From Fuerstiella sp. (GTDB lineage: Bacteria > Planctomycetota > Planctomycetia > Planctomycetales > Planctomycetaceae): a DNA stretch of 64,000 bases. Within the stretch, counting starts at the first letter, position 1. Each line of letters starts with the position of its first letter. The position numbers were made by a program, and so were the translations under genes. The notes below the pieces were generated by a model, which did no database searches, was not told where the DNA came from, and saw only the letters and a list, made by a program, of their open reading frames with translations. The DNA lies in the NCBI GenBank assembly GCA_022447225.1, contig JAKVAZ010000009.1, positions 186,001-250,000 on the forward strand, in the 5' to 3' direction. Shown here piece by piece: positions 1 through 64,000 of this stretch.

Positions 1-574
1 GTTCACCGGGTAAAATCGACGATCATGATTTTCCCGGTTGTACCGGCTGTTCCAGATAGGTGCTGAAATGCAAGTCCAGACAAGCCTGACATCCGCACGG
101 CGACTCCCATTCCGTGTGATTCGTTGCAGGACATTTCGGGTACTCTATCTGCACAAATCCCGTCTGTGCAGTCTGCGCCGGTTACAGCGACTTTTCCTGC
201 AGTCAGTCAGCTCACAGGGCCAAAACCCGGGACACGTCATTCCGACCGTCAGTCGCGACGATGGTGCGGCACTCAAATCAGAGCCAAAGGTTCCTGGTCC
301 ACGTAAACGAAAGCGTCAGACTGCCATAAGTATCTGCAAAAAAAGCAAGTCGCGAAGATCTCCTGAAGGGACACCTGGAAAGCAACCGGAACCTGTTTTC
401 GTCTTTTGTTTCCGGACCAACCGGCTTCACAGACGTGCACCGGGCGGAGATTGGTGATTTTACGGAATTGCGTCTATCCTTTTTTTGTTTTGTGAAACAA
501 CCGGGCAAATCAAACAAGACCTGTGTCCGGGTCTGCTGAATCATTGAACAGGAAGTGTCGGTGCCTGATTGCAA
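1..574. other. left-edge region, no supported gene
   Basis: No gene can be supported here. A 139-codon plus-strand frame (38-457) and a 98-codon minus-strand frame (278-574) are open, but both translate to Arg/Ser/Cys-rich sequence of no recognisable fold and neither has a convincing Shine-Dalgarno sequence. The short frame entering from the left edge stops within about 60 bases. The stretch may hold the promoter of the membrane protein that follows. Confidence 0.5.
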
Positions 575-1225
575 ATGTCATTTCACCATAAAACATCCAG
601 GAATATTGTCTCCTGGATGTCGGTGCTCTTCATCATCGGGTCCGTCTGTTTTGGCGGAGCTGCCGCCGCGTTTCTGCTTCCCTCGGCAAATCACGTCCGT
701 CTGAATTGGGTGTTCTTCACCGGATCCATCATCTTTACCGTTGCCGGCTATCTGCAGCTTCGACACGCCACAAACCAAAAGGGACAGATTTCGCGGTTCT
801 TTGCCTGGCGTCCCCAAAATGTCGGCTATCCGGCAGCTCTGACCCAATGGATTGGCGCACTCTTTTTTAACATCAACACTTTCGACGCAACACTGACGGA
901 CTTCTCGTGGATTGAGGGTGATCTGTATATCTGGACGCCAAATGTTATTGGTTCCGTTCTTTTCCTGGTTTCGGCCTGCTATCTCCTGCAGGAAACAACG
1001 TTTCGCTTTGCGATTTCTGATCTCGACAGCTGTGGTGCCTGGATCAATCTGCTTGGATGCATCGCCTTCATGATCTCCGCCCTCTGTTCCGTTGACCTTC
1101 CGTGGCAGGTTTCAGAGTCCGTAACCAGACTTGCTTTGATCACCATTGCCCTGGGCGCCCTGTGCTTCCTGATCGTGTCTGTACTGACCCTGCTCCGGAT
1201 GGGTTCCGATCAGATGTCGCCCTGA
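575..1225 (+). CDS. small polytopic membrane protein, function unknown
   Basis: I do not recognise a named family with certainty. The 216-residue product has about five or six hydrophobic segments: roughly residues 11-35, 43-60, 87-102, 116-137, 153-172 and 182-206. They are joined by short polar loops, so it should be an inner-membrane protein. The loop before the third helix carries Arg/Trp-rich sequence, and the third helix reads QWIGALFFNINTF. That reminded me of YrhK-like or actinobacterial integral-membrane hypothetical proteins, but this is only an impression. The ATG at 575 was chosen over an in-frame TTG at 569. An AGGAAG lies upstream but is rather far from both. It ends 303 bases before the convergent topoisomerase gene. 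Confidence 0.7.
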   Translation: MSFHHKTSRNIVSWMSVLFIIGSVCFGGAAAAFLLPSANHVRLNWVFFTGSIIFTVAGYLQLRHATNQKGQISRFFAWRPQNVGYPAALTQWIGALFFNINTFDATLTDFSWIEGDLYIWTPNVIGSVLFLVSACYLLQETTFRFAISDLDSCGAWINLLGCIAFMISALCSVDLPWQVSESVTRLALITIALGALCFLIVSVLTLLRMGSDQMSP

Positions 1226-1528
1226 CCGTTCAGAATCAAAGCACATGCACTGCCCCGGATGGTCGTCGCTTAACCTGACAGGTTTCCTGTTCAGAGGGTT
1301 CCCATCCACAGCTCACAGCGAACAACCTGTAACAGAACAATGGTTCGCACGGGTGGTAAAAGTCACCCGATGTCCATGATCACGACATCACCAACATCCC
1401 ACGACCTCTGCGATCGCCTCCTGCCAATTTGGTTGCAACCGGATCCCGGTGCCTCACGAAGACGTTGAAGAAACATCATGATCACGTTTTCAGCCCAGTG
1501 ATGATCGTTATTTTAAGCCCCACAGCGG
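1226..1528. other. convergent intergenic region
   Basis: This gap separates two convergent genes and contains no plausible coding frame. It holds a short inverted repeat, GGGTG at 1351-1355 pairing with CACCC at 1364-1368, and a second weak stem near 1478-1505 followed by a T-rich stretch. Either could act as a terminator, but both are weak. Confidence 0.4.
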
Positions 1529-3922
1529 CTATTCTTCCTGCTCTTCTATAAACGACCAGTCAACCAGTTCAATTTCCGGACGCAGCACTTCAACAAACCC
1601 AATACGTTTACTTGTCTGAACGCCTCGACCTCCGCGAGATGCAACCTGATATTTCTGCTGTCCAAACGACACGACCCGTCCACTGGAATTCTTTACCCGC
1701 AAACAATCGCTGGGACGTGCCAGCTGGACAATCCCCAGCACGTGATCCCTGTCATCCACCCTGATCCCGCGCACTCCTTTTCCTGCATTCGTGAGTAAAG
1801 GGATATCGTCAAGTGAAAAATGCACGACTCTGGCAGATGCGCTGGCCATCATGCATGTTTCCGCATCCGTAATCAGTTGACAGTCGACAACTTCGTCTCG
1901 CTGGCGCAGTCGACAGAATTTCCGTCCGGCTCTGGTGGACGGTGTACGAAAGCCGTGCAACGGAATACTCAGAACCTGTCCCTGCCTCGTTGCCACCAGC
2001 AGCAGCGGCCCCCATTCCTCTGAGTCATCTTCGACGGCCTCTACAAATCGGGAGTCTGTCGTCAAAGCCGCAATGATTGACGATCCATCGTTCAGTTTCA
2101 CATGTTTTGCTACCGGTTCCCCGTAACCCGATGACACCGGAATCTGGTCGATTGGCAGCGTAAATGCGACACCGTCCGAACTGAACATCACAACGTTATC
2201 CAGCGTGCTGCCCGGCACAACCGCCAGTACCGAATCCCCTTCACGCACTCGTGTCCGTTCAATACTGGCCAACTGGTTGACTCGCTTAATCCAGCCTTCT
2301 CGCGTAACAACCACGTTCGTATTCTCACGCACGATGTATGCCTGAGGGTCGAACCGGGTGATCTCATCTGAAGATCCAAAATTACTTTTGCGACGATCTC
2401 CAAACTGACTGGCCACGTCCTGAAGTTCTGTTTCAATCAGTTTCCACATCCGCTGTGAAGACTTAAGCAGCCGTTCGATTCGACGCGCTTCGGTACGTTT
2501 CTGCTGAAGTTCCTCCAAAATCAGATCAATTTCCAGCTGAGAGATCTTGTACAGGGCCAGTTCCAGAATGGCATCCGTCTGAACCGCATCCAGCGGAAAT
2601 CTCTGCACCAGCTTTTCAGCAGCGTCCTTTTTGCCCCTGCTGGCCCGAATCATCTTCAAGACGGCGTCCAGGGCATCGAAGATGATCTCGAAACCTTCCA
2701 GTATATGAATGCGACGTCGCAGCTGTTCGAGCTGATACTCCAGACGCCGGCGAACAGTGACCATCCGGAAATCAAGAAAATGCTGTAATAAGTCTTTGAG
2801 ACTCAGGACGCGGGGAATGGTGGCCCCGTGGGCATCAGGAACAAGTGCGGTTGCGTTGTAACTGAAGTTCTGTTCGAGCGCCGTATGACGATACAGATAG
2901 GCCATCACGGCTTCCGGATCGGCTCGTGATTTGAGTTCCAGCACAATCCGCAGACCATTCTCTTCGTTGGTTTCATCGTTCGCTTCAAGCAGCTGAGGAA
3001 TCCTGCGTGACTGAATAAGTTCCCCGATTTCCGACAGTAATCCGCCACTGGTGACTCCGAAGGGCATTGAATAAATCACAAGGCGGTCAGACAGCTGGCG
3101 ACGGCCCTGTTTATCGAATCGCCATTCGCCGCGCAGCCTGATTGATCCACGGCCGGTTTCATAGGCCTTTCGAAGCTCGGCTCGCTCGGTGATGATACGT
3201 CCGCCAAGCGGGAAATCGGGCCCCTTAATGTACTTCATTAACCGGGCTACCGTGGCATTCGGATGATTGATCAGGTGCACGCAGGCCTTCGTAACTTCGT
3301 GCAGATTGTGAGGCGGCATGCTGGTAGCCATCCCAACAGCAATACCCTGTGTTCCGTTCACAAGTAACGCCGGAAACCGAGCCGGCAGCACCGACGGTTC
3401 TTCTGTGGCCGCGTCATAGGTCGGACGCATATCAACCGTGTTAAAACGCAACTCGTTCATCAGTTGCTCGGACAAAGCAGACAACTTTGCCTCCGTATAA
3501 CGGTCGGCAGCCTGCCTCAGACCGACAACGGAACCAAAATTTCCCTGGCCCGACACAAGCGGGTACCTCAGGGTGAAGTCCTGCCCCATTCTCACCAGAG
3601 CGTCGTACACCGCATCACCACTGTGAGGATGATACGAACCGGTGGTGTCCCCGCAGATCTTGGCACACTTACGAGTTTTCCCGTTGGCAAGCAGGCGCAG
3701 CCCGTGGTACATCACGTACAAAATCCGTCGCTGAACCGGTTTCATACCATCTCGAACATCCGGCAGCGCACGCGATGTAATTACGGACAGGGCATAGTTG
3801 AGATACCGACGGCGAGTCTCTCCGCTGATCGGAACGAACTGCACGTCGCCCACATCCGACAAATCGTTGGCGAACAGTCCTGATTCGCCGATCTGCTTGC
3901 TCGATGACTTCCTGCGAGCCAA
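1529..3922 (-). CDS. DNA topoisomerase type IIA subunit A (GyrA/ParC family)
   Basis: This is the breakage-reunion subunit of a type IIA topoisomerase, which passes DNA through a transient double-strand break. The 797-residue length matches ParC more than GyrA. The winged-helix/tower domain starts near residue 40 (ALPDVRDGMKPVQRRILY), the active-site tyrosine is about Tyr142 in RYTE, and a coiled-coil region follows. The C-terminal beta-propeller has only a partial GyrA box (SRGGRG near residue 760), which again favours ParC-like activity. The TTG start at 3922 sits seven bases behind a perfect AAGGAG. No partner ATPase subunit is visible in the window. The motif at 98-107 reads HPHSGDAVYD rather than the usual HPHGDSAVYD. 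I leave the symbol blank because GyrA and ParC cannot be told apart safely. Confidence 0.95.
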   Translation of the reverse strand: MARRKSSSKQIGESGLFANDLSDVGDVQFVPISGETRRRYLNYALSVITSRALPDVRDGMKPVQRRILYVMYHGLRLLANGKTRKCAKICGDTTGSYHPHSGDAVYDALVRMGQDFTLRYPLVSGQGNFGSVVGLRQAADRYTEAKLSALSEQLMNELRFNTVDMRPTYDAATEEPSVLPARFPALLVNGTQGIAVGMATSMPPHNLHEVTKACVHLINHPNATVARLMKYIKGPDFPLGGRIITERAELRKAYETGRGSIRLRGEWRFDKQGRRQLSDRLVIYSMPFGVTSGGLLSEIGELIQSRRIPQLLEANDETNEENGLRIVLELKSRADPEAVMAYLYRHTALEQNFSYNATALVPDAHGATIPRVLSLKDLLQHFLDFRMVTVRRRLEYQLEQLRRRIHILEGFEIIFDALDAVLKMIRASRGKKDAAEKLVQRFPLDAVQTDAILELALYKISQLEIDLILEELQQKRTEARRIERLLKSSQRMWKLIETELQDVASQFGDRRKSNFGSSDEITRFDPQAYIVRENTNVVVTREGWIKRVNQLASIERTRVREGDSVLAVVPGSTLDNVVMFSSDGVAFTLPIDQIPVSSGYGEPVAKHVKLNDGSSIIAALTTDSRFVEAVEDDSEEWGPLLLVATRQGQVLSIPLHGFRTPSTRAGRKFCRLRQRDEVVDCQLITDAETCMMASASARVVHFSLDDIPLLTNAGKGVRGIRVDDRDHVLGIVQLARPSDCLRVKNSSGRVVSFGQQKYQVASRGGRGVQTSKRIGFVEVLRPEIELVDWSFIEEQEE

Positions 3923-4161
3923 GTTTCACTCCTTAATCAGATCACCTGATACATCACTCCAAACGCCTGAAACAGTGCCTGGCGACAATCAAATTTTATA
4001 GAATAATCAGCCACTGCAAAACCATTCGTGATTGCAAACAGCATGAGACAACACACGAATTGAATTGCGGCTTGATCAAACCTGCCACAGGGGTCGTCAG
4101 AATCCACTTCGGGATGTTCCGTGACAGGTTCTGCCCTGCAGAAACCACTGAGTTCTCTCAA

Positions 4162-6087
4162 TCAGTTGTCCAGCCCCCACTCCCCGTCCCAGCGCACGAA
4201 GCCCTCAATCGCTTCGTACTCCGCCAGTCCCAGGGCGTCGTAATCTTCAGCTGTCCGGGCATTACGGGATTCAGCCCGCTGCCAGAATTCCCGCTTGTCA
4301 AATCCGGGAAACAACGCACGGTCTTTTTGAGACTCGTGCTTAAAAATAGCCTGACGTTTGCGCTCGACTTCCCTGGGACTCAGAGGGACGGCCATTTCTA
4401 TCTGATGTATTGCCCATTCCTGCCATGCCCCGCGATACAACCATACGTCACTCGTTGAATACCAGTCGTCGTCACGACATTTATCACAGGCCAGAATAAT
4501 GGCTTTCAGACAGGTGCGGTGAGTACCGTGAGGATCCGACAGGTCACCGGCAGCATAGATCTGGTGCGGTCGAATTCTGCGAAGAAGTTCCGTGATGATA
4601 TTAACGTCAGCCTCCGTCAGCGGCTTTTTGCGTACCCGACCGGTTTCGTAAAACGGCAAATCCAGAAAATGCAGGCTGTCATTTGACAGGCCGCACATCC
4701 GCGCAGCTGAGCGGGCTTCGCCGCGGCGAATGATCGTCTTGAGATTTTGAATCTCGGGAATATCCACCTGGCTGGGTTTTTTTTGGCGAAGAAACAACTC
4801 GACTTGTGATTCCAGGTCAGTCACCTCGGTGGTACTAATGTGGAATTCCGAACACAATTCGGCAGCAAATTCAGCAAATCGAATAGCGTCCTCGTCGAAG
4901 ACAGCGATATTACCCGAAGTCTGGTAGGCGACGTGAACTTCGTGGCCCTGATCCACCAGACGACTAAGCGTCCCTCCCATCGAAATAACGTCGTCGTCCG
5001 GGTGAGGTGAAAAGCAAAGGATTCGTTTGGGAAAGATGTGATCACGATTGCCCGGCCGATCGCCGGGAAGTTTGGCATGATCCGGTTTCCCGCCGGGCCA
5101 CCCAATGAGAGTTCCCTGGAGATGTCGGAAGACATTCAGATTGATTTCATATGCTGACCCGTAAATAGCCAGCAGATCCTGCAGACCTTCTTCGTTGTAG
5201 TCAGAATCGGTGAGCTTGAGAATGGCTTTGCCCATTCGTCGGGACAGCCAGATCACGGCGCGGCGAATCGTTAGCTCATCCCAGTCAACAGCGCCAACAC
5301 GCCAGGGATACTGAACCCGGGTCAGACCATCGGCCGCCGCCTGATCAAGCAGGAACTCTGCATCAGTGTGCCTCTGCAGATAAGTGGCAGGAACCGTCGG
5401 ACTGGGATCGCCTTCAATCGTTCGATGTACGATTTCAGCTTTATTTTCTCCAAATGCCAGAATGAAGATTCTGCGTGCAGACAGAATGGTTCCCACGCCC
5501 ATTGTAATGGCTCTTCGGGGCACATTTTCCGCACCAAAGAAATCGCTGGCGGCGTCTGTACGTGTCACACTGTCCAGCGTGATCAGACGTGTCCGTGAAT
5601 GGTGGTCCGATCCCGGCTCGTTGAATCCGATGTGACCGGTTCGCCCAATTCCCAGAAGCTGCAGGTCGATCCCGCCAGCCTCAACAATTTTCCGCTCGTA
5701 GTCGCGGCAATATCGGGAGATGTCCGCAACAGGTGTCGCGCCATCCGGTATGTGGACATTCGCATCCGGAATATCAATGTGGTCGAACAAATGTTCGTTC
5801 ATGAAGCGAACGTAGCTCTGCAGCTCCTCAGGCTGCATAGGATAATATTCATCCAGGTTGAACGTGATCACATTCGCAAAGGACAGTCCCTCTTCGCGAT
5901 GCATGCGGACAAGTTCAGCGTACACCCCCGTGGGAGTGGAACCGGTGGCAAGTCCGAGAACACACGTACGGTCCTCAGCAGCACGCTCAAGGATCAGCTC
6001 CCTGATCACTTCTGCAACATGCACCGAAATCAGCGACGCTCTGGAAAAAATTTCAGAGGAAATCCGTTCACCGGAAATCGCATTCAT
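4162..6087 (-). CDS. glucosamine-6-phosphate deaminase-like / PIG-L deacetylase fusion
   Basis: Two enzymes are joined in one 641-residue chain. Residues 1-265 form a NagB/6-phosphogluconolactonase fold, with the phosphate loop GSTPTG at 49-54, Asp79 in NLDEYY, and His152 and Glu157 in GHIGFNEPGS. Residues 350-641 form a PIG-L/LmbE zinc deacetylase, with HPDDD at 362-366 and the second metal motif DPHGTH at 518-523. Known NagB converts glucosamine-6-phosphate to fructose-6-phosphate and ammonia. PIG-L enzymes remove N-acetyl groups from amino sugars. The fusion therefore suggests sequential deacetylation and deamination of an amino-sugar substrate, probably in the cytoplasm because no signal peptide is seen. 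The residue matching E. coli Asp141 is Thr150. The same arrangement exists in other planctomycete and Bacteroidetes proteins as far as I recall. Confidence 0.93.
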   Translation of the reverse strand: MNAISGERISSEIFSRASLISVHVAEVIRELILERAAEDRTCVLGLATGSTPTGVYAELVRMHREEGLSFANVITFNLDEYYPMQPEELQSYVRFMNEHLFDHIDIPDANVHIPDGATPVADISRYCRDYERKIVEAGGIDLQLLGIGRTGHIGFNEPGSDHHSRTRLITLDSVTRTDAASDFFGAENVPRRAITMGVGTILSARRIFILAFGENKAEIVHRTIEGDPSPTVPATYLQRHTDAEFLLDQAAADGLTRVQYPWRVGAVDWDELTIRRAVIWLSRRMGKAILKLTDSDYNEEGLQDLLAIYGSAYEINLNVFRHLQGTLIGWPGGKPDHAKLPGDRPGNRDHIFPKRILCFSPHPDDDVISMGGTLSRLVDQGHEVHVAYQTSGNIAVFDEDAIRFAEFAAELCSEFHISTTEVTDLESQVELFLRQKKPSQVDIPEIQNLKTIIRRGEARSAARMCGLSNDSLHFLDLPFYETGRVRKKPLTEADVNIITELLRRIRPHQIYAAGDLSDPHGTHRTCLKAIILACDKCRDDDWYSTSDVWLYRGAWQEWAIHQIEMAVPLSPREVERKRQAIFKHESQKDRALFPGFDKREFWQRAESRNARTAEDYDALGLAEYEAIEGFVRWDGEWGLDN

Positions 6088-6324
6088 GACCTGATTACCC
6101 GAAAATCATTACAAAAGTTACCAGCCACAGATCGTAATGAATCGGTTCTTTACCAGCCAGGACGACCACTTCGTTTGTTATCGGAAGTTCAATGAATCTG
6201 CAGAAGCCATCTGTGTTTCGGGTCCCGTTGCTCCGGTCACTCTAAACATTGCTTGTGGCATGCCCGGCAGAACACTAATTTTCACTATATCATTCACCGC
6301 CGAAATCGAGCGGAAAGGGTCATA

Positions 6325-6738
6325 ATGGCAGGCAAAGCTACAGTTTTTGACTACGAAACGATCGGAGACATTCTCATTGTCACTCCGAAACGCGACGTCA
6401 CGTCTTTTCGTGACCACGAACTTCGCGATGCCTATAATGAAGCGTACCGGCAACTCATGAGCGGCTCGCTGCGAAACATCATCTTTGATCTGTCTCATCT
6501 GGATCACTTCGGATCCACCTTCGTTGGAATGATGTTGCGACTTGCAAAAAGATCGGGTGACAACGGAGGTTCCACTGTGCTGTGCCACATGAGTGACAAC
6601 GTTCGCCATATCCTCAAACAACTCATGCTGCTTGAAAATCCAAAAACGGGTTTTTTGTGGAGACAAATGCCGACACGTGCAAACGCGGTTGAATGGATTG
6701 AATCGACGCAGGAATCCGACGAGGAACCTAATGTCTGA
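6325..6738 (+). CDS. STAS-domain protein (anti-sigma factor antagonist-like)
   Basis: The 137-residue product is a single STAS domain of the SpoIIAA/RsbV type. It shows the beta-strand IGDILIVTPKRDVTSF, then LRNIIFDLSHLDHFGSTFVGMML, where the phosphorylatable Ser/Thr position follows the DxxxxDS-like turn (HFGSTF). A final helix is predicted near MPTRANAVEWI. Such proteins bind anti-sigma kinases and regulate partner release. No kinase or phosphatase partner lies nearby, so its pathway is unknown. The ATG at 6325 has an AAAGGG four bases upstream, which argues against the upstream GTG/ATG options that would add an unstructured 24-residue leader. It is divergent from the NagB/PIG-L gene. Confidence 0.85.
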   Translation: MAGKATVFDYETIGDILIVTPKRDVTSFRDHELRDAYNEAYRQLMSGSLRNIIFDLSHLDHFGSTFVGMMLRLAKRSGDNGGSTVLCHMSDNVRHILKQLMLLENPKTGFLWRQMPTRANAVEWIESTQESDEEPNV

Positions 6739-6845
6739 TGGCGAGACCATCGTTGGCTCAGACAGCGGATCTGTCGCAGGTATGGACCGAAAGCAGCAGT
6801 CTGAAGCACTGACCGGTCGAACACAGAGACAGCCCCGGTCAGGAT

Positions 6846-7805
6846 TTACTTCTCAACCACCCATATGTTGCGATACATGACCTGATTGCCGTGTCCCTGA
6901 AGGTAGAGACTGCCGGGGCCCTCCTCTTCCGGATATTTACCAGGTGTCCCTGTCTTCAGCTCAAGGTCATCATGAATCAGAATTCCATTGTGACGAATTG
7001 TGACTCGCGCGTTTTCGACCTTCACACCGTTATCCCAGCGGGCAGCATTAAAGTCGATATCGTAAGTCTGCCAGGTAAGTGGAGGAAAGCAGGCATTCAC
7101 CTTGGGTTTTGCGATCGAATAAACACCACCACATTCGTTGTTCTCGCCTTCCAACCCAAAAGAATCCAGCACCTGCAGTTCGTAGCGTCCCTGCATATAA
7201 ACACCACTATTGCCCCGCGACTGACCACGATCGTACGGCTGGTACGGAATGCGGAATTCCAGGTGCAGGCGGTGATCGCCAAACTTTTGTTTTGATTCGC
7301 ACTCAGCCAGCAACAGATCCTCCAGCATGATCGTGCCATTGACGAAATTTCCGGCAGAGGATCCATCGAACAACACGATGGCGCCCTCCAGCGGCTGCTG
7401 TCCAAGTGACCGACTCATACGCTCAACCCGTTTCAGTTCACCCTGCGGACTGTCGTTCACGAAAATTTTTGCAGCACCGTCATGAATCAGAACGTATCCG
7501 GCATCAGACGAAAACTTCGTCACACCGCCTTCTGCTGCACCTTCGGCAAACACACGACCGGACCCTATGTATCCGTCTCCTGGCAGACCACCAGGATAAA
7601 GAACGGATTTGAACTGATTATCGCCCTGGGCGATCACCTGCATCCCGTGCTTCACGCCGTCCAGTTCACCGGAATACTCCCCCTGAATGTGATAGTCCGG
7701 AGTGACCCTGTCCGGGTCAAGAATGATACGATTACTGTCTTCGGCAACCGCCGCAGATGACAACAGTGCGAGCACAACAAACGTGAATGTGAGGATTTGT
7801 TTCAT
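6846..7805 (-). CDS. secreted DUF1080 (3-keto-disaccharide hydrolase-like) protein
   Basis: The product is about 319 residues with an N-terminal signal peptide (MKQILTFTFVVLALLSSAAVA). The second half is a DUF1080 jelly-roll domain of the laminin-G/concanavalin type. Recognisable blocks are SRGNSGVYMQGRYELQVLDS, WQTYDIDFNAARWD and the terminal GPGSLYLQGHGNQVMYRNIW. Family members are abundant in planctomycetes. Some have been linked to cleavage of 3-keto-glycosides, but substrates are mostly unknown. The N-terminal 150 residues form a separate beta-rich domain of unknown role that includes an internal PGGLPGDGYIGSG motif. The ATG at 7805 is preferred over 7895 because it places the signal peptide at the N-terminus. 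Confidence 0.88.
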   Translation of the reverse strand: MKQILTFTFVVLALLSSAAVAEDSNRIILDPDRVTPDYHIQGEYSGELDGVKHGMQVIAQGDNQFKSVLYPGGLPGDGYIGSGRVFAEGAAEGGVTKFSSDAGYVLIHDGAAKIFVNDSPQGELKRVERMSRSLGQQPLEGAIVLFDGSSAGNFVNGTIMLEDLLLAECESKQKFGDHRLHLEFRIPYQPYDRGQSRGNSGVYMQGRYELQVLDSFGLEGENNECGGVYSIAKPKVNACFPPLTWQTYDIDFNAARWDNGVKVENARVTIRHNGILIHDDLELKTGTPGKYPEEEGPGSLYLQGHGNQVMYRNIWVVEK

Positions 7806-7963
7806 TTGAGATCTCAAACCGTATAAAAAGCTCTGAACATTCGAATGGCTGCGGTTTATAACTGTCAGACGTGGTTCCTGATATGGAAACCCCACCCGTT
7901 CCCGACCAGGCGATTCAAAGTCGGCGGAGTTATTGACTCCGACTGCATGATTCCGCAGATCAT

Positions 7964-9277
7964 TCAGACAGCCGGCGGCTCACTTTGCCCGAACGCCTGT
8001 TGCTGCTGACGAAGCTGTTCGTTGGCGCACTGATCACGTGGAATGGAACATAATTCGCAGTTTGACACGCCATCGTTGCCAGGAATTGATGACAGACCTC
8101 CACAGCTGCCACGTATCTGTCGATTGCTGATCAACACACCAATCCCCATCCCACCCACCGCAACGCAAAACAGTACACCGGCGGCCACAAATACTACCCA
8201 CAAATCCGATGCATTCTCTTCGTCTGCCGAAAGGACTGAATCTGTGTTAGTCGTGGCTAAGATGCCGGTTCCCTGCTGAATGACGCTGCCGTGGGATCCG
8301 ACTGTCTGGAACAATACGGAATAGCCCTCTTTGTTGGCCAGCGCAATCCCTCGCTGAACTCCAAGCACCATCATGGCGGTTGCCAGTGCGTCAGCCGTCA
8401 TACAGGAATCGTGAATCACAGACACCGACGCCGGAGGATCCACCACAGGACAACCGGTCATCGGATTAATCGTATGCGAATATCTGGTGCCGTTCACATC
8501 GAAGAAATTTCGATAATCGCCGGAGGTTGCAATAGAGGTCATCGTCACCGGAACGATTCGCGTCGGACTTACGTTTCTGCTGAATCCCGAGCCGGGAGAT
8601 TCCACACCAATCCGCCACGCTTCTCCCGACGCCTTAACCGTTCCTGCCCGGGTTTCCCCTCCAATGTCTACAATGAAAGAGGGTCGGCCGGATCGCGACA
8701 GCATTTCGGCGATCGCGTCAACCGCGTATCCCTTGGCAATGGCTGAAAGGTTCAGCTGGACATCGGTCCTGAGTTTTCGCAAAGCAGCAGGCTGCAAACG
8801 TACTTCTATATGCTGCATGCCAACGGTCCGCAGCGCGTCATCGATCTCAGCCTGGTCGGGCACACCGGAACGGTCCGGTGTGCCGAATCCCCACAAGTCA
8901 ATCAACGGTGACACCGTCGGGTCAAATGCCCCTCCGGTCAGTTCGTGAATCCGCTTTGCTTCGTAAACGACCGAAGCAAATTCAGATGAAACCGGAAACC
9001 AGTCGATTGATTGGAAACGGTTAAATTCGGAAATTTCGGACTCCGAATCCCATGTCGACATTTGCAGGTTGATCTCGCTGAGCTTCGCCGTGATTTCTGC
9101 CAGTACACCTGACCTGGTCTCGCCGTCCTGCGGCGTATCGATGGTGACGAAAAATCCTGTCCCCATTGTTTCGCCGTCTACACGAAGCCGGTCTGCATAC
9201 AACGAACTTCGTCCCGTCAGAATAATGACGAAAACGATCATTTGAGAATAAAGCGCAGTGAGTCTCAGAAAACGCAT
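7964..9277 (-). CDS. ApbE FAD:protein FMN transferase fused to an NqrM-like domain
   Basis: The first 340 residues are an ApbE flavin transferase: GETMGTGF at 35-42, GGAFDPTVSPLIDLWGFG at 115-132, LSAIAKGYAVDAI at 177-189, IDIGGE-like VDIGGE at 203-208, and YSHTINPMTG at 266-275. ApbE uses FAD to attach FMN covalently to Ser/Thr of target proteins such as NqrB and NqrC. After a linker comes one membrane helix (about 359-383), then NRQIRGSCGGLSSI, CELC at 407-410 and Cys417. This is the layout of NqrM (DUF539), the small membrane protein needed to mature Na+-NQR. ApbE and NqrM are normally separate neighbouring genes. An N-terminal hydrophobic segment at 8-22 suggests the ApbE part lies on the outer face of the membrane. 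No nqr genes are in the window. ATG 9277 was chosen so the signal peptide is terminal; an upstream option exists at 9325. Confidence 0.93.
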   Translation of the reverse strand: MRFLRLTALYSQMIVFVIILTGRSSLYADRLRVDGETMGTGFFVTIDTPQDGETRSGVLAEITAKLSEINLQMSTWDSESEISEFNRFQSIDWFPVSSEFASVVYEAKRIHELTGGAFDPTVSPLIDLWGFGTPDRSGVPDQAEIDDALRTVGMQHIEVRLQPAALRKLRTDVQLNLSAIAKGYAVDAIAEMLSRSGRPSFIVDIGGETRAGTVKASGEAWRIGVESPGSGFSRNVSPTRIVPVTMTSIATSGDYRNFFDVNGTRYSHTINPMTGCPVVDPPASVSVIHDSCMTADALATAMMVLGVQRGIALANKEGYSVLFQTVGSHGSVIQQGTGILATTNTDSVLSADEENASDLWVVFVAAGVLFCVAVGGMGIGVLISNRQIRGSCGGLSSIPGNDGVSNCELCSIPRDQCANEQLRQQQQAFGQSEPPAV

Positions 9278-10096
9278 AACAAACAGATGAACCAGGATCG
9301 GGCTCAGTAAATAACAATTGTCCAAACAGGAAAGACAGAAGATCTTTCACACTCGGGTACCGGCCATATTTCCGGTCGGTTTCGTCTTACCTTTTAGCTG
9401 TGCCATATTCGGATTGCCATGTGGTTCAGGCAAGGTCTGAAGTAGAAGAATTGCTGTTATTCTCATTGCCAGACACCAAATTAAAGAATACAGCTCGCAA
9501 ACAGTGTCGGCACCGGTGTTGCAGAAATAGTGATCCCAGGTCTGATACGCGGTCAATGCAGCAGTGTTTTGGAATTCTCTGAGGAAACCGACGCGCTAAC
9601 TTAAACCGGTTATGGTACAGGCTGCATACGTCAGTCATGTCCAAACACTCATACAAGTCCGGGCGTCGGAATGAGATTATGGACAGAATGACCGACTCAA
9701 ACAACGAGCGACAGCGTCTGGTAAACCTCCCGAACTTCAGAGCATACCTGATCGGAAATGCGGCGTGTTTCCAGGTTCTCAGGGAATCACACCGGAAGCA
9801 TAAACACCAGCTGCGCAAAGTGTTTCGATGCTTCGGCAAACATTCACCGCACCTGAAACGAGGACTTTCTGCATCCCGCCGGAAAAGAGACCTGTAAATC
9901 CGGCAGGTAGTTTGCCGGTCACCGATTAAATTCCGCAAAACCAGTCGAAAGCCGGCACACAACAGGACGTTACTCTGCAGACCAAAGCAGCGAAGCAAGG
10001 GAACAGGCGACAAACGTCAAACAGAGAGAACGCAGCAACATGACCGGTTCCCGAACAGTGCGTCGCTGATCCTGTCGGAAACATGTGTCCCCGAAT
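9278..10096. other. long non-coding gap
   Basis: About 800 bases lie between two minus-strand genes. Frames open here (for example plus 9637-9897, 86 codons, very basic, and minus 9426-10013, 195 codons, Arg/Cys-rich) have no family resemblance and no Shine-Dalgarno sequence. I see no tRNA fold, strong terminator or repeat. The stretch presumably includes the promoter of the ApbE gene. Confidence 0.45.
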
Positions 10097-11536
10097 TTAC
10101 GACAAAATCTCGTTAATCACATTGCCGTGAACATCGGTAAGACGCCGATCGAGTCCGTTGTAATACCAGGTGAGTTGTTCATGGTCGAAGCCGCACAGGT
10201 GCAGTACCGTCGCGTAATAATCCCATACCGTTGTCGGATTGACCTGTGCGCGGCGTCCGAACTCATCCGTTGCCCCGTAACTCATCCCTCCCCTGACGCC
10301 TGCTCCCATCATCCAGCAGGTGAACCCGTCGGGATTGTGATCGCGTCCAGTCGTGCCGGCCTGGTGCGTCGGCATCCGTCCAAATTCGGTTGCCCACAGA
10401 ACCAGCGTATCGTCCAGCAGGCCGGATTCCTTCAAATCGGTCAGTAGGGCCGCAGTGGGCTGATCAAATATTGGACAGTGCCGTTCGTAGTCGGCCCTGA
10501 GTGTCTTGTGAGCATCCCAGTTCAGCAGCCCGTCAACACCGGAAGCCCGGGAGGAGCAATAAAGATTCACGCACCGAACCCCACGTTCCAGGAGCCTTCG
10601 GGCCAGCAGACAGTTCCGGGCATAAGCGGCTTTGAGTGGATTTTCATCCGCGGTGCCGTACGTACTGTGAACCAATTCGGATTCACGGGTCAGGTCCGAG
10701 ACTTCCGGAGTGGAAACTTGCATTCTTGCCGCCAGTTCGTAGGCCGAAACACGAGCCTGCAGATCACTCTCCGCCGGATTAGCTGCAGCGAAGTCCTGGT
10801 TCAAACGAGCAAGCAGACGGCGTGACGTGGCTTCCTCAGCTTCCGACACTCCTTGCGGGCGGGCCAGGTTCCGAATCGGTTTTTGGTCACTCATCATCGT
10901 CGCCTGGTGCCGGGCCGGAAGAAAACCGTTTGACCAGTTCGCCTTACCGTTTGGTGGTTCACCCCGAATATCGGAAATCGCCACGTATGTCGGCAGATTT
11001 TCGTTTTCGCTGCCCAGTCCATAACTGAGCCAGGCACCGGCACTGGGAAAACCTTCAGTCGGATGACCGGTATTCATGAAAACACATCCCGGCCCGTGTG
11101 TATTGGTCTCACTGTGCATGGCATGCAGAAAAGCAATGTCATCCACATGCCGTGACATATGTGGCAGCATGGATGTGATGTGCTTGCCGCATTCACCTGA
11201 CCGTAAGAACGGCCACGGACTTTGCATCAGGTTGCCGTTTTTACCCTGAAAAGAGAAAAATTCCTCTTCGCCCGGCAGTGGCTGACCGTGATATTTTTCC
11301 AGCGACGGTTTGTACTCCCACAAATCCATAGGCGACGCCGCACCGGGGCAGAAAATTTGCAGGACCCGTTTCGCTTTGGCTGCGTGCTGCGTTCTGCGTG
11401 GCTGCGACTGATCCGTCGTTTGGTCGCCTCTCGCGTCGCGAGCCAGCAACTGGATCAGACCAACTCCGCCCAGTCCGGTGGAAACGTTGCCCAGTAAACA
11501 ACGCCGTGTGTGATCAGTGAGGCTGTAGTGGTTCAT
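10097..11536 (-). CDS. DUF1501 protein with Tat-type leader
   Basis: The 479-residue product is a typical DUF1501 protein, a family related to the alkaline phosphatase/sulfatase fold and highly expanded in planctomycetes. The N-terminus has a twin-arginine leader (TRRCLLGNVSTGLGGVGLIQLLA). Family blocks are visible at CPGAASPMDLWEYKP, HSETNTHGPG, FPSAGAWLSYGLGSENENLP, WATEFGRMPTHQ and GRDHNPDGFT. Residues of the last two blocks resemble metal-binding Asp/His sites. The biochemical role of the family is not established. It is encoded 129 bases downstream of a PSCyt1/DUF1549/DUF1553 protein on the same strand, the usual pairing. A GAGGAA lies about 11 bases before the ATG. Confidence 0.95.
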   Translation of the reverse strand: MNHYSLTDHTRRCLLGNVSTGLGGVGLIQLLARDARGDQTTDQSQPRRTQHAAKAKRVLQIFCPGAASPMDLWEYKPSLEKYHGQPLPGEEEFFSFQGKNGNLMQSPWPFLRSGECGKHITSMLPHMSRHVDDIAFLHAMHSETNTHGPGCVFMNTGHPTEGFPSAGAWLSYGLGSENENLPTYVAISDIRGEPPNGKANWSNGFLPARHQATMMSDQKPIRNLARPQGVSEAEEATSRRLLARLNQDFAAANPAESDLQARVSAYELAARMQVSTPEVSDLTRESELVHSTYGTADENPLKAAYARNCLLARRLLERGVRCVNLYCSSRASGVDGLLNWDAHKTLRADYERHCPIFDQPTAALLTDLKESGLLDDTLVLWATEFGRMPTHQAGTTGRDHNPDGFTCWMMGAGVRGGMSYGATDEFGRRAQVNPTTVWDYYATVLHLCGFDHEQLTWYYNGLDRRLTDVHGNVINEILS

Positions 11537-11665
11537 AACGTTTAAGATTCCTCACCTGGGGTCGCTGATGTCGTGAGACGTCTGACTCAACAACTTCCAC
11601 AGATTCGGCCGCGCAAAATATTGTTTTTTCTTCAGCCATTGTCCGGGAGCCCCGGTCCAGTACGG

Positions 11666-14600
11666 TTACTGCACATAGATCAATTCACTGGTATTCAGCA
11701 ACACGCGACACAATGCGGGGAATCCATATTCATCTGCCAGTTCCAGACATGCTCTGATTTCATCATCGGTCGGTTGTCTTGCGTAACAAAGTTCATACGC
11801 ACGACGAACCTGTGCTCGATGATCGTCACCGGCATCTCGATGCAGACGATCCGCCAGAGCACGAGCCATATCGAGCGTGAAGCTGTGGTTAAGCACCGTC
11901 AAAGCCTGAAGCGGTGTTGTGGTCGTGACTCGTGTGGGAGCAGAAAACGTGCAGTCAGGCTGGTCGAAGTCGGTCATCAGGTCGACAACTGACGCGCGTG
12001 CGTTCTGATGGTAAACAGCTCTTCGATACGTGTCCGGCCCATGCTTATCGAGCGGAACGTACGTGGAAACATTGTCCCTCAGATACCGATACAGCCGAAA
12101 CCCAGGACCACCGTCGGGAACATTGCAGTCTACAGCATGGACCGATTGCGAATTTTCTTTAGTTCCCCGACCACCCTGAGGCGTGTGACTGCACTCAATT
12201 TTTCCGGCAACAAAAAGGATCGTGTCACGCATTTCTTCGGCGGAAAGTCGCCGAGGGGGAAAACGCCACAGCAGTCGAGAGTCACCATCGATCCGTGTCG
12301 GACCGGCACGGGACAGCGATGACTGCCTCCAGGTTCGTGACATCATGATCATACGATGCAGTTTTTTAAGTCGCCAGTTGTTCTTCTTAAGTTCAAGAGC
12401 CAGAAAATCCAGCAGCTCCGGATGAGTGGGGCTTCCTCCCATAAATCCAAAGTCACTGGGAGTATTCACGATTCCCGTGCCAAAGTGGTAATGCCACACT
12501 CGATTGGCCAGGACTCGCAGTGTGAGCGGGTTTTCTGGATGCACAATCCAGTCAGCCAGTGCCTGTCGGCGTTCGGCTTCAGGGGCGTCAGCATTCAGAC
12601 GGTAGGCAAATCCTTGTGACTCACTCAGTGCAGAACTGCCCTGAGAAGACTGGTCCTGAGATTGACTCTGACGAACGACGGCAGAGTTCACCGGTTGCTG
12701 GCCAGGTGTCCTGTTTCCCAGGACGCCCAGGCTCGCAGGAACAGCCACCTCACCTGGCTGCTGCGGGCTGCCCCCCCGAAATACATGAAACGGTCCCTGT
12801 GCGTCCGCCGAGTTACGATTTCCGATCCACACTGAAGGCAATGCCGGTATTTTTGAAATCTGCTGATTCACCGCGGAGAGTTCTTTCTCCAGTCGCAACA
12901 GTTCGGCCTGCTCCCCAGTGCCGGTTTCCAGTTGAAGCAGTCGATGATCCAGATGGTCCTGTCCCTGAACCGGTCGACGGTCCCTTCCGCTGGCAACTTC
13001 ACGCCAGTTCTTTCCGTCCTCTGAGACCTCGATCCGGTACTCAGCGACAAAAACAAACAGTGTCTGGTCAGGAGTCAGTTCACCTTTGGCACTGGAAAAC
13101 TGCACGCGATCAATCAGCGTCGGCTGAGCCAGCTCGATGGTCAGGTCACTGCCGGCTGATATGAAGCGAGCGCCTGTCTTTCCGTCAATCGTGTGGTGCG
13201 CCCCGTAGGCGTTCGGAAAGTCCTCAATTTGACGAGCCCTGCCGGTGGCCTTTCCACCGCTGGCAGCCAGTGCCACGTTTCGAGGCTCATGTGTTTGATT
13301 TTGCATCCCCGGACTCGACCAGACTTCAAATTCGTCGATACGAAAAGCGGTCGTATTCCCCGGGGCAAGGTCCTGAGATTCACAAACCAGTCGCACAAAT
13401 TTAGCCTGCACGGGTTCAAAACGATCCTCCGTTCCGGTGCGGTCAACCGGAGGACGAATCCAGCCTGTGGCATGGTCGGCCAGATGTTCTTTTGCTCGTA
13501 TCAGGATGGCTGATCTCAGATCTGACAGTTCCTGCTGCAGCTTTGACCTGGCAGAGTTGAGCGGATTGAGTGCCGCCGCACGTACGGCACGCGCTTCCGA
13601 AGTCGCCAGTTCAGCAGATCCGTGGCGGACACCGGAAAACGTAGCGTACAGTCCGTAATAGTCCTGCTGAGTTATCGGATCGAACTTGTGATCATGGCAT
13701 CGTGCACAACCGAGAGTCATTCCCAAAAAAGCTTCACCCGTCGCACGAATGATTTCATCAAGCGTGTTCGCACGAATCTGAGCCGCCTGTACGGGATCCT
13801 GATTGCCAACACGGTCGTATGGACCCGCCACAAGAAAAGCAGATCCTATCGCAACCGAAGGATCATTCTGGCCGAAAACATCACCCGCGATATGCTCACG
13901 AATGAATCGGTCGAACGGCCTGTCCTCGTTGAGAGACCGGATCACGTAATCGCGAAACGGCCACAGATTGTTGATGATTATATTTGTTTCGTAGCCGACA
14001 CTTTCTCCGAAACGCACAACATCCAGCCAGTGACGTCCCCACCGTTCACCATAATGCGGAGACTGCAGCAGTCGATCGATGAGCCGCGCGTAAGCCGATG
14101 GATCGGGGTCGCTGACAAATGCAGCGACTTCTTCCGGTGTCGGTGGCAGTCCGGTCAGGTCATAAGTTGCACGACGAATCAACGTCCGGCGGTCGGCGGG
14201 AGGACTCAGTGACAGATTGTGTTCCGCCAGTTTCACTGCCACGAAATCGTCAATCATTTGGCTGGCGGAATCATCCGACACCGTTGCAGAAGACACCTTC
14301 TTTTTAGAAGTGCCTATGTAAGGGTTCAGTGGCTGCAAGGACCACCAGTCTGCATCTGCTTTTGACGTATCCGTGATAATGACATCATCGGGCCAGTCTG
14401 CTCCTGTTTCGATCCAGTGTCGCAAAGCAGCAATCTGTTCCCCGGAAAGTGGATCGGCCCCCTTTGGCATGGCAGGACGTTCACCGTCGACTCCGCTCAG
14501 CAGTTCGATCAGATGACTGGCGTTCGGATCACCGGAAATCACATGTTCGTACGCGACAAGATCATCGATCGTTGCCAGTGAAATGTCGCCTTTGGTATTA

Positions 14601-14794
14601 CCAGGCGAATGACAACGTACGCAGTGTTTCTGAAAAATCGGAGCAATCTGAGTTCGAAAGTCCGGGGGGAGATCATCGGCCCGCAGGCCTGCCTGAAGAG
14701 ATAACGCACCGACGATCACACAAAAGGTCCGCCTCAGTCCTGTTGCCGGCCAGGGCATCGACCGTTTGGCTGCTGCGCAAGGAGTAGACCTCAT
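11666..14794 (-). CDS. PSCyt1/DUF1549/DUF1553 large secreted protein
   Basis: This 1042-residue planctomycete-type protein starts with a possible signal peptide (hydrophobic near 22-38). A PSCyt1 domain follows, with a c-type haem motif CVRCH near residue 58, then DUF1549 (about 180-400). Within DUF1549, TYDLTGLPPTPEEVAAF and a second CxxCH (CARCHDHKFDP) are clear. Residues 440-620 form a discoidin-like beta-sandwich insert. The DUF1553 domain at the C-terminus carries NRVWHYHFGTGIVNTPSDFG and FPPRRLSAEEMRD. Haem attachment implies a periplasmic redox role. The family is often found beside DUF1501 proteins in polysaccharide-related loci, but no reaction is proven. It directly precedes the DUF1501 gene, and the two probably form an operon. 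An internal ATG at 14758 is an alternative start. Confidence 0.94.
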   Translation of the reverse strand: MRSTPCAAAKRSMPWPATGLRRTFCVIVGALSLQAGLRADDLPPDFRTQIAPIFQKHCVRCHSPGNTKGDISLATIDDLVAYEHVISGDPNASHLIELLSGVDGERPAMPKGADPLSGEQIAALRHWIETGADWPDDVIITDTSKADADWWSLQPLNPYIGTSKKKVSSATVSDDSASQMIDDFVAVKLAEHNLSLSPPADRRTLIRRATYDLTGLPPTPEEVAAFVSDPDPSAYARLIDRLLQSPHYGERWGRHWLDVVRFGESVGYETNIIINNLWPFRDYVIRSLNEDRPFDRFIREHIAGDVFGQNDPSVAIGSAFLVAGPYDRVGNQDPVQAAQIRANTLDEIIRATGEAFLGMTLGCARCHDHKFDPITQQDYYGLYATFSGVRHGSAELATSEARAVRAAALNPLNSARSKLQQELSDLRSAILIRAKEHLADHATGWIRPPVDRTGTEDRFEPVQAKFVRLVCESQDLAPGNTTAFRIDEFEVWSSPGMQNQTHEPRNVALAASGGKATGRARQIEDFPNAYGAHHTIDGKTGARFISAGSDLTIELAQPTLIDRVQFSSAKGELTPDQTLFVFVAEYRIEVSEDGKNWREVASGRDRRPVQGQDHLDHRLLQLETGTGEQAELLRLEKELSAVNQQISKIPALPSVWIGNRNSADAQGPFHVFRGGSPQQPGEVAVPASLGVLGNRTPGQQPVNSAVVRQSQSQDQSSQGSSALSESQGFAYRLNADAPEAERRQALADWIVHPENPLTLRVLANRVWHYHFGTGIVNTPSDFGFMGGSPTHPELLDFLALELKKNNWRLKKLHRMIMMSRTWRQSSLSRAGPTRIDGDSRLLWRFPPRRLSAEEMRDTILFVAGKIECSHTPQGGRGTKENSQSVHAVDCNVPDGGPGFRLYRYLRDNVSTYVPLDKHGPDTYRRAVYHQNARASVVDLMTDFDQPDCTFSAPTRVTTTTPLQALTVLNHSFTLDMARALADRLHRDAGDDHRAQVRRAYELCYARQPTDDEIRACLELADEYGFPALCRVLLNTSELIYVQ

Positions 14795-15040
14795 AGGGTG
14801 TTCGTCCCGGACCTCGTGTCCTGAATTCAGATATAGCGGTTGTTATTAGACGGGTGGTTTCGATCCACAGCTAAAGCGGAACTGATACGGTTCATAGTAC
14901 CTGTGCAGATATGACATGTCGAGAACCGGGTGAGACCCTGCCTGTCCGCTGAGTACCAAAACCGGCAGAGGATGACAGAAACAGCAACCTGATACACCAG
15001 CCGATTCGACATAAAACAGAACCGTTCAACACTTCGACAC

Positions 15041-15298
15041 TCAACCACCACCGATGGCCGGCAGAAAATGTACTTCAGTTGTTGGTTCGACTTTGGTAGA
15101 GAGCATGCGCGTCATCACCTGATCCACAGACAACTGCAATCCAGGACACAACTGACCGTCGTCACACAGTCGCCGGGCAATGCCCGGAAACCGTTGTTCC
15201 ATCTGCTCGACCACTTCGCGGACGTTGCTGCCCGGAACTTCAACCTGAGACACTCCGGTTAGTTTCTGAATCTGTGGCGGGATGAATACGATGGCCAT
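15041..15298 (-). CDS. MoaD/ThiS-family ubiquitin-like sulfur carrier
   Basis: The 85-residue product has a beta-grasp fold pattern (IVFIPPQIQKLTG, then VEVPGSNVREVVEQMEQRFPGI, then TEVHFLPAIGGG). It ends in Gly-Gly, the residues adenylated and thiocarboxylated in sulfur carriers such as MoaD and ThiS. It lies 37 bases after the large molybdenum subunit on the same strand, so it most likely supplies sulfur for molybdopterin assembly or is used for cofactor maturation in this operon. That role is inferred from position. An in-frame GTG at 15310 would add four residues. The last three residues are all glycine. Confidence 0.85.
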   Translation of the reverse strand: MAIVFIPPQIQKLTGVSQVEVPGSNVREVVEQMEQRFPGIARRLCDDGQLCPGLQLSVDQVMTRMLSTKVEPTTEVHFLPAIGGG

Positions 15299-15335
15299 GG
15301 ACGATTCCACGCTCTTAGCTCAGGGAAGCCGAAGA

Positions 15336-17603
15336 TCATTTGCCGTTGTTGATTGCTCGCCAGAGTTTAGGTGGGGACATCGGCAGATCAGTGAGTCGAA
15401 TACCTGTTGCTCGCTGAATCGCACTGGCGATCGCCGGTGGCGGCGGTACGATCGAAACTTCGCCGACTCCTCGAACTCCATAGGGGTGATCGGGATTGGG
15501 GACTTCCACAATGATCGTTTCAATCATTGGTATGTCGTAACAGGTTGGCATCCGATAATCGAGGAAACTGGCATTCCGCACGTGGCCATCGTCGTCATAA
15601 AAGTACTCTTCGTTGAGTGCCCAGCCGATACCCTGTACCGAACCGCCCTGGATCTGCCCCTCCACATAACTCGGGTGAATCGCGGTACCGGCGTCCTGTG
15701 TGGCCGTGTAACGCAAAATGGTTACCTTTCCGGTTTCCGGATCCACTTCGACATCGACCAGGTGAACGGCAAATGCATTGGTCGAGACCTGTGGGTCGAC
15801 TGCGCCACGGCCGATAATCGCTTCGCCAACGGTATCTGCTTTCAGGGCCAGTTCCGCGAATGAAAGAGACTTTCCATTGCTGCGGTACACACCCTGGCTG
15901 ACTTCGACGTCGCCGGCATCACACTCCCAGATTTGTGACGCTCGCTCAACCATCTGTCGCTGAATATCCAGTGCTGCTTCATGCGCAGCCAGCCCGGTTG
16001 CGAAAGTCGTGCGACTGCCGCCGGTGACGTCCGTGAAGCCGATGCTGTCGGTATCGGCGACCTGGGGAATGACGTCCGTAGCCGAGATCCCCAGTGTTTC
16101 CGCAAGCTGCATTGCAATCGATGTACGTGTACCACCGATATCCGTGGAGCCTTCAACGAGTGTAACCGTACCGTCCGGGTTGACGTTGGCCGTCACACTC
16201 GACTTGAGTCCGGCATTGAACCAGAAACCACAGGCGACACCCCTTCCACGATTCGGCCCGGAAAGACTGGACTGCCAGTGATCACTGTTTCTGATCGCCT
16301 CCAGACACTCGACCAGCCCGACACGCGGATAGACGGGGCCGTCGACACGACGTGTTCCTTCTACGGCTGCGTTTTTCAGGCGGAATTCGATGGGATCGAT
16401 ATCCAGTTGAACAGCGAGTTCGTCAATGACCGATTCCGCAGCGAAAGCCACATGAGTCGAACCAGGTGCCCGATACGCCTGAGTTTTTGGTTTGTTCAGG
16501 ACCACGTCAAACCCGTCGACAGCAGCGTTCGGCAGGTCATAGCAACTGAAGACGCACATGCATCCGGGACCGATAACACCACCAGGAAAAGCCCCTGCGT
16601 CAAAAGCCAGCCAGGCTTCACCGGCCGTCAGTTTTCCATCTTTGGTGGCGCCGATTTTCACACGCATAAAGGATCCGGGCGTGGGGCCCGTGGACTCGAA
16701 CACTTCATCCCGGCGCATCATGATTTTTACCGGCCGACCGCATTTTCGACTGAGCACAGCAGCCACGGGCTGCTCATAGACAGAAATCTTTCCTCCGAAC
16801 CCGCCCCCAATTTCACACGGGACAATTGTGATTTGAGAAATGGGCATCTTCAGCAGTGCTGCCATCTGTTGGCGCACCGCGAACGATCCCTGAGTGGCTG
16901 TCCAGATTTTGAGCCGACCGTCTTCGTTCCACAATGCCACAGAAACGTGAGGTTCGATATAGCCCTGATGAACGGTAGCTGTTTTAAATTCACGCTCGAC
17001 AATGACGTCGGCTGCTGCAAACCCCTCCTCGATATTTCCTTTTTCAAATCGGATATGGCTTTCAATATTGCTCGGTTTTGCCGGTGCATCATCAAGTGTG
17101 TGTGTGATCAGATCGTCATGCAGAAGCGGAGCGTCGTCCTTCATTGCATCGAGGACCCAGGTCGATGCTGGCAGCGGTTCGTACTCAACCCGGATTCGGC
17201 TGGCGGCTTCTTCGGCCAGATGCGAATCAGTTGCGACAACAGCCGCTACCGCATGACCTTTATATAACGCCTTGCCTCGTGCCAGCACGTTCCCAGACAA
17301 ATGAGCATAATTGACACAGCCTTCACCGAGGTCATCAACTTTGTCCCACGGATCAGGCAGGTCAGCAGAAGTGCACGTTGCCAGCACACCCGGCATGTTT
17401 TCAGCCTGACTGGTATCGATCGATATAATTCGTGCGTGTGCGTGCGGGCTGCGAACAAAAGCACCAAAAGCCATGTTCGGCAGGTGCAGGTCGTCGGTGT
17501 ACACAGCCTTTCCGGTCACCTTGTCAGAACCGTCATGGCGTACCGGTCGCGTTCCGATGACTTTGTATTCGGTTGCCCGCTCCGTAGCGAATTCTGTACT
17601 CAT
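15336..17603 (-). CDS. molybdenum hydroxylase large (Mo-binding) subunit, xanthine dehydrogenase family
   Basis: This 755-residue protein is the molybdopterin cytosine dinucleotide-binding subunit of a xanthine oxidase-family hydroxylase. Recognisable blocks are GKAVYTDDLHLPNMAFGAFV near the N-terminus, GGGFGGKISVYEQPVAAVLS, AYRAPGSTHVAFAAES in the Mo-binding region, GGSRTTFATG, and GVRGVGEVSIVPPPPAIASA near the C-terminus. The last block contains the family's catalytic glutamate. The CO-dehydrogenase signature AYRCSFR is absent, so it is not a CO dehydrogenase. The substrate is unknown; purines, aldehydes or aromatic compounds are all possible. It follows the FAD and 2Fe-2S subunits in the order M-S-L. 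A GGAGAAG before the ATG supports the start. Confidence 0.95.
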   Translation of the reverse strand: MSTEFATERATEYKVIGTRPVRHDGSDKVTGKAVYTDDLHLPNMAFGAFVRSPHAHARIISIDTSQAENMPGVLATCTSADLPDPWDKVDDLGEGCVNYAHLSGNVLARGKALYKGHAVAAVVATDSHLAEEAASRIRVEYEPLPASTWVLDAMKDDAPLLHDDLITHTLDDAPAKPSNIESHIRFEKGNIEEGFAAADVIVEREFKTATVHQGYIEPHVSVALWNEDGRLKIWTATQGSFAVRQQMAALLKMPISQITIVPCEIGGGFGGKISVYEQPVAAVLSRKCGRPVKIMMRRDEVFESTGPTPGSFMRVKIGATKDGKLTAGEAWLAFDAGAFPGGVIGPGCMCVFSCYDLPNAAVDGFDVVLNKPKTQAYRAPGSTHVAFAAESVIDELAVQLDIDPIEFRLKNAAVEGTRRVDGPVYPRVGLVECLEAIRNSDHWQSSLSGPNRGRGVACGFWFNAGLKSSVTANVNPDGTVTLVEGSTDIGGTRTSIAMQLAETLGISATDVIPQVADTDSIGFTDVTGGSRTTFATGLAAHEAALDIQRQMVERASQIWECDAGDVEVSQGVYRSNGKSLSFAELALKADTVGEAIIGRGAVDPQVSTNAFAVHLVDVEVDPETGKVTILRYTATQDAGTAIHPSYVEGQIQGGSVQGIGWALNEEYFYDDDGHVRNASFLDYRMPTCYDIPMIETIIVEVPNPDHPYGVRGVGEVSIVPPPPAIASAIQRATGIRLTDLPMSPPKLWRAINNGK

Positions 17604-17687
17604 GTTGATATCTTCTCCGTCTTCGACGGTTGAACTGAAACTTTCATCAGTAAGCGTTAATCAGAGGCCGTTGGTGTTCCTGTGATT

Positions 17688-18173
17688 CTACCGGGAAGTA
17701 GGAGCCGATTCCTCAGCGGCCTGTACCGCCTGTACAGCGTGGACAATTTTGTCATAGCCGGTGCAGCGGCACAGATTGCCGGCAAGGCTGAAACGAATCT
17801 CTTCTTCATCAGCATCAGGATTTTTTTCCAGCAGAGCCTTTGAGGTCATAATAAATCCTGGGGTACAGATACCACATTGCAGTGCGGCCCCTTCAAGGAA
17901 ACACTGTTGTACGGGGTGCAGTTTTCTTTGCTGGGCAACCCCTTCGACGGTTTCGATGTTCGCCCCTTCAACTTCCACAGCCAAGACCAGGCAACTGTCG
18001 ACAGGTAGTCCATTGAGCACCACGGTGCAGGCACCGCAGTTGCCGTTGTTACAGCCTTCTTTACAGCCGGTGAGAGACAGCACATCTCTCAGGACTTCCA
18101 GCAGACTCTGCCGTGGCTGACAGAGAAACTCCACGGCCTCTCCATTGATCGTTGTAGATACGTGTGTCTTCAT
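17688..18173 (-). CDS. molybdenum hydroxylase 2Fe-2S subunit
   Basis: The 161-residue product has the two [2Fe-2S] domains of xanthine dehydrogenase-type small subunits. The plant-ferredoxin-like cluster is CKEGCNNGNCGACTVVLNG with a later Cys in DSCLVLAV, and the alpha-helical cluster is CGICTPGFIM then CRCTGYDKIVHAV. It moves electrons from the molybdenum subunit to the FAD subunit. The ATG at 18173 has AGAGGA five bases upstream and is preferred over the ATG at 18230, which would add a leader with no counterpart in the family. Its upstream neighbour ends 76 bases before. Confidence 0.94.
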   Translation of the reverse strand: MKTHVSTTINGEAVEFLCQPRQSLLEVLRDVLSLTGCKEGCNNGNCGACTVVLNGLPVDSCLVLAVEVEGANIETVEGVAQQRKLHPVQQCFLEGAALQCGICTPGFIMTSKALLEKNPDADEEEIRFSLAGNLCRCTGYDKIVHAVQAVQAAEESAPTSR

Positions 18174-18249
18174 CTGTTTCCTCTGTTTCACGGTCCGGGT
18201 TTCTGGACACCGACTCTGCCGGAATGGCATTTGTCATGGGGGCAAAACT

Positions 18250-19122
18250 CTATTGGCGGGCACGTTCACACGCGGTCGCCAGCGTACGTCTGGTGAGGAC
18301 GCCGACCAAATGAGTTCGGTATTCCGCAGGACCTCTCATATCATCGATTGGCGAAGCAACCTTTTTTGCAAGCTCCCCCGCTTCTGCAAACACGTCTTCA
18401 TTGATCGGTTGACCAGCCAGCCAACTGGAAGCTTCCTCTGCGAATACCGGAGTAGCTGCGACAGCGGAAAGTGCGATTCTCGCCTGTTCAATCTTCTGAC
18501 CATCGGGGTCAAGTCGCACGTATGAGCCAGTTCCCACAACCGCGATATCCATTTCGTTGCGAGGAATGAATCTTTGGTATGCCGATCCACTGTGAGGTCC
18601 CGGCGCCGGCAACGTCAAACTGACCAGCAATTCTCCAGTCTCGAGAACATTACGACCGGGTGCCATACAGAATTCGCTCGCGGGAACCGTGCGGCGCCCC
18701 GACGGACCCGCGATATTGGCCACTGCGTCAAGGGCAATCAATGCTGGTATCGAATCAGCGGCGGGCGACGAGTTACAAAGATTCCCGCCAACACTGGCAC
18801 GACTCTGAATCTGCCAGCCCCCGATGATATGCACCGCATCCGTCAGCGCCGAATAAGCATTGGAAATATCGGAATTTCCATAGATCTGCCAACACGGCAC
18901 ACTCGCACCCAGTTGCAGATCCTGCCCGGCAGTAAACTCAAACTGAGTCAGTTCCGGAATCTTTTTTACATCGACCACAAGGTCGGCACTTTGAAGCCCC
19001 TCTCGCAACTGGACAATAATATCAGTACCGCCCGCCAGAATCCGTGCGCGATCACCGGCTTTGGAGAGCTGACTGATGGCATCGTCCAGTTGAGTGGGGG
19101 CAGTGTACTCGAAATCAATCAA
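18250..19122 (-). CDS. molybdenum hydroxylase FAD-binding subunit
   Basis: The 290-residue product matches the medium (FAD) subunit of xanthine dehydrogenase-type enzymes. The FAD pyrophosphate-binding loops are ARILAGGTDIIVQLREG near residue 30 and ASVGGNLCNSSPAADSIPALIALDA near 105-130, and the C-terminal CO_deh_flav_C domain runs from about residue 175. It passes electrons to an unknown acceptor. The TTG start at 19122 has an AGGAG eight bases upstream. It is first of the three hydroxylase genes and lies 86 bases downstream of the CehA/McbA-like lipoprotein gene, which could share its promoter. Confidence 0.94.
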   Translation of the reverse strand: MIDFEYTAPTQLDDAISQLSKAGDRARILAGGTDIIVQLREGLQSADLVVDVKKIPELTQFEFTAGQDLQLGASVPCWQIYGNSDISNAYSALTDAVHIIGGWQIQSRASVGGNLCNSSPAADSIPALIALDAVANIAGPSGRRTVPASEFCMAPGRNVLETGELLVSLTLPAPGPHSGSAYQRFIPRNEMDIAVVGTGSYVRLDPDGQKIEQARIALSAVAATPVFAEEASSWLAGQPINEDVFAEAGELAKKVASPIDDMRGPAEYRTHLVGVLTRRTLATACERARQ

Positions 19123-19208
19123 CGGGTTTTCTCCTGCAGCTCAGTTACTTTTCTCAATGGTTGGCAACCAGTGAACTCAACAGTTCAAAATAGTCAAGAT
19201 GTTACCTG

Positions 19209-22200
19209 TTATTTAATTGTAGCCAGTGGTTTGCAGTGCAGCACCTCATCCGGAACCGGTTGCTCCTCAAATCCCGGCCCCTTCCATTTTACCTCAAGCC
19301 CCCAGGTGCCGCCCGCATTGAAATAATCAAGGCGAATCGGGTGCAGACCGGCTTTCAGGGGAATGATGTCTGAAACCGGTCCCAGTCCATGCAGTCCATC
19401 ATTGGAAACAACAAGCGTTTCGCCAATGTACAGACAGCTCCCGTCGTTCGAGGAGGTACTAAAAGTGTAGATGCCGTCCCGCGGAATGTCGATTAAGCCA
19501 CTGAAATGAATGGCAAAGTACAGATCCCGCTCTCGGACGTCGAGCGTGAAATTGGGCGCAATGAATTCCGAAACGAGGTGCGATTCTGCAACATTGTTAA
19601 GTTCAGCATAATCGCCGTGGAAGTAACGGTAGTTTAGGCCCGGTCGGGTCCTGCCTGGCCTGACGTCTGTGCCAAAATCTTCCGGAGTAAACCGAGTATA
19701 CGTGGCGGTTGCCATTTCCGTGCAGATCCTGCCATCGATGAACCCGCGTGCCGACACCGTCACAGTTTCGTTCAGTTTAAGCGGACCGACATAAATCGGT
19801 GAATCAACTGTGACACGTGATCCGTCCAGAGTGTAATGGATTTGGGCCACCTGGGGCTCCACAGACAATTTCAGATCAATCTCACCGGTGAATCCCCGCA
19901 CGACGCGGTCAAACGTCACGTTGCCGTATTCACCATCGTTATGCGACATGGCAAACTCAATCAACTGCATATTGTCCTGAATAGTCAGGTGCTGCCACTG
20001 CCGCCGTTTCGCGTCAGCCCCAGTCAGGAGTGCAGTGTCGTCATACGCTTCCTGAGCGATTTTCTGATAAACAGTGCGCGCCAGTCCGTAGGCTTCGTGA
20101 GCCGCAGCTCGTTCCTGGGAACGTATGTTCATGGCCTTTTGAAGCCAGAGCTGATCGATGCTGTCCAGACACCACTCGGCGCTCAGTTTTGAGGCACGAA
20201 CAGGCTGATCACTCACCCGGACAGTCACGGGATTCGTATGTGAAGCGGCAAGAATCCGCAGAGCCACCCAGCTGCTGCGTTCGATCGGGACATCAAAAGA
20301 AACAGGGATCTCTGAACCGTCAGCAAGGATCTCCTGCTGGTCTGCTACCTGGCCATTGACAATGAGTTCAAGAGTCACATTGCGTGAGTCTCCGATACGG
20401 GCACGCTCCAGATGCCAGTAGGGTTTGGAGGTATACGGCAGATCCCGGATCGGAATCTGCTCGCGACCGTTCCGCAACATTTCATCCTTCAGAAATGTGT
20501 CCCAGTTCCCCGCTCCTCTGAACACGGTGCGAGGTTCGTCATCCAGCAGAGCCGCCACATTTGCAGTGACACGAACAGTTTCCGGTCCATTGAGCTCAAC
20601 CGCACTTCGTTCTGCGTCACCGGACACAATACCGTTCACAGCAAAGTCCATCAGATGACTGGAACCGTCAGACACGTACGAACGACCGGCCTGCACACCG
20701 CGCACCCAGGCGGGATAGCTGACGCGGGAAGAATCCTCAATCCTGACATAGCTGCGTCCCAGCCCCACTCGTTCACCATAGATACAGGGAAAATCGGTCT
20801 CTCCACTGGCCTTAATGTCGAAACCACAATTCATCATGTGATACCAGACATTGAGTTCCCAGACGTAGGGAGTATCAACAGTAGAAAGAAAATCCACGGC
20901 ATCATGTGCGGCATGCACCAGCGACTCCTGGGCACCGATCCCGTCCATCGGCGGCACCACGTAGTTGGGCAGTCGGGCCTCGGGAAAGACATCCAGACCC
21001 CATCCGGAATGCGCTGCACCTGTCACAGCCCCCTGCAGTTTTGCCCACTTAACTATGGGCAGCCCCCAACTCGGCCATTCGCTCTTGGCCGTGGTGCCCG
21101 GATAGTCGTCTTCAGTCAAACCCAGCAGGCACAGGTGACCGGTGTGATCACTTGGAAATTGCGAGACCTCTACGTCGTAACGAATCACGTTCGTCTTCGT
21201 GGAGACTTCATCAGCTGCGCCGCAGAAATTATTTTTTTGATGTTCCCAGCCAGGCCCCCACGTCAGCACGTTTCCGACGTTCAGACCTTCCCCCTCAATA
21301 TGATGCAGCATGACCGGAGCTTCGACACCAATTGCCGGACTTTGATAGTGCATACATCCGGAGGCGTGAATGTGATGGTCACCCGAGATCCAGCCCCGGG
21401 CCTGCGGATTAACCCAGCGGGTCAACTGTAGTTCAATCGGGTGAACTTCTACCTCCGGCACATCCACACTTTTTCTTTCCCGGAGATATTCGGGTCCACG
21501 ACCATAATCGATCTGATAACGCCCCGCCGGCAGCATCACATACTCACCGCTTGTCCGGTAAATCTGTTCCTGAAAGAAAAAATCGGGTGCTGTGCGCCGT
21601 GCGGGCAGTGGATAAAGCTGGCCCTTTTCATCCTGAATCACCAGTGACCCGGTTGTGGGTTGGCCATCGTGATCCCGGATATTGAAGATCACTTTGACAG
21701 CAGAATCACAGTGAAAAAGCACGTGCAAATCGTTGCGGAATCCAATGTCCTGCGATCCATGTCCCACATCGAACGCGAGATGCCCTTCGCGTTCACCGGC
21801 ATCGCGACTGAACACGGTTACAATTCGATATTCAACAGGCAGTCCGCTCAGACGGGAGTTGAGAGGTCTCTTATCCAGCATCTCAACTTTCATCCAGCGT
21901 TCCTGCACTTCGACAGGAGTGATGGTTCCTTCCTGTGCGAAGTCCATTGTCGGCTGGTTGTTCCTGCTGGTCACTTCCAGTCTTGCCGTCACTCGGGCCT
22001 CATTACGCACACGAACAAGAAAGATACGCCACCCCTGCTGCTGCAGTCGGGAGTGGCATTCACCGGGCCCGACTTTGACACGGGCCTCCGGATTTATGTG
22101 CACGTCAACCAGTGTGTAAGCATTGAGAATTCGCTGAATCTGCCCGATAGTTTGCACATCATCGGACAACTCCATGGCTGCACGCAGGGCGCGAACGTCG

Positions 22201-22469
22201 GTTTCAGAAAGGGGGCTGCCGGCAAAGTCCAGAGCTTCGATCAGACGGCGTGTCTGGGACACCAGTGGCTGGCGATCGACTTCAGACACAATTTCAAGAG
22301 AATCCGATTCAGGTGATACGTCCTGCGGAACCGGATCTGTCGTCGTGATTTCCATTTTTTCCCGGAACGGTGCGGCCGATGTATCTGCGTTGTCCTGCCG
22401 GACCACGGGTGTTGACGTCGGCGAATCACACCCTGCGACACACAGCACCAGCCACAGAGGAATGGACAT
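19209..22469 (-). CDS. CehA/McbA-family lipoprotein with PA14 domain
   Basis: This protein of about 1086 residues begins with a lipoprotein signal ending in LCVAGC, so it is probably anchored outside the cytoplasm. The middle holds a PHP-like metallohydrolase of the CehA/McbA group, with GWISGDHHIHASGCMHY as metal-binding His cluster and HIEGEGLNVGNVLTWGPGW, then AAHSGWGLDVFPE. Near the C-terminus is a chitobiase-type C-terminal repeat (YTLDGSRVTVDSPIY). The last 140 residues form a PA14 domain (GIYTFSTSSNDGSCLYIGE). Members of this group cleave carbamates or phosphoesters, but substrates are usually unknown. PA14 domains often bind glycans, so an extracellular carbohydrate-related hydrolase is a reasonable guess. 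ATG 22469 was chosen for the signal; 22511 is an alternative. Confidence 0.85.
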   Translation of the reverse strand: MSIPLWLVLCVAGCDSPTSTPVVRQDNADTSAAPFREKMEITTTDPVPQDVSPESDSLEIVSEVDRQPLVSQTRRLIEALDFAGSPLSETDVRALRAAMELSDDVQTIGQIQRILNAYTLVDVHINPEARVKVGPGECHSRLQQQGWRIFLVRVRNEARVTARLEVTSRNNQPTMDFAQEGTITPVEVQERWMKVEMLDKRPLNSRLSGLPVEYRIVTVFSRDAGEREGHLAFDVGHGSQDIGFRNDLHVLFHCDSAVKVIFNIRDHDGQPTTGSLVIQDEKGQLYPLPARRTAPDFFFQEQIYRTSGEYVMLPAGRYQIDYGRGPEYLRERKSVDVPEVEVHPIELQLTRWVNPQARGWISGDHHIHASGCMHYQSPAIGVEAPVMLHHIEGEGLNVGNVLTWGPGWEHQKNNFCGAADEVSTKTNVIRYDVEVSQFPSDHTGHLCLLGLTEDDYPGTTAKSEWPSWGLPIVKWAKLQGAVTGAAHSGWGLDVFPEARLPNYVVPPMDGIGAQESLVHAAHDAVDFLSTVDTPYVWELNVWYHMMNCGFDIKASGETDFPCIYGERVGLGRSYVRIEDSSRVSYPAWVRGVQAGRSYVSDGSSHLMDFAVNGIVSGDAERSAVELNGPETVRVTANVAALLDDEPRTVFRGAGNWDTFLKDEMLRNGREQIPIRDLPYTSKPYWHLERARIGDSRNVTLELIVNGQVADQQEILADGSEIPVSFDVPIERSSWVALRILAASHTNPVTVRVSDQPVRASKLSAEWCLDSIDQLWLQKAMNIRSQERAAAHEAYGLARTVYQKIAQEAYDDTALLTGADAKRRQWQHLTIQDNMQLIEFAMSHNDGEYGNVTFDRVVRGFTGEIDLKLSVEPQVAQIHYTLDGSRVTVDSPIYVGPLKLNETVTVSARGFIDGRICTEMATATYTRFTPEDFGTDVRPGRTRPGLNYRYFHGDYAELNNVAESHLVSEFIAPNFTLDVRERDLYFAIHFSGLIDIPRDGIYTFSTSSNDGSCLYIGETLVVSNDGLHGLGPVSDIIPLKAGLHPIRLDYFNAGGTWGLEVKWKGPGFEEQPVPDEVLHCKPLATIK

Positions 22470-22749
22470 CCACGAAAGAGAACTCCATTCATCTTGATAC
22501 GTCACCGTCATGACTCTGTCTTTCAGCAGCTAAACGAACTGGTGTTGTCATTGACTTGTGTGAAATCTGTAACAGAATCAAAACCGGAACCAACTCCAAC
22601 GATAACAGATGCGGCAGTCTTCACAACAAACACGAATCGGGCAGAAACGCTGATTAACCCGGTTCCGGCGACTGATGACCTTTCCGGGTGACCGGGACCT
22701 TCCAACCATCGTCTGCTGAGCAGACAGACCACTGACAGGGCTGCACAAA

Positions 22750-23514
22750 ATGCAATTCCAAATACGATTAAGAATCACTGCCGTTGTGATCGGCTGTATT
22801 TTTAGCCATTCGACCTCGTTCTGCGGACAACCGGAAAAGGACGAATTCTCCGTTCGGACTGTCAACACGACACAGTTGACCGTCAGGTTTACGAGTGATT
22901 TCGAACTCACCGGTGACGGGAACGCTGATGCCTGGACCAGGGCCAAGTGGATTGACCTGAACAAGCGACCCGGCGCCGGACACAACTATTCCACACGATT
23001 CAAAACGCTGTATTCCGAGACTGGAATCTACTTCCTTTTTGACGGAACAGATTCGCTCCTTACTGCCACAATGGAAGACGATTTCGCAGACCTGTATCTG
23101 GAAGATGTATTTGAAGTCTTTCTGTGGACCGACGAGTCGTATCCCGTCTACTTCGAATATGAAATATCACCTTTAAACAAAGAGTTGCCGATTCTGATTC
23201 CCAATTTCGGCGGACATTTCATGGGGTGGCGACCGTGGCGCTACGAAGGGGATCGCAAAACCCGAACAAAGATCAGTATCACCGGAGGTCCGGCGCAGTC
23301 CGGCTCACAGATTGAGAGATGGACCGCAGAAGTATTCATTCCCTATTCGTTACTGAATCCTTTAAAAAATGTCCCGCCAAAATCCGGAACGACGTGGCGG
23401 GGCAACGTGTACCGCATCGATTACGACAACAAAAAGATGACGCAGTGGGACTGGGCTCGTGTAGGCCCCAGCTTTCATGATTACAAACGATTTGGCACGT
23501 TTATTTTTGAGTGA
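22750..23514 (+). CDS. secreted carbohydrate-binding module family 9-like protein
   Basis: The 254-residue product has an N-terminal signal peptide (hydrophobic 8-20, FSHSTSFCG cleavage region). A single beta-sandwich follows that I recognise as CBM9-like, a fold also used by several dioxygenase-associated or xylanase domains. Typical sequence is NADAWTRAKWIDLN, YSETGIYFLFDGTDS, YLEDVFEVFLWTDE and a closing WTAEVFIPYSLLNP. The module probably binds a polysaccharide outside the cell. No catalytic domain is attached. It is divergent from the CehA/McbA-like gene, with 280 bases between the two starts. Confidence 0.85.
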   Translation: MQFQIRLRITAVVIGCIFSHSTSFCGQPEKDEFSVRTVNTTQLTVRFTSDFELTGDGNADAWTRAKWIDLNKRPGAGHNYSTRFKTLYSETGIYFLFDGTDSLLTATMEDDFADLYLEDVFEVFLWTDESYPVYFEYEISPLNKELPILIPNFGGHFMGWRPWRYEGDRKTRTKISITGGPAQSGSQIERWTAEVFIPYSLLNPLKNVPPKSGTTWRGNVYRIDYDNKKMTQWDWARVGPSFHDYKRFGTFIFE

Positions 23515-24144
23515 ATCGACGCCTGGATGGTTCGTGTAACGCAACTGGTGGATCAACGTGTGCCGGCAAATGGGAACCGGGGTTCTGTGATTATGGGCGG
23601 GAAGTCAAACCGGGAATTCACACTGCCGGCTGAAGTCCTCTCATTATCTGGTGGATGCAGGATCCTGCATCCACCAAAACACGTATTGCGGAATACTCGC
23701 ATCACTGTTTGTGACTCCCGAGTCGTAGCCACTGCGCATCGATGTTCGTCAACGCCAGTGGCGTTCCTCACTGCAGAACGTCAACTCGACGCAGCATTGA
23801 AGGCTTTCGAACTGCCGGTCATGGGCCACCCGGCGTGCCGGTTCGAAGTGCCTGAATCCATCCCGCGGATTCACCGCGAGTGATTCCACGTCATGGCAGC
23901 TCACACATCATTCCGCTGTCGGAACGAAACGAGCCGACAGGGCGTTATTTTCGTTGTTACCCTGATCGTCATATCGATACGACTCTCAGGTGGGCAGCGA
24001 AGTTTGGACCGGTGACCAACGATCGCCACATGTCCGGCAATCGTCATCTGACGGCCCCGAATTACGCCCCCGGGCAACAGGCAAACGACGTCGTGGAATC
24101 ACACCTGATACGAATCGGGTCGGAGAACAAACTTTGTAACAGGA
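23515..24144. other. convergent gap with a large palindrome
   Basis: This gap separates two convergent genes. It has no supported coding frame but contains a perfect 28-bp palindrome (listed separately) and a looser stem near 23808-23855 (TTCGAACTGCCGG against CCGGTTCGAA). The frame at 23527-23883 is not supported by any family resemblance. Confidence 0.5.
23649..23676. repeat. perfect 28-bp palindrome
   Basis: Two 14-base arms (TGGTGGATGCAGGA and its exact reverse complement) meet without a spacer at GGATCC. The copy lies between convergent genes, about 135 bases after the CBM9-like stop codon. There is no T tract on either side, so it is a poor intrinsic terminator. It could form a cruciform, or an RNA hairpin whose closest bases would have to open into a loop. 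A dimeric protein site is another option. Confidence 0.8.
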
Positions 24145-25782
24145 TCAGCGATTTCGAAACCGTCTGATCGCATCAGATGTCACTCCGGATTCGTCTGCGC
24201 GAATATCGTTGAGCCGCTGGCAGTTATTCAGATGCTGCAATCCTTGTTCCGTGACTGCCGTCTTTCCGATCCCCAGTGATCGAAGTTTGGTCAGTCCTGA
24301 CAGTTGGGCCATCCCTGCATCGGTGATCTGTGTGCCGTTTAGATACAGCGTGCTGAGTTGAGAAATCGTTCCAAGACGCTTTAGAGCAGCGTCGGTAATT
24401 CCGGTGTTTGAGAGCCAGACACTGTTGAGCTTTGGAAATAAAGTCAGGTGGTCAACAGCCCTGTCCGTGACCGCCGTATTATCGAGAACCAGTTGCTGCA
24501 GTTGTGATAGTGGGATCAGAGACTTAATACCCTGACCAGTTATTCGAGTTTTCGCCAGCGATAAACTGGAGATGCTCGTCAGAGAGGTGAGGTATGCAAC
24601 ACCAGCGTCGGACAGCGGTGTTCCATCCAGATTCAGATACGTCAAACTTGTCAGTGAACGCAAATGGGCCACACCGTCGTCGGTTATCTGCTCACAGTCC
24701 TTAAGTGACAGTGTCCGCAGACGTTCCAGTTTCGACAGGTGTTCCAGCCCGGCATCGGTCATCCGGCCCGAATCCAGCTGGAGAGAGATCAGATTTCCGA
24801 ATCGCCTGATAATCTCGAGCCCGTCATTCGACACCTCACACCCGTCCAGTCGCAAACGTTTGAGCTGACTCATGCTCTGAAGGTATTTAAGTCCGTCGGA
24901 GGACACCGGATAGCCGAAACCGTATCCGATTTTCAAATCTTCCATCCCGGTAAGTGCATCCAGATGCCGCAACCCCTCTTGTGTTCCATGACCAGAAAGA
25001 CCAAGTTTTTTCAGTCTGGTAAGTGCAGCCAGATGTGATTGTCCTGAATTGCCGATGTTGGTGCCGAACAAGTTGACCTCTTCAAGCTCCGTGAGATTCT
25101 TTAAATGGCGTGCACCATCGTCGCTGACATCGTCACATAAACTGAGATCCAGTTTTCGAAGTGAGGTCAGCCCCGCCACGTGCCTGAGAGATTCGTCGGA
25201 AGTCGAAAACGAGGGCATGTCCAATTGAACGATCTGTTCCTGATCGTTCAATTGGAATTTCGCCCCGATTTTCTCCAGAGCCGATTTCCAGTCGCCGTTG
25301 TTTTCCTCGAGCGCCGGTCCAAGTTGGTCGGGTGAAGGAGCATCGAAGGAACCAGGCTCGGATTTGTGCCGTGGCAGGAAAGGCTTGTGATCTTTTTCCA
25401 GGTAAATCACTCGAATCGTGCGATTTTCGATACGAGAGATCTTTCCGAACGAAAGCTGTTTGGCCACCTCGTGTGGTTCACCGAGTGCTGAAGAGGTGAA
25501 CGTCACGGAGTTTCCGCTTCCGCTGAAGACCCATTCAGCGGAATTCATCTTGAGGAGCAGCGACTTCAAGGCCTCTTCTATGAACTCTCGATCTGGTTTG
25601 CGATACACTCCAACAATCTCGATCTCAACACCGGCTGGATCTTTGGTCTCGACATCGGCTATCCCCTCGTCAGGAAGTGTTTCCGTAATTTGAGTTTTGT
25701 CAGCTAATTGTTGCCTTTCGGTATCACAGCTGATGAGAAGTAGCAGGACCGAAAGACAAGCAATGTATTGTCGTGTCATCAT
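24145..25782 (-). CDS. leucine-rich-repeat lipoprotein
   Basis: The 545-residue protein starts with a lipoprotein signal ending LLLLISC. After about 190 residues of unassigned sequence it contains about 14 leucine-rich repeats of 24-25 residues. These follow the consensus LxxLxxLxxLxLxxTxITDxG, the pattern of RNI-like/GALA-like repeats common in planctomycetes. LRR proteins usually bind other proteins; no partner is evident here. The start at 25782 is the first of two adjacent ATGs and has an AGGAGC eight bases upstream. An upstream frame extension to 25860 is not supported. Confidence 0.9.
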   Translation of the reverse strand: MMTRQYIACLSVLLLLISCDTERQQLADKTQITETLPDEGIADVETKDPAGVEIEIVGVYRKPDREFIEEALKSLLLKMNSAEWVFSGSGNSVTFTSSALGEPHEVAKQLSFGKISRIENRTIRVIYLEKDHKPFLPRHKSEPGSFDAPSPDQLGPALEENNGDWKSALEKIGAKFQLNDQEQIVQLDMPSFSTSDESLRHVAGLTSLRKLDLSLCDDVSDDGARHLKNLTELEEVNLFGTNIGNSGQSHLAALTRLKKLGLSGHGTQEGLRHLDALTGMEDLKIGYGFGYPVSSDGLKYLQSMSQLKRLRLDGCEVSNDGLEIIRRFGNLISLQLDSGRMTDAGLEHLSKLERLRTLSLKDCEQITDDGVAHLRSLTSLTYLNLDGTPLSDAGVAYLTSLTSISSLSLAKTRITGQGIKSLIPLSQLQQLVLDNTAVTDRAVDHLTLFPKLNSVWLSNTGITDAALKRLGTISQLSTLYLNGTQITDAGMAQLSGLTKLRSLGIGKTAVTEQGLQHLNNCQRLNDIRADESGVTSDAIRRFRNR

Positions 25783-26566
25783 AACGGCTGCTCCTGTTTG
25801 TGTTGGCTTGTGTTTAACCGGCCCCGGGGGAACCTCGACGCGCAAAACACTCCGTCCCAATCATTTCCGAACCAGTCCTCAGTGTCCTTACCCGCACCCC
25901 GGCGTTGAACCAACCAGATCAGAACCACGCCTGCCGACAAAGTGGTACTCGAGAACAACGGCTTTGGCAGGTCACCGTGGCTGACGGGACAATTGGCTCC
26001 GTGTTCGCGGGAATCCTGCCACATACGGCACACATCATGACTCCCCCTAAAGGCAGAAACACGAGCGACTATGTTTGCGAAGTCGAATGACTGATCGACA
26101 ACGACGCGCGGGCCATGTTTAAGTCCTGCGCGATAGAAGGTCCATGTCCGCGTACTCCCCGGCTAGGATATTATCTGGCTGATCTTCGGACAAACAATGA
26201 GGTAACTCAGGGCCTGCGGGCAAGGTACGAAGAGTCCCGCAGACCGACCTGTCGCTCACTAAGTGTATTCACTGCACAAACTCGTCCCTGCGACATGACG
26301 GCATGCCTCAAAGACCGACGACATGTCAAAAACGTCGCATCGACTCCGGCTCTTCCGGGTTCCACTGCAGGGCACCTTCCGGAAACACGGGCTCCAACAA
26401 ACGTCACCGAATATTTGTGTTTTTAACGGTTTGCTGTTTCGAATAGTGAACCGCATTCGTGTCTGCGGACGCGCGGTGAGCTGCCGGACTAAAACACCGC
26501 AGCAACGGCAACACAGCCGGAATCGCGGTCACTGCCGTGACAACCCACGGCCCCGCTGCTTCGGAT
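25783..26566. other. long gap, nothing supported
   Basis: Nearly 800 bases separate two minus-strand genes. Frames up to 103 codons are open but show no family pattern. A 7-bp inverted repeat TGGCAGG (25965) and CCTGCCA (26015) lies 43 bases apart. I see no tRNA or strong terminator. Confidence 0.4.
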
Positions 26567-27613
26567 TCATGGTCCTGTCGGTAACTGAACGGCCTGTCCC
26601 ACCTCAGCACTGCGTGCAACGGCTTCGGTGAATTCCATGTATCGTACACCTGTAGCAAAGTCAGTAAATTCGATTACCCCATTGCCACGAATCGCGTCGA
26701 TAAACTCTTCTTCAACCCGCCAGCTCCCCTGTTTTTCTGCAGGAACAGAAATTTCCCGAAGCTCACTGTCACCTGCGCGCGCACCCAGCAACTGATCATC
26801 CGGGTTGCAGACACAATGCAGCGTTCCCTCACTGCCAAAGATCCGAATCTGCATGGGTGGTGCGTGATGCATTGCGCCGCTGAGATGATAGATTCCCCGG
26901 GCACCTCCAGGCAGTTCCGTCAGGACATGCACACTGTCCGGAGTGCTCACGTCAACGGAGTCACCAGTGGAAGCATCAGTCCGCTTTGACGTGTAGATCT
27001 GCGTCTGCGCGAGGACCCGGACCGGATCAGGAACCCAGCGAACCAGTGTTTCATGCAGAATCCCCATGGCAAGCATATTGAGACCGCTGAGTTCTTTCGA
27101 CTGACGCCAGTGCAGGGGAGTCGTCGGATCCATGAGACTGTTGTTGCACCCCAGAACAACAACTTCCCGCAACTCACCTACATAACCGTCCTGAATCAAT
27201 TCCTGAACAACCCGATGAACCTCAAGACCAAACGGACTGGGTACAATTTGAGTGACCAGCTCAGTATTCTTTTGACTGGCCTCAAACATGCGTCGAGCTT
27301 CATTGGCATCACGAGCCATTCGTGCTTCCACGAGGACATGTTTTCCGGCCTGTAGTGCCGCAATGGTGATCTCACAGTGCAGATAAGGCCAGGTGCCAAT
27401 GACGACAGCATCGATATCGTCGTCGTTGACGAGTTCCTGCCACGTGTCGAACGTTCGGGGTATCCCGTACTCCCCGGCAGCCTGTTGAGTCGATTCCGGC
27501 CGACGGTTACAAACGCTGACAATCTCGACACTGTCGCACGCACGTAACCCAGGAACATGTCGCAAACGAGTGTTGGCCCCAAGCCCCACAATTCCCACGC
27601 GAATTGTTTTCAT
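26567..27613 (-). CDS. Gfo/Idh/MocA-family oxidoreductase
   Basis: The 348-residue product has the Rossmann signature GIVGLGANTRLRHVPGL at residues 8-24, where the family binds NAD(P). It then has VIGTWPYLHCEITIAALQAGKHVLVE and a C-terminal alpha/beta domain with GTLHCVCNPDDQ. Members act on sugars or inositols. The catalytic EKP motif is replaced by EAR (EARMARDANEARRM), so its activity may differ from classic dehydrogenases. An AAGGA seven bases upstream supports the ATG at 27613. There is no signal peptide. Its upstream neighbour on the same strand is the molybdopterin oxidoreductase, 122 bases away. Confidence 0.92.
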   Translation of the reverse strand: MKTIRVGIVGLGANTRLRHVPGLRACDSVEIVSVCNRRPESTQQAAGEYGIPRTFDTWQELVNDDDIDAVVIGTWPYLHCEITIAALQAGKHVLVEARMARDANEARRMFEASQKNTELVTQIVPSPFGLEVHRVVQELIQDGYVGELREVVVLGCNNSLMDPTTPLHWRQSKELSGLNMLAMGILHETLVRWVPDPVRVLAQTQIYTSKRTDASTGDSVDVSTPDSVHVLTELPGGARGIYHLSGAMHHAPPMQIRIFGSEGTLHCVCNPDDQLLGARAGDSELREISVPAEKQGSWRVEEEFIDAIRGNGVIEFTDFATGVRYMEFTEAVARSAEVGQAVQLPTGP

Positions 27614-27735
27614 TATTCTGTCCTTCGGTACTGAATGTTGTAGTCAACTGTCGAGACCATAGTCTGGTGTCAAACGGTGCTCAGGTCAAAATGGTCGGTG
27701 CCCCGCGTTCAGCGCCGGACACACAACAGGTTCAA

Positions 27736-29697
27736 TCACCTGTCGTTAAGGCTTGACGGCGGCACCGACCGCGAAATTGTAACCGGTGTGTCATAATAGA
27801 CAGCGCACTGCCCGTCATCAGTTGCTTCGGCCGCAATCAGTGCATTAGCACTGCGGCCGGAAGAATACCAGCCGCCCTTTTCCATCAGAATGACATCCCG
27901 TCGCTGACGATCATCAAAATGCAACCGCACCTGCATTCGGCCACGTTTCGTTGTCAGTGTCACCTGGTCGCCGTCTGCAAAATCGGGAGCCGTCGATGGA
28001 TGAACAACCGCAATTGCCGGTCCGATTTGCGTCTCGGCCGGCCATTGTGACGCCTGAGATTTTCCAGTCGACAATGCTGTCAGCTTCGGTCGGGACTCCA
28101 TTGGACGGTTTGTCATGTCCGAATGCAGTTCATGGATCAGGTTGATGTTTCCCGTCGAAGTATTGAATTTTCGATCATCAAACAGTACGTCACTTGTGAA
28201 CGGATTTCTGACAGCGCCCTTTCCAAAGTCGTCCATGGCGACTCCGGCTCCGCTGAGTTTCGTGAACAGTCGCCGTTTCCAGACCCCGGCATCCACATCG
28301 AAATCGTCCGAAATTCCCATGCGACGTGAAAGCTCCCGAAAGATTTCGTGATCACTCAGGACGCCTTCGGGTGGTTCCACAACCGGATTCACTTCGGCAA
28401 GATAATGATGACCGTACGATCCAATCAGATCGTCTTCCTCCAGAAAGGTGGTCGTTGGCAGCACCAGATCGGCGCAGCGGGCGGTGTCGGTCAGAAACGG
28501 ATCCACCACAACCGTGAATTCACGCGTCCGCAGCGCTTCGGCCACCATCGCCGAATCCGGCAACATGGCGACCGGATTCGCGGCCCAGATCCAGGCCATT
28601 CGAACGGCCGGCTCACTGGCCGAAAGAATCCCACTGCCCAACATCGGTTCCGGAATAGTACGAGGCGCAGCATGCGGATTTGAAAAACTCAGATCAAACG
28701 CATCTCTGCGGACGAAGTAGAACGATGATCCGCCGCCGGCAATTCCGATATTTCCTGAAACAGCGGCCAAAGCATCAATTGCTCGAACAGTGGCAGCACC
28801 GTGTCTGCGTCTCTGCAGCCCCCATCCGATCATACTGCATGTGGGGCCGGCGGCATACGCCCGGGCCAGCGTCTCAAGTTCTTTCAAACTCAGGTCGGCA
28901 ACGGCGGCCCACTCTTCGAGTGACTTTTTGTGTGTGAGTGTCCGAAATTCATGGACATTATCGCAATAGTCACTGATAGACGTATCAATAGCATTGTGTT
29001 CAAACAGCCAGCGGGCGATCCCCATGGCAATGGCCGCGTCAGAACCAGGTGCCGGCTGAACGTAATAGTCCGCAATGGATGTCGTTTGATGACAAACCGG
29101 GTCGATCAAAACAATTTTGGCCCCATTCGCACGGGCAGCTTTCAGTTCCGGAATCAAATGAATACTGCTCACAAAGACGTTCTTACCCCACAAAAATATG
29201 GTCTTCGACCTGTGAAAGTCGAGAACGTCACTGCTGTCGCATTTCCCAAAGTCCGTCCGTTGAGCAGCATCTCCGGCGCCCGCGCAAACGTCACCGCTCT
29301 TTATTGTGACCGGACCGAACCTCTCAAAGAAGTAGTCACCCACGTGTTTCATGATCCCCAGAGAACCACCACAGCGATACTGGAGAATTGACTCAGCTCC
29401 GGACTCCTGGCGGTAACGCAGCATTCGTTCGGCAATCATGTCAAAAGCGACATCCCAGGAAATCTCTTCGGGATCTGCACTTTTGGAACGGCGCAGCAGA
29501 GGCCGCTTCAGACGTTGGGGAGAGTTTTGTTGATCGGTGTAGCGAGTCGTACGCCCGCAGATATACCCCTGAGTCACCGGGTGATCCGGATCTCCCTGCA
29601 GACGAACGACCCTTCCATCATCAACGGTCACGATCAGTCCGCACGCATCCGGACAGTCACGGGGACACGCGGTCTTTTTCTGAATCGTATTTTGCAT
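27736..29697 (-). CDS. cytoplasmic molybdopterin oxidoreductase (YoaE/BisC-like)
   Basis: The 653-residue product belongs to the molybdopterin oxidoreductase superfamily (COG0243). The N-terminus holds a [4Fe-4S] motif (CPRDCPDAC at residues 11-19, with GYICGR near 47). The body carries SGDVCAGAGDA near 145, where the molybdenum ligand may be Cys, then WGKNVFVSSIHLIPELKAAR and GAKIVLIDPV. The C-terminal molybdopterin dinucleotide-binding domain ends near VILMEKGGW. No Tat signal is present, so it is likely cytoplasmic. No electron-transfer or membrane subunit is adjacent. The substrate is unknown. Confidence 0.92.
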   Translation of the reverse strand: MQNTIQKKTACPRDCPDACGLIVTVDDGRVVRLQGDPDHPVTQGYICGRTTRYTDQQNSPQRLKRPLLRRSKSADPEEISWDVAFDMIAERMLRYRQESGAESILQYRCGGSLGIMKHVGDYFFERFGPVTIKSGDVCAGAGDAAQRTDFGKCDSSDVLDFHRSKTIFLWGKNVFVSSIHLIPELKAARANGAKIVLIDPVCHQTTSIADYYVQPAPGSDAAIAMGIARWLFEHNAIDTSISDYCDNVHEFRTLTHKKSLEEWAAVADLSLKELETLARAYAAGPTCSMIGWGLQRRRHGAATVRAIDALAAVSGNIGIAGGGSSFYFVRRDAFDLSFSNPHAAPRTIPEPMLGSGILSASEPAVRMAWIWAANPVAMLPDSAMVAEALRTREFTVVVDPFLTDTARCADLVLPTTTFLEEDDLIGSYGHHYLAEVNPVVEPPEGVLSDHEIFRELSRRMGISDDFDVDAGVWKRRLFTKLSGAGVAMDDFGKGAVRNPFTSDVLFDDRKFNTSTGNINLIHELHSDMTNRPMESRPKLTALSTGKSQASQWPAETQIGPAIAVVHPSTAPDFADGDQVTLTTKRGRMQVRLHFDDRQRRDVILMEKGGWYSSGRSANALIAAEATDDGQCAVYYDTPVTISRSVPPSSLNDR

Positions 29698-29817
29698 CTT
29701 GGCAGATTAATGCTACTGATACGGCTGTGAAAGCCGCTGCGGAATGTGCACTGTCAATTTATTCGATTGACTGATTCAGGCACCGCCCCACTCCCTCAGT
29801 CAACAACCAAAACTTTT

Positions 29818-30666
29818 ATGACCACACCATCCAGCGATGACGAACCACGCCGCAGGTACTGGACTGAGCAACTGGAGGCCGGGTATGAGCTGGTTCAGCA
29901 GCTGATCTCGTTTCCTGTCATTGAATGCGGGGAAGGATTCGGCTGTCTCCGTGCCGCCGCCCAATCAGCCGACGTCGAAATGTGGTTTGCTGAATCTCAG
30001 ATCGGAAGAAATCTGGGTCGCGTCTTTTCAATCCGGAAATCTTTGGTGGAGGATGTGATTGCCATTGGTCAGGAAATGAATCGTCGAGGTTGGGTCCTGA
30101 AAATAGAAGATGGTTATCGGACCCTGGAAATGCAGACCGTGCTGGGCCGCGTCCCTCAGGTTTTCGATGCCATTCTGCAAAAGTGTATCTGGGAGTGCCG
30201 CGGTGAGATTCCGTCCGTCGAATTCGTATTTCGTCGGGCAATGGTGCTGACGGCCAACATTCCCAAAACCGGAACCCACTTATCGGGTTCGGCCATCGAT
30301 ATTTCAGTCTTTGAAAGAGATAACGGTCGTGAGGTGTGGCGAGGAGGCCCCTATCCGGAGATGAGCGAACTCACCCCCATGCGTTCGCCGTTTGTCACCG
30401 ATTCGGAACTAAAAACTCGTCTAACAATTACTGCAATCATGGAATCCCGCGGATTCATGCACTACCCGTTTGAATACTGGCACTACAACAAAGGAGATGC
30501 CGCTGCCCATATCCTGACCGGCAATTCCCGGCCTGCCCGCTACGGCCCTGTTAACTGGGATCCGAACACAAACACAGTCACCGCGGTCTCCGATCCAATG
30601 CAGCCCCTGCATCCCCTCGCTGCCATCGATGTCGAAATCAAAGCGGCGATGGATCGTTTAAATTGA
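29818..30666 (+). CDS. VanX-like D-Ala-D-Ala dipeptidase / M15 peptidase
   Basis: The 282-residue product has the zinc ligands of the VanX/DdpX group: THLSGSAID at 153-161 (His154, Asp161) and EYWH at 219-222, with Arg101 in DGYR. These enzymes cleave D-Ala-D-Ala dipeptide, or act as peptidoglycan-related M15 peptidases. It has no obvious signal peptide, which fits a cytoplasmic dipeptidase. ATG 29818 is preferred to an upstream GTG at 29746; there is no strong Shine-Dalgarno sequence at either. It is divergent from the molybdopterin oxidoreductase. Wall peptide recycling is the most likely role. Vancomycin-type resistance is unproven because no vanH or vanA is nearby. Confidence 0.85.
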   Translation: MTTPSSDDEPRRRYWTEQLEAGYELVQQLISFPVIECGEGFGCLRAAAQSADVEMWFAESQIGRNLGRVFSIRKSLVEDVIAIGQEMNRRGWVLKIEDGYRTLEMQTVLGRVPQVFDAILQKCIWECRGEIPSVEFVFRRAMVLTANIPKTGTHLSGSAIDISVFERDNGREVWRGGPYPEMSELTPMRSPFVTDSELKTRLTITAIMESRGFMHYPFEYWHYNKGDAAAHILTGNSRPARYGPVNWDPNTNTVTAVSDPMQPLHPLAAIDVEIKAAMDRLN

Positions 30667-31064
30667 CGATCCATTGAGATCACGAACTCCGTATCCGGCC
30701 GGCACTTTTGATACCGAATCGATCGGGACACACTTCGACCTTCCGGATTGCCAGAGCACGTTGCAACTGTTCGGCAGTGGTTCATCCGGTCAGACCAATA
30801 CTCGTTTTCTGCATCGCCCGCCGCTCAACAGGGGCAGGTGATGCACCTCGGGACAATCGAGCGGTATGACTTTTGAACGACCGTGCAGCTGCAGTCAGAC
30901 CAGACGAGAATTCCGCCCAGACGACAGTGCTTCGGGCCCACCCGCTGCTTAGCTTTCGTTTCCGCGCCCCGCGGCAGCCCCGACACACGTTTGGCGCAAC
31001 ACGCTTTCCGGTTAGGATGGACAGATCAAAGAGCCAACGACTTCCCTATCGGCTGGACAGACTA
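30667..31064. other. gap, nothing supported
   Basis: No coding frame with support is found. A frame continuing upstream of the next gene (from 30873) is open, but its translation is Arg-rich and has no Shine-Dalgarno sequence, so it looks like read-through of non-coding sequence. Confidence 0.45.
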
Positions 31065-31640
31065 ATGAAAACCTTCAAAGAACTTTGTACGTATTTTCAG
31101 GACATCGGCGCAAACGACGTTGCACATACTTCCAAGGGGTATCTTGCCCATGCCATCGGTGTCTACAACGATCTTAAGAAATGGGGCTGGAATGAAGAGC
31201 TGGCAAATACCGGACTGTTTCATTCCATTTACGGGACTCAGTTATTTCAGGGATTTGCGCTTCCCGTGGAAAAACGCGACGAAATCCGCGAACTGATCGG
31301 TGAGCAGGCAGAATTTGTGTCTTATCTGAACTGCGCGATGGACCGCCCCCATTTTGACCAGGAGGTGCTAAAATCGGCAGGACCTTATCAGATTCTTGAT
31401 CGATTCTCCGATCAGCTGATCGACGTCACGGATGAAGATTTCAACCTGCTGTGCACACTGCATCTGTGTGACTGGCTCGAACAGGTTGCCCGTTCGAACG
31501 GATGGGACTATCGTCGCAAAGCACTTCGCCAACTGGCTGAAAGAGAAGGCGGAATTGGCCTGCGGCAATATGACGCTGTGTTCGCTGACGCACCGGAGCA
31601 GACGTGGTTTGATGAGTACGCGTATCCGGCTGATGTTTGA
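31065..31640 (+). CDS. DUF6817-like (HD-like) hypothetical protein
   Basis: The 191-residue product has the sequence HTSKGYLAHAIGVYNDLKKWG followed by TGLFHSIYGTQLFQ. I associate this with the DUF6817 family, which resembles divergent HD-domain phosphohydrolases because conserved His residues sit in successive helices. The function is unknown. ATG 31065 begins the conserved part. It precedes the rpsU gene by about 670 bases, so no operon is implied. Confidence 0.75.
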   Translation: MKTFKELCTYFQDIGANDVAHTSKGYLAHAIGVYNDLKKWGWNEELANTGLFHSIYGTQLFQGFALPVEKRDEIRELIGEQAEFVSYLNCAMDRPHFDQEVLKSAGPYQILDRFSDQLIDVTDEDFNLLCTLHLCDWLEQVARSNGWDYRRKALRQLAEREGGIGLRQYDAVFADAPEQTWFDEYAYPADV

Positions 31641-32207
31641 GATGACTGGTATTGAAGTTACCCGCAAATCTGCCAGTTCCCGAAAGTTGAAGAACAGATT
31701 TTCAGCTCGCGCGACCCTACTGAAAACCAAACGAACTTCACAGCGAGACAGCTGCAATGCTCGTTTTCGGAGCTGGCACAGCGACATCTCCGGTAACGCG
31801 GTCCCCAACCGTGATCCGTAAACGGAGGTTGAACGTCAATGACTTTCGGAGTCCTAATGTAATGACCCAGACCGGCACTGTTTTCTCTGACATTGGGTAT
31901 CTGAAACATGAATTGCCCCGGCAAAGCTCCGCTTGCTGTATTCAGCCGATCCCTGCACGTGCATACCTGTGCCGACAAAACAGCCCGACGCTCAAAAACA
32001 TGACGGTCCACGAAACGTTTCACAGCTGCGGTGGTGGCGCAGAATACTGATGGTCTGTCGTTCGGGCCCGAATGGAATCATCTGCCGTCGGCCCCCGCAA
32101 CGAAGTGTAAAAATCATGATGATTGTCAAATGAGCGACCAATGCGATTCAAACCGCCGAGCCAGACCGCAGAATTTCGTCTTTCGACAGGACATTGCAGT
32201 ATACGGG
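31641..32207. other. gap upstream of rpsU, nothing supported
   Basis: Nearly 570 bases without a recognisable gene. Several frames of 60-130 codons open here, mainly minus-strand, but they lack family features. The rpsU promoter lies just beyond its end. Confidence 0.45.
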
Positions 32208-32236
32208 TTGGCGACTTGCTGACAGCAGGTTACACT
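32208..32236 (+). promoter_or_regulatory. possible sigma-70 promoter of rpsU
   Basis: TTGGCG (32208-32213) and TACACT (32231-32236) are 17 bases apart. They resemble the -35 and -10 elements, with 3 and 4 of 6 consensus bases. Transcription would start near 32243, leaving a leader of about 67 bases. This is a pattern match only. Confidence 0.35.
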
Positions 32237-32309
32237 GGTGTGCTGTTTTTCTGAGTCCGGCGTATTATTAATACTGCGCTGTTTACTTTCAAACACTGGA
32301 GGCTTTTGG

Positions 32310-32513
32310 GTGGTTAAGCTGCGTTTGCGCGACAATGAAAATGTAAATGATGCTGTTAAGCGGTTTCGGAAGCTGGTTGAACACGCCGGAATCAAGAAGG
32401 AAATGCGCAAGCGCGAATTCTTCGAAAAGCCCAGTGATGAGGCCCGCCGTAATCGTCGTCGCGCACAAATGCGTGCTCGAAGAGCTCAGACGCAGCCTGT
32501 GATCGGTCGTTGA
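32310..32513 (+). CDS. rpsU: 30S ribosomal protein S21
   Basis: The 67-residue product is bS21: [22 protein letters not shown] at the N-terminus, then [22 protein letters not shown], ending in a basic tail. It is a component of the small ribosomal subunit involved in initiation. GTG 32310 was chosen because TGGAGG (32297-32302) sits seven bases upstream and the coding similarity begins there. An ATG-like extension from 32238 is not supported. It stands alone between two unrelated genes. Confidence 0.95.
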
Positions 32514-32699
32514 TCGGAGCTTGCCACCTAAGTCAGGATCAGAAAACTCCGACCGGCAGATGCCCGTTCTAAATGGGTAAACTCCGATTGTGTATTCCGG
32601 CTGCTGATTCGTTTTAACGAAATCAGTCACAGCTCTCCTGCTGGTCAGACGAAAATCAACACAACCAATGTGCACCAAATCTGGTAACCGTGACGGGAG

Positions 32700-34076
32700 T
32701 CAGGGCGTGGTTCGAACACTTCCCTCGTCTACCTTCCACCAGTTTGCAATTTTTTCGGCCAGTCCGGCTACGAGTTGTGGATGATCAGCAGCGACGTTGT
32801 TTTCTTCATGCGGATCAGCATGAAGATCGAACAGTTCCGGACCGCGGGCAGTCTGTTCATGAACCGCCCGGTAGCGAGTCACTTTCCCGTCGTACCTGAG
32901 GATCAATTTCCACCTGTTCTGAATGACCCAGCGATAGAGGAGGGTCTCCTGCAGGTTACCCGGATCGACAATATCGTGAGCAAATCCCTCTCCAAAGATC
33001 TTATCACGCTTCAGTAGTTGTGATTCGGTAACGAGAGGCAACAGACTGATTCCTGACATTGACGGAAGGGTTTCCATACCGGCAGCGGCCAGCATAGTCG
33101 GGACCAGGTCGAGACTGCTCACCAATTCAGGACGTTCAGCAGGTTCGATCATGCCAGGCCAGCACAGCATCACCGGTGTACGGATTCCGCCCTCATTCGG
33201 TGACTGTTTCGACCTGGGTGCAAAGTGGGTTTTCCATCCATCCGGAACGTGTGTATGTGGAGTTCGCTGAATCCAGCCGTTGTCGGTGACGTAAATGATC
33301 AATGTGCGTTCTGTGATTCCCTGAAGCTGAATATGATCAACCAGTTCGCCACAGGTTTCATCAAACCATTCGCACATGGCGAAATACCTGGACAGCTCGA
33401 TCGGACGATTCGAAGCACGATATTTTTCCAGAAATCGCTCGGGTGGATTGTGTGGTTCATGGGGAAGAAACGGTGCATACCAGACAAAAAACGGAGTTTG
33501 TTCTGCCACCGATTCATCAATAAAATCCAGTACCGGCGAGAGTCCCTGCCGCCCGATTTCCAGTCCATCATCACCATGCCGCCCGCCGGGCCGGGGAAAT
33601 CCACGCGTCATTCCGTGAGTAAAACCGCCCCGACGAAAGTTGCCTTCCCACCATTTCCCGCTTTGATGACTGCGATATCCGGATTCTCTGAGCAATCGGG
33701 GTAATGTTGGAACGCGATCGATTTTGGAAATCAGGTCCGCTCGTAACTGATTGAACTCCTTCGGAGTCGCGGACTGCAGGCGGACCGGGTCGTTACCGGT
33801 AATCCCGTGGCGATGGGCATACAGTCCCGTCGCCAGTGTTGCCAGAGAAGGCCTGCACAATGCAGTGGGAACATAGCCTCGTCGAAACAACGCACTGCGT
33901 GATGCCAACCGATCCAGATGCGGAGTACGGATCGTGGGGTGCCCCATAAATCCATAGTCCGTCCATGCCTGGTCATCGCTGATGATCAACACGATATTTG
34001 GTGGCGTTGCACTGACCGATCCCGAAACAGGCACAGTCATAAAACTACACAGCAACAAGGGAACGACATAGCTCAT
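32700..34076 (-). CDS. secreted sulfatase
   Basis: The 458-residue product has a signal peptide ending near VSGSVSA. It belongs to the alkaline phosphatase-like sulfatase family. Metal-binding DD occurs at 34-35 (IISDDQAW). The nucleophile motif is CRPSLATLATG with Cys74, to be converted to formylglycine. Later motifs are KWWEGNFRRGG, YVTDNGWI and HFAPRSKQSPNEGGIRTP. Secreted planctomycete sulfatases remove sulfate from algal polysaccharides. The motif ends in Leu where the canonical CxPSR has Arg. It is in the opposite direction from rpsU and gltX. Confidence 0.92.
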   Translation of the reverse strand: MSYVVPLLLCSFMTVPVSGSVSATPPNIVLIISDDQAWTDYGFMGHPTIRTPHLDRLASRSALFRRGYVPTALCRPSLATLATGLYAHRHGITGNDPVRLQSATPKEFNQLRADLISKIDRVPTLPRLLRESGYRSHQSGKWWEGNFRRGGFTHGMTRGFPRPGGRHGDDGLEIGRQGLSPVLDFIDESVAEQTPFFVWYAPFLPHEPHNPPERFLEKYRASNRPIELSRYFAMCEWFDETCGELVDHIQLQGITERTLIIYVTDNGWIQRTPHTHVPDGWKTHFAPRSKQSPNEGGIRTPVMLCWPGMIEPAERPELVSSLDLVPTMLAAAGMETLPSMSGISLLPLVTESQLLKRDKIFGEGFAHDIVDPGNLQETLLYRWVIQNRWKLILRYDGKVTRYRAVHEQTARGPELFDLHADPHEENNVAADHPQLVAGLAEKIANWWKVDEGSVRTTP

Positions 34077-34453
34077 TATTCATAACTCCAGCAGCAGACT
34101 CTCAACAAACCGCCTTTTGAAGAACAAACCCCACGGTGTCGATCTATCGCCCCATACCGCCGAGCCGGATGACGGATGTCGAGACCCGTGCAGACCCGTC
34201 ACACGGTTGAAAAATCACCTGTGAATCACTGAACCCGATCGATATGCCGGCTAATACCGACCTTTTCCCGGTACGGGGATCCCTGCCGAAACCCACCTGG
34301 CTGTTGTTTCCGAACAGCATCGCCGAAATCCCTTCACAATTCCTGCCTGCCACAGATTGCAGCCTGATTTGAGACCACTACGATTCGACATCCAGGATCG
34401 AAGGAAAGCAGACTGAAAATATCAGCACAACGTGTGTTCGGGGACACCAACCA
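34077..34453. other. divergent gap
   Basis: The gap lies between the sulfatase start and gltX and should contain both promoters. No coding frame is supported and no strong promoter elements stand out. Confidence 0.4.
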
Positions 34454-36034
34454 ATGACCGTAAGAACTCGTTTCGCCCCAAGTCCTACAGGTTACATGCA
34501 CATCGGCGGCATGAGAACCGCTCTGTTCAACTGGCTCTGGGCACGCCGCAATAATGGTCAGTTCATCCTGCGGATCGACGACACAGATCAGCAACGAAAC
34601 GTTGAAGAAGCACTGGGACCGATTCTGGAAGCTTTTCGCTGGCTGGGGCTGGACTGGGATGAGGGTCCGGAAACGGGCGGTGACTGTGGGCCGTACTTTC
34701 AGTCTCAACGACGTGAACAGTATGACGCGGCTAAAAACAAGCTGCTGGCAACTCAAAATGCATATCTGGATTTTGAATCACCGGACGCAACCCGACAGCA
34801 GCGTGAGACTGCTGAACGCGAGAAAAGGCAGTATGTCAGCAGTCGGGCTTCACTGAATCTCTCAGCCGAAGAAATCCAGGCACGCCAAACTGCCGGAGAT
34901 CCACATGTTGTGCGATTTCTGGTGCCCAGAAACAGAACGGTAAGTATCAAGGATCTTGTTCGTGGTGAAGTGGAATGGGACTGCTCACTAATGGTTGATC
35001 CTGTGATTGCCAGAAATGACGGCAGTCCGCTATACAATTTTGCCACCGTTGTCGACGACGCAGCCATGAACATCAGCCATGTCATTCGTGCTGAAGAACA
35101 TCTGTCCAATACCCCATTCCAGGTTCTGATCCACGAGGCGTTCGGCAACACCACACCGGTTTTTGCTCACATTCCATTTGTTGCAGCACCGGCATCGAAA
35201 AAGAAACTGAGTAAGCGTGATGTCGGAAAGTACCGTCAGCAAAAGGAATTTCGCAGGCTTTTCGAACTCGGAGATCAGGTCCTGACACGCATTGACCGCG
35301 ACGCAGGTGAAGACGGATTGTCCCCGGTGATGGTCGCCTTTTACCGAGAAGTTGGTTTTCTGGCATCCGGCCTGCTGAATGCTTTAGTGCGGCTGGGCTG
35401 GTCTCTCGACGACGAAACTGAAATCTTCTCGACCGCTGAGATGCAGAATCACTTCAGCCTGCACAGAGTCGTCAGAGGTTCGGCCGGCCTGGACCCGGAC
35501 AAGCTGATGAGTTACCAGACACACTGGATGTCAGCACTGTCAGAGGAGGAACGTCTGCGGGGGTGTCTGAGATTTCTGGAAAAGGCGGAATTGATTCAGC
35601 CGGATGCTGACGAAAATACGCGGGAACGCGTCAGACGTGTGATGGAGTTGGCAGGCGATCGCATACGCGTTTTTGGAGATATCCTTTCACTCGATGAATT
35701 CTTTGTTGAAGACGACCAACTGAAATTCGACGAGAGGAACTTCCAAAAACGCGTTGTGGCCCGGGAACAGACGACTGACCTGCTCAGAAAGCTGCGTAAC
35801 GAGTTCTCTGCCGGTACACCTTTCCTCAGGGCATCCCTCCACGATCTGGTCCAGGAATTCGTAAAGACACAGGAAATCGGTTTTGGTGCCATCGCAGCGC
35901 CGCTGCGTCTGTGTGTTACCGGAAAAGGGCAGGGCGCAGATCTGTTTGGAACACTGGAACTACTGGGTCAGGCAGCCTGTCTGCATCGAATTGACCGGGC
36001 GATTGGAATCGCAGAAGCAATGCGTTCTGAGTGA
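34454..36034 (+). CDS. gltX: glutamate--tRNA ligase
   Basis: The 526-residue product is a class I glutamyl-tRNA synthetase. The N-terminus RFAPSPTGYMHIGGMRTALFN contains the HIGH-equivalent HIGG. RIDDTDQQRN and the KMSKS-equivalent KKKLSKRDVG near residue 255 follow. The C-terminal anticodon-binding helices occupy the last 180 residues. It charges tRNA with glutamate. A Shine-Dalgarno sequence is not obvious before the ATG. It begins a co-directional run with nucleotide-sugar genes. Confidence 0.96.
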   Translation: MTVRTRFAPSPTGYMHIGGMRTALFNWLWARRNNGQFILRIDDTDQQRNVEEALGPILEAFRWLGLDWDEGPETGGDCGPYFQSQRREQYDAAKNKLLATQNAYLDFESPDATRQQRETAEREKRQYVSSRASLNLSAEEIQARQTAGDPHVVRFLVPRNRTVSIKDLVRGEVEWDCSLMVDPVIARNDGSPLYNFATVVDDAAMNISHVIRAEEHLSNTPFQVLIHEAFGNTTPVFAHIPFVAAPASKKKLSKRDVGKYRQQKEFRRLFELGDQVLTRIDRDAGEDGLSPVMVAFYREVGFLASGLLNALVRLGWSLDDETEIFSTAEMQNHFSLHRVVRGSAGLDPDKLMSYQTHWMSALSEEERLRGCLRFLEKAELIQPDADENTRERVRRVMELAGDRIRVFGDILSLDEFFVEDDQLKFDERNFQKRVVAREQTTDLLRKLRNEFSAGTPFLRASLHDLVQEFVKTQEIGFGAIAAPLRLCVTGKGQGADLFGTLELLGQAACLHRIDRAIGIAEAMRSE

Positions 36035-36126
36035 TGGTTCGTCAGGATCATCAACCCGAATTTCTCTCCGACAGCAACGTGCTATCATTCGCACTGTGAT
36101 TTTTTTTAACGACCGGGGTCAAAAAC

Positions 36127-37065
36127 ATGTCGACAGTGCTGGTCACTGGTGGTGCCGGTTTTCTGGGAAGTCACCTCTGCGATCGCCTCATCGAACGTGG
36201 CGATGAAGTCATCTGCCTGGACAATTTCTTTACGGGCAAACGGCGAAACATTCGGCACCTCATCGGTCACCCCGATTTTGAGGTCATCCGACACGATATT
36301 GTGCACCCGGTTTTCCTGGAAGTGGACCGTATTTTCAATCTGGCATGTCCCGCGTCTCCGGAGGCCTATCAATTCAACCCAATTAAGACGATCAAAACGT
36401 CCACGGTCGGAATGGTCAATATCATGGGACTGGCCAAACGATGTCAGGCCCGTGTGCTGCATGCTTCGACATCGGAGGTTTATGGTGATCCTCAGATCCA
36501 CCCTCAAACGGAAGAGTACTGGGGACACGTGAATCCGATCGGACCCCGCAGCTGTTATGACGAAGGGAAACGAATTGCGGAGTCTCTGCTGATGAATTAT
36601 CACCAGTCACACGGCACAGAAATCCGCATCGTTCGGATCTTCAATACTTACGGCCCCCGCATGGATCCGAATGACGGACGCGTCATTTCCAATTTCATCC
36701 GGCAGGCGTTAGTCGGGGATGATGTCACCATTTACGGAGATGGGAAGCAGACCCGTTCATTCTGTTATTGTGATGATCTGATTGAAGGCATGCTGCGTAT
36801 GATGGATCAGGATCAGCATATCGGCCCGGTTAACATTGGTAACCCGATCGAAAACACAATGCTCGAACTGGCACAGGCCGTCATTGCTGCTACCGGCAGT
36901 TCGTCAAAGATCACGCACCATCCACTTCCCGAAGACGACCCACAACAACGTTGTCCAGACATTGGTCGAGCTCAAAGATGGCTGGACTGGCAACCTGGTG
37001 TGTCACTCAGCGACGGTCTTGAGCGGACAATTGGCTGGCACAAAAACCTGATCAAATCTCCCTGA
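36127..37065 (+). CDS. UDP-glucuronate decarboxylase (UDP-xylose synthase)
   Basis: The 312-residue extended SDR has the NAD motif GGAGFLGS and catalytic YxxxK in [13 protein letters not shown]. The block [20 protein letters not shown] is typical of UXS. It decarboxylates UDP-glucuronate to UDP-xylose via a 4-keto intermediate. The gene lies 92 bases after gltX and is followed by a second UDP-glucuronate-using SDR after about 110 bases. It probably serves surface or capsular polysaccharide synthesis. Confidence 0.93.
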
Positions 37066-37172
37066 ACCGACCAGTTTCCGTATTTCCGTATACAGTTCGC
37101 CCTAATCTGTGCGTATACCCATGGAACACCAGTTGATCGCTGTTGAATCGTTTCATTGGAGCCCCTCAAAAA

Positions 37173-38159
37173 ATGTCGAAGATTCTGGTCACCGGAGCCG
37201 CAGGATTCATTGGAATGCACACGTCCCGTGTATTGCTCGAACGGGGCGATACCGTTGTTGGACTCGACAACCTTAACGATTATTACTCAGTACAGCTCAA
37301 GAAGGATCGGCTGGAACTGTTGTCACCGAACCCGAATTTCATATTCACTGAAGCTGCTGTGGAAGACCGGGATGCGATGAGTCGCATCTTTGCAGAACAT
37401 CAGTTCGACACGGTGATCCATCTGGCTGCCCAGGCGGGTGTGCGTTACTCGCTGGAGAATCCGCATGCTTATGTGGATTCTAATCTGGTTGGTTTTGTGA
37501 ATATCCTTGAAGAATGCCGTCGGCACAACACCGGTCATCTGGTCTATGCATCTTCCAGTTCCGTCTACGGAGCCAACCCCGGTATTCCATTTCGGGTAAG
37601 CGATCGAGTAGATCATCCGCTGAGTTTGTACGCTGCCACAAAAAAATCCAACGAACTCATGGCCCACTGCTACAGTCACCTGTTTGGCCTGCCGGCGACC
37701 GGTCTGCGGTTCTTCACGGTCTATGGCCCATGGGGCCGTCCGGACATGGCACTTTGGCTGTTTACTGAGGCGATCACTAACGGCCGTCCGATCAACGTGT
37801 TCAATCATGGTAAAATGAAGCGTGATTTCACCTTTGTGGATGACATTGTTGAAGGAGTGGTGCGAATCAGTGATCAGGTTCCGGAACCGGATTCAGACAG
37901 CGACTCGTCAGCCCCCTATCGTGTTTACAACATCGGAAACAATCAGCCCGTCGAATTGATGCGGCTGATCAGCTGTGTAGAAGACTGCCTGGGGATTGAG
38001 GCCGAAAAAATCATGCTACCCATGCAGCCCGGGGATGTGACAGCGACATTCGCTGATGTGGATAGCCTGCAGGAAGCCGTTGGGTTCCGTCCTTCAACCG
38101 CGATTGAAACGGGCGTACGGCGGTTTGTTGAATGGTACCGCGAATATCACCAGGCATAG
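37173..38159 (+). CDS. UDP-glucuronate 4-epimerase-like SDR
   Basis: The 328-residue product is an extended SDR with GAAGFIGMH, LDNLNDYY, the catalytic YAATKKSNELMA and LRFFTVYGPWGRPDMA. This pattern fits UDP-glucuronate 4-epimerases (UDP-GlcA to UDP-GalA). ATG 37173 is preferred over 37143 because the fold begins directly there; a GGAG lies about 11 bases upstream. It shares its substrate with the preceding decarboxylase. Confidence 0.92.
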   Translation: MSKILVTGAAGFIGMHTSRVLLERGDTVVGLDNLNDYYSVQLKKDRLELLSPNPNFIFTEAAVEDRDAMSRIFAEHQFDTVIHLAAQAGVRYSLENPHAYVDSNLVGFVNILEECRRHNTGHLVYASSSSVYGANPGIPFRVSDRVDHPLSLYAATKKSNELMAHCYSHLFGLPATGLRFFTVYGPWGRPDMALWLFTEAITNGRPINVFNHGKMKRDFTFVDDIVEGVVRISDQVPEPDSDSDSSAPYRVYNIGNNQPVELMRLISCVEDCLGIEAEKIMLPMQPGDVTATFADVDSLQEAVGFRPSTAIETGVRRFVEWYREYHQA

Positions 38160-38173
38160 TCAGGTACGGATAT

Positions 38174-38872
38174 ATGGTTCTTCCCCGGACGCAAGAACCG
38201 GAAGTGATGGACTCCAGGCAGGAAGCCCAGGAATATGACAGCATGGACCACACTGATGTGAATCAGCGGTTCGTAAATGACTACCTGGCCTATGCCTGCC
38301 CCGACGTTGATCAATCCGGAAAAAATGCCGGGCTCATGATTCTGGATCTGGGAACAGGCACGGCGCAGATCCCGATCCATCTCAGCAATCGGCTTACAAT
38401 TCGTCACACGGTGATGGCCTGCGACCTGTCACCGCGAATGCTGGAAATCGCCCGACGAAACATAGATAAAGCGGGGTGTTTTCACGCAGTGATTCCGATG
38501 TTGTGTAATGCCAGACGATTGCCCGTTCCTGATGACTCCTGTCAACAGTTAATTTCCAACAGCATTATCCACCACATTCCGCAACCCGCTGATGTTTTTT
38601 CAGAACTCCGTCGGGTTGCTGCTCCGGGTGCCGTTGTTTTCTTTCGGGACCTGCTGCGACCGGGCACAGCAGCAGAGGCTGATCGACTGGTGAACGATTA
38701 CGCCGGAGCAGCCACACAACACCAGCAGCAGATGTTCAGGGACTCGCTGCATGCTGCACTGACCGTTCCGGAAGTCCGCACAATCCTGCTGCAAACCGGA
38801 CTTGACCCGAACTGGGTACGTCAATCATCTGATCGACACTGGACGATTGCCGGAAAGATGTCGGTCGTGTAA
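38174..38872 (+). CDS. class I SAM-dependent methyltransferase
   Basis: The 232-residue product has motif I LDLGTGTAQIPIHL, an acidic motif VMACDLSPRML, and SNSIIHHIPQPADVFSELRRVA. This layout suits small-molecule or lipid methyltransferases. The ATG at 38174 has AGGTACGGA just upstream, and the gene follows the epimerase stop by 14 bases. It is therefore likely co-transcribed, and may methylate a sugar or a lipid. The substrate is unknown. Confidence 0.85.
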   Translation: MVLPRTQEPEVMDSRQEAQEYDSMDHTDVNQRFVNDYLAYACPDVDQSGKNAGLMILDLGTGTAQIPIHLSNRLTIRHTVMACDLSPRMLEIARRNIDKAGCFHAVIPMLCNARRLPVPDDSCQQLISNSIIHHIPQPADVFSELRRVAAPGAVVFFRDLLRPGTAAEADRLVNDYAGAATQHQQQMFRDSLHAALTVPEVRTILLQTGLDPNWVRQSSDRHWTIAGKMSVV

Positions 38873-39082
38873 GCGTTCTGCTGTTCAGAAACCAACCCGG
38901 TAAAACCCGGCATCATTGAGTCCTCTCCGTCTCCGGAAGTTGCCGACATCGGTACACTGCACTTACTATCAAGTATTGAGCAATGAGGTTTGCATTTCCG
39001 GCATCAACTGCAGCATGATTGTTAAGGTGAATATCTGTCCCGCCTTTTTCCGCGTACACACACACAGAATTTTCGAAAAACT

Positions 39083-40705
39083 TTGCGAACACAACCACTC
39101 GTCATTTCCGGGCTGATCATCGCTGCCACGATTCAGACAATTATCGTCGTCAGTCCGGCAATTCCACTCGGAATCCCCGGCGAATGGGTCTGGCGTCGGC
39201 ATGAACTTCCGGAACAGCTGGTTTCTGCAGTCTCGCAGTTTTCCCCGGCAGTATTGGGGATCTCGGTTCTGCTGTTCGTGGCTTTCCTCGGTAATCGTCA
39301 CCTGTTTGGGTACCAGACGCAGTCCCGCAGTGACAGAAATTTTCAGCAACACGGTCCGTCCTGTTCAGTCACAGGACTCCTGTTGTTCGCGCTGGTGTTC
39401 GGTACATGGGTCTGGCTCAAAACCGTGGAACGTTGTGCCCCGGCCCCCCACCGCAACCTGAAATCCCTGTGGGTGCTGTATGACCCGGCCTCATCCGGTT
39501 ATTTTTACGAAGCGAATTTCAGGATCCGTTCAACACCGGAATTCCTGGCGTCCTACACCGAACGCATTCAGGGCGAAGTTCTGCACATGGGAACTCATCC
39601 CCCGGGACTCTTCCTGCTGAACCGATGGATCATCCAGTTCTGCCGCGTTTCACCTGGTATTGCAGAACGAATCCGGCCATGGATCAGCCGTGATGATGCC
39701 GAAGTATTTCGCAGCACTGAGACCTCGACCTACCTGGCGCGGGAAAACCGGATACTCGACAACGCGGAATTTGTGGCATTGTTCTTAACTTCCGAGCTGA
39801 CAACGCTTGCGACAGCGTTGACAGTGATCCCCCTGTATTTTCTCATTCGACACTGTTTCGACGCACTGGTCGCCTGGCGTACCGCCTGTCTTTGGGCCAC
39901 GCTCCCGTGTCTGGTGGTGTTCCTGCCAAAATCGGATGTCCTGTATGCGATGACAGCCCTGTCGGCCATGAGCCTGGGAGTCACTTCACTGTCATCGCAT
40001 GCAAAGTTACCGTACCGTCTTATGTCTGCGGTTCTCGGCGGACTGATTCTCTGGTTCGGACTCATGCTCAGTCTGGCTCATTTACCGGTTGCCGCCCTGC
40101 TTGGTGTGTTGTTCGTTATCCGGTCACTCCGGCAACTTGCCGACAAACAACCAGAGCCCCAAACGGAATTGTCTGTTAACACACTGGCCATAACAGTCCT
40201 CGCCGGAACCGCGGTCGCGGCTACAGCTGCATTCACTGTTGCCATGGACTGTAATCTGCTGACGGTATGGAAGACAAATCTGCTAAATCACAGCGGCTTC
40301 TACGACCAGTATACTCGCACCGCCTGGAAATGGATGATCGTCAACCCGTTTGAACTGGGGATGGCTGCAGGACTGCCACTTACACTGGCTGCTCTGACCG
40401 GATTTGGAATGGGCTGTATCCACACGGACGTCCGTCAGCAGTCCCGCACACTGCCCATCGATCTATCTGTAGCCGTTGTGATCACGATCGGCGCACTCTG
40501 GCTGTCAGCACGCAACAGTGGTGAAGCGGCTCGCCTGTGGTGCTTTCTCACTCCATGGCTGCTGATTCCCGCAGCTCATTTGTTTCAGGCAGAATTAAAA
40601 AATGACGGAACCGGCGGCCGGCCAGTCATCTGGTGGTCGCTGATGCTGACTCAAATGTTTGTTTGTATTCTGACGTCCGGCCGAGTATCGGGTTTCTCTT
40701 TTTAA
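39083..40705 (+). CDS. polytopic membrane protein, glycosyltransferase-like
   Basis: The 540-residue product has about 11-12 hydrophobic segments spread over its length. A large hydrophilic loop at about 125-225 contains MGTHPPGLFLLN. That loop and the overall layout resemble GT-C type membrane glycosyltransferases, in which a metal-binding acidic/His loop follows the first helix. I cannot assign the family. A clear Shine-Dalgarno sequence is absent at the TTG start, which is uncertain. It follows the methyltransferase by 210 bases. Confidence 0.7.
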   Translation: MRTQPLVISGLIIAATIQTIIVVSPAIPLGIPGEWVWRRHELPEQLVSAVSQFSPAVLGISVLLFVAFLGNRHLFGYQTQSRSDRNFQQHGPSCSVTGLLLFALVFGTWVWLKTVERCAPAPHRNLKSLWVLYDPASSGYFYEANFRIRSTPEFLASYTERIQGEVLHMGTHPPGLFLLNRWIIQFCRVSPGIAERIRPWISRDDAEVFRSTETSTYLARENRILDNAEFVALFLTSELTTLATALTVIPLYFLIRHCFDALVAWRTACLWATLPCLVVFLPKSDVLYAMTALSAMSLGVTSLSSHAKLPYRLMSAVLGGLILWFGLMLSLAHLPVAALLGVLFVIRSLRQLADKQPEPQTELSVNTLAITVLAGTAVAATAAFTVAMDCNLLTVWKTNLLNHSGFYDQYTRTAWKWMIVNPFELGMAAGLPLTLAALTGFGMGCIHTDVRQQSRTLPIDLSVAVVITIGALWLSARNSGEAARLWCFLTPWLLIPAAHLFQAELKNDGTGGRPVIWWSLMLTQMFVCILTSGRVSGFSF

Positions 40706-40748
40706 GATACCCTTCCAATCAAAACCGCAACGACAACCTGAGGATGAC

Positions 40749-41660
40749 ATGGCTGTTGATATCGACAAACTTCAAGTCCCTGAAGTGTTGATTGCGCAGG
40801 CACTGACAGAAGATCTTCAGGAATCAGGTGACCTCACCAGCGAGGCCACTATTCCTGCATCGTCCACAGCAACGGTCAATGTTGTGTCTCGCGAATTCGG
40901 CACACTCAGCGGCTCTGTGCTCATCGGACCAATCTACACGGCACTGGCCGAACGAATAACGTTACCCTCCTGTCATATTCAGCTTTTCATGGAAGAGGGA
41001 GATCAACTCGAACCGAATTCAGTGATTGGAAGCGTGACCGGACCGATTCACGCGTTGCTGGCCGGTGAAAGAACGGTACTAAATTTCCTGACTCACCTGA
41101 GTGGCATCGCGAGTTTGACAGCGAAATTCGTCGAACTGGTTCGAGGCAGTTCTGCAGACGTCCTGGACACACGAAAGACACTGCCCGGTTACCGATCCCT
41201 GCAAAAATACGCTGTGCGCTGTGGCGGAGGATTAAACCACCGCATGGGGCTTTACGACGGTATCCTTATTAAAGATAACCATCTGGCCGCCCGAGGTGAC
41301 CACAGCCCCGGTGAAACTGTCACGGCAGCACGCAAATTTCTTTCCTGTGGAAACCTGAACCTCCCGGTGGAGGTAGAAGTCGATTCACTTGATCAGCTTC
41401 GCGATGTGCTGACGGTCAGTCCGGACATCGTTTTACTCGACAATATGAAAACATCTGAATTGCAGCAGGCGGTCTCAATTCGCGATGCAGTGTCACCACC
41501 GACACTGCTTGAGGCATCCGGCGGGGTTACTCTTCAGAACATTGGCTGTATCGCCGGAACAGGTGTCGACCGAATCAGTATTGGGTGCCTTACGCATTCT
41601 GCACCGGCACTGGACATTGGCTACGACTGGCCTGAGACAGAATTGAGAATCGACCAGTGA
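40749..41660 (+). CDS. nadC: nicotinate-nucleotide pyrophosphorylase (carboxylating)
   Basis: The 303-residue product makes nicotinate mononucleotide from quinolinate and PRPP in NAD synthesis. Family blocks include LDTRKTLPGYRSLQKYAV, GGGLNHRMGLYDGILIKDNH, PVEVEVDSLDQL, LLDNMKT and EASGGVTLQNI. A GAGGA precedes ATG 40749. It overlaps the next gene by four bases (GTGA), so the two are translationally coupled. Confidence 0.95.
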   Translation: MAVDIDKLQVPEVLIAQALTEDLQESGDLTSEATIPASSTATVNVVSREFGTLSGSVLIGPIYTALAERITLPSCHIQLFMEEGDQLEPNSVIGSVTGPIHALLAGERTVLNFLTHLSGIASLTAKFVELVRGSSADVLDTRKTLPGYRSLQKYAVRCGGGLNHRMGLYDGILIKDNHLAARGDHSPGETVTAARKFLSCGNLNLPVEVEVDSLDQLRDVLTVSPDIVLLDNMKTSELQQAVSIRDAVSPPTLLEASGGVTLQNIGCIAGTGVDRISIGCLTHSAPALDIGYDWPETELRIDQ

Positions 41661-42580
41661 ACTGCTCACGACGAACATTCCTGACAACATGCACAGGCGG
41701 AACCGCGGGTCTGGCAGCAGCTACGAGTGCCGTTTTTGCAACCGATCCACCAAAGCGAATAACCGATTCACAAATAAAGCTGAGTCTCGCCGCATATAGT
41801 TTTGATCGGCTGATGGTTCGGCGAGGAACTCCCGAACAGCTGGCAAAGGCGCAGATGACTCTGGAAACATTCATTGATTTCGCCGCGTCTCAGGGATTGG
41901 GAGCGGTGGAATTGACCGGTTACTACTTCCCGCAGATTGTCACCGAAGAATATCTGATCAGTCTCAAACAACGGACACATCGACTGGGGCTTTCAATTTC
42001 AGGAACCGCAATCGGCAATGATTTTTGTCTGCCGGACGGGTCCGCCAGAGAGGCTCAGCTCAAAGCGTGCCGTGAATGGATTGACTACGCGGCAATTATG
42101 GGTGCCCCCGTGATTCGTATTTTTGCCGGAAAAGTGCCTGCCGGTGACTCAGAAGAAGCAGCCATTGCCCGCTGTGCGTCCGGCATCAATGCGTCGCTCC
42201 GCCATGCTGCAAATCGTGGTGTGTTTCTGGCCCTGGAGAACCACGGAGGGATTACCGCAACGTCTCAGCAGATGCTGAAAATCATCGAGCGTATTGACAA
42301 TTCTGCATGGTTCGGAGTGAATCTTGACAGCGGCAATTTTCATACGAAAGATCCCTGGTCCGATCTTGAAGCGATTGCACCTTATGCCGTGAATGCACAG
42401 ATCAAGGTCATGATTTCATCAAACGGACAAAAAGTCCCGACAGACATTGACAGAGTTATCCGAATTCTTCGAAACGCCGGTTATCGCGGCTATGCTGCAC
42501 TGGAGTACGAAGAGAACGAAGATCCATTTAAAGCAATTCCCCGGCATTTACAGACGTTAAGCAATGCGGTCGCCACATGA
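41657..42580 (+). CDS. Tat-exported sugar phosphate isomerase/epimerase-like protein
   Basis: The 307-residue product has a twin-arginine leader (SRRTFLTTCTGGTAGLAAA) and a TIM-barrel of the AP endonuclease 2 fold. Markers are LGAVELTGYYFPQIV, LALENHGGITATSQQML and WFGVNLDSGNFHTKDPWSDLE, which supply metal ligands. A TIM-barrel enzyme exported by Tat is characteristic of planctomycetes, and the substrate is unknown. It starts at GTG 41657 within nadC. Confidence 0.9.
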   Translation: MNCSRRTFLTTCTGGTAGLAAATSAVFATDPPKRITDSQIKLSLAAYSFDRLMVRRGTPEQLAKAQMTLETFIDFAASQGLGAVELTGYYFPQIVTEEYLISLKQRTHRLGLSISGTAIGNDFCLPDGSAREAQLKACREWIDYAAIMGAPVIRIFAGKVPAGDSEEAAIARCASGINASLRHAANRGVFLALENHGGITATSQQMLKIIERIDNSAWFGVNLDSGNFHTKDPWSDLEAIAPYAVNAQIKVMISSNGQKVPTDIDRVIRILRNAGYRGYAALEYEENEDPFKAIPRHLQTLSNAVAT

Positions 42581-43331
42581 CGGAATCGGGGCTGTCCCGA
42601 ATGAATACGATTCATCGACGGACGTCATGCCTTTCACTCCGGGCCATCTCGTCCCCTGTTTGCGCCGGGACGGATTTGGTCTACCGTTTCGCCCCGGACA
42701 ACTGAACAGCCTCAATCAGCAATGACCTGCGGAACCGGATGCCGCTGCAACAATTCACTCGGTCACCGGTTTCGTGAACATTGCACAAATCGCATTCTTT
42801 GTGGCCATCCGATATTGCCGATGCTTTGCACACTCACGTTTCACACTCCGCAGGAACGACACACGGGTACACGATGCAACGTAATACCGGCAGTAATGGT
42901 TTTTCCTGTACTCAGTGATTTTCATGTTTCAGCCAAGCGGCGTATCGGTACATGAACGCAGTTGTGATTTCGACTTTTGATCACAGAAGTCACCCGGGGA
43001 CCCACCCTGACAGTACCAACCTACAAGAAACCTGAAAATGATCGTTTATTTCAATGCATCCGTCTGAATTGTTCCGACTCCCGGACACTGCCGACGGGGT
43101 TAACTTTACATCTGAAAAGAGGTGTTTTGTGAGAAGTTGAAAGAGACAACGCATCTGAAAATGAACTGGTGATATGATCAAAGACTGCTACTCATTTCGA
43201 AACACAATCCGCCACTGGCCCACAGAACCGACCGGAGCACATTGAAACCGTGACAAAGCAACAGACGGCAATGTGTTATCAGCCAGGCAATTCTGCGGGA
43301 ATCATAAAAACAGCAACCTGGCATTTTATTC
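42581..43331. other. long gap with a small hairpin
   Basis: No coding frame is supported in about 750 bases. A stem CGTCCC (42650-42655) and GGGACG (42667-42672) with an 11-base loop lies about 70 bases after the isomerase stop. There is no T tract, so it is a weak terminator candidate. The rest may hold the promoter for the next operon. Confidence 0.4.
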
Positions 43332-44783
43332 GTGGATGAACCTTTGACACCTCAGGATCCCAGTCACCGCACTCCACTGAGTGCCGGTCTTGTCGCGCAG
43401 GTACTGATCGCTGTGGGATGTCTGCTGGGCGGATTTATTCTCCCGGACTACCTGTCGGATTTCCAGGGTGTGACACAGTTGCTGCTCTATGTCTGCGGTG
43501 CAGTTTCTGCGGTGACAGCAGTTGTCAATGCGGTATTCGGTCGCGTGATCTCGCAAATGATGACCCGGATGGGACTGCGTTCGCGAGTCGTGATTCCCAG
43601 GGAGGGACTCGGCCATCTGGGCATAATGCTTCTTCTGGCCCTGGGAGGGCTGATCGGCCACTCAAACATGTTACTGTTCATCTTCGGCCTGATGGCCGGG
43701 CCGTGGGTTCTCAACGGCTGGTTTGTTTATATGAGCCTGCGTCGAATTCAAGTCGAACGTCGTTCCCATGATCGGATCATGGCAGGGACGCCCGTAACAG
43801 TCGACATCTCGGTCACTAACCGGAAGCCATGGCTGACATCACATTTGATTGATGTTCGTGACGAAATTTCCGTCCCTACGCCGACAGGCACACAGGTATT
43901 GGGCGCGGGTCTTGTGACGATTTTGCGACTGCCACCGGGAGAACAGAGAACCGGACAGTATCACGTTACATTTCAGAAACGCGGTCTTTATCAGCTGGGT
44001 CCCATCCGGGTTAGCTCGCGATTTCCACTTGGTATCGGTGAACGCGGTCAGATCATTCCCGAAACCGAAACGATTCTGATTCGGCCTCGAATACGACGAC
44101 TCAGGACAGCGTGGACAAGTTTTAAAGACGATCAGAACGAAGCAAGTCAAATTCAGTCGCTGCGCAGCGGCGCCTTTGATGATGAATTCCACCGAATTCG
44201 TGAATTTCGTTCGGGCGATAATCCGAGATCCATTCACTGGCGTTCAACTGCCCGTCGTAATCGGCTTATGATTCAGGAGTTCCATCAGAATCGTGAATCT
44301 GATCTCTTCATTCTGCTGGATCTTTGCAGTCATGATGATTTTTCCGATGATGAAGTCGAGCTGGCAGTGTCCGTCACAGCATCGCTGTGCGTCGCACGAA
44401 CTCACAGTGGATCGGCCGGCCGGTCGTCCCTGGCAATCACCGGGCGAACACCTGCGTTTGTGTGTGACTCTCAGGGCACTCGTTTTGCAAATGAAGCACT
44501 GGATGTGCTGGCGTCGTGTCAGCCGGCGGAATCTCCATCCCTGAAATCGGCAATACAAAGCCTTGCGGACGCCGGAGCACTTCAGCGATATCACGGCATC
44601 ACCATCACGTCGCGCCCTGAATACTGTCGACTCGCGATCACTCAAATCTGCACGGATCTGGTGCCCGAGTCTCCGGATGTCATGAAACAGATGATCATCA
44701 TTCCGGCAACAACACAGTCACTCAACACGGTGATTACGCCGGATGTCACCACCGAAACACAGAACACGATGCTGCAGCCCTGA
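43332..44783 (+). CDS. DUF58 domain protein
   Basis: The 483-residue product has two or three N-terminal membrane segments and then a DUF58 domain with the marker RSGDNPRSIHWRSTARRNRL. DUF58 proteins carry a von Willebrand A-like fold and are usually encoded with a MoxR ATPase and transglutaminase. Here the following gene is a transglutaminase but no MoxR is seen, so the set is incomplete. GTG 43332 was selected as the only plausible start. Confidence 0.9.
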   Translation: MDEPLTPQDPSHRTPLSAGLVAQVLIAVGCLLGGFILPDYLSDFQGVTQLLLYVCGAVSAVTAVVNAVFGRVISQMMTRMGLRSRVVIPREGLGHLGIMLLLALGGLIGHSNMLLFIFGLMAGPWVLNGWFVYMSLRRIQVERRSHDRIMAGTPVTVDISVTNRKPWLTSHLIDVRDEISVPTPTGTQVLGAGLVTILRLPPGEQRTGQYHVTFQKRGLYQLGPIRVSSRFPLGIGERGQIIPETETILIRPRIRRLRTAWTSFKDDQNEASQIQSLRSGAFDDEFHRIREFRSGDNPRSIHWRSTARRNRLMIQEFHQNRESDLFILLDLCSHDDFSDDEVELAVSVTASLCVARTHSGSAGRSSLAITGRTPAFVCDSQGTRFANEALDVLASCQPAESPSLKSAIQSLADAGALQRYHGITITSRPEYCRLAITQICTDLVPESPDVMKQMIIIPATTQSLNTVITPDVTTETQNTMLQP

Positions 44784-44802
44784 ATGCCGATGGGAATAGC
44801 AA

Positions 44803-47238
44803 ATGAATTCCTACAGAGAGATCAGATATTGCTTTCTGACCGCAATAACACTGACGGTGTGCGGTGCTTCCGTTGTTCTGTTACTGGCAGAAGGAGCCTG
44901 GTTTCCTGTCGGTCTGACACCTATCTTTGCTCTGGGAGCTCTGTGGCTCAATGAGTGGAAACAATGGCTCGTTCTGCCCACACTCGCTGCAAGTTTCTGC
45001 GGACTGGCAGCACTGTGTACTGCGAGTGCTGAACTGATACTGAACACTCAGGAGACCCGTCTTATTTGCGGGGCACATTTGAGTGTCTATCTGACATGGG
45101 TCGTTCTGTTTATGCGCAAGCAGAACCGGCAATACTGGTGGCTGATGGCCCTCAGTGTCGTACAGCTGGCGATATCCTGTGTATACACCAAGGCTCCCTA
45201 TCTGGGCATGTCCCTCGTCGGCATGAAGTTGATTATGGTGTGGACGCTCGCCGTGTTTACACTCCTGCGTCTCAAGACACGCACGGAATCGAAACAGGAT
45301 TTCCTCGAATCTGCGACACAGCCGCCGTCGTACGACTCAACTGTTGTCGTACGACACGGAATTCAGGCAGATGTCGGCATCCGGTGGATTGGGACACGCT
45401 TCAGGCTGATGCTTCTGACAATGTGTCTGGCCTCGCTGTTGATGTCGGGTGTTGTGTTCGCTGTATTCCCTCGTGTATTCATTGGAACCCCTGCGTTTCT
45501 AAATAACCTGTCCATCTCGAATAATGGCGTCGTCCAGCGAACGGGTTTTCGTGAGCAGGTAAAACTTGGTGAATTCGGTTCTCTGTTAAAGAGCGAGGAA
45601 CGTGTCCTCCAGGTAACAGCTGTTAACCCGACAACGGGAAATCAACTCACAATGCAGGAGGTTGCTGATTATCTGGAGATGGATGAACTCATGTTTCGAG
45701 GAAACGCGATGGGCTGGTATGCTGAAGGAACATGGAATCGAGGACTCACCGCCAACAATTATTCGTCTGAATTTATCCGCCAGCAACTGGAGGACAACAC
45801 TTCGCCAATTGACTGCGTTCGTCTCGAAATTACTCAGGAAACCCCGGTAGGAACATTTGCTTTTGTGCCCACTCCTGTCGTAAGTGCCCGACTTCTCAAT
45901 ACCCGCGGCAGACTTAAACAGCGAAGTCTCACTGAGTCTCTGACCTTTGAGCTGCATGGACATTTCACGCCCCGCGACGGGACCTCATCAACAGACATCA
46001 ACTCGAATGGTGTCTCGTTTGAGGTCTATTGTGAACCCCCCTCAACCTATTTTGAGCCGGTACCCCCTGACGTAATTACGGGATCGCTGCGACAGTGGAT
46101 TTTTCCGACTGCCCGATCAATCCGTTCGAATCAAAATGGCAATCGATTCGCGAAGAGTCTTGCAATCACCAGGGATCTCGTCGGGATTGTTCCAAAGACA
46201 ATGAAGCTGGCAACTGAACTGTGCCGTGACAACGGGCAACGCGTATCAGTGAAGGAATGTGTTCGCCGCGTCAACCAGAAACTCAGAGATTCCGGAGAGT
46301 ATCAATACTCACTGGACGTGGCTCCCACCGACACAGACCTTGATCCTGTCGATGATTTTCTGGTGAATCACAAGAGCGGTCACTGCCAGTACTTTGCGTC
46401 GGCAGCAGCCCTGATGCTGCAGTGTGTTGGAATTCCCGCAAGAGTCGTCAATGGATTTAAGGGAACAGAACACAACCCGGAAACCGAACAGGATGAGGTA
46501 CTTCAGAAACATGCACATGTCTGGGTAGAGTATCACCACCGCAACCGCTGGAACACAATCGATCCGACTCCTTCCGCCCGAGAGAATCTGCTCTTGATTC
46601 CGGAAGACCAGGGGGTGCTGGAGAATGTTCAAAAGACGGTCAACAACCTGTGGAAAAACGGGATCAACAATGTGACCCCGGAACGACAGCGGGCAGCAAT
46701 CCAGCCGGTTTTCACCGTCTGGAACAATATAGTTTCCGCCGTTCGACGACAGGGATTGGCAGGTGCCGTTCATACATTCATCGACAACGTGATTTCCGAC
46801 CCGTCTGAGTGGATCAGTCTGAAGGGTCTTATTGGATCACTGTTCTTATTTCTGACGCTGGCCATCGCACTGAAAACCCGGCTCTGGTTGTTGATTCGCT
46901 CCCTGACGGATTGGTTACACCAACGTGCTAACGGCAGACGAGGCACGGCTAAGCACACCGTTCGGTTTTACGATAATTTTCAGAAGACGTGCGCTCGATC
47001 CGGTCTCAAATTTCCCGCCAGTAACACAGCCCGTGAAAACGCGAAATCTGCTGAAGATTATTTTCAAGATAAACTGACGCCTGACATTCAACACATTCCG
47101 TCTCAAATCGCCGAAGCATTTAACAATGTACGCTACGGTCATCAGCCACTCACACCGGAACTGGTCGAACATCTCAATGACAACGTCATTCTGTTAACGT
47201 CAGCACTCACCGCCACCACTCCCCGCCAACCGAAATGA
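44803..47238 (+). CDS. transglutaminase-like membrane protein (TgpA-type)
   Basis: The 811-residue product has about six hydrophobic segments near the N-terminus (to residue about 225). The transglutaminase core follows, with Cys in SGHCQYFASAAALM near 527, His in KHAHVWVEYHH near 571 and Asp in TIDPTPS near 586, forming the Cys-His-Asp triad. One C-terminal membrane segment lies near 690. This fits TgpA-type transglutaminases. It is encoded 19 bases after DUF58. The product may crosslink or cleave cell-envelope proteins. Confidence 0.92.
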   Translation: MNSYREIRYCFLTAITLTVCGASVVLLLAEGAWFPVGLTPIFALGALWLNEWKQWLVLPTLAASFCGLAALCTASAELILNTQETRLICGAHLSVYLTWVVLFMRKQNRQYWWLMALSVVQLAISCVYTKAPYLGMSLVGMKLIMVWTLAVFTLLRLKTRTESKQDFLESATQPPSYDSTVVVRHGIQADVGIRWIGTRFRLMLLTMCLASLLMSGVVFAVFPRVFIGTPAFLNNLSISNNGVVQRTGFREQVKLGEFGSLLKSEERVLQVTAVNPTTGNQLTMQEVADYLEMDELMFRGNAMGWYAEGTWNRGLTANNYSSEFIRQQLEDNTSPIDCVRLEITQETPVGTFAFVPTPVVSARLLNTRGRLKQRSLTESLTFELHGHFTPRDGTSSTDINSNGVSFEVYCEPPSTYFEPVPPDVITGSLRQWIFPTARSIRSNQNGNRFAKSLAITRDLVGIVPKTMKLATELCRDNGQRVSVKECVRRVNQKLRDSGEYQYSLDVAPTDTDLDPVDDFLVNHKSGHCQYFASAAALMLQCVGIPARVVNGFKGTEHNPETEQDEVLQKHAHVWVEYHHRNRWNTIDPTPSARENLLLIPEDQGVLENVQKTVNNLWKNGINNVTPERQRAAIQPVFTVWNNIVSAVRRQGLAGAVHTFIDNVISDPSEWISLKGLIGSLFLFLTLAIALKTRLWLLIRSLTDWLHQRANGRRGTAKHTVRFYDNFQKTCARSGLKFPASNTARENAKSAEDYFQDKLTPDIQHIPSQIAEAFNNVRYGHQPLTPELVEHLNDNVILLTSALTATTPRQPK

Positions 47239-47458
47239 CCCCGCCTATTTGCGAACCGTCGACTCCGTCTGATTGTCTGCCGACCTTATCCACTCTTTAC
47301 AGAATCACCGGCATCGAATTGTTTTAGTGGGATGCTGACATTCGACCACACTGATTTTTTCCAGCGTCTTCAGGACCATGCACCGCTCACAGAGTAATCA
47401 GGATCATGCCAAATCGCGTTGAATACCTGCGGTCATGTTTTGGGCAGGAGAATTGATA

Positions 47459-47992
47459 GTGGACCACAGGGAAGACATCCGGTATCCGGCCCACCCCGTC
47501 ACGCTGTCAAACGACACACTGCTGCGCGAATGCCTCATACGAAGGTTTCGTGCCAGCGGGCCGGGAGGACAGCACCGAAACAAAGTTGAAACAGGAGTCG
47601 AACTGATTCATGAATCAACAGGTGTTTCTGCTGTGGCCACGGAGCGGCGAAGTCAGGCGGACAACCAGCGCGCGGCACTGCAGCGACTGCGTTTACGACT
47701 TGCAGTCGAAGTACGCCTGGTCTTTTCCCCGGCAGTGTATCCGTCTGTTTTGTGGAAATCACGGTGTCGTAATCGGAAGATTCAGTGCAGCGAACGACAC
47801 GCGGATTTTCCTGTCCTGATCACTGAAAGCCTGAACGCCGTCCACGCAAAAGATTATGACGTCAAATCGGCCGCTGATGCACTGGGATGCACAACATCTC
47901 AACTGGTTCGATTCATCGCCCGAGTCCCCGAAGCACTGATTCGGGTGAATACCGAGAGGAACGCACGAGGACTGCGCAGTCTGAAGGGCTGA
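47459..47992 (+). CDS. release factor-like GGQ-domain protein
   Basis: The 177-residue product has the peptide-release motif GPGGQHRNKVETGV, with GGQ at 36-38, and VSAVATERRSQADNQRAAL. It is the domain of class I release factors and of rescue factors such as ArfB and PrfH, but without the codon-recognition domain. The usual GGQ-H-V-N is here GGQ-H-R-N. Function is probably ribosome rescue or peptide release; this is inferred from the fold. GTG 47459 has AGGAG eight bases upstream; an in-frame ATG at 47435 lies upstream of that site. Confidence 0.85.
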   Translation: MDHREDIRYPAHPVTLSNDTLLRECLIRRFRASGPGGQHRNKVETGVELIHESTGVSAVATERRSQADNQRAALQRLRLRLAVEVRLVFSPAVYPSVLWKSRCRNRKIQCSERHADFPVLITESLNAVHAKDYDVKSAADALGCTTSQLVRFIARVPEALIRVNTERNARGLRSLKG

Positions 47993-48091
47993 ATCGCATC
48001 CTGCGTAGTGTCTGTTCCGAAAGACTTAAGTTCGCCGTACTGGTCCTGTATCTGCCCATCACAGCCGATTGACGGATGTTCCACCGCACCA

Positions 48092-48529
48092 CTATGCCTG
48101 AACAACATTGAGCACCGGCAGATTCACCGGATCACATTCGCGGCGACGGGGACGAGCGGGCAGAACGGCATGAGCGTACTCCCACATCTGTTCGGGGGTT
48201 TCGAACAACTGCTCGTGAGTGACATCATTATCGAATTCACATTCGTCCGTTGTATATTCGCGACAAATCCCCGGACGGGTCTCATAGGCCCCGCACTGCT
48301 GATTCGAAAGCAGGTGTTTACAGTCCGCGTGTACCATCAGATACCAACTGCCTTCGTCGACAAAAACCGATACGTTGCCGTGCATCATGTACCAGCGAAT
48401 GTGGTCAAAATCTTCCCAGTCCGTCGGTGTTTCCATAGGCAGGGCAAAGTATCGACAGCACTTTGCTGTGCAGTGTTCGCACAGCACTTCACCAGGCCGG
48501 AGATCTGATCGATTAAATTGTTGTTTCAT
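48092..48529 (-). CDS. YkgJ-type cysteine cluster protein
   Basis: The 145-residue product has the Cys-cluster CEHCTAKCC near the N-terminus and later CKHLLSNQQCGAYETRPGICREY. These are the eight Cys of the YkgJ/CxxCxxxCC family, thought to bind zinc or an Fe-S cluster. Its function is unknown. It faces the release factor-like gene convergently, with about 100 bases between. Confidence 0.9.
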   Translation of the reverse strand: MKQQFNRSDLRPGEVLCEHCTAKCCRYFALPMETPTDWEDFDHIRWYMMHGNVSVFVDEGSWYLMVHADCKHLLSNQQCGAYETRPGICREYTTDECEFDNDVTHEQLFETPEQMWEYAHAVLPARPRRRECDPVNLPVLNVVQA

Positions 48530-49144
48530 TAACGCACTGCCTGGAAGTCTAAGGAAATCATTGAAAGGCGGTTAATTGCAGCACCGACGTTCTGAATTTC
48601 TGACTGTGCTCACACCGCCATCAGCAGACCAGAAGTCTGTGCACAGTTTAGTGACTAGGCAATACTCTCGCGAACAACGATGCGTAAACCTACTTTTAAC
48701 GAACGAAGTCCGTAAAAATCTGAACGTTTGCCAAATCCACCTGTCCGTTCCGTTGACCTCTCATCGTGAAACTGAAGTTCTTCTGCCACCTTTAACGCGG
48801 AACAGTACATATCAATGTGCGCTGGACGTTTTGATCACCTTCGTGTCTGACAGAGTCCAGCTTGAACGGATGCCGCAAAGTCTGCGCGTACGCTCACTAC
48901 CCTGTCTGACCGTCTGCGTACTGCTTCATGATGAAGATCTGCAGAGTATGGTGAGCCTATACCGGTACCGTACCTGCGGGCTTACCACGCTGATGCCGCT
49001 GTCAATATCCTGAACGGTCAGGCACCGCAGGTTTCTTCAATAAAAAAATGGTGTAACGGACATCAACACACTTCCTCAGCTCCTGCCAGAACGACTCTTC
49101 AGTGAGTACCTGACGATGAAAACACGAAATCAAATGTAAATCCT
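48530..49144. other. gap, nothing supported
   Basis: A 145-codon plus-strand frame (48576-49013) is open but shows no family resemblance. No RNA gene or repeat is seen. Confidence 0.4.
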
Positions 49145-50440
49145 TCATGCCCCGGCTGTATCAGCGGGAAGAATCTCATCCCTGCCGATCCACGGACGCA
49201 GAACCCTGGGAATGATGACCCTGCCGTCGGCCTGCTGATGATTTTCAAGAATCGCCACAATCGCTCTCGCACAGGAAATTGCTGTTCCGTTAAGTGTGTG
49301 GACAAACCGTGTCCCTTTGCGGTCCGCGGAACGACAGCGAATATTGAGCCGACGTGCCTGGTAGTCGGTACAGTTGGACGCCGATGTAACTTCCCCCCAC
49401 GCCCCACCGTCAGCACGACCGGGCATCCATGCTTCCAGATCAAACTTACGGTACGCAGGTGCTCCCAGATCGCCGGTTGCGGTGTCGATCAGCCGGTATG
49501 GAATCTCCAGCGCCTGAAAGATCTCTTCTTCGATTCGTACAATGTCCTGGTGAACAGCATTTGAGATGTCCGGATCCGGAGCAGTAAACGCAAACATCTC
49601 CACTTTGGTAAACTGATGAACGCGATAGATCCCCCTGGTCGCCCGACCGTGCGCTCCGGCTTCAGTACGGAAGCAGTGAGAAAGTCCACCACAGCGAACA
49701 GGGAGGTCAGCAGTGTCCAGAATCTGATCGGCCAGTGCGCCACCCAATGTAATTTCAGCCGTGGCTACCAGACTCAAATCCGTATCAGACACAGAATAAA
49801 TCTGTGTTTCGTCACCTCGAGGGTTAAAGCCGATACCCTGCAGGACTGAATCCCGCGCCAGGTCGGGGGTGGAATACAGGGTAAATCCTTCTTCCCGCAG
49901 TTTGCCGAGTGCAAACCGGACCAGCGCCAACTCCAGCATCACAGCATCATTTTTCAGAAAATAAAAACCGTGTCCTGCGACTCGCGATCCGGCTTCGAAA
50001 TCGATCAGGTCACAGTTTGAGGCAATGTCTACGTGATCCAGAGGCGGGAACGTGAATGCTCTGCGCTCTCCGGAAATACGAAGTTCCGAAGCATCGTTTT
50101 CTCCGCCGATCGGAACATCAGGATGAGTCATATTAGGGATCGTCGCCTGAAGCTCGCTGAGACGTGACTCCATCGCTTTCAATTCACTGTCCATCTCAGC
50201 AATTTGTTCCCGCAGTTCTCTGCCCTTACTGATTAATGCCGGCCGCTCGTCTGCAGATGCTTTGGGAATCTGCGACGAAACTTCTTTTTGCTGTCGACGC
50301 AGGTCATCGATTCTGGTTATTCGACGGTTGCGATCATCACGCAGTGACGCGATAGCCTGCACGTCGACCGCGACGCCTCTGGCAGTACAGTTCTCGCTAA
50401 CAGCGGCCTGGTTGTCACAAATGAACTGGAGATCCAGCAT
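49145..50440 (-). CDS. serS: serine--tRNA ligase
   Basis: The 431-residue product has the N-terminal coiled coil (residues 30-110) and class II core with FRTEAGAHGRATRGIYRVHQF (motif 2) and NGTAISCARAIVAILENHQ (motif 3). It charges tRNA-Ser. A weak GGAAA precedes the ATG. Its upstream neighbour on this strand is a dipeptidase, 93 bases away. Confidence 0.96.
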   Translation of the reverse strand: MLDLQFICDNQAAVSENCTARGVAVDVQAIASLRDDRNRRITRIDDLRRQQKEVSSQIPKASADERPALISKGRELREQIAEMDSELKAMESRLSELQATIPNMTHPDVPIGGENDASELRISGERRAFTFPPLDHVDIASNCDLIDFEAGSRVAGHGFYFLKNDAVMLELALVRFALGKLREEGFTLYSTPDLARDSVLQGIGFNPRGDETQIYSVSDTDLSLVATAEITLGGALADQILDTADLPVRCGGLSHCFRTEAGAHGRATRGIYRVHQFTKVEMFAFTAPDPDISNAVHQDIVRIEEEIFQALEIPYRLIDTATGDLGAPAYRKFDLEAWMPGRADGGAWGEVTSASNCTDYQARRLNIRCRSADRKGTRFVHTLNGTAISCARAIVAILENHQQADGRVIIPRVLRPWIGRDEILPADTAGA

Positions 50441-50533
50441 AAGTCGTTTTCCGTTCCAGAAATCATTCAGTAATCAGGGGGACGCTGTGCAAACATCCAT
50501 AGTCACAGCAGATTCAGCCGGTGAATTCATGTA

Positions 50534-51916
50534 TCAGTCAGTGACTCCGGATACTTCCGCCAGAGCAGCCCACAACATAGCACTCGCAAGCGTCCCGTTC
50601 TGAAAATCTGCAAGGTGCAGATGTTCATCCGGACTGTGAAGATTGTCTGAATTCCGGCCCCAACCGAGCAACAATGTATCGACATCAAGAATCTGCTTGA
50701 AGCTCGTAACCACAGGGATCGAACCACCTTCCCGAATGAACACAGGCGTCGTCCCAAATCCGGCTTCCACCGCCTGACTGGCGGCAGAGATCCACTTGCT
50801 GGACGGATCCAGTACAAACGCGGGACATCCCTGGAACGGACGAAATTCAAAGTCCAGACTATCGGGACACTGACGTTTCAGGAACTGTTCAAGAGAATTC
50901 AGAATCGAATCAGGGTCCTGACCAGGAACCAGTCGACAGGTGATTTTGGCCATGGCCCATGAAGGGATAATCGTTTTAGTCCCTTCTCCTGTATAACCGC
51001 TCACAATTCCATTGATATCGCAGGTGGGACGAAACCAGCGCCGCTCAAGAGTAGACCAGCCAGCTTCGCCGAACGTATTCCGACTTCCGATCTGCTCAAG
51101 AAACACGTTTTTCGCAAACGGCAGCTGCGCAATCTGCTCGCGTTCTCCGGCAGTGACCGGCAGGATATCGTCATAAAACCCGGGAATCTGAACCTGACCT
51201 GCCGAATCAACCAGTGATCCGCACAACAACGCTATGGCATTAGCCGGATTGGCCACGCTGCCGCCAAAGACACCGCTGTGAAGATCCTGAGATGCACCCC
51301 GAATACGGACTTCTGCTCCGGTAATACCGCGCAGCCCACAGGTGATCGCGGGAAGACCATCTCCGTACTGGCTGGTATCACTGATCACCGCAATGTCACA
51401 CGCCAAACGATCTCGAGCAGACTCCAGAAAATCGTTCAGGTTTTCACCGCCAACCTCCTCTTCACCCTCCACCAGAAACCGAATATTCACCGGGACGGTG
51501 CCGGTGGTCTTCACCCACGCTTCGATCGACTTCAGGTGAGTAAACAACTGCCCCTTGTCATCGGTGGCTCCGCGAGCATAAATCCGGCCATCACGAATCT
51601 CAGGATCAAAGGGTCCGGTTGTCCAGGAGTCCACCGGATCCGGAGGCTGGACATCGTAGTGTCCGTAAACCAACACGGTCGGTCGATCATCACTGACAAT
51701 CCGTTCGCCGTAAACAATCGGGTGTCCGGCGGTCCGGATGATCTCGGGACTCAATCCCGCCTGCAGCATCGCATCACGGACAAACTCTGCGCACTGCTGC
51801 ATGTGTGGCTGATAAGACGAATCCGTACTGACACCGGGAATTCGGAGAAATTCAAACAGTTCATCGATGAATCGATCGCGGGACTCCTCAACAAACTGCA
51901 CAACATCACTATTCAT
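50534..51916 (-). CDS. M20-family dipeptidase
   Basis: The 460-residue product is an M20/M25/M40 metallopeptidase. The metal motif VLVYGHYDVQPPDP is followed by GRIYARGATDDKGQL and FLVEGEEEVGGENL, giving the paired zinc-ligating His, Asp and Glu residues. It carries no signal peptide and is likely a cytoplasmic dipeptidase. A strong GAGAGGA precedes ATG 51916. Confidence 0.94.
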   Translation of the reverse strand: MNSDVVQFVEESRDRFIDELFEFLRIPGVSTDSSYQPHMQQCAEFVRDAMLQAGLSPEIIRTAGHPIVYGERIVSDDRPTVLVYGHYDVQPPDPVDSWTTGPFDPEIRDGRIYARGATDDKGQLFTHLKSIEAWVKTTGTVPVNIRFLVEGEEEVGGENLNDFLESARDRLACDIAVISDTSQYGDGLPAITCGLRGITGAEVRIRGASQDLHSGVFGGSVANPANAIALLCGSLVDSAGQVQIPGFYDDILPVTAGEREQIAQLPFAKNVFLEQIGSRNTFGEAGWSTLERRWFRPTCDINGIVSGYTGEGTKTIIPSWAMAKITCRLVPGQDPDSILNSLEQFLKRQCPDSLDFEFRPFQGCPAFVLDPSSKWISAASQAVEAGFGTTPVFIREGGSIPVVTSFKQILDVDTLLLGWGRNSDNLHSPDEHLHLADFQNGTLASAMLWAALAEVSGVTD

Positions 51917-51974
51917 CTTCCTCTCACTTTTGTGACAACCTTTGGGACCAAATCAACCAATGAGTTTACCAACG

Positions 51975-53873
51975 TCATTCCCGCCGTCCGCCAAGCACTG
52001 ATTCCCCACGTGCAACACTGCGACGGAACGATGCGGTATCATCCAGCAACTGTGCCAGAGTCTGATTGTCCGTTTCAATGCGACGGCAGCTCTCCTCGAG
52101 CGACGGAAACAGTCCACGCATCACTCGTAAATCTGCCATCGATTCAGCAAAACCACGGACATGTCGATCAAGTCGACGGCGCAGCCCGGAAGTAAACAAC
52201 ACGACAAGTGCAACCGACCAGATGATCAAAAACAGCAGCGCCGGAATGTAAAAATCAACGGTCAACAAAGGTTCAGGTTCTAACACACTGCCCAGCACGG
52301 GAGCCATAAAAGAACTCCAGAAAAAATTATACCCGATACGACCCAGCACAAAGGCAACGTACGTCATCCCGAACAGTTCGTAGGCCATTCGGCGCAGCAT
52401 ACCCGAGTGGCCATTCGCAACATCTTCAATGATTTCGTCCACAGCCCGGCGAGCGTCTCCCAGAAATTCACCTTCCAGATCCGCAGCCGTTCTTCTCAAC
52501 GCTGTCAGATCTCCTGTCCAGGAACCGGAATCCGGTTCTATCTGTGCGGATCTGAGATACCCGGCAATCACGACTCGCGATTCCTGCAGCTGTTGATCGC
52601 TGATTCCGAACGACGCGATTCGATCCATCCGTGATTCAGCCTCGTGATCATCAACACGTGACTTCAGCCAGCGAGCAGACTGTACGGCACCGACGATTGC
52701 CATTTGAGCAGATGTGCGAGCACGGAAAAACGTGAACGACGCTATGAAGGCGCCAAATCCGTTGTAGAGACGAAGCATCGATGAAAACGGACTAAATCCC
52801 CAACGATCGGTGATCGCAGTAATCAGCCTGCGTTCCCATAGATTCCGGTTCACCAGCAATTCGTCAGTCAACTGGCGGCTCAGCAACTTCGTAAGCTCCT
52901 GCCTTTGTGTTTCCAGAGCCTTCTGCAGCTGCTGAACATTCGGAATTGCCGAATCATAGTCCGCGCGACATTCCGTCAGTACTTCCCGCAACAGTTCAAT
53001 CAGATTCGCCCGTCGAATCTCCACACGCCGTGACGCATCCAGTTCCTGATCCAGCAGCCTGCTCAGTCTGCCAAATTCCCCCTGAGGCGCCCGACCGTGC
53101 TGCCCGTCTGCCAGGGCCTGCAAAGAATTCAGGAAAAACATTTCGGGAACTTCGTAATCCTGGCCAAGGCACTGTTTCCAGTCCTCGCGGATGTCCTGAT
53201 CAAGATCAGCATGAGTCTGAACACATACCAGCCTGCAACCGCTGACAGCGTCACCAAGTTCGTTGATGACTCTGGCACTACGGTACTTCTGTTGAGTCGA
53301 CGTGTGAATGATTACATCGCAATGCGGCAACATATCCCTCAGGATTGCCAGATTGCTGCCAGGTTCAGCCGTTTCACTGGTGTCAGGATCCGGACAGTCA
53401 AGCAGCACAATGTCACGCAGCAGCGGTGAATCCACTTTGCGAAGTTTCAGCCGTGTAAGATCGAGACCCAGCATTTCCGGTTCCAGATCCGGATGGATCA
53501 ACAGGACCGGTTGGGTGGTTGTGGGCCGTTGACGCCCCGACCGTGAGACTTCTTCGCCCACAAGAGCATTGACCAGTGAGCTTTTCCCTGTCCCGGTTCC
53601 GCCAAACATCGCAACTACCAGTGGCGACTCGAGGCGAAAGCGGACGGCATCGACCCGTTCCAGCAAACGTGTAACAAGCAAACGCGACCGGCGTGCGGGC
53701 CCCCACCGCGGTGCATCGTCCACCCAGCGATTCAGTCGGTCTGTCAGACCATCGATCCCGGCCAGCAAAGCAATGTGTTCCAGACTTTGCGAAGAGCCGG
53801 AAGAAACCATTACACCACCGTCCGGTGCCTCGCGGGATTCGGATACGGCGGAGGATGTCGACGGAGGCTTCAC
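51975..53873 (-). CDS. membrane-anchored dynamin-like GTPase, second of a pair
   Basis: The 633-residue product has a GTPase domain with Walker A GGTGTGKSS at 91-99, G3 LDCPDPD near 158-164 and G4-like QTHAD. It then has a helical region and two membrane segments near 520-590. This layout resembles bacterial dynamin-like proteins that bend or fuse membranes. The start is GTG 53873, inside the GTGA overlapping the stop of the upstream GTPase, with AGGAG upstream, so the two are translationally coupled. An ATG extension to 53933 would overlap the upstream gene by 64 bases. Confidence 0.8.
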   Translation of the reverse strand: MKPPSTSSAVSESREAPDGGVMVSSGSSQSLEHIALLAGIDGLTDRLNRWVDDAPRWGPARRSRLLVTRLLERVDAVRFRLESPLVVAMFGGTGTGKSSLVNALVGEEVSRSGRQRPTTTQPVLLIHPDLEPEMLGLDLTRLKLRKVDSPLLRDIVLLDCPDPDTSETAEPGSNLAILRDMLPHCDVIIHTSTQQKYRSARVINELGDAVSGCRLVCVQTHADLDQDIREDWKQCLGQDYEVPEMFFLNSLQALADGQHGRAPQGEFGRLSRLLDQELDASRRVEIRRANLIELLREVLTECRADYDSAIPNVQQLQKALETQRQELTKLLSRQLTDELLVNRNLWERRLITAITDRWGFSPFSSMLRLYNGFGAFIASFTFFRARTSAQMAIVGAVQSARWLKSRVDDHEAESRMDRIASFGISDQQLQESRVVIAGYLRSAQIEPDSGSWTGDLTALRRTAADLEGEFLGDARRAVDEIIEDVANGHSGMLRRMAYELFGMTYVAFVLGRIGYNFFWSSFMAPVLGSVLEPEPLLTVDFYIPALLFLIIWSVALVVLFTSGLRRRLDRHVRGFAESMADLRVMRGLFPSLEESCRRIETDNQTLAQLLDDTASFRRSVARGESVLGGRRE

Positions 53874-55759
53874 GCGTGTGTCTCCTGCAATAGGAATTCG
53901 ATGTGTGCCAGAGTTTCCGATACTTCCTCCCATTCGACGGACTCTGAGATTGCCGCCGCTCGCTGCAGATCTTCCGGCAACGTACCAAGTATTTCCCCAC
54001 GAATCAGATCAGTCAGCCAGTTCACTCGACGTTCCGTGTATCGCCCGTTCAGATTGTGGAACCAGGCGTGCAGCCTGCCCGTGCCCTGGCCGGCTGCTCC
54101 AACGGCCGCATCACCCGCGACGGCAGCAGTCGCCCCGCCGGCCACGTCCGCAACAACGTGAACCACGGCATTTGCTGCAGCATTCGCAACAAACGGAGCA
54201 ACGGTTTCTCCAGCCGGTCCGAAACCCAGACTGAACAACACGACGCTGGTCATTGGTCGCACCACGGCTGATGCATGATTCAACTGCCGATACAACGCAA
54301 ACACCTCAGGACTGTCGACGCTGAATCTTTCCATTTCATCAACAACCACCTCGTTGAGTTCAAGTCCGAAGTCCACTGTCAGATGTTTCCTGCGCAGAGT
54401 CTCTATGATTTCTGTGCGTGAAGATCCCTGCAATACGGACTCGATGCGAGGTCGGACCATCTGATTACCCGACTCAGCCATCCATTGAAGTTTGTCAAAC
54501 AATTCCTCAATTGTCGTCAGGATGGCAGACCATTCACGTTCGCGATACTGCGCCAGCGGCTCTATCGGTTCGCCCTGGATCGCATTTCGGGCGGCCTTGA
54601 CCGGCCAGAAAATTCTCGCACCAACTTCGTCATAAAATCTATTGATGCGACGAGCCCATCCCTGTTGCCGGGATTTCCACCAGGTACGGATTTCTGAAAC
54701 AAACGATGATGCGGGGGGAACCGGCCAGTCACGAATCTTCAAAACTGCATCTGACGACAACCGTTCCGAGGCGGACTTCAGATCGTCGCTCGAATTACGA
54801 AGTGACTGCATCCACCGAGGAACACCCCGTTGATGACTCAACAGTTCCCGCGCGGAACCTCGCAATGTTCTGACACGAATCTCATGAAACTTCAGGCCTG
54901 AAAGATCGCTGCGCAGGTCACAAACTCGATCAGCAGAACGAGACGAATGTCCTGATATCACCGGCCAGTTGCGTTCAAAGAACGGCAGTCGGAGTTCTTC
55001 GGCCGCTGCCCGATCAACGGGTGACAGATAAACACTTTCCGGATCGATTCCGGTTTCGCGGCAGAACGTTTCCAGCCAAACCGGCCAGAACTCTTCGTCG
55101 TCCGGTAACAGGCACTGATTGAAAACAATCAGCACGGCTTTGTCTTCATCGGCCGCTTTACGAAAAAACTCTTTCACTGCTGCGTCGTTGTATTTTTGCT
55201 GAGTCAGTACCACGATGAGCACATCCGCACAACGACGAATCGCATCCGCTCTCACCCAGTTCACACGAACGTCACTGTCGATATCAGGAGTATCAAGTAC
55301 CAACAGCGTGGATGGCAGGTCAGAAGAGCACCTCCAGTACAATTCATGATGCGCCGTTTCACGGAGGGCGTGATCGGCGTCCGACCATTCCCGCAGATGA
55401 AAGTCCGGAAACACCTGCTGCAAATCCTGGCGATCGGTGAATCCGTCCGGTACCAGGCATACAGGATGCTTTGTTCCAGAAGCATGCGGACTTGTCGAAC
55501 TGGCCCGACACCCCGCCAAATGATTAAACACCACGCTCTTACCAATATTTGTACCTCCCACAACGGCAGCGACAAGCCACGCCTCGGCGCCCAGCTGGGG
55601 TAACAATTTTTGTCTCAGGAGCTGGTACCATTCACAGGACTGCAGCGGATCTGGCTGAAGTACACTGGCAGCATCGCTGAGCAGGTTCACCGCTCGGTCG
55701 AGCCGCCGGGTCGCTGCTGCAAGATCAGTGAACAACTGATTGACGTTTTCAGTGCTCAT
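53870..55759 (-). CDS. dynamin-like GTPase, first of a pair
   Basis: The 629-residue product has Walker A GGTNIGKS at 68-75 and G3-like LVLDTPDIDSD near 154-163. An FNQC in place of the usual NKxD follows near residue 213. Its C-terminal half is helical with a hydrophobic Ala/Val/Gly-rich segment near 515-560. It overlaps the downstream GTPase by four bases. Members of such pairs in other bacteria (for example dynamin-like DynA/DynB) act at membranes. This assignment is by pattern, not alignment. Confidence 0.8.
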   Translation of the reverse strand: MSTENVNQLFTDLAAATRRLDRAVNLLSDAASVLQPDPLQSCEWYQLLRQKLLPQLGAEAWLVAAVVGGTNIGKSVVFNHLAGCRASSTSPHASGTKHPVCLVPDGFTDRQDLQQVFPDFHLREWSDADHALRETAHHELYWRCSSDLPSTLLVLDTPDIDSDVRVNWVRADAIRRCADVLIVVLTQQKYNDAAVKEFFRKAADEDKAVLIVFNQCLLPDDEEFWPVWLETFCRETGIDPESVYLSPVDRAAAEELRLPFFERNWPVISGHSSRSADRVCDLRSDLSGLKFHEIRVRTLRGSARELLSHQRGVPRWMQSLRNSSDDLKSASERLSSDAVLKIRDWPVPPASSFVSEIRTWWKSRQQGWARRINRFYDEVGARIFWPVKAARNAIQGEPIEPLAQYREREWSAILTTIEELFDKLQWMAESGNQMVRPRIESVLQGSSRTEIIETLRRKHLTVDFGLELNEVVVDEMERFSVDSPEVFALYRQLNHASAVVRPMTSVVLFSLGFGPAGETVAPFVANAAANAVVHVVADVAGGATAAVAGDAAVGAAGQGTGRLHAWFHNLNGRYTERRVNWLTDLIRGEILGTLPEDLQRAAAISESVEWEEVSETLAHIEFLLQETHA

Positions 55760-56296
55760 TGGATTTCTGTTTGTCGCATCCCGACAATGTGGTCACACAC
55801 CGTCGATGTCCTGAGTAATCACAGGGTCCGTCAAAGGTACAGTCGCGCCCCGGAATTCACCAGTATTGTTGGTACGAACGACCGCCGGTGCCGTAATTTA
55901 ACGCGCCGACACAGATGACCAGCCGTTTGTCGGGCAGCCCAGATGATCGGGATCCCGCCGGCAGCATCCCACAAAACAGCTACCAGGCTTCACCAACAAC
56001 GAATCCGCGACGACATACAGAACCAGAGACCGTCCTAAGAATCAGGCACATCAATGTACCAGGTTTGTGAGATGGTCGTAAAAACCCGGCATATCTCGCA
56101 ACACAAAAAAAGGCCTTCGGGAATTCCGAAGGACCTTCACTTCTTTGTCTGATTCAGTCCCGTCGCAGAAATTCCTGACGGACCAGCCGGGTTTTCAGCC
56201 ACGAACGCGGCGACACAGCGCCCGCTCCAGCCACCCAGTGTATCACACCGAATACCTCCTAAGGGACAAGATCCGGTTCCAGCCGGCCGACCAGTA
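55760..56296. other. gap with terminator
   Basis: The gap contains the strong terminator listed next. No other gene is seen. The dynamin-like pair's promoter should lie near its left end. Confidence 0.5.
56102..56137 (-). terminator. intrinsic terminator downstream of ferredoxin gene
   Basis: CCTTCGG (56114-56120) pairs with CCGAAGG (56126-56132) around a GAATT loop. The stem is extended by AAGG (56110-56113) and CCTT (56134-56137). A run of seven A (56105-56111) reads as T7 on the minus strand, giving a classic terminator about 160 bases past the ferredoxin stop. Confidence 0.8.
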
Positions 56297-56599
56297 CTAG
56301 CTCGCCGACGGGCACTGACCGTCGGTTTCCGCCATTGACGTCTTCTGCTCGGTAATCACCGGCCACTGACTGGCCATTTCTGCATTCAGAGCGGTGTAAT
56401 CGGTCCATTGTTCCGGCACGTTGTCCTCGTGGAAAATTGCCTCGACCGGGCATTCCGGTACACAGGCTTCACAATCAATACATTCATCGGGATGAATGAC
56501 CAGAATCGACTCACCTTCGTAAAAGCACTCAACCGGACAAACGACAACACAGTCGGTGTATTTGCAGTTAAAACAAGGTTCTGCAACGACATGGGTCAT
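56297..56599 (-). CDS. seven-iron ferredoxin (FdxA-type)
   Basis: The 100-residue product has nine Cys at 9, 12, 17, 21, 25, 40, 43, 46 and 50 within [14 protein letters not shown] and [12 protein letters not shown]. This is the FdxA pattern of one 3Fe-4S and one 4Fe-4S cluster, an electron carrier. AAAGGG eight bases before the ATG supports the start. The tail from about residue 60 is extended. No partner oxidoreductase is adjacent. Confidence 0.92.
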
Positions 56600-57187
56600 T
56601 TTTACACCCTTTCGATCATATCAAATTCAGTCTTCGCCACGATTACAGCAATAGCCCGCAAAAACCTGACTGACGAGCCTGCACCTCAAGCCAGATCTTT
56701 TAAATTAGCCATTCCGGGTCAAGTTGTGGTGCAGGACCTTGTGTTACCCGGAATTTGCGAGTTGTACGAAATTTATTTCGACTTTTTCCAATCGAGACAC
56801 CTTACGAATGACATCTCTCACCATATTGAGACACAATCTCCAAAATTTTCCGGGTAGAAATTGACATTCCTGGCCCGGCGGCCTTTTTAAGCCACTAATG
56901 ACTATTATTTTTCGGTTCATTGATCCGGCAGCAATACCAAAACGCTCAGCCCCTGTTCGCCCGTGGCTTCCAGGCAACATGCAAGACACAGTAATTGTCT
57001 GCAATTCACTGAATTTTGACCCTTCGAACACTTAGACGCGACGTAATACCTAAGGGAGAGAGGCATTCCGATCAGCACCAACTGTGAAATTTTCACGTAG
57101 TCATGCAGATCGAAACCGTAAATGTAATACATCGCCGGATCGGGCGAACCATCAGACCCGACTCTGCATTGCCCCGGTTTATTCATT
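56600..57187. other. divergent gap
   Basis: The gap lies between the ferredoxin and sigma-factor starts. A TTGACA at 56861-56866 has no good -10 partner. No coding frame is supported. Confidence 0.4.
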
Positions 57188-57748
57188 ATGCCGTTGTCTG
57201 AAACTGACCGACGACTCATCAAAGATCTGCTCACGCGGAGTGACGCAGCCTGGGATATGTTTGTTGACCGTTACGCCGGACTGGTTATGCAGGTCATTAG
57301 ACATACCGCACATGCGCACAGTCTCAGGCTCACTCAGGACGATGAAGATGATTTGTGTGCCGATGTTTTTGCCGCCCTGGTTGATCGTCGTATGGCAACA
57401 CTAAGGAGTTTTCGTGGCCGATCATCACTGGCAACATGGCTGGCAGTAGTTGTCAGGCGGATCGTCCTCCGCAAGCTGACACAACGTCGGTATGCGAGTG
57501 CCCTCGGACATGTGAGTGTTCACAGTTCCGCCGTGCGACAGGCGACAGACTCAGTCGAGTCAGATCTCGCAAATCGTGATCAGGTAGAGACACTGATGAA
57601 ACGACTTTCGCCGGGAACTCAGGACGTAGTGAAGCTATTCTACAGGGAAGGTCTTTCCTACGGTGAAATCTCCCGAAAACTCGGCATCGCGGTCAATACA
57701 ATCGGACCTATGCTGTCAAGAATTCGCCGTACTCTGGCTTCACGTTGA
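57188..57748 (+). CDS. ECF-type RNA polymerase sigma factor
   Basis: The 186-residue product has a region 2 (AWDMFVDRYAGLVMQVI, then DLCADVFAALVDR) and a region 4 helix-turn-helix (GLSYGEISRKLGIAVNTIGPMLSRIRRTL), typical of ECF sigma factors. It would direct RNA polymerase to a specific regulon. No anti-sigma gene is adjacent, which is common among planctomycete ECFs. No strong Shine-Dalgarno sequence is seen. Confidence 0.92.
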   Translation: MPLSETDRRLIKDLLTRSDAAWDMFVDRYAGLVMQVIRHTAHAHSLRLTQDDEDDLCADVFAALVDRRMATLRSFRGRSSLATWLAVVVRRIVLRKLTQRRYASALGHVSVHSSAVRQATDSVESDLANRDQVETLMKRLSPGTQDVVKLFYREGLSYGEISRKLGIAVNTIGPMLSRIRRTLASR

Positions 57749-58208
57749 CATTGCAGTTTCGACACTGCAGGCAGCGCAGCTCTCCCGATTTGACACAAAC
57801 ACTCTCCGCCCTGAAATAACGCAACAGTTGCCGCCAAATTGACAATCTTTCAGCGGACGCTCATATTTCGCGCCTGTGCCTGCTATTTCATCTGCAACAT
57901 CCTCACTGAAACAAAGATTCCAGGAATCTGAGTACATTCATTGCGGTTCATGCGTCATCATGAACAAAGTCAAAGGTAAGGCATCAGCAGACTCTTAATC
58001 CGGAACGTGGATTCCGTGTGCCGCGTTATCCACGGCGCACCGCAGCCAGGAATGTGACTCAGAAGGTCCGACATCAGGTAAGACTGATTGTCCTCCTGCT
58101 CAGCCCCTTTACCTTCGACGCCACAGCACTAAACTTCCCGTCAATTCAGTGAACCCAACAGTCTGAATTGAGTGGCACAATTTTACATTGAACCAACAGG
58201 AACTGAAC
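57749..58208. other. gap with a hairpin
   Basis: No gene is supported. GTGTGCCG (58016-58023) pairs with CGGCGCAC (58033-58040), with one G-T pair and a 9-base loop, about 170 bases before the lipoprotein start. No T tract follows. Confidence 0.45.
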
Positions 58209-58805
58209 ATGTCACGCAAATGGATGACCCTCACCGTTGGCAGCCTGCTGACAGTTGCCGGCTGCAATTCCTCGGAAGAATACAAAGACTATTCCAACGC
58301 TCCCCTCAGTGAGAACACCAGTCACGACCACGACCACGACCACGCAGCGGGAATGCACGGCGGGCAGATCATAGAATTTGATGCTGCTCATGCGCATCAT
58401 GCAGAACTGGTGTTCGATGAACAGACTCGCGACATCACGCTTTATTTCTATGGCCCAGAAATTGGTAAGGCGCAGACAGCCGAAGGCCTGGTATTTGAAG
58501 TCGACAAGGAAGATGGTGACGAAATGCACCTCGATGCAACTGCAATGCCCCTGGAAGGCGAAACCGAAGACACGGCTTCACGGTTCGTCGTCGCAGGATC
58601 TGATCTGCCTGCGGAGCTCACTTCGATCGCTGACCTGCACTGTCACTTTCATGTGAATCTGAGTGGTCAGGAATTCACAGGTCACCTTGTCCATGATGAT
58701 CATCATGATGAACACAGTGAACACGATGAACACGATGAACACGATGAACACGATGAACACGATGAACACGATGAACACAGTGAACACAGTGAAGAAGACC
58801 AGTAA
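58209..58805 (+). CDS. histidine-rich metal-binding lipoprotein
   Basis: The 198-residue product has a lipoprotein signal ending LTVAGC with Cys19. A cluster SHDHDHDHAAGMHGG follows, then a beta-rich middle (HAELVFDEQTRDITLYFYG). The C-terminal tail of HDE and HSE triplets is coded by a 9-base tandem repeat. The His/Asp/Glu-rich tails suggest zinc, copper or nickel binding outside the cytoplasm. ATG 58209 has AGGAA nearby upstream and places the signal properly. Confidence 0.85.
   Translation: MSRKWMTLTVGSLLTVAGCNSSEEYKDYSNAPLSENTSHDHDHDHAAGMHGGQIIEFDAAHAHHAELVFDEQTRDITLYFYGPEIGKAQTAEGLVFEVDKEDGDEMHLDATAMPLEGETEDTASRFVVAGSDLPAELTSIADLHCHFHVNLSGQEFTGHLVHDDHHDEHSEHDEHDEHDEHDEHDEHDEHSEHSEEDQ
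58710..58790 (+). repeat. 9-bp tandem repeat coding HDE/HSE triplets
   Basis: Nine units of nine bases: one GAACACAGT, six GAACACGAT, and two GAACACAGT. The repeats encode the acidic-histidine tail of the lipoprotein. Length changes would keep the frame, so copy number may vary between strains. Confidence 0.9.
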
Positions 58806-59046
58806 ACCATCACTGACAAACGTTGATGGGCACGAGGGTCACGAACAGCACTCTACAAGAGAGAATTCCGGGTAAACTGTAGTGAAGGAGTGGTCTGTCA
58901 GCTTCGAACGACGATCAATCGGAACGTTCACCTCGGAAACCCTGGATGACCTGAATTGATTCAATCGGCGATCGTGAATTCATAGCGCAAATGTCGGTTG
59001 TGCGCTGACCATTGCTGAAGTTCCTGTCTCATTGAAGGAAAACAGA

Positions 59047-59913
59047 TTGGCCGCCAGCAACAGGAGAATCAACGACAGCAGACAACAAACCTGGCGACGA
59101 ATTCTGCCAGCCTGCGCGTTGCTGGTGGTTGCGGCTGTGTTTTCGTGCGTAATCATCGTATCGACAGAAACATCGGCTGCTGGTCCGCCGGTCATCCGTG
59201 TTACCCGCATCGCCGAATATCCACATGATCAGCAGGCATTTTGTCAGGGGCTGACTGTTTACAATGACGAATTACTGGAAGGTACGGGACGATATCAGCA
59301 TTCGGCACTCCGCCGCGTCAATATTGGGACGGGCCAAGTCAGGAAACAGGTACGACTTGCCGACAATGTTTTCGGAGAAGGTGTGACCCTTTGGAAGGAC
59401 CGGGTTATCCAGCTCACATGGGAAAATGGATACCTGATCATCTACGACGCCGACACACTGACCCCTCTGAATAAGGTGAGTTACGGTCAGATCGATTCAA
59501 CCCTTAGGCAGGGCTGGGGCGTCACTCATGATGGAAAGAATCTGATTGTCAGCGACGGCAGTGCTTTACTGAGATTCATCGATCCAGCAACATGGAAGAC
59601 CGTCCGCCGTATCAAAGTCCGATCCGGCAGACGGTCCATTCAAAATCTGAACGAACTGGAATACGTCAACGGTGAGATTCTGGCCAATGTTTGGTATTCA
59701 TCACGGATTGCCCGTATCGATCCTGAATCGGGAGCAGTCAAAGGATGGCTCGAACTTAAGCAACTTTTCCCGCGTACGGTCCGGCGTAATCGGGAAGCGG
59801 TCTTGAACGGCATCGCCTGGGATGCCGTAAATCAACGCCTGTTTGTGACAGGAAAGTATTGGCCGTCTCTGTTTGAAATCACCTGGGACGGCCTTCCCGG
59901 TCAAAATCGCTGA
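59047..59913 (+). CDS. glutamine cyclotransferase-like protein
   Basis: The 288-residue product has one N-terminal hydrophobic segment (signal anchor) and then a beta-propeller of glutaminyl-peptide cyclotransferase type. Markers are AFCQGLTVYNDELLEGTGRYQHSALR and ILANVWYSSRIARIDPESG. The enzyme converts N-terminal Gln to pyroglutamate on exported proteins. TTG 59047 follows AAGGA by seven bases. Confidence 0.88.
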   Translation: MAASNRRINDSRQQTWRRILPACALLVVAAVFSCVIIVSTETSAAGPPVIRVTRIAEYPHDQQAFCQGLTVYNDELLEGTGRYQHSALRRVNIGTGQVRKQVRLADNVFGEGVTLWKDRVIQLTWENGYLIIYDADTLTPLNKVSYGQIDSTLRQGWGVTHDGKNLIVSDGSALLRFIDPATWKTVRRIKVRSGRRSIQNLNELEYVNGEILANVWYSSRIARIDPESGAVKGWLELKQLFPRTVRRNREAVLNGIAWDAVNQRLFVTGKYWPSLFEITWDGLPGQNR

Positions 59914-60030
59914 AGCCCCATACCGTCTCCGTTTGTCTCACATCATGAATAATCCAGAAATCACAATTCAGCGGATCCGGATCAGCGGATTGCGGAATGG
60001 TATTCACTCGAATCGTGTATCGGCCCACAC

Positions 60031-61941
60031 ATGACGCAGTCTCATCGGCCACTCCAGTGCGAACAACACTTTGATACACTTCGTCAGTGGCTTGACATGG
60101 AGGGTGAAGCCGAACGGCGGCGACTGGAAGAACGACGTAAAGTACAGTCTTCGAGTGATGCAGAACGTCGAGGGGAAACACTCCTGGATTTGGAAATTCG
60201 GACCCACAGCACGGGGCTTGGTGGCCGATACCTGCTAACGCTTCAGAAACGTCGAAAAACAGAAAAACTCCCCTGGCATCGATTCAAAGTCGGAAGCCCT
60301 GTTCTGCTGTCTCCCGAAAGCGATAATTCCGAATCAGCAATACAGGGTGTGGTCAGTGGTCGAAACGTGGACTCGCTAGACATCGCTGTCGAAAAATGGC
60401 CAACGGGTCAACGGTTTCGACTCGATTTGTCTCCCGACGAGATCACTCGCAAACGTCAGATTGCGGCAATGGAAATCGCCGAAAACGCTGCAGGTCGTCT
60501 CGGCCAGCTGCGCGACATTCTGCTCTACGACCGGGTACCGGTGTTTGAGTCTCCGGTGGCGATGCCTTCTTCGGAGAGTCTCAATGACTCTCAGCAACAG
60601 GCTGTCGAATTCTCGCTGTCAGCTCAGGATCTCGCAATTATCCACGGACCGCCTGGTACAGGTAAAACCACGACCGTAGTCGAATTGATTCGACAAACGG
60701 TAGCCGGCGGTGAACGAGTACTGGCCTGCGCACCCAGCAACACGGCAGTGGACAATCTGCTCGAACGTCTCGTCACTGCCGGAGAACCAGCCGTCCGGCT
60801 TGGTCACCCCGCAAGGGTTCTTGAAGTGGTGCGCGCTCACACACTGGACGCTCTCGTTGAAAAACATGACGCCTGGCCGTTGATTCAGGAAATGCAGCGG
60901 GAAGCAGAACAGCTTAGTCGCAAAGCCAGGCGATTCACGCGAGGACGACCGGCACCAGGTCAAAAGTACCAGCAACGACAGGAAGCCCGGGAACTTCGCA
61001 AACATGCGCGCATGATGGAACGCCAGGCTGTCAATGAAATCATTGCAGGAGCTCGTGTCATCTGCGCAACCGTCAGTTTTGACTTTAGCATTCTGGAAGA
61101 ACATGCATTTGATCTGCTTGTGATTGACGAAGCGTGCCAGAGTGTCGAACCGGGTTGCTGGGTCCCGTTGAAATATGCCGACCGTGTCGTCCTGGCGGGC
61201 GACCACTGTCAGCTGCCGCCCACGATTCTGTCGCAGGAAGCGGCAAGAGAAGGATTCGCGGTCAGTCTGATGCAGAGGCTGGCAGCACACTACGGTGATC
61301 ACATCACTCGACAGCTGACCGTTCAGTACCGCATGCATGAACAAATCATGCGATTCTCGTCAAATACGTTCTACGACGGCAGGTTAACCGCTCATGAAAC
61401 CGTCCGGCACCACACATTGAATGATTTGCCAACCGTCAACATTACCCATGACAGCCCGGTCCTATACATCGATACGGCTGGCGCCGGATGGAACGAACAA
61501 CTGGAGCCTGAGGGACTGAGTAAATTCAATCCCAACGAGGGTCGTCTGGTCCTTGAGCAGATCAGCCAGCTGTGCGAAGCGGGACTCAGCCCGTCTGACA
61601 TCGCGGTCATCGCGCCGTACGCAGCTCAGGTCCGCTGGCTGCGACAGCACTCTGTCTACGATCGTCTGGAAATCGACACGGTCGACGGCTTTCAGGGGCG
61701 CGAGAAGGAAGCCGTCGTGATGTGTACCGTACGGTCCAATTCGAAAGGAGAAGTCGGCTTTCTGTCAGATTCCCGAAGGATGAATGTTGCACTCACCCGT
61801 GCCCGTCGAAAACTGATTGTGATTGGAGACAGCGCGACCCTGGGCGCCGACGAGTTCTTTCGGAACCTGCTGGCATGGTTCGACGAAACCGGAAATTACA
61901 AAACGGTCTGGGAAACGACGACAGACGCAGATCCGGCTTGA
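60031..61941 (+). CDS. superfamily I helicase (IGHMBP2/SMUBP-2-like)
   Basis: The 636-residue product has Walker A GPPGTGKTTT near residue 208, a DEACQS Walker B, QYRMHEQI and VDGFQGREKEAVVM, then RMNVALTRARRKLIVIGD. These are the motifs of IGHMBP2/UPF1-like helicases. It may act on RNA or DNA. No partner is adjacent. Confidence 0.94.
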   Translation: MTQSHRPLQCEQHFDTLRQWLDMEGEAERRRLEERRKVQSSSDAERRGETLLDLEIRTHSTGLGGRYLLTLQKRRKTEKLPWHRFKVGSPVLLSPESDNSESAIQGVVSGRNVDSLDIAVEKWPTGQRFRLDLSPDEITRKRQIAAMEIAENAAGRLGQLRDILLYDRVPVFESPVAMPSSESLNDSQQQAVEFSLSAQDLAIIHGPPGTGKTTTVVELIRQTVAGGERVLACAPSNTAVDNLLERLVTAGEPAVRLGHPARVLEVVRAHTLDALVEKHDAWPLIQEMQREAEQLSRKARRFTRGRPAPGQKYQQRQEARELRKHARMMERQAVNEIIAGARVICATVSFDFSILEEHAFDLLVIDEACQSVEPGCWVPLKYADRVVLAGDHCQLPPTILSQEAAREGFAVSLMQRLAAHYGDHITRQLTVQYRMHEQIMRFSSNTFYDGRLTAHETVRHHTLNDLPTVNITHDSPVLYIDTAGAGWNEQLEPEGLSKFNPNEGRLVLEQISQLCEAGLSPSDIAVIAPYAAQVRWLRQHSVYDRLEIDTVDGFQGREKEAVVMCTVRSNSKGEVGFLSDSRRMNVALTRARRKLIVIGDSATLGADEFFRNLLAWFDETGNYKTVWETTTDADPA

Positions 61942-62146
61942 CGTACGAACTCACGCAAGGGTTGTCATGGGCAACTGATGCGACCTTACTCGGGGCACGC
62001 CGGCCGACAATAAGTGACGTTCCCTGGGTGCCATTAACGTGAGAGACGACCACAACAGTTACCCGGCTGTTAAAATTCTGTTGAGGCTGGTGTGAGCGAC
62101 GGTTTCCCTGAACATCCGTCACGGATTGATCGGTAGTGCAATTCTG

Positions 62147-62620
62147 TTATTGCTGCGCAGCGACCAGATTGCGAATTCCTTCTCCGACAGGCACGTTGAT
62201 GAACAGAGCCCCGAGAAATTCGTCTGCGTCCACATTCCGCAATTCGTGCTCCACCGAAGGTGGGATGTAGACGACGTCACCGGATGACACAGCCTGAGCC
62301 GTTCCTCCCAGATTCATAACACCGCGACCAGTGGTGATGACCACCAATTCTTCGGAGTCAGGGTGAATGTGCAACTCTTCGACGTGGCGACCTTCAGGCG
62401 GAATCAGAATGTGATGAACGAACTGGATCGTCTGCAGGCAGGTCCGCTCCTCAGGACCTTCAGTTTCGAACAGTCGGCGTACCGGTGCGGGCGTCGATGA
62501 TCGATCGACCCAGTTACCCTGATCGTCGCGAACACGATACTGGACAACCCGATGAGGATTGTTGTAAAGCAGGCTCATAACCCTGCCGTAGACCTGTGTT
62601 TTCCAATTCGCGGTGGGCAT
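62147..62620 (-). CDS. cupin-domain protein
   Basis: The 157-residue product is a single cupin. The metal motif reads HVEELHIHPDSEELVVITTG, then VVYIPPSVEHELRNV gives the second cupin motif. The substrate is unknown. The start was set at ATG 62620, five bases after AGGAG; a GTG at 62641 and ATG at 62623 are alternatives. It lies 55 bases after the cysteine synthase-like gene on the same strand. Confidence 0.82.
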   Translation of the reverse strand: MPTANWKTQVYGRVMSLLYNNPHRVVQYRVRDDQGNWVDRSSTPAPVRRLFETEGPEERTCLQTIQFVHHILIPPEGRHVEELHIHPDSEELVVITTGRGVMNLGGTAQAVSSGDVVYIPPSVEHELRNVDADEFLGALFINVPVGEGIRNLVAAQQ

Positions 62621-62675
62621 CATCGCTCCTCTGTCGTTCACAGAATTCCGTCAGAGCAGGCGGAACGGAACAAAC

Positions 62676-64000
62676 CTACGGACTGTCATTGGTCGCACCC
62701 ACGGATGTCGTGGTTTGGAAACCTTTACGGACCCACTCATCCAGTCCACCTTTTGCACTGCGCACGTTGCGGTAACCTTTGGATTTCAGGAACAGGGTCG
62801 CGTACTTGGAGAATTTACCGATGTTGCAGACGGTCACGATTGCGGCATCACGATCATCGGGCAGTTCCGCACTCCGATCACTCAGATCATCCTGTGGTAT
62901 GTTGATGGAGCCGGGAATGTGAGACTCGGCGAAATGCTCTTCTGATCGAATATCCAGCAGAACCGGTCTGGCGGACGACTCCAGTTGAACATTAAGGTCT
63001 TTGACGCGAATGGAATCGTGCGGGTTCTTGAGGTTTTCGACGAGGTTCGCAAGAAACTGTTCGTTCCTGCTCGGTGCTCCACTTTCGGGCTCGTCGGATT
63101 TCCCGGGGGGACGCAATTCAGGAAAATGCCGGAGCACCGAAGATGCATATTTGAAGATATTGTCACAAAAGATCACCACAACCACATTGCCCGGTTCGTC
63201 CGGGACAAGTTTGAACGCCCCAGCCAGGTTCATACCCGAACTGGGACCGGCCACGATACTTTCCTCCCGATTCAAACGCAGACAGAGGTCATAGGCCTCC
63301 TCGTCACTGACATCGACTTCCGCGTCGTATTCTTCCGGGTGATAAAGTTCCGTTTGGCCAAGCTGACGCTTACTGCGGACACCAGGAATATCGTGACCAT
63401 CCTCCGGTGCAACACCCAGAACTTTTACTGCACGGTTCTGTTCCTTTAGAAAACGACCTGTCCCGGTAATCGTGCCGCATGTACCGAGTCCGGCGACAAA
63501 GTGAGTGACACGACCCTGTGTTTGACGCCAGATTTCCGGCCCGGTCGTACGGTAATGGGCGCCCGGATTGGCTTCGTTGATGTACTGATCCAGAATCTCA
63601 AATTCGTCTTCAGCCTGCGCGGTTTCCCGTGCCCTGGCGATGGCACCTTCCGGGGCTCCCGGCAGAGGACACAGAGCATCATCGAGTTCAATGACCTCTG
63701 CCCCGAAAAACCGCAAAACAGTGCGTTTCTCAACCGGAATCTGGTCGGACAACGGTGTGCGCAGCGAATACCCCTTCAGATTACCGACCAATGCCAGTCC
63801 GATTCCGGTGTTGCCCGACGTCGCCTCAACCAGTTTTTTTCCTGGTGCAAGCAGGCCTCGTTCTTCCGCATCCAAAATCAGATTGTTCGCCACACGGTCC
63901 TTGACGGCACCAAACGGATTATACCACTCAAGTTTAGCGTACACGCGAGTGTGTTTGAACGGCACCACTTTATTCAGACGCACAATGGGGGTGGGGTTCT
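62676..64000 (-). CDS. cysteine synthase-like / rhodanese fusion, 5' end cut by window edge
   Basis: The gene runs off the right edge; the visible part starts with PTPIVRLNKV, matching the GxTPLVRLN beginning of cysteine synthases. The PLP lysine is in NPFGAVKDR, the substrate loop is TSGNTGIGLAL, and the phosphate loop is GTCGTITGTGR. After about residue 335 comes a rhodanese domain with PVLLDIRSEEHFAESHIPG and active-site CNIGKF. It should make cysteine from an activated serine and sulfide, with the rhodanese part delivering sulfur. This activity is inferred. Confidence 0.92.
   Translation of the reverse strand, partial: NPTPIVRLNKVVPFKHTRVYAKLEWYNPFGAVKDRVANNLILDAEERGLLAPGKKLVEATSGNTGIGLALVGNLKGYSLRTPLSDQIPVEKRTVLRFFGAEVIELDDALCPLPGAPEGAIARARETAQAEDEFEILDQYINEANPGAHYRTTGPEIWRQTQGRVTHFVAGLGTCGTITGTGRFLKEQNRAVKVLGVAPEDGHDIPGVRSKRQLGQTELYHPEEYDAEVDVSDEEAYDLCLRLNREESIVAGPSSGMNLAGAFKLVPDEPGNVVVVIFCDNIFKYASSVLRHFPELRPPGKSDEPESGAPSRNEQFLANLVENLKNPHDSIRVKDLNVQLESSARPVLLDIRSEEHFAESHIPGSINIPQDDLSDRSAELPDDRDAAIVTVCNIGKFSKYATLFLKSKGYRNVRSAKGGLDEWVRKGFQTTTSVGATNDSP

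Follow-up and report, generated by a model that had tools for sequence, protein, structure and literature searches.

An ApbE flavin transferase fused in frame to NqrM in a Fuerstiella genome: a probable single-chain maturation factor of Na+-NQR

The fusion gene and its two domains

The window analysed here (the whole stretch of DNA, 64,000 nucleotides long) carries on its reverse strand a gene in which an ApbE FAD:protein FMN transferase domain is followed, in one frame, by a single membrane helix and an NqrM cysteine block (Table 1). The gene is read from an ATG; an alternative TTG start is possible at 9325. Close by on the same strand, positions 4162–6087 hold another two-enzyme fusion, in which a glucosamine-6-phosphate isomerase (PF01182) runs into a PIG-L deacetylase (PF02585) in one frame, and at 10097–14794 a DUF1501 gene adjoins a PSCyt2 (DUF1549)/PSD1 (DUF1553) gene, as is often seen in planctomycetes.

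Table 1. Features of the fusion gene, in window coordinates
Feature	Residues	Position	Strand	Basis or remark
ApbE–NqrM fusion gene	437 aa	7964..9277	-	ATG start; single uninterrupted frame
N-terminal signal sequence (predicted)	1–29	9191..9277	-	hydrophobic, no lipobox Cys; sequence and comparison with split ApbEs
ApbE FAD:protein FMN transferase domain	38–322	8312..9166	-	Pfam and nearest solved structures
RYSHTINP	265–272	8462..8485	-	H268 aligned to V. cholerae ApbE His257
TADALAT	294–300	8378..8398	-	D296 and T300 at the Mg2+-ligand Asp/Thr positions of ApbE
Linker between ApbE and NqrM parts	324–357	8207..8308	-	fast-evolving; dN/dS 0.60 against the second Fuerstiella gene
Single NqrM transmembrane helix (predicted)	about 360–384	8126..8200	-	AlphaFold helix 346–395; hydrophobic stretch
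NqrM Cys block, S-C392-GG ... C407-ELC410 ... C417		8027..8107	-	Pfam NqrM

The initial annotation, made from the sequence alone, had read the gene as an ApbE domain, one membrane helix and a C-terminal block with NRQIRGSCGGL, CELC and a further Cys, and had likened that block to NqrM (DUF539). This layout is borne out by Pfam, by AlphaFold2 and by the tail sequence, and when the two profiles that it had named were run on the translation (hmmscan), both matched above their curated cut-offs in one frame: Pfam ApbE over the domain given in Table 1 (E 1.8e-83, 280.5 bits, profile positions 1–265 of 266) and Pfam NqrM over residues 381–427 (E 7.4e-7, 29.3 bits against a cut-off of 22, profile positions 1–40 of 43). 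The AlphaFold2 model, built from an alignment of the fusion protein with 34 homologues (mean pLDDT 85.6), has a globular ApbE fold at residues 30–342 and a long single helix, followed by a low-confidence Cys-rich tail.

By sequence (E 5e-61) and by fold alike, the best solved match of the ApbE half is Vibrio cholerae ApbE (6nxi/6nxj), with a TM-score, normalised to the target, of about 0.9 for the predicted model. Residues H268, D296 and T300 do not vary across the homologue alignment and also align to 6nxi; His257 of the V. cholerae protein is the residue altered in the H257G mutant structure 6nxj. D296 and T300 are presumably ligands of Mg2+, as in the Treponema pallidum Ftp structures. The H-x-I-D-P motif reads HTINP, residue 271, usually D, being N both here and in the second Fuerstiella gene described below. 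At its N-terminus the protein is hydrophobic and has no lipobox, and a signal-peptidase site is possible after SLYA (residue 28).

The tail, SNRQIRGSC(392)GGL...NC(407)ELC(410)...DQC(417), has all four cysteines of NqrM. C392 occupies the position of Cys33 of proteobacterial NqrM (the GSCGG cysteine is at position 33 in several of these proteins), and almost every fused relative preserves GSCGG and the cysteine offsets 0, 15, 18 and 25. Around the helix, the mean net charge over 36 fused members is +2.3 on the C-terminal side and −1.1 on the N-terminal side; this asymmetry is consistent with an ApbE domain in the periplasm and a Cys block, with the C-terminus, in the cytoplasm. With ApbE outside and the Cys block inside, a single chain could serve both faces of the Na+-NQR complex.

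The fusion recurs, again as a single frame, in an independent genome of the same genus (G001). Against the G001 gene, dN/dS is 0.13 for the ApbE domain and 0.12 for the helix with the Cys tail; purifying selection is thus similar on the two halves and relaxed on the linker. A frameshift between the domains, named beforehand as an outcome that would overturn the fusion, is excluded, since the second genome has the same single-frame gene with low dN/dS in both halves.

Candidate clients in the genome

A complete nqrABCDEF operon is present in the genome (5.43 Mb in 33 contigs, 97% complete), at 56,335–62,588 of the same contig (C9) and 131 kb from the fusion gene, which lies outside the nqr operon. 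The initial annotation had stated that no nqr genes lie nearby; this is true within the window, and the operon is found beyond it. Its first suggestion, that the target lies elsewhere in the genome, agrees with this complete operon, whose products carry ApbE target motifs and beside which neither apbE nor nqrM was found. For every Nqr subunit, one or more of the NCBIfam equivalog models of that subunit match above cut-off; NqrB has DSFSGPT (SGPT) and NqrC has DALSGAT (SGAT). NqrD Cys28 and Cys111 and NqrE Cys33 and Cys134 match the iron-ligand positions known from Na+-NQR structures to hold the intramembrane Fe–S centre.

Presence and absence across the genome were judged by family searches, in which the fusion is the only NqrM and NqrC the only FMN_bind protein. 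A second ApbE, on contig C2 (positions 5798–6853 of locus L008), has 352 aa, is very divergent and is without NqrM; it could also act on NqrB and NqrC. This gene lies upstream of, and overlaps, a large frame of DoxX-like appearance. On contig C6 (positions 2592–4547 of locus L009), a 652-aa protein combines a membrane domain resembling RnfD/NqrB, which scores under the family cut-off, with a C-terminal TPR array. The plasmid collection that was searched gave no match.

Relatives, membrane anchor and history

Among 59 relatives, NqrM and NqrB are both present in 20 and both absent in 28, with NqrM alone in two and NqrB alone in nine (Fisher p 5.5e-7, shared ancestry ignored). Local searches of the NqrB-only relatives placed NqrM beside apbE in four of them, fused in G011 and split in G040, G049 and G057, and gave a weaker NqrM match in G044. 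Near the complete nqrABCDEF of four relatives, no NqrM was recognisable (G006, L163; G009, L164; G039, L165–L166; G021, L167), and in G009 an ApbE without NqrM lies directly downstream of the operon. In these four, NqrM may therefore be dispensable or replaced, or it may have diverged until unrecognised, and such a diverged form may lie elsewhere in the genome.

Searching 84,980 species genomes for the NqrM tail gave 139 loci, the best 80 of which, a sample biased towards relatives of the query, were compared. Among those of the 80 that have an ApbE, the two are fused in 26 of 57 planctomycete or unnamed loci and in none of 12 from other phyla; the ApbE–NqrM fusion is widespread in Planctomycetota. 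Eleven fused loci in this sample of the best 80 of 139, that of G001 (the same contig as L083) among them, stand at the end of an nqr operon, directly downstream of nqrF, and 12 have no nqr gene in the 4–6 kb upstream, whereas 29 of 30 split pairs are at an nqr operon (p 5e-5 against the fused loci, ancestry ignored). A split pair found otherwise, in G015, is also far from nqr. The split apbE and nqrM genes among the best 80 of 139 commonly overlap by four bases or sit within 20 bases of each other, a spacing that would offer an easy starting point for fusion. Open-frame length alone was never used to call a fusion; one candidate, a 456-aa frame in G082, was rejected, ApbE and NqrM being in different frames there.

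Stand-alone ApbE is typically a lipoprotein (PMC12052999). A lipobox cysteine is present in 42 of 57 split ApbEs and in three of 33 fused ones (p 2.4e-9, with a pattern that was revised after the first misses had been read and was applied alike to both groups); the stricter first pattern points in the same direction, with 36 of 57 split and six of 33 fused (p 5.7e-5). This difference is only partly corrected for shared ancestry: well-supported branches offer two independent pairs, too few for an ancestry-aware test, and these usually agree with it and are seldom opposed to it. Where split ApbEs have no lipobox, an N-terminal helix that stays uncleaved seems in many cases to take its place. The lipobox being mostly absent from fused ApbEs, the NqrM helix probably replaces the lipid anchor, and in the modelled protein the C-terminal helix apparently anchors the ApbE domain.

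Fused and split forms are intermixed on a 48-row tree of ApbE domains, with 11 changes on the best tree and 9–11 in bootstraps, and well-supported branches force at least two changes between the forms. The gene analysed here belongs to a clade of five, all of them fused (100/99). Given the 11 changes on the best tree, the data do not support a single origin, though most deep forks are weakly supported; with these forks unsettled, the number of fusion events is uncertain and gain is not separable from loss.

Proposed role and known systems

Previous work reports that FMN is attached to NqrB and NqrC by ApbE (PMC6209661; PMC12174285), that the intramembrane [2Fe–2S] centre seems to need NqrM (PMC12174285) and that NqrM is predicted to deliver Fe to NqrD/E (PMC6209661). 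We propose, with a probability of about 0.88, that the fusion is one bitopic inner-membrane protein carrying both dedicated maturation factors of Na+-NQR, and that its clients are the products of nqrABCDEF 131 kb away. The signal sequence would export the N-terminal ApbE domain, which would take FMN from FAD and attach it, on the outer face of the inner membrane, to the threonine of the SG(A/P)T motif in NqrB and in NqrC. The NqrM helix would span the membrane and set C392, C407, C410 and C417 on the cytoplasmic side, where the Cys block might help to complete the intramembrane Fe–S centre held by NqrD and NqrE, an iron role that is itself a prediction in the literature. One chain may in this way physically couple the flavinylation and iron-centre steps, and the coupling may bring a benefit beyond shared anchoring and dosage.

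It is improbable, in our estimate, that only the ApbE half matters, with the NqrM-like tail a mere membrane anchor in place of the lipid and the iron centre matured otherwise. The tail probably does act as an anchor, as the usual lack of a lipobox in fused forms implies, and some nqr-bearing relatives are without a recognisable NqrM; yet the four cysteines and GSCGG are retained in nearly all fused members, dN/dS in the helix and Cys tail is no higher than in the ApbE domain, and this genome offers no NqrM besides the fusion. Still less credence goes to the fusion maturing another flavoprotein (an RnfG/NosR-like or other FMN-bind target) instead of Na+-NQR. Its distance from nqr in this genome and the divergent RnfD-like TPR protein on C6 would suit such a target, but the sole FMN_bind protein is NqrC, the C6 protein is under the family cut-off and in relatives the fusion directly follows nqrF.

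As for a sequencing or assembly artefact joining two neighbouring genes, apbE and nqrM adjoin or overlap by four bases in many relatives, so that a single error could join them. That reading, to which we assign next to no probability, is already refuted by the independent fused genomes: the 26 fused loci among 57 from planctomycetes (best 80 of 139 loci) include that of the cultured Thalassoglobus neptunius, and the closest relative is also fused, with purifying selection on both halves.

Returning to the fusion as a maturation factor of Na+-NQR, we lean slightly towards a wider picture in which the planctomycete maturation pair has been fused (or split) repeatedly, the fused form trading the lipid anchor of ApbE for the NqrM helix, being able to move out of the nqr operon in one piece and working as a single transmembrane assembly factor that serves the flavin side from outside and the iron centre from inside. 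Such a natural fusion would fix the stoichiometry of NqrM with the ApbE flavinylation step, and its nearness to it, and supports the view that ApbE and NqrM act on the same NqrB–E core. That fusion recurs, mostly without a lipobox, offers comparative evidence that tethering to the membrane, and not lipid as such, is what ApbE requires, and the fusion could become a one-gene tool for Na+-NQR maturation in a heterologous host.

No description of an ApbE–NqrM fusion was found in the literature searched, and NqrM is unmentioned in the eLife 2021 flavinylation paper and in a 2025 review of ApbE; the fusion may already stand in public domain-architecture tables. The genes apbE and nqrM, and their adjacency in operons, were already known (PMC12174285; PMC6209661). 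Known NqrM (DUF539, PF04400) has, like the fusion, a single membrane-spanning helix and, after it, GSCGG with three further cysteines, and it co-occurs with nqr; it is, however, small and free-standing, and is usually encoded downstream of apbE, whereas here it forms the C-terminal domain of ApbE. The ApbE of the V. cholerae nqr operon (6nxi) shares its fold and active-site residues with the fusion but is a stand-alone, N-terminally lipidated lipoprotein, while the fusion has no lipobox and runs on into NqrM. The trypanosomatid fumarate reductase (PMC12052999) likewise unites an ApbE-type flavin transferase with a functional partner on one polypeptide; in that case the partner is the flavinylated enzyme itself, in the cell interior, whereas the planctomycete ApbE is joined to a second assembly factor, across a bacterial membrane.
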